Assembly: GCA_023247445.1 (NCBI GenBank) | Contig: JAHFGL010000028.1 | Coordinates: forward strand, 1 to 32,000 | Reading direction: 5' to 3' | Length of the DNA: 32,000 nucleotides | From: Candidatus Omnitrophota bacterium | Lineage (GTDB): Bacteria > Omnitrophota > Gorgyraeia > Zapsychrales > Zapsychraceae | Part shown: positions 1-32,000 of the stretch, piece after piece | Layout of the letters: each line of letters starts with the position of its first letter | Numbering within the stretch: the first letter of the stretch is position 1 | Translations under genes and position numbers: made by a program | Notes under the pieces: model-generated | What the model saw: only the letters and a program-made list of their open reading frames with translations | What the model was told of the DNA's origin: nothing | The model's database searches: none

Positions 1-168
1 GAGGTGGTTAAGAAATTAGGAGCGGAGGTTGTTTCTAGCGTCAGTAAAAATACGGATTTTGTCGTGGCTGGCCAAAATCCCGGATCTAAATATCAAAAGG
101 CTTTAGATTTAGATGTGAACATATTAACAGAAAAACAATTTCGGGAGATGATCAATGAAACTAAGTGA
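1..168 (+). CDS. ligA: NAD-dependent DNA ligase LigA, C-terminal fragment (BRCT domain)
   Basis: This is the last 55 codons of a gene whose 5' part lies outside the window, read in frame 1 and ending at TGA 166-168. LigA seals nicks in duplex DNA using NAD+ during replication and repair. The visible residues form the second half of a BRCT domain, with the family pattern LGAEVVSSVSK, then TDFVVAGQNPGSKYQKA and a final DVNILTEKQF. This G-x-x-PGSK-x-x-KA arrangement is typical of the LigA C-terminal BRCT domain, which helps DNA binding but lacks the catalytic lysine. The stop codon lies inside the following gene, giving a 14-nt overlap. Other BRCT proteins are possible in principle, but the PGSKxxKA signature strongly favours LigA. 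Confidence 0.9.
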   Translation, partial: EVVKKLGAEVVSSVSKNTDFVVAGQNPGSKYQKALDLDVNILTEKQFREMINETK

Positions 169-685
169 TTTGAGGGTTGGAAGTAGATTCTATTCTGTAT
201 TTTTAATGATTTTCTTAGGTTCATTTATTTTATCTTCCATTGGATGTGAACCGTTACGCAAGAAATTTGTTCGTCAGAAAAAGAAAGACGAAAATGCTCA
301 GCAATTTATTCCAGTGCTTGATCCTATTGATTACCCTGCGGCAGTTTATAGTGCGGAAGAAGGTTATCGCAAACATTATTCCTTGTGGCGGGTTTGGCAC
401 AAAGAATTGATGGTTTCTTTAGATGAGCAAGGCATTGATAGACGGCAAAAATATTTAGTGGGCCAACTTGTGACTCAGCTTAGCGAGATGAGTAAATTTG
501 TGACCGAAGAAAAACAAAAGGGGCTGAAAGATTTGTCTGATACACTTTTCGAGGTTCAGGAAGAATTAGAGAAACCATCGGGAATGCGTAATATGTATTC
601 GATCAAACGAAAAATAGAACAAAGTGATAAAAAGATGTTAAATGAATTTAATCCCAAAGTCCTGGAAAATGATTTTATTCAGTAG
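155..685 (+). CDS. Probable small lipoprotein or secreted protein, function unknown
   Basis: A 176-residue protein that I do not recognise. The ATG at 155 has a good ribosome binding site (GGGAG at 143-147) inside the end of ligA, so the two genes are probably translationally coupled. The N-terminus has basic residues, a hydrophobic stretch at about 13-30 and a Cys at 31 in the context SSIGC. This resembles a signal peptidase II lipobox, although the -3 residue is Ser rather than the usual Leu. The mature part is highly charged, begins with a Lys/Arg-rich patch (residues 33-44), and its second half (about 110-170) is rich in Lys, Glu and Leu, suggesting long helices. No catalytic motif is visible. 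Outer-membrane or inner-membrane anchoring is inferred only from the lipobox-like segment. Confidence 0.7.
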   Translation: MKLSDLRVGSRFYSVFLMIFLGSFILSSIGCEPLRKKFVRQKKKDENAQQFIPVLDPIDYPAAVYSAEEGYRKHYSLWRVWHKELMVSLDEQGIDRRQKYLVGQLVTQLSEMSKFVTEEKQKGLKDLSDTLFEVQEELEKPSGMRNMYSIKRKIEQSDKKMLNEFNPKVLENDFIQ

Positions 686-708
686 TTGTTAGAAGACAAT
701 TCCAACCT

Positions 709-1596
709 ATGAAAAATTTTGTTGAAGAATTCATTAACTATTTGGCTGTTGAACGCGGATTGGCAAAGAACACGCTTTTGGCGTATCAGCGAGATTTAAA
801 TAAATATGTGGGATATTTGGAGGGCGTGGGAATAAAGAATATTGATCAAGTCAAACGTGATCATATTACTAATTTTATGTTTGATGAGAAGAAAAATGAG
901 CTGTCGACAAATTCTATATGCCGCAGCTTAGCGGCGATTAAAACCTTTCATCGGTTTTTAGTGCGGGAGCGTTTGGCTAAAGAAGATCCAACAACGCTCG
1001 TTGATACACCGAAACTATGGAAACGTATCCCCGAGGTCTTGACGGTTGCTGAAATTGAGATGATGATAACGGCTTCGAAAGGAAATAAACCACAAGTCAT
1101 TCGTGATCGGGCGATCTTGGAATTATTTTATGCCAGCGGTATGCGCGTCTCTGAATTGGTGCATCTTAAGATGGATGATATTAATTTTGAAATTGGTTAT
1201 GTGCGTTGTATTGGAAAGGGAAGTAAAGAGCGGATTATTCCCATAGGCCGAAGAGCACGCGAGGCGGTCCAGAAATATTGTGAAACAGTGCGTAAGGCTC
1301 AGGCGAAAGATAATTTTGTTACGTTTATTTTCTTAAGCCGTTTGGGAAAAAAAATTAGTCGGCAAAGTATTTGGAAAATTATTAAGCAATGCGCACGGCG
1401 AGCCAATATTAAGAAAGAAATCAAGCCCCATGCGCTACGACATTCCTTTGCAACGCATTTACTTGAACACGGAGCGGATTTACGTTCTGTCCAAGAGATG
1501 CTCGGACATGCGGACATTTCAACCACTCAAATTTATACACATGTTGATCGTGAGAAATTAAAATCTGTTCATAAGGAGTTTCATCCCCGTGGATAA
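709..1596 (+). CDS. xerD: Tyrosine recombinase XerC/XerD
   Basis: A 295-residue site-specific recombinase, normal length for Xer proteins, which resolve chromosome dimers at dif sites near the terminus. The N-terminal SAM-like core-binding domain covers about residues 1-95. The catalytic domain shows the full set of tyrosine recombinase residues: Arg146 (SGMRVSEL), Lys170 (GKGSKERIIPIG), His241 and Arg244 (HALRHSFATHLLEHG), His267 (LGHADISTTQIYTHV) and the nucleophile Tyr276. The text matches XerD slightly better than XerC, but the two cannot be separated by eye. It lies 23 nt after the lipoprotein gene and overlaps the next gene by 8 nt. No strong Shine-Dalgarno precedes the ATG. The housekeeping context argues against a phage integrase. 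Confidence 0.92.
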   Translation: MKNFVEEFINYLAVERGLAKNTLLAYQRDLNKYVGYLEGVGIKNIDQVKRDHITNFMFDEKKNELSTNSICRSLAAIKTFHRFLVRERLAKEDPTTLVDTPKLWKRIPEVLTVAEIEMMITASKGNKPQVIRDRAILELFYASGMRVSELVHLKMDDINFEIGYVRCIGKGSKERIIPIGRRAREAVQKYCETVRKAQAKDNFVTFIFLSRLGKKISRQSIWKIIKQCARRANIKKEIKPHALRHSFATHLLEHGADLRSVQEMLGHADISTTQIYTHVDREKLKSVHKEFHPRG

Positions 1597-2857
1597 GCTT
1601 ATAAAGAATTGTTTAACAACGATGAACCCTAAGATTCTTAGAATTATTAAGATCGTTGGACGAAAAGCTGATCAGAAGAATTTAAAAACATATTTGGTCG
1701 GCGGGATTGTCCGAGATGTTCTTCTTAAAAGAAATAATCTGGATATTGATATTGTTGTGGAAGGCAGCGGCATCCTATTAGCTCAAGAAATTGCCAGAGA
1801 ACAAAAAAAGAAATTAATCATTTATCCGCAATTTAAAACAGCAACGTTATTCTGGAGCGAAGATATCCATATCGACTTTGCCACCGCGCGAAAAGAATCA
1901 TATCCTTTTTCAGGAGCGCTGCCAGTTGTTGCTCCAGGAAACATTCGTGACGATTTGTTTCGACGCGATTTTACAATCAATGCCATGGCCATTTCAATTA
2001 ATAAAGACTCTTTTGGGCAGTTGGTTGATGAGTTTGGTGGGTTGGTCGATTTACAACATAAGAAGATTAGAATCCTTCATGACAAAAGTTTTATTGAAGA
2101 TCCAACACGTATCTTACGTGCTGTACGTTTTGAACAGCGATTTAGATTTTGTATACAGACGCATACTTTAAATTTGCTTAAAGAGGCGCTCAAGAAAGAA
2201 CTGTTTAAAAATGTTAAAGCCCAACGATATTTTAATGAATTTAAGAAAATGTTAAAAGAGCGAGATGTTGTTCTTTGTTTTAAACGATTAATCCAACTAA
2301 AAGCCTTGTCTTTTTTAAGCCCAGGAATTAAGATTAATCTTCCATTGTTGCAGCAAATTGATAAAAATATTCAAAACTTAAGGCGTGTTAGCTCTCGGGT
2401 AGATCCATCCGTAGACTTAATATGCCTTATGATTTTGTTGGAGAGGCTAAAGCCGAAAGCGCTTGAGGCGCTCTTGAGCCGTTTTAATTTACGAAGAGAA
2501 GACCGTGTCGCCATTGTCGAGAGTTATAAATGGAAAGATATTGAGACAAAGTTATCGCGTGGGCATCTAAAGCCGAGCGAAGGATATTTAATTTTGAAAC
2601 CGTTAAGCCAGACAACGATTTTGTATCTGCGGTTTCGTTCATTAAAAAGAATAGTGTGGCAACGGATTGATCGTTTCTTAAAGAATGACCAGATGGTGAA
2701 AATTTTTTTAACGGGAGAAGATATCAAAAATTTAGGATGCACTTCGGGTCAAAAGATTGGGGAAGTTCTGGACAATGTCTTGTATGAAAAGATAGACGGA
2801 AAATTGAACAATAAACAACAGGAATATAAAAGGGCGAAAGAATTAATTTTATTATAG
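1589..2857 (+). CDS. cca: CCA tRNA nucleotidyltransferase / poly(A) polymerase family protein
   Basis: A 422-residue class II nucleotidyltransferase that probably adds or repairs the 3' CCA end of tRNAs; a poly(A) polymerase cannot be excluded. The nucleotide-binding head shows LVGGIVRDVLL (Gly38-Gly39, Arg42, Asp43), the metal-binding pair LDIDIVVEG (Asp52, Asp54), RRDFTINAMA (125-134) and the flexible-loop motif EDPTRILRAVRF (170-181). No HD phosphohydrolase domain or CBS domains are seen. I chose the GTG at 1589 because AAGGAG at 1573-1578 precedes it at a good distance; an in-frame ATG at 1622 lacks a Shine-Dalgarno. The start lies within the end of xerD (8-nt overlap), so translation is probably coupled. 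Family assignment is secure, exact specificity less so. Confidence 0.9.
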   Translation: MDKLIKNCLTTMNPKILRIIKIVGRKADQKNLKTYLVGGIVRDVLLKRNNLDIDIVVEGSGILLAQEIAREQKKKLIIYPQFKTATLFWSEDIHIDFATARKESYPFSGALPVVAPGNIRDDLFRRDFTINAMAISINKDSFGQLVDEFGGLVDLQHKKIRILHDKSFIEDPTRILRAVRFEQRFRFCIQTHTLNLLKEALKKELFKNVKAQRYFNEFKKMLKERDVVLCFKRLIQLKALSFLSPGIKINLPLLQQIDKNIQNLRRVSSRVDPSVDLICLMILLERLKPKALEALLSRFNLRREDRVAIVESYKWKDIETKLSRGHLKPSEGYLILKPLSQTTILYLRFRSLKRIVWQRIDRFLKNDQMVKIFLTGEDIKNLGCTSGQKIGEVLDNVLYEKIDGKLNNKQQEYKRAKELILL

Positions 2858-2885
2858 GGGTTTGTTACAACAGAGGAGTTTTCTT

Positions 2886-3257
2886 GTGAGTAGAATGGAA
2901 AAAGTTAATAAGCAAATGCAGAAAGAAATAAGTTTAATTATTCAGCGTGAATTGGCTGATCCAAGACTACAGTTTGTGACCATCACCTCGGCTGATGTCA
3001 GTAAGGACTTGCAACACGCCAAGATTAGCTTTTCTGTCATGGGAACCGCTAAGGATGTTGAGAAAGCTCAGAAAAGTTTAGAAGGTGCCCGAGGCATAAT
3101 CCGTAAACATATTGGACAAAGAATGGATATGCGATATACCCCAGAGATATTTTTTATATATGATCAGTCTATTGAACATAGCGCTCGAATCGAAGAGACG
3201 CTTAAGGAGATTGCCGATGAGCTCGCAAAAAATAATCTCTCTAATAAAGAAGAATAA
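2886..3257 (+). CDS. rbfA: 30S ribosome-binding factor RbfA
   Basis: A 123-residue KH-fold protein that binds the 30S subunit late in assembly and assists 16S rRNA 5'-end maturation. The start is GTG 2886, preceded by GAGGAG at 2873-2878; the longer reading from TTG 2862 would run through the ribosome binding site. The protein starts in typical RbfA style (MSRMEKVNKQMQKEIS), then RELADPRLQFVTITSADVS (21-39) and DLQHAKISFSVMG (41-53). The C-terminal strand MRYTPEIFFIYDQSIE (82-97) corresponds to the usual LRxxPxLxFxxD segment. It is followed by an overlapping nrnA gene, the arrangement rbfA-nrnA-truB-ribF found in many bacteria, but the usual upstream nusA and infB are replaced here by cca. 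Confidence 0.93.
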   Translation: MSRMEKVNKQMQKEISLIIQRELADPRLQFVTITSADVSKDLQHAKISFSVMGTAKDVEKAQKSLEGARGIIRKHIGQRMDMRYTPEIFFIYDQSIEHSARIEETLKEIADELAKNNLSNKEE

Positions 3258-4176
3258 AGTTTTTCTTATTAGTACGCATGTGAATCCCGACCCTGATGCT
3301 CTTTGCTCCGAATTGGCTTTAGCCGAATATTTGAAAGTTTTAGGGAAGAAGGTTTTCATTGTCAATGAGGACACTGTGCCCCAACGATTAAGTTTTCTTC
3401 CAGGGACTAAGAAAATTCAAAAGTATAAGAAAAATAAAATAGTTCCCTATGACATCGCGATCATCGTTGATTGCGGTGATTTAGATCGTATTGGTAAAGT
3501 CAAAGATTGTCTTAAAGGAAATAAACCGATTGTTAACATTGATCACCATATTACGAATGACATGTTTGGCCATGTTAATCTTCTTAAGCCCAAGGCTTCT
3601 TCTACGGGCGAAGTCCTTTATGAGTTCTTTAAAGAAGCTAAATTTAAATTAAATAGAAATGTTGCGCTTTGTTTATATGCGGGGATCATGACGGATACAG
3701 GGTCATTTCGTTATGAGAACACAACCGCCCATACTCACGCCATTGTCGCTGATTTAATGCGGTTTGATTTTTCAGCCAATGATCTTTATCAAAAACTTTA
3801 CGATATTATTCCGCTTGATGATTTGAAAGCCTTTACACAGGTGATTACGCATTTTGAAGCGCTTTTTGGTGGTCGAGTTGTTTTGGTTGAATTAAATAAA
3901 AAGGTTTTAGCAAAATTCTCTGAAGCCTTTGACTTGCGGGATGCCATATTTAAATTTTTGCGCTCGATTCAAGGGGTAGAAGTCATTGCCATTTTTACTG
4001 AAGTCGCCAGAAATAAGACAAGGATTAACTTGCGTTCGACAAACAAAGTTGATGTGGCTAAGCTGGCCAATATTTTTGGCGGCGGCGGTCATAAACGCGC
4101 GAGCGGTTGTATGATTGGTGGAAATATTTACAAAGCCCGGCAGGATTTTCTTAAACAACTTAAAAAAGATCTATAA
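3217..4176 (+). CDS. nrnA: DHH/DHHA1 phosphoesterase, NrnA-like oligoribonuclease / pAp phosphatase
   Basis: A 319-residue cytoplasmic metal-dependent phosphoesterase that, by family, degrades nanoRNAs and may dephosphorylate pAp. I placed the start at ATG 3217 because AAGGAGA at 3204-3210 precedes it and the protein then begins as in NrnA; an upstream ATG at 3112 would only read the rbfA region in another frame. Catalytic DHH-domain motifs are visible: STHVNPDPDALCSELAL (19-35), IVDCGDLDRIG (83-93, Asp85), NIDHHITND (107-115, the DHH triad at 109-111) and GIMTDTGSFR (156-165). The DHHA1 substrate domain carries IFGGGGHKRASGCM (286-299). The usual PDGDA reads PDPDA, with both Asp residues kept. 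It overlaps rbfA by 41 nt and ends one base before truB. Confidence 0.93.
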   Translation: MSSQKIISLIKKNKVFLISTHVNPDPDALCSELALAEYLKVLGKKVFIVNEDTVPQRLSFLPGTKKIQKYKKNKIVPYDIAIIVDCGDLDRIGKVKDCLKGNKPIVNIDHHITNDMFGHVNLLKPKASSTGEVLYEFFKEAKFKLNRNVALCLYAGIMTDTGSFRYENTTAHTHAIVADLMRFDFSANDLYQKLYDIIPLDDLKAFTQVITHFEALFGGRVVLVELNKKVLAKFSEAFDLRDAIFKFLRSIQGVEVIAIFTEVARNKTRINLRSTNKVDVAKLANIFGGGGHKRASGCMIGGNIYKARQDFLKQLKKDL

Positions 4177-4177
4177 A

Positions 4178-4843
4178 ATGAAACAAGGTATTGTTGTTAT
4201 AAATAAACCTAATGGCATCACCTCACATGATGTCGTTGACAAAGTGCGACGTAAATTTAAGATGCGTCGCGTAGGTCATGCGGGGACGCTTGATCCATTG
4301 GCTACAGGAGTGCTGGTTATGCTTTTAGGTGAGTCGACAAAGTTGTTTAGCAAATTTGTAGGGTTTGATAAGGCTTATCGGGCGACTCTTATTCTTGGGA
4401 CAGAAACGACAACGGCCGATACGGAAGGAAAAATTATTAAACAATTACCTTTTGATCATATTGGTGAAAACGATATTCAGCAGATATTTAAAAAGTTTTT
4501 AGGGGAAAGCATGCAAGTGCCACCGATGGTTTCAGCGGTTAAAATTAAGGGCAAGAAATTGTATCAATTAGCTCGGCAAGGTGTTGAAGTCGATCGCCCA
4601 GCACGGAATATTCGTATCGATCGTTTAGAGCTCATTACTTTTAATCTTCCTGAAGTTGAATTTTATTTAGAATGTTCAAAGGGAACGTATGTTCGTCAGT
4701 TAGCTGCAGATATTGGAAAGATTCTAGGTTGTGGCGCTTGTATTTCTCAGATCGAGCGAACAAAAGTTGGATCTTTTTCAATTGATGATGCTGTGAAAAT
4801 AGAGGATTTAAATGAAAGTCATATACGGCATTGGTCAGGTTAA
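4178..4843 (+). CDS. truB: tRNA pseudouridine(55) synthase TruB (short form)
   Basis: A 221-residue pseudouridine synthase that makes Psi55 in the T-loop of tRNAs. The ATG at 4178 lies directly after the nrnA stop and begins MKQGIVVINKPNGITSHDVV, the usual TruB start. The catalytic motif GHAGTLDPLATGVL (34-47) contains the nucleophile Asp39. Further family motifs are KAYRATLILGTETTTADTEG, VPPMVSAVKIKGKKLYQLAR and CSKGTYVRQLAADIG. The protein stops at the end of the catalytic domain and lacks the roughly 80-residue C-terminal PUA-like domain of the 300-plus-residue enzymes; short TruBs are known in other phyla. Its end overlaps ribF by 32 nt. No strong Shine-Dalgarno is present, so translation may be coupled to nrnA. 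Confidence 0.93.
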   Translation: MKQGIVVINKPNGITSHDVVDKVRRKFKMRRVGHAGTLDPLATGVLVMLLGESTKLFSKFVGFDKAYRATLILGTETTTADTEGKIIKQLPFDHIGENDIQQIFKKFLGESMQVPPMVSAVKIKGKKLYQLARQGVEVDRPARNIRIDRLELITFNLPEVEFYLECSKGTYVRQLAADIGKILGCGACISQIERTKVGSFSIDDAVKIEDLNESHIRHWSG

Positions 4844-5750
4844 GGGGCATTTTAAAAATGTCGTTTTGGCTATTGGTGTCTTTGATGGGGTTCATCGTGG
4901 GCATCAGCAGTTAATTAAAAAAGCTATTGAGAAAGCAAAAAAGATTAAAGGGCAATCTGTCGTCCTGACATTTTTCCCCCACCCTGTTCATGTTCTTCAT
5001 CCTGATGTCAAACTTCCCCTTATTGTCCCGTTAGATTATCGTTTGAAATTATTAGAAAATTTAGGCGTTGATATTTGTCTTGTAACTCATTTTACAAAAC
5101 CTTTTTCAAGGTTAACTCCAGACCAGTTTATTAAGCGTTATTTACTCAAGCATCTTAAGCCTAAAGAAATCTTTGTCGGCGATGATTTTCGTTTTGGTCA
5201 AGATCGGACGGGGACATTAGATTTCTTCAAAGCGGCTGGTAAGAAATACGGTTTTCATGTCAACGGTATTCATCCCGTGAAAGAAAGCAAAAAAGAAAAA
5301 ATTAGTAGTAGTCATATTCGAGAATTGATTGCGCAAGGTAAGCTTGATGAAGCCAAGCATTTTTTGGGACGAAACGTTTCGATTATGGGGAAAGTCGAGC
5401 GTGGTGATGCCCGTGGAAAATCTTTAGGGATTCCGACCGCCAATCTTTATCCTGGGAATGAAGTGATCCCGCCAAAAGGTGTCTATGCGGCTAGAGTTTT
5501 AGTTGAGGGAAAACTTTTTTATGGGGTATCAAACATTGGCTATCGACCGTCTTTTAATACGGCCCATCAACGCCTTAATGTTGAGGTCCATATTTTTCGT
5601 TTTAAAAGAAATATTTATGGAAGAAATATTGTTATTGAATTTATTCAGAAAATTCGTGATGAAAGAGTTTTTGAATCGACTGAAAAATTGGTTCGACAGA
5701 TAAAAAACGATATAAAACAAGCCAAAGCGATCTTTGCGCAATTGAAATAA
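4812..5750 (+). CDS. ribF: Bifunctional riboflavin kinase / FAD synthetase RibF
   Basis: A 312-residue bifunctional enzyme that phosphorylates riboflavin to FMN and adenylates FMN to FAD. The N-terminal FAD synthetase half has the nucleotidyltransferase motif AIGVFDGVHRGHQQLI (20-35), FFPHPVHVL and the loop KISSSHIRELIAQGKLDEA. The C-terminal riboflavin kinase half shows RGKSLGIPTANL (GIPTANL at 206-212), PPKGVYAARV and GVSNIGYRPSF. Length is typical. ATG 4812 follows AGAGGA at 4801-4806 and lies inside truB. This is the last gene of the housekeeping run, and a strong intrinsic terminator begins 29 nt after its stop codon. Confidence 0.96.
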   Translation: MKVIYGIGQVKGHFKNVVLAIGVFDGVHRGHQQLIKKAIEKAKKIKGQSVVLTFFPHPVHVLHPDVKLPLIVPLDYRLKLLENLGVDICLVTHFTKPFSRLTPDQFIKRYLLKHLKPKEIFVGDDFRFGQDRTGTLDFFKAAGKKYGFHVNGIHPVKESKKEKISSSHIRELIAQGKLDEAKHFLGRNVSIMGKVERGDARGKSLGIPTANLYPGNEVIPPKGVYAARVLVEGKLFYGVSNIGYRPSFNTAHQRLNVEVHIFRFKRNIYGRNIVIEFIQKIRDERVFESTEKLVRQIKNDIKQAKAIFAQLK

Positions 5751-5779
5751 TCTAGTCCTATTTAAAATTATTTTTTTAT

Positions 5780-5809
5780 GGCTCCTGAAAGTGTTCAGGG
5801 GCCTTTTTT
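5780..5809 (+). terminator. Rho-independent terminator after ribF
   Basis: A 10-bp stem (GGCTCCTGAA at 5780-5789 against TTCAGGGGCC at 5794-5803, one G-U pair) closes the four-base loop AGTG and is followed directly by six T residues (5804-5809). It separates the ribF operon from the mraZ promoter. The 3' arm plus part of the T tract recurs as an exact 11-nt copy at 5845-5855. Confidence 0.9.
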
Positions 5810-5833
5810 ATTATATTTTCGAAAATTTATGTG

Positions 5834-5862
5834 TTGACATGGTTAGGGGCCTTTTGTATACT
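5834..5862 (+). promoter_or_regulatory. Sigma70-type promoter of the mraZ/dcw cluster
   Basis: A perfect -35 box TTGACA (5834-5839) is separated by exactly 17 bp from TATACT (5857-5862), which matches five of six -10 consensus bases. The expected transcription start is near 5869, giving a leader of about 67 nt before mraZ. It is the only near-consensus promoter seen upstream of the 16-kb cluster, so it probably drives much of it. Strength is inferred from consensus match only. Confidence 0.85.
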
Positions 5863-5870
5863 GGCACTCA

Positions 5871-5896
5871 AGGTGGGGGGAAGTGGAGTGAAGTGG
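5871..5896 (+). promoter_or_regulatory. Putative MraZ operator: three GTGG repeats at 10-bp period
   Basis: The sequence AGGTGG (5871), AAGTGG (5881) and AAGTGG (5891) places GTGG at 5873, 5883 and 5893, one helical turn apart, just after the predicted transcription start. A fourth weaker TGG follows at 5903, one base out of phase. MraZ proteins of E. coli and Mycoplasma are known to bind tandem TGGG- or AAAGTG-type repeats with 10-bp spacing near their own promoters. Position, spacing and sequence all fit autoregulation by the mraZ product encoded 40 nt downstream. Confidence 0.75.
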
Positions 5897-5935
5897 TTTA
5901 TCTGGTTTTGCTCCGCATTTTCCCTATTTATACAT

Positions 5936-6373
5936 ATGTTTTACGGTGAATATAGTCATAGCATTGATCGAAAAGGGCGGCTCATTCTCCCGTCTAAATT
6001 CCGCGAAGCTTGTAAAGAATCGGGGGTTGAACGATTTTTTATTACACGCGGCTTGGATAAATGTATTTTTATGTTTAGTTCAGATGAATGGCGAACTCAG
6101 GAGCAAAAGTTTAAGGGGATGTCATTTACTAAGCAGGAAACACGCAGTTTTAATCGTATGTTCTTTTCTGGAGCGGTCGATGTGGTTCCTGATAAGCAGG
6201 GGCGATTTATTATTCCTCCGTATCTTAAAGAATATGCCACTATCAAACGTGATACGGTGATCATTGGTATTTCGAATCGTATTGAGATTTGGGATAAAGA
6301 TATGTGGAGCAGCTTTTATAAAAATTCTAGCAATTCTTTTGAGCAGATTGCCGAAAATTTACTAAACCTATAA
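5936..6373 (+). CDS. mraZ: Transcriptional regulator MraZ
   Basis: A 145-residue DNA-binding protein of the AbrB/SpoVT-like double swapped-hairpin fold that represses its own dcw operon. The start ATG 5936 gives the family N-terminus MFYGEYSHSIDRKGRLILP; the upstream in-frame GTG at 5831 is rejected because it would translate the promoter. Two DNA-binding hairpin motifs are visible, DRKGRLILPSKFR (11-23) and DKQGRFIIPPYLKEYA (86-101). No Shine-Dalgarno precedes the start, and the leader instead holds the GTGG repeats. It is the first gene of the dcw cluster and is followed by rsmH, as in most bacteria. The protein probably forms a multimeric ring that contacts several repeats at once, as known for the family. 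Confidence 0.95.
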   Translation: MFYGEYSHSIDRKGRLILPSKFREACKESGVERFFITRGLDKCIFMFSSDEWRTQEQKFKGMSFTKQETRSFNRMFFSGAVDVVPDKQGRFIIPPYLKEYATIKRDTVIIGISNRIEIWDKDMWSSFYKNSSNSFEQIAENLLNL

Positions 6374-6430
6374 ATATAAAATTAAAAATTTATGATTGGG
6401 CCGGCGTCATTTATCAATTGTGAAGAAAAT

Positions 6431-7330
6431 ATGGAAAATCCTAAAACCCAACATATTCCTGTCATGTTAAATGAAGTGGTTGAATTATTGAAACCTTCGG
6501 GTAACGGCATTCATGTTGATTGTACTTTGGGTTTAGGAGGTCATGCGAAGGCGATTGGCAATTTGATAGGGCCCGGTGGCCGCCTTATTGGTATTGATCG
6601 TGATGGTCAAGCTCTTACTGTTGCGAAAGAAAATTTAAGTTCCTTAAGCCAACAATCTGAATTTGTCCATGATGATTTTCGTAATGTCGATAAAATTTTA
6701 GATACGTTAGGGATCCGCCAAATTGACACTTTACTCATGGATTTAGGAATCTCAAGTTTTCAATTGGATAATCCAGAAAGAGGATTTAGTATTCGAGCCG
6801 AAGGCCCGCTTGATATGCGAATGGATCAAGAGGCATACATTTCCGCCTACGATTTAATTAATACTCTATCAGAGAGAGAAATTTCCGCTATCTTAAAAGA
6901 TTTTGGGGAAGAGCGTTGGCACAACCGAATTGCGCGATATGTTGTGACAGAAAGAAATAAGGCCCCTATTTCAACGACCAAAGAATTAACTGATATTATT
7001 TTACGTGCGATCCCTTACAAAAATAAAAAGGAAAAAATTCATCCGGCGACCCGGACATTTCAAGCCATTCGAATTGCCGTCAATAGAGAGCTTGAATCTT
7101 TAGAGTTGGCATTAGGCAAATGTATTGATGCCCTTAAAATTGGTGGCCGTATTGCTGTTATTTCTTTTCATTCTTTAGAAGACAGAATTGTTAAGGATAA
7201 ATTTAGAGCCTTAGCCCAGTTAGGGCAATTAAAACTACTGACAAAAAAACCTTTAAGACCAACTGAAGAAGAGGCGGCGTATAACTCACGAGCCCGCAGT
7301 GCTCGTTTAAGAGTAGCCCAGAGGATTTAA
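6431..7330 (+). CDS. rsmH: 16S rRNA (cytosine(1402)-N(4))-methyltransferase RsmH (MraW)
   Basis: A 299-residue SAM-dependent methyltransferase that makes N4-methylcytosine at position 1402 of 16S rRNA. I prefer ATG 6431, giving MENPKTQHIPVMLNEVVELL, which matches the conserved HIPVMLxEV start; an earlier in-frame ATG at 6392 adds 13 atypical residues and has no Shine-Dalgarno. The SAM site is visible as HVDCTLGLGGHA (28-39) and GIDRDGQAL (54-62). Other conserved parts are LLMDLGISSFQLDNPERGFS (101-120), PLDMRMD (126-132), RTFQAIRIAVNREL (208-221) and VISFHSLEDRIVK (243-255). It lies between mraZ and the ftsL-like gene, whose ATG follows its stop codon immediately. Confidence 0.95.
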   Translation: MENPKTQHIPVMLNEVVELLKPSGNGIHVDCTLGLGGHAKAIGNLIGPGGRLIGIDRDGQALTVAKENLSSLSQQSEFVHDDFRNVDKILDTLGIRQIDTLLMDLGISSFQLDNPERGFSIRAEGPLDMRMDQEAYISAYDLINTLSEREISAILKDFGEERWHNRIARYVVTERNKAPISTTKELTDIILRAIPYKNKKEKIHPATRTFQAIRIAVNRELESLELALGKCIDALKIGGRIAVISFHSLEDRIVKDKFRALAQLGQLKLLTKKPLRPTEEEAAYNSRARSARLRVAQRI

Positions 7331-7714
7331 ATGCGATTAATAAATTTTTCAAAATGGATTTTTCTTTTTACCGGTTTAGCCTTAGTCTATATTCATATGC
7401 AAATGGAGATTATCGATTTGGCTTATCGAGCAAAATTTAAAGAGAAATTAATTAAAAAATTAATTGAGAAGAATAGCACCGTTAACTCTAGAATTTTGGC
7501 ATTAAAATCTTCTAATAACCTTGGCGTTAAAATGTTAGCCGAAGATAGAGGCATGGAATTTGGTGGGTCAAAAAATATTGTTCGAGCAACAACACCCCTG
7601 AAGACGACCGTTCGTCCACAATTAAGCAAGAGATCAGATACGGGTAATAGTTCTAATCCCCTTTTAAGTTTACTCTCAGGCAGCGCTCAAGCAGAAGCTA
7701 AAACAGGCGAATAA
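7331..7714 (+). CDS. ftsL: FtsL-like cell division protein
   Basis: A 127-residue single-pass membrane protein. A short cytoplasmic start (MRLINFSKW) is followed by a transmembrane segment at about 9-24, then a Lys/Glu/Leu-rich helical segment (about 36-75) ending in the EDRGMEF-like element that resembles the A-x-x-x-GM region of FtsL proteins. A low-complexity tail follows (Thr/Ser/Ala rich, 85-127). FtsL acts with FtsB and FtsQ to activate FtsW-FtsI at the septum. Sequence identity in this family is low, so the call relies mainly on topology and on position between rsmH and ftsI. The ATG immediately follows the rsmH stop, with GAGGA at 7321-7325 as ribosome binding site. Confidence 0.75.
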   Translation: MRLINFSKWIFLFTGLALVYIHMQMEIIDLAYRAKFKEKLIKKLIEKNSTVNSRILALKSSNNLGVKMLAEDRGMEFGGSKNIVRATTPLKTTVRPQLSKRSDTGNSSNPLLSLLSGSAQAEAKTGE

Positions 7715-7728
7715 TAAAGAAATGAGAA

Positions 7729-9408
7729 GTGTCAATTAGAAAATATAGTGTTAGATTTAGTTTAGTTTTTTTATTTCTTGTTACATGCCTTGTAGCATTT
7801 GTTGTTAAATTGTTTCTTATCCAAGTCTTTCGATCCTCTCATTTAGCCCACCTGGCCGATAAACAACATAGTCAACTTATTGAACTTGAACCCATCCGTG
7901 GAACAATTTATGATCGCAAGTTAAGACCGCTCGCGATTAACATTCCTGTCTTTTCTTTATTTGCCAATCCGCGTACCATGACCGATCATGATAAGGATTT
8001 AGCGGCTCAATATTTATCCCCATTAATTCACGTTGATCAGCAAAATATCCGAGATAATCTTAATAAAGATAAATATTTCGTTTGGCTTCAAAGAAAACTC
8101 CCAATGGAGTTAATAGAAAAGATTAAAGGACTTAAATTAAAAGGATTGGGATTAATTAATGAAAGCAAACGATTCTATCCTAATGGGAGTTTAGCTTCTC
8201 ATGTCATTGGATTTGCGGGAATCGATAATCACGGGTTAGAAGGATTAGAATTATTATATGAGAAAAATCTTAAAGGAGAATCTGGCTGGTCACAGATTCT
8301 TCGCGATGCCAGGCAACGCCAATTATCTATTGAGAAAAGTTATATTCCTCCACGAGATGGATTTCATGTTGTTTTAACAATCGATGAAACGATTCAATAC
8401 TTGGCGGAACGGGCCTTAGAAAAAGCATTTATTAAACATCATGCGAAATCGGCTAGTATTATTGTTATGGATGTTAAAACGGGAGAAATTTTGGCCTTGG
8501 CTAACAGACCGACCTATGATTTGGCACACGCCTCAAGCAGTCCAGCGGAGAATCGAACGAATCGAGCTATTTGCTATGTTTATGAGCCAGGTTCAGTTTT
8601 TAAGATTGTAACAGCCTCAGCCGCTTTAGAAGAAAAAGCATTTGTTGAAACAGATAAAATATATTGTGAAAATGGAGAATACCGAGTGGCTAATCATGTC
8701 CTTCATGATCATGAACGTCATGGGACATTAACGTTTCGTGGGGTCATCGAACAATCTAGCAATATCGGGACAACAAAAATTGCTCAAAAATTAGGCCCGG
8801 CGATAATTTATAAATATGCACAAAAATTTCGATTTGGAATGACAACCGGCATTGATTTACAAGGAGAGGTCCAAGGTGTGTTAAAGGCCCCTTCCCGGTG
8901 GTCCAAAACAACGATCGGTGCTATCCCCATTGGTCATGAAGTAACGGTTACCCCTATTCAATTAGTCGCGGCCCTTAATGCTATTGCTAATGACGGCATT
9001 TATATGCGTCCTTATATTGTCAAATATATTAAAGATAGTCATGATCAAATTATTAAATCTTTTGAACCCCAAGTGGTTGATCGCGTGATTAGTTCTGAAA
9101 CGGCTAAACGAGTTAAAGAAATCTTGGTGGGGGTCGTTGATAATGGAACGGGGAAACAGGCGGCCATTAAAGGAATGCGGATCGCCGGAAAAACAGGAAC
9201 GGCTCAAAAAGTAATCGGTAATGTTTATTCACACGATCAATTTTATGCCACATTTATTGGATTTGCTCCGGCAGATAATCCACGATTAGTTGCGGTGGTC
9301 GTTTTTGATGATCCGCATCCAAGCCATTTTGGTGGAACGGTTGCGGCCCCTGTCTTTAAAGAAGTGTTTGAAAGTGCGTTAAAATATTTAGAGAATTCAG
9401 GATCATAA
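7729..9408 (+). CDS. ftsI: Penicillin-binding protein, FtsI/PBP3-type septal transpeptidase
   Basis: A 559-residue class B penicillin-binding protein that crosslinks septal peptidoglycan with FtsW. The N-terminal signal anchor lies at about 11-33, followed by the pedestal motif EPIRGTIYDRKLRPLAIN (54-71). The transpeptidase domain has all three active-site motifs: SVFK with nucleophile Ser289 (YEPGSVFKIVTA), SSN (343-345) and KTG (488-490, AGKTGTAQ). No PASTA domains follow. The start is GTG 7729; the ATG at 7722 runs into a stop after five codons. The Shine-Dalgarno is weak. It sits between ftsL and murE as in canonical dcw clusters, and its length matches FtsI rather than the longer elongation PBP2. 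Confidence 0.94.
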   Translation: MSIRKYSVRFSLVFLFLVTCLVAFVVKLFLIQVFRSSHLAHLADKQHSQLIELEPIRGTIYDRKLRPLAINIPVFSLFANPRTMTDHDKDLAAQYLSPLIHVDQQNIRDNLNKDKYFVWLQRKLPMELIEKIKGLKLKGLGLINESKRFYPNGSLASHVIGFAGIDNHGLEGLELLYEKNLKGESGWSQILRDARQRQLSIEKSYIPPRDGFHVVLTIDETIQYLAERALEKAFIKHHAKSASIIVMDVKTGEILALANRPTYDLAHASSSPAENRTNRAICYVYEPGSVFKIVTASAALEEKAFVETDKIYCENGEYRVANHVLHDHERHGTLTFRGVIEQSSNIGTTKIAQKLGPAIIYKYAQKFRFGMTTGIDLQGEVQGVLKAPSRWSKTTIGAIPIGHEVTVTPIQLVAALNAIANDGIYMRPYIVKYIKDSHDQIIKSFEPQVVDRVISSETAKRVKEILVGVVDNGTGKQAAIKGMRIAGKTGTAQKVIGNVYSHDQFYATFIGFAPADNPRLVAVVVFDDPHPSHFGGTVAAPVFKEVFESALKYLENSGS

Positions 9409-9427
9409 TTTTGGAGCATAGAATGAC

Positions 9428-10888
9428 ATGATGCGCTTGGGGGAATTATTAAAAGATATTTATAGGGACGTTCAAAATATATCCTATCTCAATTGGGATA
9501 TTCAAGCTATTAGCTGTGATTCTCGTCGGGTTGAGAAAGATAGTTTATTTGTTGCGCTTAAGGGAACAAGTCTAGATGGAGCTAGCTTTATCGAAAGTGC
9601 TATTGATAAAGGCGCTCGCGTTATTGCCGTTGAGCGAAAAACCCAACTAAAAATAATCCACCCTGATGTTTGCTATTTATACGTTGATGATGCCCATCAA
9701 TTTTTGCGTGATCTGGCTAAACGTTTTTATGGAAATCCTTCAGCACTCGTTAAAACTATAGGCGTAACTGGAACCAATGGAAAAACAACTATCACCTATT
9801 TAGTTCAATCGATCTTTGCGCAAACTGGCCAAGAGTGTGCAATTATTGGAACGATCAATTATAAATTAGGAAACAAAACTATTCCTTCAGCAAATACCAC
9901 GCCGGGGCTTCTGGATAATCAACAATTTTTATGTGATTTAACTAAAGAAGGAATCGCTTATTGCGTGATGGAAGTTTCCTCCCATGCGCTCGATCAGGGG
10001 CGGATTGATTTGATTGATTTTAAAACAGCGGTTTTTACTAACTTGACCAGCGATCATCTAGATTATCATAAAACGCGAGAAAATTATTTCTTAGCCAAAT
10101 CTTTGTTATTTAAAAATTTATCAGCTCACGCTGCGGCCGTAATTAATGTTGATGATGAATTTGGTGTCCGATTAACAACGATGACCAAGGCTAAGGTTAT
10201 TACGTACGGCATTAAAAATAATGCTACCTTGCAAGCCAAAGATATTGAGCTTAATTTAAAAGGAACCAGATTTAAATTAATCATCGACAAAAAAGAAATC
10301 AGCATTCAAACAAAGTTATTTGGGATTCATAATGTTTATAATATCCTTGCTGCCATTGGTGTGGCGTATCAAGAAAATATTAGTTTTGAGGTGATTCAAA
10401 AAGGTATTGAGAAGTTGGCCTTTGTTAATGGTCGACTAGAACGGGTTGATTGTGGTCAAGACTTTGCGGTTTTTATTGATTATGCCCATACTGAAGATGC
10501 TTTGATCAATGTCCTGTCAACAATACGTCAAACAAGTAAAGCAAAAATTATTTTGGTCTTTGGTTGTGGCGGTGATCGGGATAAGACTAAACGTCCCAAA
10601 ATGGGGAGTGTCGCTTGCGCTATGGCAGACTTCTCTATTATAACCAGCGACAACCCACGCAGTGAAGATCCCGAAATGATCATCAAAGAAATTGTTCAAG
10701 GATTTAAGAAGAATAATTATACTGTTGTTGTCAACCGCGAAGAAGCCATTGATAAGGCTTTAAAGATGGCGACCTCAGGCGATATCGTTCTTATCGCCGG
10801 CAAAGGCCATGAAACCTACCAAATTTTTAAAGATAAAACAATTCATTTTGATGAACGCGAAGTCGTTCGTAAAATTCTGGCATGTTAA
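9428..10888 (+). CDS. murE: UDP-MurNAc-tripeptide synthetase MurE (meso-diaminopimelate-adding)
   Basis: A 486-residue cytoplasmic ATP-dependent ligase that adds the third residue to UDP-MurNAc-L-Ala-D-Glu. The ATP loop is GVTGTNGKTTITYL (112-125); YFLAKSLLF contains Lys224, which should be the carbamylated lysine. The motif SDNPRSEDP (407-415) marks enzymes that use meso-diaminopimelate rather than lysine, so mDAP-type peptidoglycan is predicted. The C-terminal GKGHETYQ (458-465) is also family typical. Two ATG codons occur in tandem (9428 and 9431), with GGAG at 9413-9416 as a moderately distant ribosome binding site. The last 7 nt overlap murF, indicating coupled translation. Confidence 0.95.
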   Translation: MMRLGELLKDIYRDVQNISYLNWDIQAISCDSRRVEKDSLFVALKGTSLDGASFIESAIDKGARVIAVERKTQLKIIHPDVCYLYVDDAHQFLRDLAKRFYGNPSALVKTIGVTGTNGKTTITYLVQSIFAQTGQECAIIGTINYKLGNKTIPSANTTPGLLDNQQFLCDLTKEGIAYCVMEVSSHALDQGRIDLIDFKTAVFTNLTSDHLDYHKTRENYFLAKSLLFKNLSAHAAAVINVDDEFGVRLTTMTKAKVITYGIKNNATLQAKDIELNLKGTRFKLIIDKKEISIQTKLFGIHNVYNILAAIGVAYQENISFEVIQKGIEKLAFVNGRLERVDCGQDFAVFIDYAHTEDALINVLSTIRQTSKAKIILVFGCGGDRDKTKRPKMGSVACAMADFSIITSDNPRSEDPEMIIKEIVQGFKKNNYTVVVNREEAIDKALKMATSGDIVLIAGKGHETYQIFKDKTIHFDEREVVRKILAC

Positions 10889-12246
10889 AAATTAAAGAAA
10901 TTTTAAAAGCTACGGGTGGCAAGCTGATTACTGGGAAAGATTCTCTGGTTATTAAACGGGTTTTAATTGATTCGCGCTCGATTCAATCCGGAGATTTATT
11001 TATTGCGATTAAGGGTGAGCGTTTGGATGGACATAAGTTTATCGCACAGGCCATAGAGAAGGGGGCAGCAGCTGTTATCGTATCTCAAAAGATTTCTTGT
11101 CCTGATCACGTCGCGGTTATTTTGGTTAGGGATACAACCAAGGCTTTGGGCGAGATTGCCCATTTTTATCGTGACAAGTTTTCCCTTCCCATTATTGCGA
11201 TTACAGGAAGTGCTGGCAAAACAACGACCAAAGAAATGATTGCCGCGGTTCTTTCCTGCCGATTTAATGTGCTTAAGAATTTTAAAACAGAAAATAATCA
11301 ATTTGGCGTGCCACTCACGTTATTAAAACTTAATAAATCCTACGACGTTGCCGTTGTTGAGTTAGGAACGAATCGTTTTGGTGATATTCCTTGGTTGGCA
11401 AAAATAACTAATCCCACCATCGCAGTTTTTACCAACGTTGGAGAATCTCATCTTGAGCGACTAAAAACTCCAGCTGGTGTATTTCGTGAAAAGTTTCAGA
11501 TGGTTAAATTTATGCCTAAAAGTGGCCGCGTCATTTTTAATGAAGATGATCGCTATTTGAAAAAAATTGCGCAAAAATCTATACCCCAGAAGAAAATTAG
11601 CTATGCTATTAATACAGCTGCTTTATGTAAGGCTTCGGACGTCAAACGTACAGAGCGTAATCAAATTGAATTTAAAGTTAAGGGTAGGAAATTTACTCTT
11701 AACACACCTTTTGCGCACAATGTTTACAATGCCTTAGCCGCCATTAGTTGTGGCCTTATATTTAAAATTAGCCTGCCACAAATGGTCAAGACATTGAGTT
11801 CTTTTGGATTTGCCGATGGTCGTCAAGAAATTAAAAAAATTGGCAAGCTCATGTTGATTAATGACACCTATAATTCGAATCCCGTTTCGCTGCGCAGTGC
11901 CATCGATACGTTAAGTTCTTTAAAAATAGATAGAAGAAAAATTTTGGTTTGTGCCGATATGCTTGAATTGGGCCAACATTCTAAACGACTTCATGCTTTA
12001 ATCGGAGAAAATATTGCCCAATCAACCATTGATGCTGTTTTTACAATGGGCCCTTATGCAAAAGATATTCATTTAGGGATTAGAAAGTTTAAAAACAATA
12101 TTCAAACATATCATGAATCCAATCTTGAGGCGCTTAATCATAGACTGAAAGATTTTTGTCAGCCAGGAGATGTTTTGCTCATTAAAGGATCCCGCGGAAT
12201 GCATCTGGAGAAAACCGTCGAGTTTTTAGAGAAAAATTTTAATTAA
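10882..12246 (+). CDS. murF: UDP-MurNAc-tripeptide--D-Ala-D-Ala ligase MurF
   Basis: A 454-residue Mur ligase that adds D-Ala-D-Ala to UDP-MurNAc-tripeptide, completing the cytoplasmic pentapeptide precursor. The N-terminal substrate domain shows IDSRSIQSGDLFIAIKGERL with DGHKFI, the ATP-binding loop is AITGSAGKTTTKEMI (106-120), and the C-terminal domain contains the MurF-specific INDTYNSNP (Asn327 to Pro334). VELGTNRFGDI and NVGESHLERL are also typical of MurF. Its ATG lies within the end of murE, and mraY follows after a 22-nt gap. Its substrate D-Ala-D-Ala is made by the ddl product encoded later in the cluster. Confidence 0.95.
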   Translation: MLKIKEILKATGGKLITGKDSLVIKRVLIDSRSIQSGDLFIAIKGERLDGHKFIAQAIEKGAAAVIVSQKISCPDHVAVILVRDTTKALGEIAHFYRDKFSLPIIAITGSAGKTTTKEMIAAVLSCRFNVLKNFKTENNQFGVPLTLLKLNKSYDVAVVELGTNRFGDIPWLAKITNPTIAVFTNVGESHLERLKTPAGVFREKFQMVKFMPKSGRVIFNEDDRYLKKIAQKSIPQKKISYAINTAALCKASDVKRTERNQIEFKVKGRKFTLNTPFAHNVYNALAAISCGLIFKISLPQMVKTLSSFGFADGRQEIKKIGKLMLINDTYNSNPVSLRSAIDTLSSLKIDRRKILVCADMLELGQHSKRLHALIGENIAQSTIDAVFTMGPYAKDIHLGIRKFKNNIQTYHESNLEALNHRLKDFCQPGDVLLIKGSRGMHLEKTVEFLEKNFN

Positions 12247-12268
12247 TATAGATTTATAAAGGATCATT

Positions 12269-13360
12269 ATGTTTTACTTTTTATCTAGCTTGCGCAATGA
12301 TTTTTTCGGATTTAATATTTTTAAATACATCACCTTTAGAACAGGGATGGCCGCGATGACGACGTTTCTGTTGTGCATTATTTTCGGACCATTTCTTATT
12401 AAGAAACTAAAGGAAATGAAAATTCGTGAAATTGCTAAAAGAGAGGACTGCCCTGATCTAGATAAATTTCAACATTCAAAAGAAGGAACTCCCACGATGG
12501 GAGGCCTTTTTATTATTGGAAGCATTGTTTTCTCGATTCTGTTGTGGGCTGATTTATCCAATCGATTTGTTCTGTTGACACTATTTACCTGCATTTGGTT
12601 GGCCATTTTAGGTTTTATCGATGATTACGCAAAATTAACAAAGAAGATTAAAGGCAAGCGCGGACTTTCCAAACGAGCAAAATTATTTTGGGAAATTCTT
12701 TTGGGATGTATCGTTGGAGCCTTTATTTACTTTCATTCCGATAATTCAACAAAGTTAGATGTTCCATTTCTAAAGAATTTGATAATCGATTTGGGAATTC
12801 TTTATATCCCCTTTGTGGCCATCATTGTTATCGGCACATCAAATGCAGTTAATTTAACCGATGGATTAGATGGCTTGGCGATTGGTTGTGTTCTTATCGT
12901 CAGCTTAGCCTTAGCGGCATTAAGTTATATCAGCGGTAACATTAATTTCAGTGATTATCTTTTTATTCCATTTGTTGAGGGAGCTGGTGAATTGACCGTT
13001 GTTTGTGCAGCCGTGATCGGTGCAAGCTTGGGATTTTTATGGTTTAATTGTCATCCCGCGACGGTATTTATGGGGGATGTCGGTTCACTACCATTAGGTG
13101 GAACATTAGGGGTCATTGCTGTTCTTATTAAAAAAGAACTTCTTCTTGTTATTTTGGGAGGAATATTTGTTTTGGAAGCTATGTCGGTTATTTTACAAGT
13201 GACATCATTTAAAACCACCGGTAAGCGCATCTTCAAAATGTCTCCGTTTCATCATCATTTACAACTATCCGGTTGGAATGAATCGAAAATAATTATTCGT
13301 TTCTGGATCATCGCGATAATTTTAGCTCTCCTTACTTTAACGACACTCAAATTGCGTTAA
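12269..13360 (+). CDS. mraY: Phospho-N-acetylmuramoyl-pentapeptide transferase MraY
   Basis: A 363-residue polytopic inner-membrane enzyme that transfers phospho-MurNAc-pentapeptide to undecaprenyl phosphate, making lipid I. Catalytic motifs seen are GTPTMGGLF (73-81), FIDDYAKLTKK (117-126, Asp118 and Asp119), NAVNLTDGLDGLAIG (192-206), VFMGDVGSLPLGG (catalytic Asp270) and the HHH motif MSPFHHHLQLSGW. About ten hydrophobic segments fit the family topology. AAAGGA at 12258-12263 provides a good ribosome binding site five bases before ATG 12269. It is separated from murD by four bases. Length is typical for the family. Confidence 0.96.
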   Translation: MFYFLSSLRNDFFGFNIFKYITFRTGMAAMTTFLLCIIFGPFLIKKLKEMKIREIAKREDCPDLDKFQHSKEGTPTMGGLFIIGSIVFSILLWADLSNRFVLLTLFTCIWLAILGFIDDYAKLTKKIKGKRGLSKRAKLFWEILLGCIVGAFIYFHSDNSTKLDVPFLKNLIIDLGILYIPFVAIIVIGTSNAVNLTDGLDGLAIGCVLIVSLALAALSYISGNINFSDYLFIPFVEGAGELTVVCAAVIGASLGFLWFNCHPATVFMGDVGSLPLGGTLGVIAVLIKKELLLVILGGIFVLEAMSVILQVTSFKTTGKRIFKMSPFHHHLQLSGWNESKIIIRFWIIAIILALLTLTTLKLR

Positions 13361-13364
13361 GAAT

Positions 13365-14684
13365 ATGGTTAATTTAAAGAATAAAAAAATAACAATTCTG
13401 GGTGGGAAAAGAAGCGGGATGGCTTTAGCGCGTTTGATCATACGCTTAGGAGGTATCGCTAAAATATCTGAACAGGCCTCAGAGAGTTCTTTGCCTGAAG
13501 ATTTTCGCAATTGGGCGATCGCCCGAAATGTTGCTTTAGAATTTAATGGACATACCCAAGCCTTTATTGAAGAGAGCGATTTGGTTGTTTTGAGTCCTGG
13601 CATTCGATTTAATGCCCCGCCAGTTAAGTGGGCGCATGATAGAGGTATTGCTGTTTTGGGAGAGATTGAATTTGCGGCGCAGTTTTGTAACAAACCCATC
13701 ATTGCCGTCACGGGAAGCAATGGGAAAACAACCGTTGTAACTCTGATTAATAAAGTTTTACAAAAAGCTGGTTATAAATCGTGTTTGTGTGGCAATGTGG
13801 GAATGCCGTTTTCAGAATTTGTTTTGGAATCCAACAAAAAAGATTTCTTTGTTCTTGAGATTAGTTCTTTTCAATTAGAATCTCTGCTTGATTTGAATTC
13901 TTCATTTCGGGGAAATCATAGTAATGGCGTATTGCATTTTCAGGGCTTTAAGCCTTTTATTGCTGTTGTTTTAAATTTTAGTCAGAATCATTTAGATCGG
14001 CACAAAGATTTGGAAGAATATTTTCAGGCTAAAATGAGAATATTTCTTAATCAAACCTCTGAAGATTTTGCCGTCTTAAATTATCAAGATGAGCGGTTAA
14101 AAGAATATTCGTCACAACTTGAATCAAAAGTAATCTTTTTTAATTCAACTCAAAATCAAACGGCCAAAGAGATAAAGAACCCTAATCATTCTGTTGTTAT
14201 TAAAGTAGCCAAGATCTTGGGAATCGAAGAATCTGTTTGCCAGAATGTTTTTACCACATTTGAAGGTGTTGAACATCGCTTAGAGGTGGTACGATCCCTG
14301 GATGGTGTCAAATATATTAACGATTCTAAGGCCACAACCGCAGAGTCAGGGCGGTGGGCATTAAAAAGTATTGACCAGCCTATTGTGATGATCTGTGGTG
14401 GACGAGATAAGAATATTGACTTTACGGTTTTAAAAGATTTGGTTAAATCAAAAGTAAAAAGAATGTTGGTGATTGGTGAAGCCAAGGCAAAACTTTCACA
14501 AGCCTTTGAAGGTGTCGTGCCGGTTGAAGAGTGTAATAGTTTAGAAGATGCTGTTTTGCGGGCAAAAGAAATTGCCCATCAAGGAGATTGTGTTGTTTTG
14601 ACGCCGATGTGCGCGAGCTTTGATATGTTTCTTGATTACGAAGATCGTGGTCGAAAATTTAAAGATATCGTTAACAAACTTTAA
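13365..14684 (+). CDS. murD: UDP-MurNAc-L-alanine--D-glutamate ligase MurD
   Basis: A 439-residue Mur ligase that adds D-Glu to UDP-MurNAc-L-Ala. The N-terminal Rossmann-like domain begins KKITILGGKRSGMALARL; the ATP loop is AVTGSNGKTTVVTL (114-127); EISSFQLES (165-173) and NHLDRH (208-213) flank the active site, and ICGGRDKNIDF and LTPMCASFDMF lie in the C-terminal domain. Two points are odd. Compared with E. coli MurD, about 20 extra residues (roughly 174-194) separate SSFQLE from the next strand, and the usual DHLDRH reads NHLDRH. Frame and downstream motifs remain intact, so the enzyme should be functional. It follows mraY by four bases and precedes ftsW. Confidence 0.94.
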   Translation: MVNLKNKKITILGGKRSGMALARLIIRLGGIAKISEQASESSLPEDFRNWAIARNVALEFNGHTQAFIEESDLVVLSPGIRFNAPPVKWAHDRGIAVLGEIEFAAQFCNKPIIAVTGSNGKTTVVTLINKVLQKAGYKSCLCGNVGMPFSEFVLESNKKDFFVLEISSFQLESLLDLNSSFRGNHSNGVLHFQGFKPFIAVVLNFSQNHLDRHKDLEEYFQAKMRIFLNQTSEDFAVLNYQDERLKEYSSQLESKVIFFNSTQNQTAKEIKNPNHSVVIKVAKILGIEESVCQNVFTTFEGVEHRLEVVRSLDGVKYINDSKATTAESGRWALKSIDQPIVMICGGRDKNIDFTVLKDLVKSKVKRMLVIGEAKAKLSQAFEGVVPVEECNSLEDAVLRAKEIAHQGDCVVLTPMCASFDMFLDYEDRGRKFKDIVNKL

Positions 14685-14703
14685 AAGGTATTCATTTTTA
14701 TTT

Positions 14704-15795
14704 ATGCGTGATATTCGAATTTCGATTGCAACGATTGTGATTCTTTTGATTAGCATTGGGCTGGTGATGATCTATAGCGCCAGTGGCATTTATGCGTTGC
14801 AAGAGATGGGGGACGCTACCTATTTCTTGAATCGTCATTTCATGTTTTTGATTATTGGAAGTTTTGCGACATTTGCCGTCATGAGTTTCGATTATCGTGA
14901 ATTACGTAAATATGTCAAACCACTTCTTGTTATAACGATCATCTTGCTTGTTTTTGTTTTGATCCCGGGCATCGGGAAATCAACTTATGGAGCCCGACGT
15001 TGGTTTAGGGTTGGGCCGATTAACTTTCAACCATCGGAGCTGGCTAAATTAACGGTATTAATTTATACAGCTGATTTTTTGGCACGAAAGAAATCAAAGA
15101 TTGGAAATTTTGTCGAAGGATTTCTTCCCTTAGTGATGATTCTTGGCATAGTTTCACTATTGATTGTCAAGCAGCCGGACTTAGGAAACACAGTCCTTAT
15201 TGCGAGTGTCATGCTCATTATGATGTTTATCGCTGGAGCCAATACCCTACATATTGGAATTTTGGGATTATTATCGTTACCGGTTTTATATTATTTAATC
15301 GCCCGTGTCGCTTATCGTTTAAAAAGAATTATTGCTTTTTTGGATCCCTGGCAAGACAGCCAAGGGATTGGTTTTCAGTTGTCTCAATCACAGATCGCTT
15401 TGGGTTCTGGCGGTTTATTAGGCGTTGGGCTCGGTCATAGCGTTCAAAAATTATTTTTTCTTCCCGCCGCACATACGGATTTCATTTTATCGATTATTGG
15501 GGAAGAGTTTGGATTAGTCGGAACGGTTTCGGTTGTTTTATTATTTGCGGCTTTCATTTGGCAGGGAGCACGTATTGCCAAACGTACAACGGATCCTTTT
15601 GGCTATTATTTAGCGATTGGTATCGTGGCGATGCTAGGTCTTCAGGCGGTGGTTAATATTGGTGTGAGTATTGGTGCTTTTCCGACGAAAGGATTGCCAC
15701 TTCCTTTTATTAGTTACGGTGGATCGGCTTTGATTTTTAATTTGGTAGCGGTGGGTCTCCTTCTTAATATTTCTCGTATTCAGGATCTGCATTGA
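14704..15795 (+). CDS. ftsW: Septal peptidoglycan polymerase FtsW (SEDS family)
   Basis: A 363-residue polytopic SEDS glycosyltransferase that polymerises lipid II at the septum with FtsI. The start ATG 14704 gives MRDIRISIATIVILLISIGLV; an upstream in-frame ATG at 14620 would read the end of murD in another frame. Typical motifs are VMIYSASG, STYGARRWFRVGPINFQPSE followed by LAK, KQPDLGNTVLI, SQIALGSGGLLGVGLGHS and the terminal PFISYGGSALIFNLVAVGLL. The N-terminal MIYSAS and the GLPLPFISYGGS motif fit FtsW and RodA alike, but the dcw position between murD and murG supports FtsW. The Shine-Dalgarno is weak. A perfect inverted repeat spans its stop codon region. Confidence 0.93.
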   Translation: MRDIRISIATIVILLISIGLVMIYSASGIYALQEMGDATYFLNRHFMFLIIGSFATFAVMSFDYRELRKYVKPLLVITIILLVFVLIPGIGKSTYGARRWFRVGPINFQPSELAKLTVLIYTADFLARKKSKIGNFVEGFLPLVMILGIVSLLIVKQPDLGNTVLIASVMLIMMFIAGANTLHIGILGLLSLPVLYYLIARVAYRLKRIIAFLDPWQDSQGIGFQLSQSQIALGSGGLLGVGLGHSVQKLFFLPAAHTDFILSIIGEEFGLVGTVSVVLLFAAFIWQGARIAKRTTDPFGYYLAIGIVAMLGLQAVVNIGVSIGAFPTKGLPLPFISYGGSALIFNLVAVGLLLNISRIQDLH

Positions 15796-15823
15796 CCTAC
15801 TAGAAATAACAGAAGGTCAATGC
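15789..15823. repeat. Perfect 10-bp inverted repeat at the ftsW-murG junction
   Basis: GCATTGACCT (15789-15798) pairs exactly with AGGTCAATGC (15814-15823) across a 15-base loop. The left arm covers the last ftsW codons and the TGA stop. No T tract follows, so a standard intrinsic terminator is unlikely; an mRNA stem that protects or attenuates the transcript is possible. A second small stem (GAAGG with CCTTC, 15812-15831) would compete with it. Confidence 0.6.
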
Positions 15824-15868
15824 TGGCCTTCGCGTTGATGAAAATTCTGGAAATTGAGTCGATTATTT

Positions 15869-16984
15869 ATGCGGAAGCCTGTAGTGGACAAGAGCAATCA
15901 AACAATAGTGATCGCAACCGGTGGATCGGGGGGACATTTATTTCCCGCTATTGCTGTTGCTGAGATTTTACGAAATGATGGTTATTCTGAGATTTTATTT
16001 TTAGGTTCATTTGGCATCGGCCTTGAGAAATTAGAACAAAAAGGATTTGCTTGTCATAATCTTGCGGCACGTGGATTAAGTTTTAAAAATCCAATCATTG
16101 CAATCTCTTCCATTATTTCGATCATGAGGGCTGCCGTTTCATCGTTATTTCTTCTTAGAAAGATTAAACCACAGACTGTTATTGGTTTTGGCGGATATGG
16201 TGCTTTTCCGGTCGTCGCTGCTGCTATTTTTTTAAAATACCCAACCATGATTCATGAACAGAATGTCCTTCCAGGACGGGCCAATCATCTTTTGGCTAAC
16301 TTTGTTAATAAAATAGCGATTAGCTTTAAACAAAGTGAACACTATTTTAATATTAGCAAAACGGTTTTAACGGGATGCCCATCGCATATCACAAAAAAAG
16401 AAGTTTTAAGATCCGAAACTTTAAAGAGATTCCAATTACAAGATAATAAATTTACTATTTTTGTTTTTGGTGGGAGTCAAGGCAGCCATCGTGTTAATGA
16501 AATTTTTCTAGAGACCGCAAAGATTCTGAAACAAGAAATAGATTTTCAGGTGATTCATGCGTGTGGAAAGAAAGATTATCCACAGCTTAAAATCGAGTAT
16601 GAAAAATCCGGTATAAACGTCGCCCTTTTTGATTTCTTGGATAAAATTGATGAGGCCTATGCGGTTAGTGATCTTGTGATTAGTCGTGCGGGAGCTGGGA
16701 CGGTGACGGAACTTGCGATGTGTGAGCGACCAGCTCTTTTAATTCCGTATCCGTATGCGCAAGCTCACCAAAAAGAAAATGCGGCTGTTTTATCCGCAAT
16801 TAAGGCCGCAGCAATAATTGATGAAAATGATTTATCTGCCGAGAAGCTCAAAGAAGAGATTTTTAAAATAAAAAATGCAGGGATTCTTTCTAAAGAGGTT
16901 CGACAGAAACTTCAAACCATTTATTTTCCTGATGCGGCCAAACGAATAGCCAGAGAGATCGTAAAACTCATTAATGAAATTTAG
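15869..16984 (+). CDS. murG: Lipid II synthase MurG (UDP-GlcNAc transferase)
   Basis: A GT-B glycosyltransferase of about 372 residues that adds GlcNAc to lipid I on the inner face of the membrane, forming lipid II. The donor and lipid loops are clear: IATGGSGGHLFPAIAVAE (15-32), HEQNVLPGRAN, FVFGGSQGSHRVNEIF, SRAGAGTVTELAMCERPALL and IPYPYAQAHQKENA. The start is uncertain. ATG 15869 is used here; TTG 15854 upstream and GTG 15884 downstream are in frame, and the last has GGAAG at 15873-15877 in good position. Any of these keeps the glycine loop intact. The 3' end overlaps the following peptidase gene by 11 nt. Confidence 0.93.
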   Translation: MRKPVVDKSNQTIVIATGGSGGHLFPAIAVAEILRNDGYSEILFLGSFGIGLEKLEQKGFACHNLAARGLSFKNPIIAISSIISIMRAAVSSLFLLRKIKPQTVIGFGGYGAFPVVAAAIFLKYPTMIHEQNVLPGRANHLLANFVNKIAISFKQSEHYFNISKTVLTGCPSHITKKEVLRSETLKRFQLQDNKFTIFVFGGSQGSHRVNEIFLETAKILKQEIDFQVIHACGKKDYPQLKIEYEKSGINVALFDFLDKIDEAYAVSDLVISRAGAGTVTELAMCERPALLIPYPYAQAHQKENAAVLSAIKAAAIIDENDLSAEKLKEEIFKIKNAGILSKEVRQKLQTIYFPDAAKRIAREIVKLINEI

Positions 16985-17747
16985 AATATTACTAATTATT
17001 TTTATTTTTCTTTGTTTTCCTTCCCAAGGATTTTCTCAAGAGTGGAAGACGCATCAGGGACGACATTTTATTGTTTACTATAAACAAGCCCCACAAGATT
17101 TTGTTAAAAACGTTGAACAAATGGCAGAATCTTATTATGATGAGATCTCAGATAATTTTAGATTCACTCGAGATAAGGCCTGGAGTCAAGACGAGCGCGC
17201 GAAGATTTACATTTATAATGATGCGAACGATTACGTCAAAAATGCCAAGCAAGCGCATTGGTCTCATGGCGCGGCTTCTCCGCATGACAAAACAATTCGG
17301 ACATTCCCAGCAGCTCACGGATTCTTTGATTCAACACTTCCGCATGAACTGGGGCATATTATTTTTCATGAATGTGTTGGTTTTAAAAGTAACGTCCCCA
17401 ATTGGTTTGAAGAAGGGGTTGCCATGTATCAAGAGAAGGCCAAACGTTGGGGAGCCCATCACGCGGTTAAAAAAGCTTTAGAGAATAAAAGTTTTAAATC
17501 TTTGGCAGAATTAAGCTCAACAACTTTATACAGTAATAGTGATCCTAAGCTTGTTGAGATTTTTTATGCGGAATCAGCGAGCGTTGTTTATTTTATGATT
17601 AGTGAGTTTGGGAATTATCGATTCTTTAATTTGTGCCATAAACTCGAAGAAGGAATGCCTTTCAACAAAGCTTTAGAAGCCGCGTATGGGCGATTTAAAA
17701 ATGTCGATGAATTAAATAGAGCTTGGGTTAAATATCTAAAAGAATGA
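16974..17747 (+). CDS. Predicted secreted zinc metallopeptidase (peptidase MA-like, HEXXH)
   Basis: A 257-residue protein with a signal peptide (about 1-21, ending GFS before QEW). The central motif LPHELGHIIFHE (122-133) gives zinc ligands His124 and His128 with catalytic Glu125. NWFEEGVAMYQE (143-154) supplies the downstream Glu (146 or 147) expected in gluzincins of the peptidase MA/M1-like group. The N-terminal part has a secreted substrate-domain look (HFIVYYKQAPQDFVKNVEQ), and the C-terminal part is helical. It is predicted to act in the periplasm; its substrate is unknown. The gene overlaps murG by 11 nt and murC by 4 nt (ATGA), so it is cotranslated with peptidoglycan genes. Canonical dcw clusters do not carry it here. 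Confidence 0.85.
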   Translation: MKFRILLIIFIFLCFPSQGFSQEWKTHQGRHFIVYYKQAPQDFVKNVEQMAESYYDEISDNFRFTRDKAWSQDERAKIYIYNDANDYVKNAKQAHWSHGAASPHDKTIRTFPAAHGFFDSTLPHELGHIIFHECVGFKSNVPNWFEEGVAMYQEKAKRWGAHHAVKKALENKSFKSLAELSSTTLYSNSDPKLVEIFYAESASVVYFMISEFGNYRFFNLCHKLEEGMPFNKALEAAYGRFKNVDELNRAWVKYLKE

Positions 17748-19132
17748 AAAAACATTATCATTTTATTGGCATTGGCGGTATTGGTATGGGAGCCTTGGCC
17801 TCACTTGTTATGGCTCAAGGCCATCACGCCAGCGGATCAGATCTTAAAGACAGCGCCATGACACAGCGGCTTAAAGAAGAAGGCGCGAAAATCTTTATTG
17901 GGCATGATGCAAGAAATGTTGAGGATGCGGATTTTGTTATCTTTTCTTCCGCCGTTGACGAAAATAACCCTGAATTAAAAACTGCAACAGCAAGAAATAT
18001 CCCTATTTTAAGACGAGCTCAATTGTTGTCACAACTGATGCAAGGCCATATTGGAATCACCGTTGCTGGAGCACATGGCAAAACGACAACAACATCCATG
18101 ATTTCCAATTTGCTTATTAATGCGGGTTTGCAACCCACAACCGCGGTGGGAGGAATTATTAATGGAACAACCAATAATGCACGGCTAGGAGCCGGCCGCC
18201 ATTTTGTGGCTGAGGTTGATGAGAGCGATGGTTCATTCTTATATTTTTCTCCACAATATTCTGTTATTACCAACATCGATTTTGAGCATCTTGATTACTA
18301 TCATAATTGGGAAAATATTATTAAAGCTTATCGAGAGTTTATTTGGAAAACCACCGTCGATGGCGTTGTGATTGGTTTTGGGGATGATGAGCGGCTGATG
18401 GCTTTACTTAAGGCAAGTAAACGCAACTTTGAGACATATGGATTTACAAAAGATCATGCCGTCCATGCGCTTAATATACAGTTTGATCATTTTTCATCGC
18501 GGTTTGATTGCATTGTCCACGGGAAGAATATGGGGCCAGTGGTTTTAAATGTTCCTGGTCAGCACAACATTGCCAATGCGATGGCCTGTATCAGTCTTGG
18601 CTTAAAATTAAATATTGATTTTAATGTTATCGTCCAGAATTTGCGCGAATATAAAGGGGTCAATCGACGTTTTCAAACAATTGGAACTGTTGATGAGGTT
18701 TTGGTTATTGATGACTACGGACATCATCCGACGGAAATTTTAGCAACATTATCGGCGGCCCAAAAGGTTAAAAAGAATCGTTTGGTGGTCGCTTTTCAAC
18801 CACATCGCTATACGCGATTAAAATCTTTATTAAAAGAATTTGCGCAGAGTTTAACTCAGTGCGATTATTTGATTGTCACCGATGTCTATGCCGCTAGTGA
18901 AAAACCAATTGAGGGGATAACGGGGGCAAGATTAAGCGAAGAGGTCCAGAAAATTTCAACGAAGCCGGTGGTATATTTAGAAAAAGATAAGATAATGGAG
19001 CATCTTTTAAAAATTGTTAAACCAGGTGATTTGGTCATGACTTTGGGGGCTGGAGATATTACGAAAATTTCATATGAATTGGTAGAAGCTTTGAAAGGGG
19101 CAAGGGTCATGGGGCATGGGAGTAGAAAATAA
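17744..19132 (+). CDS. murC: UDP-N-acetylmuramate--L-alanine ligase MurC
   Basis: A 462-residue Mur ligase that starts the peptide stem by adding L-Ala to UDP-MurNAc. The N-terminal dinucleotide-like fold begins HFIGIGGIGMGALASL, the ATP loop is VAGAHGKTTTTSMI (107-120), and the C-terminal domain contains IDDYGHHPTEI and AFQPHRYTRL, both diagnostic of MurC. The start ATG overlaps the peptidase stop as ATGA. The last residues (GARVMGHGSRK) come from a G-rich direct repeat and look like a tail added to the usual end. In most clusters murB follows to supply the UDP-MurNAc substrate; here ddl follows directly. Confidence 0.95.
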   Translation: MKKHYHFIGIGGIGMGALASLVMAQGHHASGSDLKDSAMTQRLKEEGAKIFIGHDARNVEDADFVIFSSAVDENNPELKTATARNIPILRRAQLLSQLMQGHIGITVAGAHGKTTTTSMISNLLINAGLQPTTAVGGIINGTTNNARLGAGRHFVAEVDESDGSFLYFSPQYSVITNIDFEHLDYYHNWENIIKAYREFIWKTTVDGVVIGFGDDERLMALLKASKRNFETYGFTKDHAVHALNIQFDHFSSRFDCIVHGKNMGPVVLNVPGQHNIANAMACISLGLKLNIDFNVIVQNLREYKGVNRRFQTIGTVDEVLVIDDYGHHPTEILATLSAAQKVKKNRLVVAFQPHRYTRLKSLLKEFAQSLTQCDYLIVTDVYAASEKPIEGITGARLSEEVQKISTKPVVYLEKDKIMEHLLKIVKPGDLVMTLGAGDITKISYELVEALKGARVMGHGSRK

Positions 19133-19158
19133 AGCCTTGTCCCTTGCTACTTGACCCT
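19097..19158. repeat. G-rich direct repeat and inverted repeats at the murC-ddl junction
   Basis: GGGGCAAGGG (19097-19106) recurs with one change as GGGGCATGGG (19111-19120). GCAAGGG (19100-19106) is the exact reverse complement of CCCTTGC (19141-19147), and AGGGTCA (19103-19109) of TGACCCT (19152-19158), so two alternative stems can form over the murC stop codon. There is no T tract. The element shares a GGTCA/TGACC core with the palindromes at 15789 and 30607. Confidence 0.55.
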
Positions 19159-19169
19159 CAGGATATTTT

Positions 19170-20147
19170 ATGCCAATAAACACTAAACAATTCGGGCGTA
19201 TCGGAGTTTTGATGGGAGGTTATTCCTCAGAGAGAGCAATTTCTCTTAAATCAGGCACGGCTATCTTTGAAGCGCTGAAAGCTGAGCACTGTGACGTCGT
19301 GGCGTTAGATATTCAAGATCAAGAAGAACAAAAGATTATTGATCTTATTAAAAAAGCAGATATTGATATAGCTTTTATTGCCTTGCACGGACAATTAGGC
19401 GAAGATGGAACCATTCAATCGATCTTAGAGAAATTAGAAATTCCATATCCTGGATCAGGTGTTGACGCCAGTCGATTATCCATTAATAAAGTCTTGGCAC
19501 AAAATTTGTTTAAGAAAAATAATATTCAAATTGCGCCATTCGTTAGTTTAGTGAAAAAGAATTCAGCGGATATTGATGAGGTTATTAACCAATTAAAATC
19601 TTTTCCTTTGGTTGTTAAACCAGCTTGTGAAGGGTCAAGTATCGGTGTAACGTTGGTTCGTAACAAAAAAGAATTAATAAAAGCCATTGATGTCGCTTGG
19701 CAGTATGGACCACAGGTGTTGGTTGAAAAATATATTAAAGGAAGAGAATTAACTGTTGGCATCCTTAATCAAAAAGCTTTATGTGTTATTGAAATTTGCG
19801 CGAAAGGTGATTTTTTTGATTTTGCAGCCAAGTATCAAAGTGGGTTGACGGAATATATTTTTCCAGCGCAGATTCCCCAACAAACAGCTTTACGTATTCA
19901 AAAGATGGCTCTTGATGCTCACACCGCGCTTGGGTGTGAAGATCTTTCCCGTGTTGATTTTATTTTAAGTGACGATGGGACGCCGTATGTTTTAGAAATT
20001 AATACAATCCCTGGGTTTACTTCAACGAGCTTGTTGCCCAAGGCAGCGAAAGAAGCAGGTTTAAACTTTAATCAACTCTGTTTTAAATTGGTAGAATTAG
20101 CTTATGGCAAAAAGAAAAAAAGTACAACTATCCCCGTCAGCCGCTAA
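19170..20147 (+). CDS. ddl: D-alanine--D-alanine ligase Ddl
   Basis: A 325-residue ATP-grasp enzyme that joins two D-alanines for use by MurF. Visible motifs are GVLMGGYSSERAISLKSG (12-29), IALHGQLGEDGTIQ, GSGVDASRLSINK, VVKPACEGSSIGVTLV and the active-site end VLEINTIPGFTSTSLLPKAA. AGGA at 19159-19162 precedes the ATG at a good distance. The gene overlaps ftsQ by 44 nt, so its basic tail (KKKKSTTIPVSR) is encoded within the ftsQ start. The ddl-ftsQ-ftsA order is canonical for dcw clusters; the absence of murB upstream is not. Confidence 0.95.
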   Translation: MPINTKQFGRIGVLMGGYSSERAISLKSGTAIFEALKAEHCDVVALDIQDQEEQKIIDLIKKADIDIAFIALHGQLGEDGTIQSILEKLEIPYPGSGVDASRLSINKVLAQNLFKKNNIQIAPFVSLVKKNSADIDEVINQLKSFPLVVKPACEGSSIGVTLVRNKKELIKAIDVAWQYGPQVLVEKYIKGRELTVGILNQKALCVIEICAKGDFFDFAAKYQSGLTEYIFPAQIPQQTALRIQKMALDAHTALGCEDLSRVDFILSDDGTPYVLEINTIPGFTSTSLLPKAAKEAGLNFNQLCFKLVELAYGKKKKSTTIPVSR

Positions 20148-20880
20148 AGGACTAATCATTTGTATTGTCGTCCCGGTTTTGACTTTCTTTATTTTTAGTA
20201 AATTCATGCATATCATCATGCAATCCGATTATTTTAAAGTTCAGTCGATTGTTATTGAAGATCCCAACTTGCAATTTATTGATCAACAGGATTTGACGCG
20301 ATTAAGAGGTCGAAGTATTTTTACGGTTAATCTAAAGGATATTCAAAAAAAGCTCAATATGAAGTATCCGCAAGTAGCCGGACTGCGAATTGTCCGCAAT
20401 TTCCCCAATCAGATCATGATTGTTGCCAGGAAGCGGATTCCCTATACTCAGGTTCGGTTAGGGAATCGTATTGTAATGTTGGATTTAAGAGGGGTTGTAG
20501 TGGCCACGACAAATAAACCCGATAACAATCTGCCATTAATATTAGGTGTCAAAACAAATGGCCAAAGAATATTTTTAGGCCAACCGTTTTTAGGTCAAGA
20601 TGTGCAAGCAGCTCTTAAAGTTCTTAAAATATTTCAAATCAACAAAGGATTGTCAGCGTATCGTATTGCACGGATTGATGTAAGTAATTTGTCGAATATC
20701 GAATTTTATTTAACGAATAATCTTAAAATTATATTTGATTGGGATAAAATTGAAGAGAAAATAAATACGTTAAGTCTCATGCTATCTCAAGGACAGTTAA
20801 AACTAAATGAAATCACTTACATTGATCTAAGATTTAAAGAACCTATCATAGGACAAAATAATGCTAAAAAAGATGATTAG
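20104..20880 (+). CDS. ftsQ: Cell division protein FtsQ
   Basis: A 258-residue bitopic membrane protein of the divisome that links FtsB/FtsL to the septal synthase. A short basic cytoplasmic tail (MAKRKKVQLSPSAAKG) precedes a transmembrane helix at about 16-38, followed by a POTRA-type domain (about 43-112: FKVQSIVIEDP, LRGRSIFTVNLKDIQKKL, RIVRNFPNQIMIVARKR). The FtsQ beta domain follows (YTQVRLGNRIVMLDLRGVVV, then FYLTNNLKIIF and ITYIDLRFKEPII near the end). The gene overlaps ddl by 44 nt and ftsA by 20 nt. Overall identity is low, as usual for FtsQ, but domain order and position support the call. Confidence 0.9.
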   Translation: MAKRKKVQLSPSAAKGLIICIVVPVLTFFIFSKFMHIIMQSDYFKVQSIVIEDPNLQFIDQQDLTRLRGRSIFTVNLKDIQKKLNMKYPQVAGLRIVRNFPNQIMIVARKRIPYTQVRLGNRIVMLDLRGVVVATTNKPDNNLPLILGVKTNGQRIFLGQPFLGQDVQAALKVLKIFQINKGLSAYRIARIDVSNLSNIEFYLTNNLKIIFDWDKIEEKINTLSLMLSQGQLKLNEITYIDLRFKEPIIGQNNAKKDD

Positions 20881-22102
20881 TGAAAAGGTTTATTGCGGGC
20901 TTGATATAGGCGCTCAAAAAATCAAGGCGGCTATCTTAAAAGTTCACGATGCTGGGCAAACACAATTAATGGCTGTGGCCGAGAATAAAACACAAGGCTT
21001 GAAAGATTTGTCAGTGCGCGATCTGGGGGAGTTGTCAGAATGTATTCATACAACGATCAGCCAAGCGGCCCAAGAAGCAAACATAAAGATTAAGGAAGTT
21101 CAGTTGGGCATTGGTGGTGAGTTTGTTGAGCTCCGAGAAACCAGCGCACTTATTCCCTTGGTCGATCGTGGAAACAAAATTATTACACAGCAGGATATTA
21201 AAAAGGTCAATCATCAAGCTAATTTGCTTGGGTTGAAAATGGATGAACAGACGTTGCACTCAATTGCTCAATATTATTTGGTTGATGATGTTAATACCGC
21301 TCTTAATCCAGTGGGCCTTTATGGACGAAAGTTGGGTGTAGAGGCACTTCTTATCGTAACGAACATTAATCGTGTGCGGAATATAACCCATGCGGTTAAT
21401 CATGCGGGGTATGATGTCGGTCATTTATATTTTGGGACTTATGCGGCCTCAGAAGTTGTTTTCTCCAAAGAGCAAAAACAAAAGGGCTGTGTTTTACTCG
21501 ATGTTGGGGCGGCTGTTACAAGCATTTTAATTTTTAAAGAAGGCGTTTTGAAATATTTATCAAAAATAGATATCGGCGGCGACCATTTTACGCGGCGTAT
21601 TGTTGAGAAACTTAATTTGTCATTTGATTTAGCGGAAGAACTCAAACAATCGTATGCGGTTGCGCTCAGTACAGATCAACATCAAAAAGAAGATATCTTG
21701 CTTAAGCAAGAAAGTAATTATGTTCCTGTTAAACGAGAAGTCCTTTATCAAGCGATTGAAGGAGAAATTTTAAATTTTATTCAAGGCATTGAACTGGCTC
21801 TAAAAACATCAGGTTTCCGTGATCAAATAAACGACGGCATTACTATGATCGGAGCTGGTGCGCTTCTGACAGGATTCATCGAACGTATTGAAGGAGATCT
21901 TCATCTTGCGGTCAAGCTAGGGAAAGTCAATATTTCTTCTAGAAAGACTTTAAATCAAACCGGCAATTTTGCCTCTTGTATTGGATTGGCCCAACACGCC
22001 TATAAACAGTCATCATGCTCTTTGCTTTCTTCTGAAGATCTTCTGAACTGGAGAAAAAGTTTAAGTGGTAAGATTAAAGAATTATATGAGGAATATTTTT
22101 AG
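20861..22102 (+). CDS. ftsA: Cell division protein FtsA
   Basis: A 413-residue actin-fold ATPase that tethers FtsZ filaments to the membrane and recruits later division proteins. The phosphate-1 motif is YCGLDIGAQKIKAAIL (11-26), phosphate-2 is VLLDVGAAVTSILIF (211-225), and the adenosine motif is MIGAGALLTGF. The C-terminal WRKSLSGKIKELYEEYF could form the amphipathic membrane-targeting helix of FtsA. ATG 20861 has AGGAC nearby; an in-frame ATG at 20873 is the alternative. It overlaps ftsQ by 20 nt. No ftsZ follows; instead a small convergent gene begins 19 nt downstream, so the dcw cluster ends here. Confidence 0.92.
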   Translation: MLKKMISEKVYCGLDIGAQKIKAAILKVHDAGQTQLMAVAENKTQGLKDLSVRDLGELSECIHTTISQAAQEANIKIKEVQLGIGGEFVELRETSALIPLVDRGNKIITQQDIKKVNHQANLLGLKMDEQTLHSIAQYYLVDDVNTALNPVGLYGRKLGVEALLIVTNINRVRNITHAVNHAGYDVGHLYFGTYAASEVVFSKEQKQKGCVLLDVGAAVTSILIFKEGVLKYLSKIDIGGDHFTRRIVEKLNLSFDLAEELKQSYAVALSTDQHQKEDILLKQESNYVPVKREVLYQAIEGEILNFIQGIELALKTSGFRDQINDGITMIGAGALLTGFIERIEGDLHLAVKLGKVNISSRKTLNQTGNFASCIGLAQHAYKQSSCSLLSSEDLLNWRKSLSGKIKELYEEYF

Positions 22103-22121
22103 TAGTTCGACTTGGCTCTCA

Positions 22122-22469
22122 CTAGTCTTTGGTGGGAGGGCGTCGCGTCAGGTTATAGCCAATGTCTTTGAGGATAGTCGTCAACCGTTGCATGGTGTTA
22201 AACATAAACAGCAGCCAGAACGAATTAAGCAGTAGAAGAAACACAATGATAGTTGTATTAATCGAGAACGCCATGAGCATCCGTTCTTGAATATTCGTTT
22301 TGGAAACGGCAACACTGGTATCGATAATATTAAAAAGATTAGCGAACCAAAACACAAAAACAACGACTAAAACAATTTGGAAAAAAGTGAAATAAAAATG
22401 TCGGATCAGCCATTTCGCTGTCAAATTATCCCAATGACGAACCTTATTCATGAAGTCTTTAAACGGCAT
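22122..22469 (-). CDS. Small membrane protein, two transmembrane helices, unknown function
   Basis: A 115-residue protein on the minus strand that I do not recognise. On that strand AAGGAG lies five bases before the ATG at 22469, which fixes the start and excludes longer readings to 22499. The N-terminus (MPFKDFMNKVRHWDN) is polar and possibly amphipathic; transmembrane helices lie at about 26-47 and 68-92, the second followed by MQRLTTILKDIGYNLTRRPP, a basic cytoplasmic tail. A TAAAAT element upstream on the minus strand could be a -10 box, but no good -35 is seen. It converges on ftsA and diverges from the next gene, so it is its own transcription unit. Confidence 0.7.
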   Translation of the reverse strand: MPFKDFMNKVRHWDNLTAKWLIRHFYFTFFQIVLVVVFVFWFANLFNIIDTSVAVSKTNIQERMLMAFSINTTIIVFLLLLNSFWLLFMFNTMQRLTTILKDIGYNLTRRPPTKD

Positions 22470-22541
22470 ATTGGCTCCTTGTGAATTCATTTTAATCAAG
22501 TCTTAAACGAAAGCAATCATTTTTCTAAAATGTTGAACCTA

Positions 22542-22570
22542 TTGACGGCTTTCTTTTCCTCACTTAATAT
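22542..22570 (+). promoter_or_regulatory. Candidate promoter of the small membrane protein gene at 22595
   Basis: TTGACG (22542-22547, five of six -35 bases) is spaced 17 bp from TAATAT (22565-22570, four of six -10 bases). Transcription from about 22577 would give a short leader carrying the GAGGGGA ribosome binding site. It sits in the divergent gap between two opposite-strand genes, where a promoter is expected. Confidence 0.45.
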
Positions 22571-22594
22571 TAAAATAGAAAAAGAGGGGAACCT

Positions 22595-22873
22595 ATGGGG
22601 AAATTTCTAACTTTTTTGATTTTAATGGTATGTTTTTATATCCTTTGGAATATTTGTTGGCTGTGGTCTGTGAATCGAGCTAAACGAAAAAGTTTATTTC
22701 CAGCCAAAGGTAAGGCCACGTTATTTGATGTTCGTACGCTTATTATTCAAGGGGAAAAAGATCTTGCGATCCAACTTTATTGTGAAATATTTCGATCTAC
22801 TCGTCGGGTAGCAAAGAAAGCAGTTGATGAATTAGAGAAAAATATTCAGGCTAAGAATTCTAAGCTTGAGTAA
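22595..22873 (+). CDS. Membrane-anchored small protein with L7/L12 C-terminal-like segment
   Basis: A 92-residue protein with one N-terminal transmembrane helix (about 4-25), a basic stop-transfer patch (NRAKRKSLFPAKGK) and a soluble tail. GAGGGGA at 22584-22590 is a strong ribosome binding site. The tail has the pattern TLIIQGEKDLAIQLY followed by a helix and AKKAVDELEKNI (about 48-83). This resembles the ribosomal L7/L12 C-terminal fold (G-x-K-x-x-AIK-x-hR, then AK-x-x-V-E), a module also found in small non-ribosomal membrane proteins. The resemblance is by eye only, and the glycine-rich LGLKEAK loop of real L12 is not conserved, so this is unlikely to be a ribosomal stalk protein. Function is unknown. 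Confidence 0.7.
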   Translation: MGKFLTFLILMVCFYILWNICWLWSVNRAKRKSLFPAKGKATLFDVRTLIIQGEKDLAIQLYCEIFRSTRRVAKKAVDELEKNIQAKNSKLE

Positions 22874-22884
22874 GAATTCCTCCC

Positions 22885-23178
22885 ATGGCTTATTGCCCTC
22901 AGTGTAAAAACTCTATTGATCCGCAACAAATGTCAACTCACGTAATTGAATGTTTAGAGTGTCATTTAGAACTTAAGTTTAAGAAAGATGAATATAAAAG
23001 AATAGTGCGGCCGGGAATTTATATTCTCAGTCTTTTTATATTTAACATGTTTTTTACTAATCAGCCAAGTAAGCGTTTGATTCTAAATGTCATGATTCTG
23101 TTTCTTTGGTTTGCTTTCTATTGGCGATATAAAAACTATTTGAAATCAGCCTATTTAGAAAAAGTTATTGAGGATTAA
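22885..23178 (+). CDS. Zinc-ribbon membrane protein, unknown function
   Basis: A 97-residue protein with an N-terminal zinc ribbon formed by CPQC (4-7) and CLEC (23-26), a charged linker (residues 30-43), and two hydrophobic helices at about 45-60 and 65-80, ending in a basic/acidic tail. The four-cysteine knuckle resembles zinc-ribbon domains of small bacterial membrane proteins but I cannot name a family. It lies 11 nt after the preceding membrane protein gene, and its stop overlaps the region just before the next start, so the three genes are probably cotranscribed. No strong Shine-Dalgarno precedes the ATG. Confidence 0.65.
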   Translation: MAYCPQCKNSIDPQQMSTHVIECLECHLELKFKKDEYKRIVRPGIYILSLFIFNMFFTNQPSKRLILNVMILFLWFAFYWRYKNYLKSAYLEKVIED

Positions 23179-23182
23179 TGTA

Positions 23183-24322
23183 ATGGATTTTAAGAATGAT
23201 TTTGCATCATTTGATAAAAAGATTTGGCTTAATGCCGCCAGCGAAGGGCCTTTGCCTTTGGTGGCCGCCCAAGCGTTAACAGAAGCTATTGTTTGGAAGA
23301 GTCGGCCGTATGAATTAACCAATGAAAAGTTTATTAGTATTCCTAAAGAATTAAAAGAATCGATCGGCCAGTTGATTGGTGTTGATTCTAGAGATGTTAT
23401 TTTGGGCAATAGTGCTAGTTATGGTCTGCATATTCTGGCTAATGGTCTTACGTGGAAATTGGGCGATGAGATTGTTGTCATGCAAAATGATTTTCCAACG
23501 GATATTCTGCCATGGTTGAGCTTGGAAAAACACGGTGTCAAGGTTCGTCAAGTTAAACCCCAAGGCCGTGTGCTAACGCCTGATGAGCTTTTGTCGAACA
23601 TAACCAAGCGGACAAAACTGTTTTGTATTTCACATGTCCATACTTTTAGTGGAATTGCTGTAGACGTCGCGAAATTCGCGCAGATCTGTAAAGACAACAA
23701 AATTATTTTTGTTCTTAATCTTTCTCAATCTGTTGGGACGATGCCGATTGATATATCCCAATATTCTATTGATGCGGTTGTCACCGCCGGTTATAAATGG
23801 TTATGTGGTCCGTATGGAACGGGTTTTGCGTGGATAACACCAAAGCTACGTGATCAGCTGGACTTCAATCAAGCATATTGGATTACGATTTCTAGCAGCG
23901 AAGATTTAAAAAACGAAGGACCCTTAAAGTTAAGAGAGTTAAAGACAGCTAGAAAATACGACGTTTTCGGAACAGCCAATTTCTTTAATTTCGTTCCTTT
24001 TAAAGCGGCGATCGATTATTGGCTTAAGATTGGTTTAAATACTGTCGAAGAGCATAATCAAGATTTGATTGATCAATTCCTCGAGGGATTAAACAAAGAT
24101 CGCTACACGTTAATTAGTCCGAAAGAAAGAATAGGGCGATCCAACCTTGTTGTCATTTCACACGAAGATAAAGCAAAGAACGAAAAGATATTTCAAGATT
24201 TATTGTCCCATGACATTTACACAGCTTTCTGGAAAGGGAATATCCGCATTGCCCCACATGTTTACAATTCACCAAGCGATATTCAACGAGTGTTAACAAT
24301 TTTAAATAAAGTAGAACGATAG
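23183..24322 (+). CDS. Class V aminotransferase-fold PLP-dependent enzyme
   Basis: A 379-residue fold-type I PLP protein of the cysteine desulfurase / isopenicillin N epimerase-like group. The start is ATG 23183 with GAGG at 23170-23173; an upstream TTG (23168) overlaps the previous gene. The likely Schiff-base lysine is Lys205 in VVTAGYKWLCGPYGTGFAWI. ILGNSASYGLHILANGL forms the phosphate-binding region, and FPTDILPWLSL is seen near residue 105. The position that normally holds the Asp pairing with the pyridine nitrogen (V-D-G-S-Q) reads LNLSQSVG, with Asn179 instead, while the following Gln182 is kept. No catalytic Cys loop typical of cysteine desulfurases is obvious. The substrate cannot be assigned. 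Confidence 0.82.
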   Translation: MDFKNDFASFDKKIWLNAASEGPLPLVAAQALTEAIVWKSRPYELTNEKFISIPKELKESIGQLIGVDSRDVILGNSASYGLHILANGLTWKLGDEIVVMQNDFPTDILPWLSLEKHGVKVRQVKPQGRVLTPDELLSNITKRTKLFCISHVHTFSGIAVDVAKFAQICKDNKIIFVLNLSQSVGTMPIDISQYSIDAVVTAGYKWLCGPYGTGFAWITPKLRDQLDFNQAYWITISSSEDLKNEGPLKLRELKTARKYDVFGTANFFNFVPFKAAIDYWLKIGLNTVEEHNQDLIDQFLEGLNKDRYTLISPKERIGRSNLVVISHEDKAKNEKIFQDLLSHDIYTAFWKGNIRIAPHVYNSPSDIQRVLTILNKVER

Positions 24323-24387
24323 AAAATATTTTGTAACTTTTTTGCCTTGACAACGTTTAAGGATTAGACATTAAAACGGAGGACACG

Positions 24388-27300
24388 ATGAATAATAAGT
24401 CATGGATATTTGCCTTTTTGGTTTTATGCACATTTATTGTATGTCCATCTTCTTTTGCGCAAAAAGAAAATATTCAAGCGGCGTTAAAAGAGGCGGATCA
24501 ACTTCGTGAGGAACAATCCTTTGGCGTTGCCCGACAAAAGTATGAAGAGCTCCTTAAGCAAACAGGTTTGGATGCGAAGACGATTCGCGAAATTAAATTT
24601 AAATTAGCTGATTGCAGTTGGCGTACGCGCGAACAAGCGCGATATGAAGAAGCTGTTAAGAGTTTAAAAGAATCGATTGAAGCGAAGGATCATGACCAGT
24701 GGTGGGCCCAGGCGAATGAATCGTTGGCTGAGCATTTCTTAGAAATTGATCGATGGTCGCATACGAATGATATCAAGCAATATTTAGAGAATGCGCGAGA
24801 ATTTTGGGCTGGTTCCACCGATTTGAAATTAGCTCGTCCACGATTTATTAAAGTCAGTTTTGCTTTGGGCGATCTTATTAGTCAGAATTGGGGATGGAAT
24901 TATCAAGATGTAAAACCTGCAGGGATTATTCAAAAGAAATTCTTACCTGAAGGCACTCCCAATACTGGTCTCGCCACTCTTTATGAAGAAATTCTGCAAA
25001 TAGCTGAATCAAAGGAAGACAAGGCCAAAGTTCATTATGCGTTGGGGATGAGCTATATGAGTCAGTATGCTAACCTCGAACAGAGAAAATTTGCCGTTGA
25101 ACATTTTGAAGAAGTTATTAAGAATTATTCCACGAGCGAATGGGCTGATGATGCGTATTATTATCTGGGGCAATATTATGAACAATCAAATGATTTCGTT
25201 GCGGCTCTTGCTGCTTATCGCGGATTAATCAGTCATTTCCAAAAAGGACAATCTCCGTGGGTTGATGACGCCCAGAATCGTATTAAGGATATTGCTTCAC
25301 CGCAATTACGGGTAAGTACGGGATATACTTTCTTACCTGATTCGCAAATTCAATTTGATTTAGGTTGGCGTAATGTCGCCCAAGCTCAAGTGACGTTTTA
25401 TAAAATAGATTTAGTTAACGAATTAAAATTTTTGCCTAATAAACCTAACGACGATTACAATCGCGGGATAAATTATTATCCAGAACTTTTGAAAAATATT
25501 GTCGATTCGGGGCGGCTTTCATCTTTACCATCAGCGTTAGCGTTAAATATAAAATTAAAGGATGATGGAAAACATGTGTGGCAACAGGAAAATCACGGAT
25601 TAGCCCAGTGGCAAAAAGAGGATAGGGCTGATGAAAAGGAAAAGATTGATCCTAAAAAAGGAATACTTCCTCCGGGCGCGTATTTACTTTTAGTCAAAAC
25701 AGGTGATGTGCAAGCGTATGAACTCATTTTGGTGACGGATTTAGGACTCGTGACAAAAACAGCAGGACATTCCGCATTGTTTTATACCTTCGACAGCAAA
25801 ACAGGCGCTCCTCGCAAGAATGTAAACGTCAAATATCAATATCGTTATTATGATGATCAAGGACATTGGGCCTGGGAAGAAGCACAGGGTATCACGGATG
25901 ATTCAGGATTAATCAAAGTCGAATTTAAGAATTCGCAAAATAAAAATTATGCGAATCAACATCAACTTTTTGTTTGTGTCTCCGATGGCACCATGCAGGC
26001 CTTTGCTCAGGGGAATTATTATTCTTATTACAACCAGTCCAATGAGTGGTGGTTATATGCTTACAGCGATCGACCGGCTTACCGACCAAATGAAGAAATT
26101 TTATTTAAAGGAATTCTTCGTCGCTATGATGGACAATTATTTGAGTCTCCCGCACAACAACGAGTTCAAGCTAGAATCTATGATCCTCGAGGCACAAAAA
26201 TTTCAGAAAAGTCATATACACTTAATGACTTTGGATCTTTTCATGACAGCTTAACGCTCGATGAAAAGGCGACGCTGGGAGAATATCGTCTTGAGATATT
26301 AAGTGAAAGTGAAGATGGTAATCATTCATTGGCGCAATCAACTCTTTTTCGTTTAGAAGAATATAAGCTTCCTGAATTCCAAGTAAACATCAAACCAAAA
26401 GCTAAAGATAAAGCGACCGCTTCAAGTTTTCAATTAGGCGATGCCGTTACCGTTGATTTGAATGCAGAGTATTATTTTGGCGGGCCGGTGGCAAATGCCG
26501 AGGTCGAATATTTAATTTATCAGAAAAATTATGCGCATTACTATTATCCCAAGCGGGATTATGCGTGGTATTACGAAGATTGGCATCAGGCCAATAATTA
26601 TTACGACCAGGGACAACTGATCAAACAAGAAAAAATCAAGACCGATGAAAAGGGTAGCGCCGTATTTAGTTTCGAAACGCCTAAGAATTCTACACAGGAC
26701 TTGTCTTATCGTATTGAAGCGCGGGTTGTTGATCAAAGCCGACGAGAGATAAAGGCAACAGCGGAGATTAAGGTCACAAAGAATGCCTTCTATGCGTATC
26801 TTAATCCAAAACAGAATTTGTATCGCGCTGGTGATAAAACGGAGATTGAGGTTAAAACCTTGACGGCTAATAGTGAGCCAGTCTCGGTCGAAGGAAAGAT
26901 TTCTGTTTCGCGCAATTGGTGGCGAGAAGCCATTGTAAAAGAAGAAAAAGTCGTCAGCGATGCTCATTACGAACCGACTGAACTATTTACGCGTTTTGTT
27001 AAAACAGACGCTAAGGGCGAAGCTGTCTTTTCTTTCGAGCCAGATCAAGATGGCTACTATGTTATTCAATTTTCTGGATTTGATAGTAAAGGCAATGAAG
27101 TTAAATCTCAGACGACAGTTTTTGTTTGTAGCAAGCAAAGTCAGGATTTAGGATATCGTTATGGCGGACTGCAAATCATTGCGGAGAAAGATACCTATCA
27201 TTTAGGTGAAACAGCGCGGCTGATGCTGGTTGCTGATAAGCCGGATACGTGGGTTTTATTGAGTAACGAGGCTGATGAGATTCTTGATTACAATCTTTAT

Positions 27301-30192
27301 CATTTGGATGGCAATGTGAAACTGATTGAATTCAAAATCACGGACAATTTTATTCCTAATATTTTTGTCAATGCTATTTCGGCGGTCGATTATCAATTAA
27401 AAACTTATGCGTTGCCGCTGATTATTCCTCCTGATGAGAAATTTCTAAACGTCAAAATCATCTCTGACAAAGAAATCTATGGTCCACGCGAAAAAGGAAC
27501 ATTTGAAATTGAAGTCACTGACAAAAATGGAAAGCCTGTTTCAGGTGAAATCTCTTTAGGGCTAGTTGATTCCAGTGTTTACTATATTCAAGAAGAATTT
27601 GCCAAAGATATTCGGCAATATTTTTATGGGACCAAACGTCAGCAGTCTGTCCAAACGCAGAGTAGCTTTTATCAAAAAGCGTATCAAAGATTTGATCAGG
27701 ATAAAGAAGATAATTTAAAAGTCGCCAATCGAGTGGTAACTGGGAGGGCTGTTGATGAACTCGGACTGCAAAGATCGGCAGGCAGCGCCCTTGAGTATGA
27801 ACCATATTATTTGGATGCAAAGTTTGAAGAGAAAGATAAGGCCGATGGACCAAGACGAGCATTCAAACAAGGAATGATCGTTGCCGAGGGCGTAGCACAA
27901 GCAAGCATGCCGGCATCCTCAGCTCATGGAAAAACACGTGGAGAATCCGGAAGTGAGTTGGCCACACCACAAGTTCGTAGCGATTTTCGCTCGACGGTCA
28001 TTTGGCAGCCAGCGATTGCAACGGATGAAAATGGAAAAGCGAAAATAGAAGTACAGTTTCCGGATTCATTAACAACATGGCGAGCGACAGCACGAGCTGT
28101 GACATCAGAAACAAATGTCGGGAATGTCACGCATGAAGTAAAAACTAACAAAGATATTATTGTTCGTTTACAAGCCCCACGCTTTTTTACTGAGCGCGAT
28201 GAAGTTATCATTTCAGCGAACGTTCATAATTACACGGATCAAGAACAAAAGATTAAAGTCACGCTAGAGGCTAAAGGGATCGAACTTAAAAGTGAGCCTG
28301 TTGTCTGGGTGACGATTCCCTCTTCCGGTGAGAAACGTGTCGATTGGAAGGCCATGGCGATGCATCAAGGTGTCGCCGAGTTAACGGCTATGGCGCAAGG
28401 CGCAAAAGATTCTGATGCGATGGTTAAATCTTTCCCTATTATTCCTCACGGAATCGAAAAGTTTATCGCCCAAGCAATCGCCTTAAAGAGTAATGACAAT
28501 CAAGAAGTTACAAAGGAGTTTTTATTAAATTTACCTAAAGAGAGAATTGCGCAATCAACATCATTGCAGTTAAACTTTTCGCCGTCCTTGGCTGGGATGA
28601 TGCTCGATGCTCTTCCTTATTTAGCTGATTATCCTTATGGATGTGTGGAGCAGACGATGAGCCGATTTCTTCCCGTGGTCATTGTCAGAAAAACAATGCG
28701 TGATTTGGGATTGAGTGAAAAAGATATCGATCAATATATTGGTGATGTGCTGACCCCACGCAATGATCCACAACATCCCGAGCGTCGTAGCGATATGACG
28801 TTATCAAAAATAAATGACATGACCAAACAAAGCCTTGATCGGATTTATGATTTCCAACATCCCGATGGTGGATGGGGTTGGTGGAAAGAGGGAAGTACGG
28901 ATCGCTTTATGAGCGCGTATGTGGTTTGGGGACTGAGTCTCGCCAAAGACGCTGGGATTTCAATTCGAAGCGATATCTTTAATCGCGCCGTCGATTATCT
29001 GCAAAAACAATTAGTCGAAGAAGAAAATGAACCAGACATGTTAGCGTGGATGCTCCATGCTCTTTCCTCCGCCAAATCAAATAGTGATTTTGAAAATAAA
29101 CAAACAGCACGACTTTGGGAAATGCGCGAAAAATTAAATCCTTACACGCGAGCTCTGTTTGCTTTAAGCGAACATTATCGCGGTCATCATGATCAAGCAC
29201 TTGTCTTAGCTAGAAATTTATCCAATGGCCTCTCTGAGGATAAAGACAATGGAACAATTCATTGGGGCGAATCGGGAATCAATTATCGTTGGAGTGATGG
29301 TGGTGTTGAGGCCACGGCCTTCTCGATTAAAGCGCTCGTCAACATTTTACCAGAAAGTGAATGGATTGACCCAGCGATTAAATGGCTTGCGTTAAATCGT
29401 CGTGGAGCTAGCTGGAAAAATACAAGAGACACGGCTATCGCCATCTTAGGATTAACGGATTATTTAAAAACATCAAAAGAGTTAACTCCTGACTTTGATT
29501 ACACAATTGTCGTTAATGGCAAATCAGTTCAAAAGGCCCATGTCGATCGTAATAATGTTTTTAGCTTTAGCCGTATTCTTGAACTTCCCAATGAAGCATT
29601 ACAAGATGGCAATAATAAAGTCCAAGTGGTTATTAAAGGTGACGGGGCTTTTTATGTCGCTGGGTATTTAAAATATTTTACGCTTGAAGAAAATATTACG
29701 CCGGCAGGCAATGAAGTCTTTGTAGAACGCAAATATTTTCGAGAAGATACAAAGCCAACACTCATGAAAGGCTATGTGCCTGAGTGGAAACCACTGGAAA
29801 CTGGTGACGCCATTAAAAGCGGGGACCGTATCCGTGTTGAGATCACTCTTGAGGCTAAAAATAATTATGAATATCTGCTTGCGGAAGATTATAAACCCGC
29901 CGGGCTTGAGGCGGTTGAGCTTAAAAGCGGTTCAGCCTCTGCTGATCGTTTGGATAATCAAGGACGTGAAACCGGTGAAACGACTTGGATTTATCAAGAA
30001 TTTCGTGATCAAAAGGCGGCCTTTTTTATTGATCAACTCAAACAAGGCAAATATCGTATCCGCTACGAATTAAGGGCCGAGGTTCCCGGGATATTTCACG
30101 CCATGCCTAATTTGACCCATGCGATGTATGTTCCCGAGATAAGGGCGAATAGTTCGGAAATGATTGTTAACGTTGAAGATAGAGACAATTAA
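24388..30192 (+). CDS. Bacterial alpha-2-macroglobulin family protein with thioester motif
   Basis: A 1934-residue secreted protein, longer than E. coli YfhM (about 1650). GGAGG at 24378-24382 precedes the ATG. A Sec signal peptide ends near residue 24 (SSFA before QKEN). An N-terminal repeat region with TPR-like helices (about 30-300: ALGMSYMSQYANLEQRKFA, DDAYYYLGQYYEQSNDFVAA) precedes a chain of MG-type beta domains (about 300-1110), including YSDRPAYRPNEEILFKG and a Tyr-rich stretch near 714-741. A bait-like linker (about 1117-1205) leads into the A2M domain (FRSTVIWQPAIATDENGKA, FPDSLTTWRATA). The thioester site is YPYGCVEQTMSRFLP with Cys1419 and Gln1422, followed by the helical ring (HPDGGWGWWKEG near 1490). 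Such proteins are thought to trap invading proteases. No pbpC neighbour is present. Confidence 0.93.
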   Translation: MNNKSWIFAFLVLCTFIVCPSSFAQKENIQAALKEADQLREEQSFGVARQKYEELLKQTGLDAKTIREIKFKLADCSWRTREQARYEEAVKSLKESIEAKDHDQWWAQANESLAEHFLEIDRWSHTNDIKQYLENAREFWAGSTDLKLARPRFIKVSFALGDLISQNWGWNYQDVKPAGIIQKKFLPEGTPNTGLATLYEEILQIAESKEDKAKVHYALGMSYMSQYANLEQRKFAVEHFEEVIKNYSTSEWADDAYYYLGQYYEQSNDFVAALAAYRGLISHFQKGQSPWVDDAQNRIKDIASPQLRVSTGYTFLPDSQIQFDLGWRNVAQAQVTFYKIDLVNELKFLPNKPNDDYNRGINYYPELLKNIVDSGRLSSLPSALALNIKLKDDGKHVWQQENHGLAQWQKEDRADEKEKIDPKKGILPPGAYLLLVKTGDVQAYELILVTDLGLVTKTAGHSALFYTFDSKTGAPRKNVNVKYQYRYYDDQGHWAWEEAQGITDDSGLIKVEFKNSQNKNYANQHQLFVCVSDGTMQAFAQGNYYSYYNQSNEWWLYAYSDRPAYRPNEEILFKGILRRYDGQLFESPAQQRVQARIYDPRGTKISEKSYTLNDFGSFHDSLTLDEKATLGEYRLEILSESEDGNHSLAQSTLFRLEEYKLPEFQVNIKPKAKDKATASSFQLGDAVTVDLNAEYYFGGPVANAEVEYLIYQKNYAHYYYPKRDYAWYYEDWHQANNYYDQGQLIKQEKIKTDEKGSAVFSFETPKNSTQDLSYRIEARVVDQSRREIKATAEIKVTKNAFYAYLNPKQNLYRAGDKTEIEVKTLTANSEPVSVEGKISVSRNWWREAIVKEEKVVSDAHYEPTELFTRFVKTDAKGEAVFSFEPDQDGYYVIQFSGFDSKGNEVKSQTTVFVCSKQSQDLGYRYGGLQIIAEKDTYHLGETARLMLVADKPDTWVLLSNEADEILDYNLYHLDGNVKLIEFKITDNFIPNIFVNAISAVDYQLKTYALPLIIPPDEKFLNVKIISDKEIYGPREKGTFEIEVTDKNGKPVSGEISLGLVDSSVYYIQEEFAKDIRQYFYGTKRQQSVQTQSSFYQKAYQRFDQDKEDNLKVANRVVTGRAVDELGLQRSAGSALEYEPYYLDAKFEEKDKADGPRRAFKQGMIVAEGVAQASMPASSAHGKTRGESGSELATPQVRSDFRSTVIWQPAIATDENGKAKIEVQFPDSLTTWRATARAVTSETNVGNVTHEVKTNKDIIVRLQAPRFFTERDEVIISANVHNYTDQEQKIKVTLEAKGIELKSEPVVWVTIPSSGEKRVDWKAMAMHQGVAELTAMAQGAKDSDAMVKSFPIIPHGIEKFIAQAIALKSNDNQEVTKEFLLNLPKERIAQSTSLQLNFSPSLAGMMLDALPYLADYPYGCVEQTMSRFLPVVIVRKTMRDLGLSEKDIDQYIGDVLTPRNDPQHPERRSDMTLSKINDMTKQSLDRIYDFQHPDGGWGWWKEGSTDRFMSAYVVWGLSLAKDAGISIRSDIFNRAVDYLQKQLVEEENEPDMLAWMLHALSSAKSNSDFENKQTARLWEMREKLNPYTRALFALSEHYRGHHDQALVLARNLSNGLSEDKDNGTIHWGESGINYRWSDGGVEATAFSIKALVNILPESEWIDPAIKWLALNRRGASWKNTRDTAIAILGLTDYLKTSKELTPDFDYTIVVNGKSVQKAHVDRNNVFSFSRILELPNEALQDGNNKVQVVIKGDGAFYVAGYLKYFTLEENITPAGNEVFVERKYFREDTKPTLMKGYVPEWKPLETGDAIKSGDRIRVEITLEAKNNYEYLLAEDYKPAGLEAVELKSGSASADRLDNQGRETGETTWIYQEFRDQKAAFFIDQLKQGKYRIRYELRAEVPGIFHAMPNLTHAMYVPEIRANSSEMIVNVEDRDN

Positions 30193-30281
30193 TTTCAATC
30201 GGACTTGCCAGTTTGTTTTCCCTCCAAACATATGCCATACTTTGACTAGGAAATGTAAGTTAACGTGAGGAGGTGTCAAAG

Positions 30282-30563
30282 ATGAGAAAAACACTTATTT
30301 CGTTAATGGCAGTAACGTTCATCGTAAGTATGGTGGGAATCGTCCACGCAGCTGATTTACCTAAGCCGGTAGATAAGTTTGCGAAGGGGACAACGGAGAT
30401 CGTGAAATCTCCCATCGAGCTTTATGATCATACGAAAAAATCAATCGATAGTTCTGATCATAAAGTATTTGGCCTTTTTAAAGGCTTGATGATGGCCCCA
30501 TTTCATATGGTTAAGAAAACTGGTCATGGGGTGTTAGAAGTAGCAACGTTTCCTATTGAGTAA
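30282..30563 (+). CDS. Secreted protein resembling exosortase-associated family TIGR04073
   Basis: A 93-residue protein with a Sec signal peptide (cleavage near Ala23, VHA before ADLPKP). A strong Shine-Dalgarno GAGGAGG (30267-30273) fixes ATG 30282. The mature part has the pattern KFAKGTTEIVKSPIELYDHT (32-51), then FGLFKGLMMAPFHMVKKTG (63-81) and VLEVATFPIE (84-93). This matches my recollection of TIGR04073, small secreted proteins found in genomes with exosortase systems, with the layout K-x-x-RG-x-x-N-x-x-T-G-x-x-E-I, then G-x-x-x-G, then V-x-TFP at the end. No exosortase or PEP-CTERM protein is visible in the window. Function is unknown; the family match is by eye. Confidence 0.75.
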   Translation: MRKTLISLMAVTFIVSMVGIVHAADLPKPVDKFAKGTTEIVKSPIELYDHTKKSIDSSDHKVFGLFKGLMMAPFHMVKKTGHGVLEVATFPIE

Positions 30564-30584
30564 TATATACGTTCAATTTTAAAC

Positions 30585-30717
30585 GGAGGGACGATCGTCC
30601 TCCTGGAGGGGTCAATTCCAAAAGAATTGACCCCTATTCTTTATGAGGCCAAGACTTATGGAGCAATGCGAACATAAGTCTGCGGCCGAATTAATCCTGA
30701 GTTTCGCCGAAGGCGAA
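30585..30717. repeat. Cluster of four palindromes / hairpins in an intergenic region
   Basis: Four separate stems lie in 133 bp: the 12-bp palindrome GGACGATCGTCC (30589-30600); a perfect 12-bp stem AGGGGTCAATTC with GAATTGACCCCT around a CAAAA loop (30607-30635); AGACTTATG with CATAAGTCT (30652-30660, 30673-30681), flanked by GGCC on both sides (30647-30650 and 30684-30687); and TTCGCC with GGCGAA (30703-30717). The layout resembles REP/BIME-type intergenic elements. It occupies most of the 225-bp gap 30564-30788, the largest gene-free stretch here. The second stem could stop or protect the upstream transcript, although its T tract is poor. Confidence 0.75.
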
Positions 30718-30763
30718 CGAAGGATCTCTCTCTATTCTTCCAATATTTTCTATTTCTCTTTTG

Positions 30764-30769
30764 TATAAT
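30764..30769 (+). promoter_or_regulatory. Consensus -10 box upstream of the FMN reductase gene
   Basis: A perfect TATAAT lies 19 bases before ATG 30789. No good -35 hexamer is present at 16-18 bp spacing, and the nearest candidate (TTCCAA at 30738) is 20 bp away. Transcription from about 30776 would leave only about 13 nt of leader and no Shine-Dalgarno, so a nearly leaderless message is possible. Confidence 0.45.
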
Positions 30770-30788
30770 ATGTTACAATCCCTTCGTC

Positions 30789-31376
30789 ATGTTATCCAAA
30801 AACAACCCTATTAAAATCGTCGCTATCTTAGGCAGTGTCAGACCAAATAATTTAACTTCCAAAGCTTTAGCCTTAGTTATTGATGAAATTAAGAAAGATC
30901 CCCAAATAGAAGTTGAGATCATTGACCCGAATGATTTTCAACTTGGCCTTCCCGGGAAAAGAATAAATTCTTCGGTTATTAAGCTGCAGAAAATTGTTGC
31001 CCAGGCAACAGGCATAGTTCTTGCCACACCCGAATATCACGGCAGTTATAGCAGCGTCATTAAACTAGTCATTGAAAATTTGGGCTACCCATCGGTTATC
31101 GCTGGTAAACCCGTGGCTCTTTTAGGTGTTGCCGATGGACAAATTGGAGCTATTAAAGCGCTTGAGCATCTGCGCAGTGTTTGTTCGCATATTGGAGCCA
31201 TTGTTTTACCCGGGATTGTCTCGGTGTCCGGAATCCATAAATTGTTTGATCCAAAGGGACGATGTTCGGACAAGAAAATGGAACGCCGTATTCGTTCGGT
31301 GGCCACTAATCTTATTGCATATATAGAGAATATTGCTCCACGTAAGGCACTTGAAGAATTTGTCCGAGGACGTTAA
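30789..31376 (+). CDS. NADPH-dependent FMN reductase family flavoprotein
   Basis: A 195-residue cytoplasmic flavodoxin-fold protein that, by family, binds FMN and uses NAD(P)H to reduce FMN, quinones, azo compounds or metals. The FMN phosphate loop is AILGSVRPNNLTSKA (12-26), and the isoalloxazine-binding loop is LATPEYHGSYSSVIKLVIENL (78-98 region), matching the family TPEY-x-G-S motif. GADGQ-like text appears as LLGVADGQIGAIKALEHLR. Length is typical. The ATG at 30789 has no ribosome binding site. It follows the palindrome cluster and lies 27 bp upstream of the transporter gene, with which it may be cotranscribed. The physiological substrate cannot be determined. Confidence 0.9.
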   Translation: MLSKNNPIKIVAILGSVRPNNLTSKALALVIDEIKKDPQIEVEIIDPNDFQLGLPGKRINSSVIKLQKIVAQATGIVLATPEYHGSYSSVIKLVIENLGYPSVIAGKPVALLGVADGQIGAIKALEHLRSVCSHIGAIVLPGIVSVSGIHKLFDPKGRCSDKKMERRIRSVATNLIAYIENIAPRKALEEFVRGR

Positions 31377-31403
31377 GAGTGTCATTAACATGCTAAATAA
31401 ATA

Positions 31404-32000
31404 ATGGATATCTACAATTTCGTCAGTTTTCTGGGCATTATCATCCTCATCGCTTTTAGCTATCTTCTTTCGAGCAACCGCAAAGAAATCAACTGGCATG
31501 TTGTCGTTTGGGGCGTTGGATTACAATTCTTATTTGCCTGGTTTTTATTTGTTGTTCCCATAGGGTTAACATTTTTTTCGTTTGTTAATGACGTCGTTAT
31601 TAAAGTTTTGAACTCTGCATCGGCCGGTTCACGATTTTTATTTGGACCACTCGCGCTTTCCCCAGGGATGGTTTCAGAAACGGGAGAACGCTCGTTAGGA
31701 TTTATCTTAGCCTTCCAAGTATTCCCAACGATTATTTTCTTTTCAGCCTTTATTTCTATCCTTTATTTTCTAAATATCATTCCCGTTGTTATCAGATGGT
31801 TTGCTTATTTATTTACGAAACTTATGAAAGTCTCCGGAGCTGAATCCCTTTGTACCGCCACCAATATTTTTGTGGGAGTTGAATCGACGCTTGTGATAAA
31901 ACCATTTTTGAAAGATATGACGCGCTCAGAATTATGTACTGTTTTAACGGCTGGAATGGCCACGGTTTCTTCCAATGTTTTAGTTTTATATGTTTTTAGT
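31404..32000 (+). CDS. CNT/NupC-family nucleoside transporter (5' part, runs off the window)
   Basis: An open frame of 199 codons from ATG 31404 to the window end without a stop. Hydrophobic segments at about 7-22, 32-53, 101-140 and beyond fit a concentrative nucleoside transporter, which imports nucleosides with H+ or Na+. Family motifs are RFLFGPLAL (77-85), FQVFPTIIFFSAFISILY (104-121), GAESLCTATNIFVG (145-158) and LKDMTRSELCTVLTAGMATV (169-188). The substrate loop normally read GQTEAPL is here GVESTL (158-163), one residue shorter with the Glu kept at 160. The C-terminal half, including the second substrate motif, is outside the window. No clear ribosome binding site is present. Confidence 0.9.
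   Translation, partial: MDIYNFVSFLGIIILIAFSYLLSSNRKEINWHVVVWGVGLQFLFAWFLFVVPIGLTFFSFVNDVVIKVLNSASAGSRFLFGPLALSPGMVSETGERSLGFILAFQVFPTIIFFSAFISILYFLNIIPVVIRWFAYLFTKLMKVSGAESLCTATNIFVGVESTLVIKPFLKDMTRSELCTVLTAGMATVSSNVLVLYVFS

Follow-up and report, generated by a model that had tools for sequence, protein, structure and literature searches.

Organization of the mraZ locus

The window, by which we mean the whole 32-kb stretch of DNA that was analyzed, contains on its forward strand an mraZ gene (5936–6373) whose 145-residue product, the presumed autorepressor, matches Pfam family PF02381 over two stretches with an E-value of 6.7e-39 (132.1 bits against a cut-off of 23). When the solved MraZ chains of the Protein Data Bank were compared with this protein by phmmer, the best E-value was 2.9e-17. 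DxxxR is a motif of MraZ domains, and both domains of the protein carry it, at residues 11–15 and 86–90; the residues D11, R15, D86, and R90 are invariant in an alignment of 11 sequences. Directly after mraZ lies rsmH (mraW; 6392–7330, forward strand; PF01795, E 7.9e-110), and the remaining co-directional cluster (7331–22102, forward strand) comprises, in order, an open reading frame at the ftsL position with no family match, a class B penicillin-binding protein (PBP) at the ftsI position with family matches below the curated cut-offs only, murE, murF, mraY, murD, ftsW, murG, a peptidase-MA family protein, murC, ddl, ftsQ, and ftsA. The gene starts of ftsW and murG are our choice. The peptidase-MA family protein (16974–17747), between murG and murC, has by eye a signal-like N-terminus. 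Farther downstream, an open reading frame of 1934 residues (24388–30192) has a translation that by eye resembles an alpha-2-macroglobulin-type protein.

From mraZ to ftsA (5936–22102) the genes run in one direction and overlap or are separated by gaps of less than 80 nt. Terminator-like sites between 5700 and 22800 number 18, against 14.6 expected (standard deviation 3.7), which is the chance level, and a single mraZ-to-ftsA transcript is plausible from this arrangement. Neither ftsZ nor murB was recognized in the 16-kb cluster; murB lies outside it, on another contig (G000:C19:20309-20629). The earlier note on this DNA had spoken of autorepression of the whole 16-kb dcw cluster. An MraZ-led run as far as ftsA is indeed present, but it lacks ftsZ and murB, so "whole dcw cluster" has to be read as mraZ to ftsA.

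Promoter and box array upstream of mraZ

Between ribF and mraZ, all on the forward strand, are a terminator-like hairpin, a promoter, and an array of short repeats. The hairpin (5780–5803), 3′ of ribF, has 10 base pairs, six of them G-C, and is followed by TTTTTTATTA; its base-pair number is the largest among the 18 terminator-like sites. Separating ribF from the mraZ promoter, it would shield the latter from upstream transcription. The promoter consists of a −35 element TTGACA (5834–5839), identified by reading the sequence and by a promoter scan, and a −10 element TATACT (5857–5862), identified by the same two means and by comparison of upstream regions, with a spacer of 17 nt. It agrees with TTGACA/TATAAT at 11 of 12 positions and is the best-scoring of seven promoters in 1.2 kb (shuffle mean 4.0), which bears out the near-consensus promoter proposed in the earlier note. 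A segment at 5840–5859, comprising the end of the −35 element, the spacer, and the first bases of the −10 element, shares 85% identity over 20 nt with the right terminator arm of ribF, 48 bp upstream (5792–5811); this similarity perhaps reflects a local duplication.

The first of the repeats, AGGTGG (box 1; 5871–5876, core GTGG 5873–5876), begins 8 nt past the −10 element. It is followed by two AAGTGG boxes, box 2 (5881–5886, core 5883–5886) and box 3 (5891–5896, core 5893–5896), both assigned from sequence and conservation. The GTGG cores at 5873, 5883, and 5893 thus have a period of exactly 10 bp, as had been noted earlier. The array is one of direct repeats with a GTG core, placed just 3′ of the −10 element of the promoter that precedes mraZ and the dcw genes. 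GTGG-N6-GTGG-N6-GTGG occurs a single time in the window when both strands are searched and in none of 100 dinucleotide-preserving shuffles of it. AAGTGG describes the complete box better than the bare GTGG.

A fourth TGG at 5903 had been taken as a sign of a degenerate extra box. The letters are there (CTGG, 5902–5905, one base off phase), but an extra box was rejected for want of conservation,.TGG being found at +29 in 5 of 134 upstream regions and at +30 in 1 of 128. Also rejected was a reading in which the boxes lie inside a longer MraZ frame. The open frame of the window does extend upstream from the mraZ ATG as far as 5831; a number of relatives have open frames of just 145–150 residues, and these short frames, with a box period that is not a multiple of three, indicate that the boxes do not code for a longer MraZ.

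Conservation of the array across Omnitrophota

Two sets of genomes were compared, a nearer set of 92 (from the window's own family out to its class) and a phylum-wide set of 117; they share 15 genomes, including the window's own (a 2.29-Mb assembly, 95.6% complete), and total 194. MraZ was detected in 80 of the 92 and 112 of the 117, i.e. in 177 distinct genomes, and the upstream regions of 172 of these, window included, were scored. In three of the five unscored genomes mraZ is cut or fragmented (G029, G097, G154), and in the other two (G090, G192) its start was not recognized by our script; G090 carries the triple in the genome-wide search described below. The mraZ match of another genome, G101, has one TAA within it (L186; G101:C3:55258-55686).

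With a threshold of at least 14 of 18 positions against three AAGTGG boxes with a 10-bp period, the array was found in 170 of the 172 regions scored, which come from 47 families and include the window. The passing regions amount to 76 of 77 in a first group, to which the window's own genome belongs, and 94 of 95 in a second, and every scored member passes in 45 of the 47 families. The two regions below the threshold each score 13; one has two perfect boxes and has lost box 1 (G086), and the other is G128. Mononucleotide shuffles of the 77 regions reached a best score of at least 14 in 13 of 15,400 cases. The array has thus been maintained beside mraZ in evolution, and the prediction survived the comparison with relatives that the earlier note had named as its refutation test. 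The adjoining promoter is also retained: in a search limited to the vicinity of the boxes, at least 10 of 12 positions agree with TTGACA/TATACT in 171 of 172 regions, and the agreement is complete in 117.

Base conservation was computed on the 160 of 172 operators whose distance to the start codon is 30 nt or more. The GTGG of each box (letters 3–6) is 93–100% conserved, whereas the two A residues are conserved to 82–94% in boxes 2 and 3 and to 61–63% in box 1. Of the three boxes, box 1 varies most among the scored regions, and the AGGTGG of the window fits this pattern. The spacers favor G at position 2 and A or G at position 4. Over the 172 regions, GTGG pairs are spaced by 10 bp in 322 cases and by 20 in 158, compared with two cases each at 9 and 11; minor counts at 7 (25) and 13 (29) are compatible with overlapping GTGGTGG.

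The discriminator of some relatives seems to hold an additional, degenerate box. Among the 172 operators, 27 have GTG exactly 10 bp before box 1, and the neighboring positions −11 and −9 have it in 5 and 3 operators; the complete GTGG occurs in 6 at −10 and in 5 at −11. No such phased box is present in the window, which has GGCA at that place. CCCA, an inverted half-box, lies in 16 of 74 promoter spacers of 17 nt, and the window's own family accounts for 13 of these 16; the window's spacer does not contain it.

Specificity of the triple within genomes

We searched the 92 nearer genomes for the triple with at most one mismatch, using the reversed pattern as a control. Of 73 matches, 72 are situated 2–158 nt 5′ of mraZ, in 70 genomes, and a single one lies away from mraZ (G019:C27); the reversed pattern gave two matches in the 92 genomes. 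Ten of the 80 genomes with mraZ have no triple match there at this stringency: eight score 14–16 of 18, one scores 13 (G086), and one has no upstream sequence (G029). This specificity belongs to the triple only, since a two-box search of the window's own genome with one mismatch gave fewer matches (28) than its reversed control (48). On this evidence, the MraZ of these bacteria would have one full-strength (triple) site per genome.

The triple, again with at most one mismatch, is absent from all 12 genomes in which mraZ was not detected. Because rsmH was found in just four of these 12, in two of them at 37–38% identity, the joint absence of mraZ and the operator may reflect missing sequence or assembly gaps. 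In one genome, G014, an open reading frame precedes rsmH and mraZ was not found; its contig reaches about 450 nt beyond rsmH on the upstream side, and in that stretch the operator was not found.

The array as a predicted MraZ operator

We read the AAGTGG-N4-AAGTGG-N4-AAGTGG array at 5871–5896 as the predicted operator of the MraZ encoded just downstream, giving negative feedback on the cluster, and we put the probability of this reading at roughly 0.9. It builds on features established here, namely the layout of the array, how widely it is conserved, how close it comes to being unique in each genome, its link to the promoter, and the assignment of the downstream protein as MraZ. MraZ binding and autorepression in Omnitrophota are predicted from these features, and the transcription start site probably lies at the array. 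As the boxes begin 8 nt past the −10 element, they should span the start site together with about 30 bases at the beginning of the transcript. According to the literature MraZ forms a ring, and this ring would touch successive boxes one helical turn apart, on the same face of the DNA; the exactness of the helical period and the conservation of A and T within the boxes agree with a ring-shaped protein reading a single face. Bound MraZ would then obstruct RNA polymerase at the promoter that scores best ahead of mraZ-rsmH-…-ftsA, and the outcome would be negative feedback of MraZ on its own cluster, with a reach of one presumed transcript.

The position of the boxes bears on whether they act in DNA or in the mRNA leader. 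The gap between the −10 element and box 1 is 7–10 nt in 113 of 172 regions, with other groups at −2 to 1, 4–6, and 12–14 nt and one region at 18; this gap is not single-valued in the phylum, and steric details must therefore differ. In one family, f36, the operators begin mostly 13–14 nt past the −10 element, about half a helical turn beyond the window's class, and a CCGATAAT-like stretch by eye mostly stands right ahead of box 1. The distance from the boxes to the start codon ranges from 26 to 214 nt. Were the repeats a translation-level element of the leader, such as a Shine-Dalgarno or standby site, one could point to the 76 of 172 regions in which box 1 is no more than 45 nt from the start codon, to the GGAGG, AGGAG, or GGAGA found within the last 20 nt in 46 of those 76, and to some regions where a Shine-Dalgarno-like sequence by eye merges with box 3. 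We give this reading almost no credence, as the standard deviation is 40.5 nt for the distance to the start codon and 3.4 nt for that to the −10 element; moreover, box 3 of the window ends 39 nt ahead of the ATG, and inspection of 5897–5935 by eye made no Shine-Dalgarno sequence evident. The boxes follow the −10 element more closely than they follow the start codon, which marks them as a promoter-level DNA element.

Such an element might still fold on its own or serve another protein. In the accessible text of PMC11796246, a G-quadruplex (G4) is described 3′ of the mraZ promoter of Staphylococcus aureus, with reporter data, and conserved G4 motifs are described in further mraZ promoters. A quadruplex in DNA or 5′ leader RNA controlling the mraZ promoter could accordingly be imagined here, as the operator of the window has a G4Hunter score of 1.54 and a two-tier motif; it is one of seven among 172 that reach 1.5, and in so G-rich an operator a local quadruplex may form. 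Four conserved, stackable G tracts were nevertheless not found across the phylum: a three-tier motif occurs at the operator in 0 of 172 regions and a two-tier motif (loops up to 7) in 44, with a mean G4Hunter score of 0.82. A quadruplex, moreover, has no need of an exact 10-bp period, and it leaves aside the non-G positions of AAGTGG (A-A and T), which are conserved to 82–100% in boxes 2 and 3. We consider this explanation very unlikely, and the comparison suggests that the conserved G4 motifs reported at mraZ promoters are in part MraZ boxes. That some other conserved regulator binds the repeats in place of MraZ is scarcely credible to us. Conservation beside mraZ does not by itself identify the binder, and MraZ in that role is a prediction; yet the box resembles the MraZ boxes of Escherichia coli, Mollicutes, and Burkholderia, and all but one of the 73 triple matches in the 92 genomes are at mraZ.

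A cluster without ftsZ

No ftsZ was recognized after ftsA in the window (20861–23180), where the cluster closes with ftsA. The FtsZ_C profile had no match in the window's own genome, in any of the 92 nearer genomes, or in any of the 117 phylum genomes, 88 of which have a completeness of 90% or more and a contamination of 5% or less. The tubulin/FtsZ GTPase domain was likewise found in none of the 117 and in one of the 92 (G054), which has an FtsZ-type open reading frame running off its contig and a TubZ-like one on a different contig. Each search gave a signal in 13 of the 14 genomes used as controls; an FtsZ that has diverged strongly could be missed by both profiles, and genome OLB16 was left out of the test. 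FtsA-family matches are present in 92 of 92 nearer genomes, a count to which PilM-like proteins can also contribute, and among the best-scoring matches listed, at least 41 genomes have one 15.2–20.1 kb 3′ of mraZ on the same contig.

In the available text, two reviews credit Omnitrophica with FtsZ (PMC5147048, PMC5945725), one through the single genome OLB16; FtsZ is there found in that genome only, and its absence from two others is left undecided (PMC5147048). The dcw genes of Omnitrophota are termed highly conserved in an accessible part of PMC12283558. At about even odds, the MraZ of this phylum would be a one-site regulator of a division cluster in a lineage that has lost FtsZ and retains FtsA, FtsQ, FtsW, and a class B PBP, with the loop maintained by selection on wall and divisome synthesis and not on FtsZ dosage. 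If true, the phylum would divide without FtsZ, and if the FtsZ-free context holds, the purpose of MraZ feedback becomes testable apart from FtsZ levels.

Comparison with known MraZ operators

Operators of this type are already known from experiments elsewhere, and the predicted Omnitrophota example carries the type into a phylum without cultured members and adds a quantitative consensus; in their accessible parts, PMC10066038 and PMC12283558 describe no MraZ operator for Omnitrophota. With this consensus, the near-single-site specificity, and the clear relation to the promoter, the regulon of a candidate phylum can be called with high confidence and tested in vitro at little cost, and the conserved G-rich stretches at mraZ, elsewhere interpreted as G-quadruplexes, receive an alternative reading.

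The likeness to known operators that the earlier note had drawn holds for the Pmra promoter of E. coli K-12, where GTGG recurs with the same exact 10-bp period (GTGGGAAATTGTGGGGCAAAGTGGG), directly 3′ of the −10 element and upstream of mraZ. There the boxes are GTGGG, with AA preceding the third box only, and by our reading the −10 element is TAAACT with an 18-nt spacer; moreover, ftsZ follows ftsA in E. coli, whereas ftsA has no ftsZ behind it here. According to the available portion of PMC7761207, E. coli MraZ binds a repeated sequence and thereby represses the genes from mraZ to murC at Pmra, and MraZ of Burkholderia cenocepacia shifts a fragment in gels in which a motif search gave four repeats (7 nt plus 3 nt) located 3′ of the −10 element and over the start site. 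The 10-bp period and the location 3′ of the −10 element are shared with the Omnitrophota array, as is, by prediction, the overlap with the start site; the array of the window has three repeats instead of four. In Mollicutes, for which binding is also reported, the MraZ box is AAAGTG[T/G] (Fisunov 2016, as cited in the accessible text of PMC8475190 and PMC5138195), with one occurrence in the M. genitalium chromosome (PMC8475190). The Omnitrophota array resembles it in having an AAAGTGG-type box, direct repeats, and, much as in M. genitalium, a nearly single site per genome, and differs in favoring AAGTGGnGnR units, arranged as three boxes, and in the 16-kb cluster that follows, compared with four genes in M. 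genitalium.

Follow-up and report, generated by a model that had tools for sequence, protein, structure and literature searches.

A gene for a small, probably exported peptidase of the Peptidase_MA_2 family lies between murG and murC in the dcw cluster of a Candidatus Omnitrophota genome, and the same slot is filled in most genomes of its family and order and in 11 families of the rest of its class. The DNA analysed, referred to as the window, comprises 32,000 nucleotides of contig JAHFGL010000028.1 (assembly GCA_023247445.1). The products encoded on either side of the peptidase gene were identified by Pfam as FtsW, MurG, MurC, Ddl, FtsQ and FtsA, confirming an earlier reading made before any database search (the sequence-only reading), which had placed the gene inside the peptidoglycan operon. 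The overlaps that it had described, of 11 nt with murG (ORF end at 16984) and of 4 nt (ATGA) with murC (start at 17744), were likewise found (Table 1). A 127-aa ORF at the position of ftsL was without a Pfam match. The window's own genome contained a single copy of the peptidase. The dcw cluster is among the most conserved bacterial operons, and we know of no PF13485 (Peptidase_MA_2) member in a dcw slot. Among the papers searched, coverage of which was incomplete, none linked PF13485 to dcw and none reported a protease in the murG-murC slot. About 6.6 kb 3' of the peptidase gene, the window also encodes a 1934-aa bacterial alpha-2-macroglobulin, a protease trap (24388-30192), whose N-terminus is TPR-like and which carries the thioester motif CVEQ at residue 1419.

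Table 1. Peptidase gene, its predicted functional residues and the surrounding dcw genes, in window coordinates.
Feature	Position	Strand	Basis or remark
mraZ, rsmH/mraW, 127-aa ORF, ftsI-type PBP, murE, murF, mraY, murD, ftsW	5831..15795	+	Pfam; upstream dcw
murG	15854..16984	+	Pfam; shares 11 nt with peptidase gene
Probably exported Peptidase_MA_2 gluzincin, 257 aa (lineage A)	16974..17747	+	ATG start; ORF, Pfam, alignment, AF2
Hydrophobic N-terminal signal or anchor, about residues 1-21 (approximate boundary)	16974..17036	+	Sequence, family hydropathy, AF2 helix 2-13
HELGH, residues 124-128	17343..17357	+	Predicted zinc ligands H124 and H128, predicted catalytic E125; H, E and H invariant in 45/45
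E147, predicted third zinc ligand (HEXXH-x18-E)	17412..17414	+	Invariant in 45/45
Y198, candidate transition-state-stabilising Tyr	17565..17567	+	Putative role; invariant in 45 orthologues
murC	17744..19132	+	Pfam; shares 4 nt (ATGA) with peptidase gene
ddl, ftsQ, ftsA	19170..22102	+	Pfam; downstream dcw

The window protein matched PF13485, a family defined by sequence only, over residues 73-256 with 72.6 bits against a gathering score of 32.4 (E 5e-20), and the same profile was matched by all 45 aligned orthologues of its lineage, designated hereafter lineage A. Since the gathering score was exceeded and the motif residues were invariant in the 45 orthologues, a chance occurrence of HEXXH could be ruled out. 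The gluzincin-like active site proposed in the sequence-only reading appears intact, as judged by the invariance of H124, E125, H128 and E147 in the alignment, which also rules out a degenerate pseudo-protease. E147 is the second Glu of an EEG motif whose first Glu, E146, varied among the 45 orthologues. Of 63 A proteins, 52 had the spacing HEXXH-x18-E, whereas the others had 17 or 19 residues between HEXXH and Glu. The window protein resembles PF13485 members in profile match, HEXXH and downstream Glu, and the combination of HEXXH with a conserved Glu on what is predicted to be the following helix points to a gluzincin. Further positions invariant in the 45 orthologues were W24, W70, W96, GFFD (116-119) and C221. 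The latter (17634-17636) is a lone invariant cysteine in a predicted exported protein; an intramolecular disulfide is unlikely because most A proteins carry a single Cys after residue 25.

A hydrophobic N-terminus was common to the whole family by hydropathy and suggests a Sec-type signal or anchor, consistent with the signal peptide claimed earlier and making export probable. A lipoprotein is unlikely, as a lipobox-like motif was present in 1 of 63 A proteins.

An AF2 model of lineage A calculated from the alignment (mean pLDDT 90.3, pTM 0.84) assigned HEXXH to a helix spanning residues 117-135 and E147 to one spanning 143-152. With both helices kept and zinc peptidases as the nearest matches in fold, the predicted structure agrees with the zinc site that the earlier reading had expected. 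The nearest structures identified by Foldseek were the peptidase domains of clostridial collagenases (M9: ColT, ColH, ColG), with ColT (4ar8) the best match (E 1.9e-7, TM 0.62 by query length), followed by M1 aminopeptidases (LTA4H, ERAP1). A sequence search of the PDB with the window protein gave no convincing relative (best E 0.26). The window protein differs from the M9 collagenases in having just 257 aa and in sharing 12-17% identity with them, and membership of M9 was rejected, as Peptidase_M9 was not matched by the window protein and was matched at E 0.001 or better by only one of 45 orthologues (E 0.0008). The spacing from HEXXH to Glu is longer in ColG. M1 aminopeptidases have the spacing HEXXH-x18-E, which is that of the A proteins; the 105 proteins of lineages A, B and C (the latter two are described below) all lacked the GXMEN motif, however, arguing against M1 membership and an exopeptidase. 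M48 proteases of the BepA, YcaL and LoiP type are periplasmic HEXXH enzymes that process or clear envelope proteins; their likeness to the peptidase is one of working mode only, and Peptidase_M48 was not among the Pfam matches of the window protein or its orthologues. Flagellinolysin (NF033876) gave a weak local match of 27.6 bits against a cut-off of 205 bits, and with the flagellin parts absent, membership of this family was rejected too.

The occupancy of the murG-murC slot was compared across Omnitrophota. The family and order were represented by 55 genomes, the window's own included, and 46 of these carried lineage A, called at E 1e-60 or better. In all 45 loci inspected from these 46 orthologues (the copy of genome G003 was left out) murC abutted the peptidase gene, and murG was visible upstream in 44; one locus (L004) starts near a contig edge. 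Three genomes of the same order had an empty slot with murG followed directly by murC, and four with neither lineage A nor a detectable murC were left out of slot scoring. In the rest of the class, the slot was scored by comparing the positions of A and murC, an empty slot being one with no profile match beside murC. Of 171 assessable genomes, 61 had a filled slot and 110 an empty one, and three further genomes were left unscored; among 22 of the empty-slot loci that were inspected, murG lay beside murC in all but one. In the other classes of the phylum the peptidase was found in none of 30 loci, 28 of which had murG and murC adjacent, and PF13485 was not found in 14 control genomes outside Omnitrophota. 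A scan of contigs, with a reach of close relatives, matched just one Omnitrophica contig (L032). The insertion is thus conserved and not confined to this genome: besides the 45 loci inspected in the order, the slot is filled in 61 other genomes of the class, and these many filled slots rule out a one-genome insertion or an assembly artefact. As for a dcw-cluster gene, the slot is kept over a clade, though many relatives are without the peptidase; the empty-slot relatives indicate that it is dispensable in some lineages.

Mapped on a MurC tree, the state of the slot changed 9 times, compared with 38.8 times when labels were shuffled. This fits one old murG-murC insertion and several clean losses, the number and order of events being tentative because deep branches of that tree are weak. 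Mean p-distances of A (0.514) and MurC (0.510) indicated equal divergence, and the two distance matrices were correlated (r 0.57; as high in 0 of 2000 permutations). The dcw operon is conserved, yet a probably exported protease keeps one slot in it across an uncultured class at a level of conservation like that of MurC.

Two paralogous lineages were identified. Lineage B proteins of relatives were 28-41% identical to the window protein, all 19 matched PF13485, and they formed one clade except for a long-branch sequence (L050). An AF2 model of lineage B (pLDDT 88.5) likewise had the endopeptidase domains of clostridial collagenases as its nearest folds. The B gene is kept just as firmly as A in an operon of its own, between the T2SSF (gspF) and T2SSG (gspG) genes of a T2SS/type-IV-pilus-like operon that also holds T2SSE, N-methylated pseudopilins, T2SSK and a PilM/PilN protein and adjoins ATP-synthase alpha/beta-family genes (F-type-ATPase cluster). 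At four loci from other classes the gene after B was not gspG. This operon is similar to the Omnitrophota cluster of type-4a-pilus and symbiotic F-ATPase genes described in PMC10066038, the shared features being ATPase alpha/beta-type genes beside T2SSE, T2SSF, T2SSG, pseudopilins and PilM/PilN; the word 'peptidase' is absent from the main text of that paper. Lineage C was a single clade (support 100/98), most of its genes being flanked by giant ORFs (about 2300-2550 aa) on one side and by the ATPase cluster on the other. Beside one C gene, the giant ORF (2282 aa) had no Pfam match, and among six C loci most also had a conserved membrane protein without a Pfam match and a response-regulator-like gene nearby. 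Two genes of one genus (g59) sat in the A slot yet grouped with C (96/84), so replacement within the murG-murC slot may have occurred. In the set of 55 family and order genomes, A was accompanied by a further copy (mostly B) in 27 and was the sole lineage in 19, whereas 8 had just a B-like copy and 1 had neither. In the window's own genome gspF is next to gspG and B is absent, indicating that this machine does not require the peptidase family.

Our preferred reading, held tentatively at a little under even chances, is that the window gene encodes a small periplasmic gluzincin endopeptidase of the Peptidase_MA_2 family that acts as an accessory enzyme on a protein of the envelope. An accessory protease of envelope building is suggested by the presence of the family in the operons of two envelope machines, by probable export, by the invariant active site and by strong conservation. 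The peptidase would be co-translated with MurG and MurC, so that its amount would follow peptidoglycan-precursor synthesis, and it would work in the periplasm or at the outer face of the inner membrane, where it would most likely cut a protein substrate of the growing envelope in maturation or quality control. This step would be accessory and not indispensable; a core indispensable role is counted against by the many relatives in which murG is followed directly by murC. Sister lineage B may serve the secretion/pilus machine of its own operon in a similar way, and its position points to an envelope role wider than division alone. A bolder version would make A a dedicated maturation protease of wall synthesis and division and B one of the secretion/pilus machine, each operon having its own copy, in a phylum that apparently divides without FtsZ; this is unlikely. 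On the preferred reading the peptidase offers a specific case in which a protease may control how the envelope is built, and the empty-slot relatives are natural controls for it.

Somewhat unlikely, although the most probable of the alternatives, is a periplasmic protease with a general clean-up or nutrient function, which entered the cluster once and stayed for steady operon expression with no functional tie to the wall. The many clean losses, the absence of the gene from most of the class and the gain and loss of A and B independently of each other in the family and order set would suit such a passenger, but two lineages each locked to one envelope-operon slot, with MurC-like conservation, are more than random landing predicts. 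Unlikely to a greater degree is a protease exported beyond the cell to act on the surfaces of a host or prey. The pilus-type and F-type-ATPase surroundings of B and the location of C between giant ORFs and ATPase genes are in keeping with it, as such clusters and giant ORFs have been tied to symbiosis or predation (Seymour et al., 2023; PMC10066038), and so is a fold nearest to collagenases. Lineage A, however, sits in dcw and not in a pilus cluster, and it is a single small domain without binding modules. Operon position would also accommodate a peptidoglycan hydrolase cutting stem peptides or cross-links during wall growth, but a wall-binding domain is absent and the known peptidoglycan-peptidase families were unmatched in Pfam, making this improbable. 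The known murein peptidases (M15, M23, M14, NlpC/P60) have other folds.

The peptidase-bearing dcw loci are also without ftsZ. In the window ftsZ did not follow ftsA (22103-23167), and a search with PF00091 (FtsZ/tubulin) gave no match in 283 of 285 Omnitrophota genomes. Of the 222 with completeness of 90% or more and contamination of 5% or less, 221 gave no match, compared with detection in 13 of 14 control genomes. A 2016 review had listed FtsZ in 1/3 Omnitrophica (PMC5147048). In the dcw loci inspected ftsA was retained, and at 12 of 32 ftsA loci the next genes resembled yggS and proC, as named by eye. These two genes commonly come after ftsZ. A dedicated divisome protease of an FtsZ-independent division system, to which the company of ftsA and ftsQ and the lack of detectable FtsZ might point, is the least probable reading, since FtsZ is missing to the same extent from genomes with and without the peptidase; on these grounds a coupling between the peptidase and the loss of FtsZ was also ruled out. 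Two genomes encoded divergent proteins of the tubulin family (L261:1015-2295 in G214 and L262:999-2258 in G054), which have Lys-rich N-termini and show a weak TubZ-like match at the C-terminus; a third tubulin match, also in G054 (L260), comes from a different contig and may be a contaminant. In the window, ftsA is followed by two small ORFs that contain hydrophobic segments (22595-22873 and 22885-23178); relatives of the first, with 4 in the cluster, occupy the same position in some related genomes.
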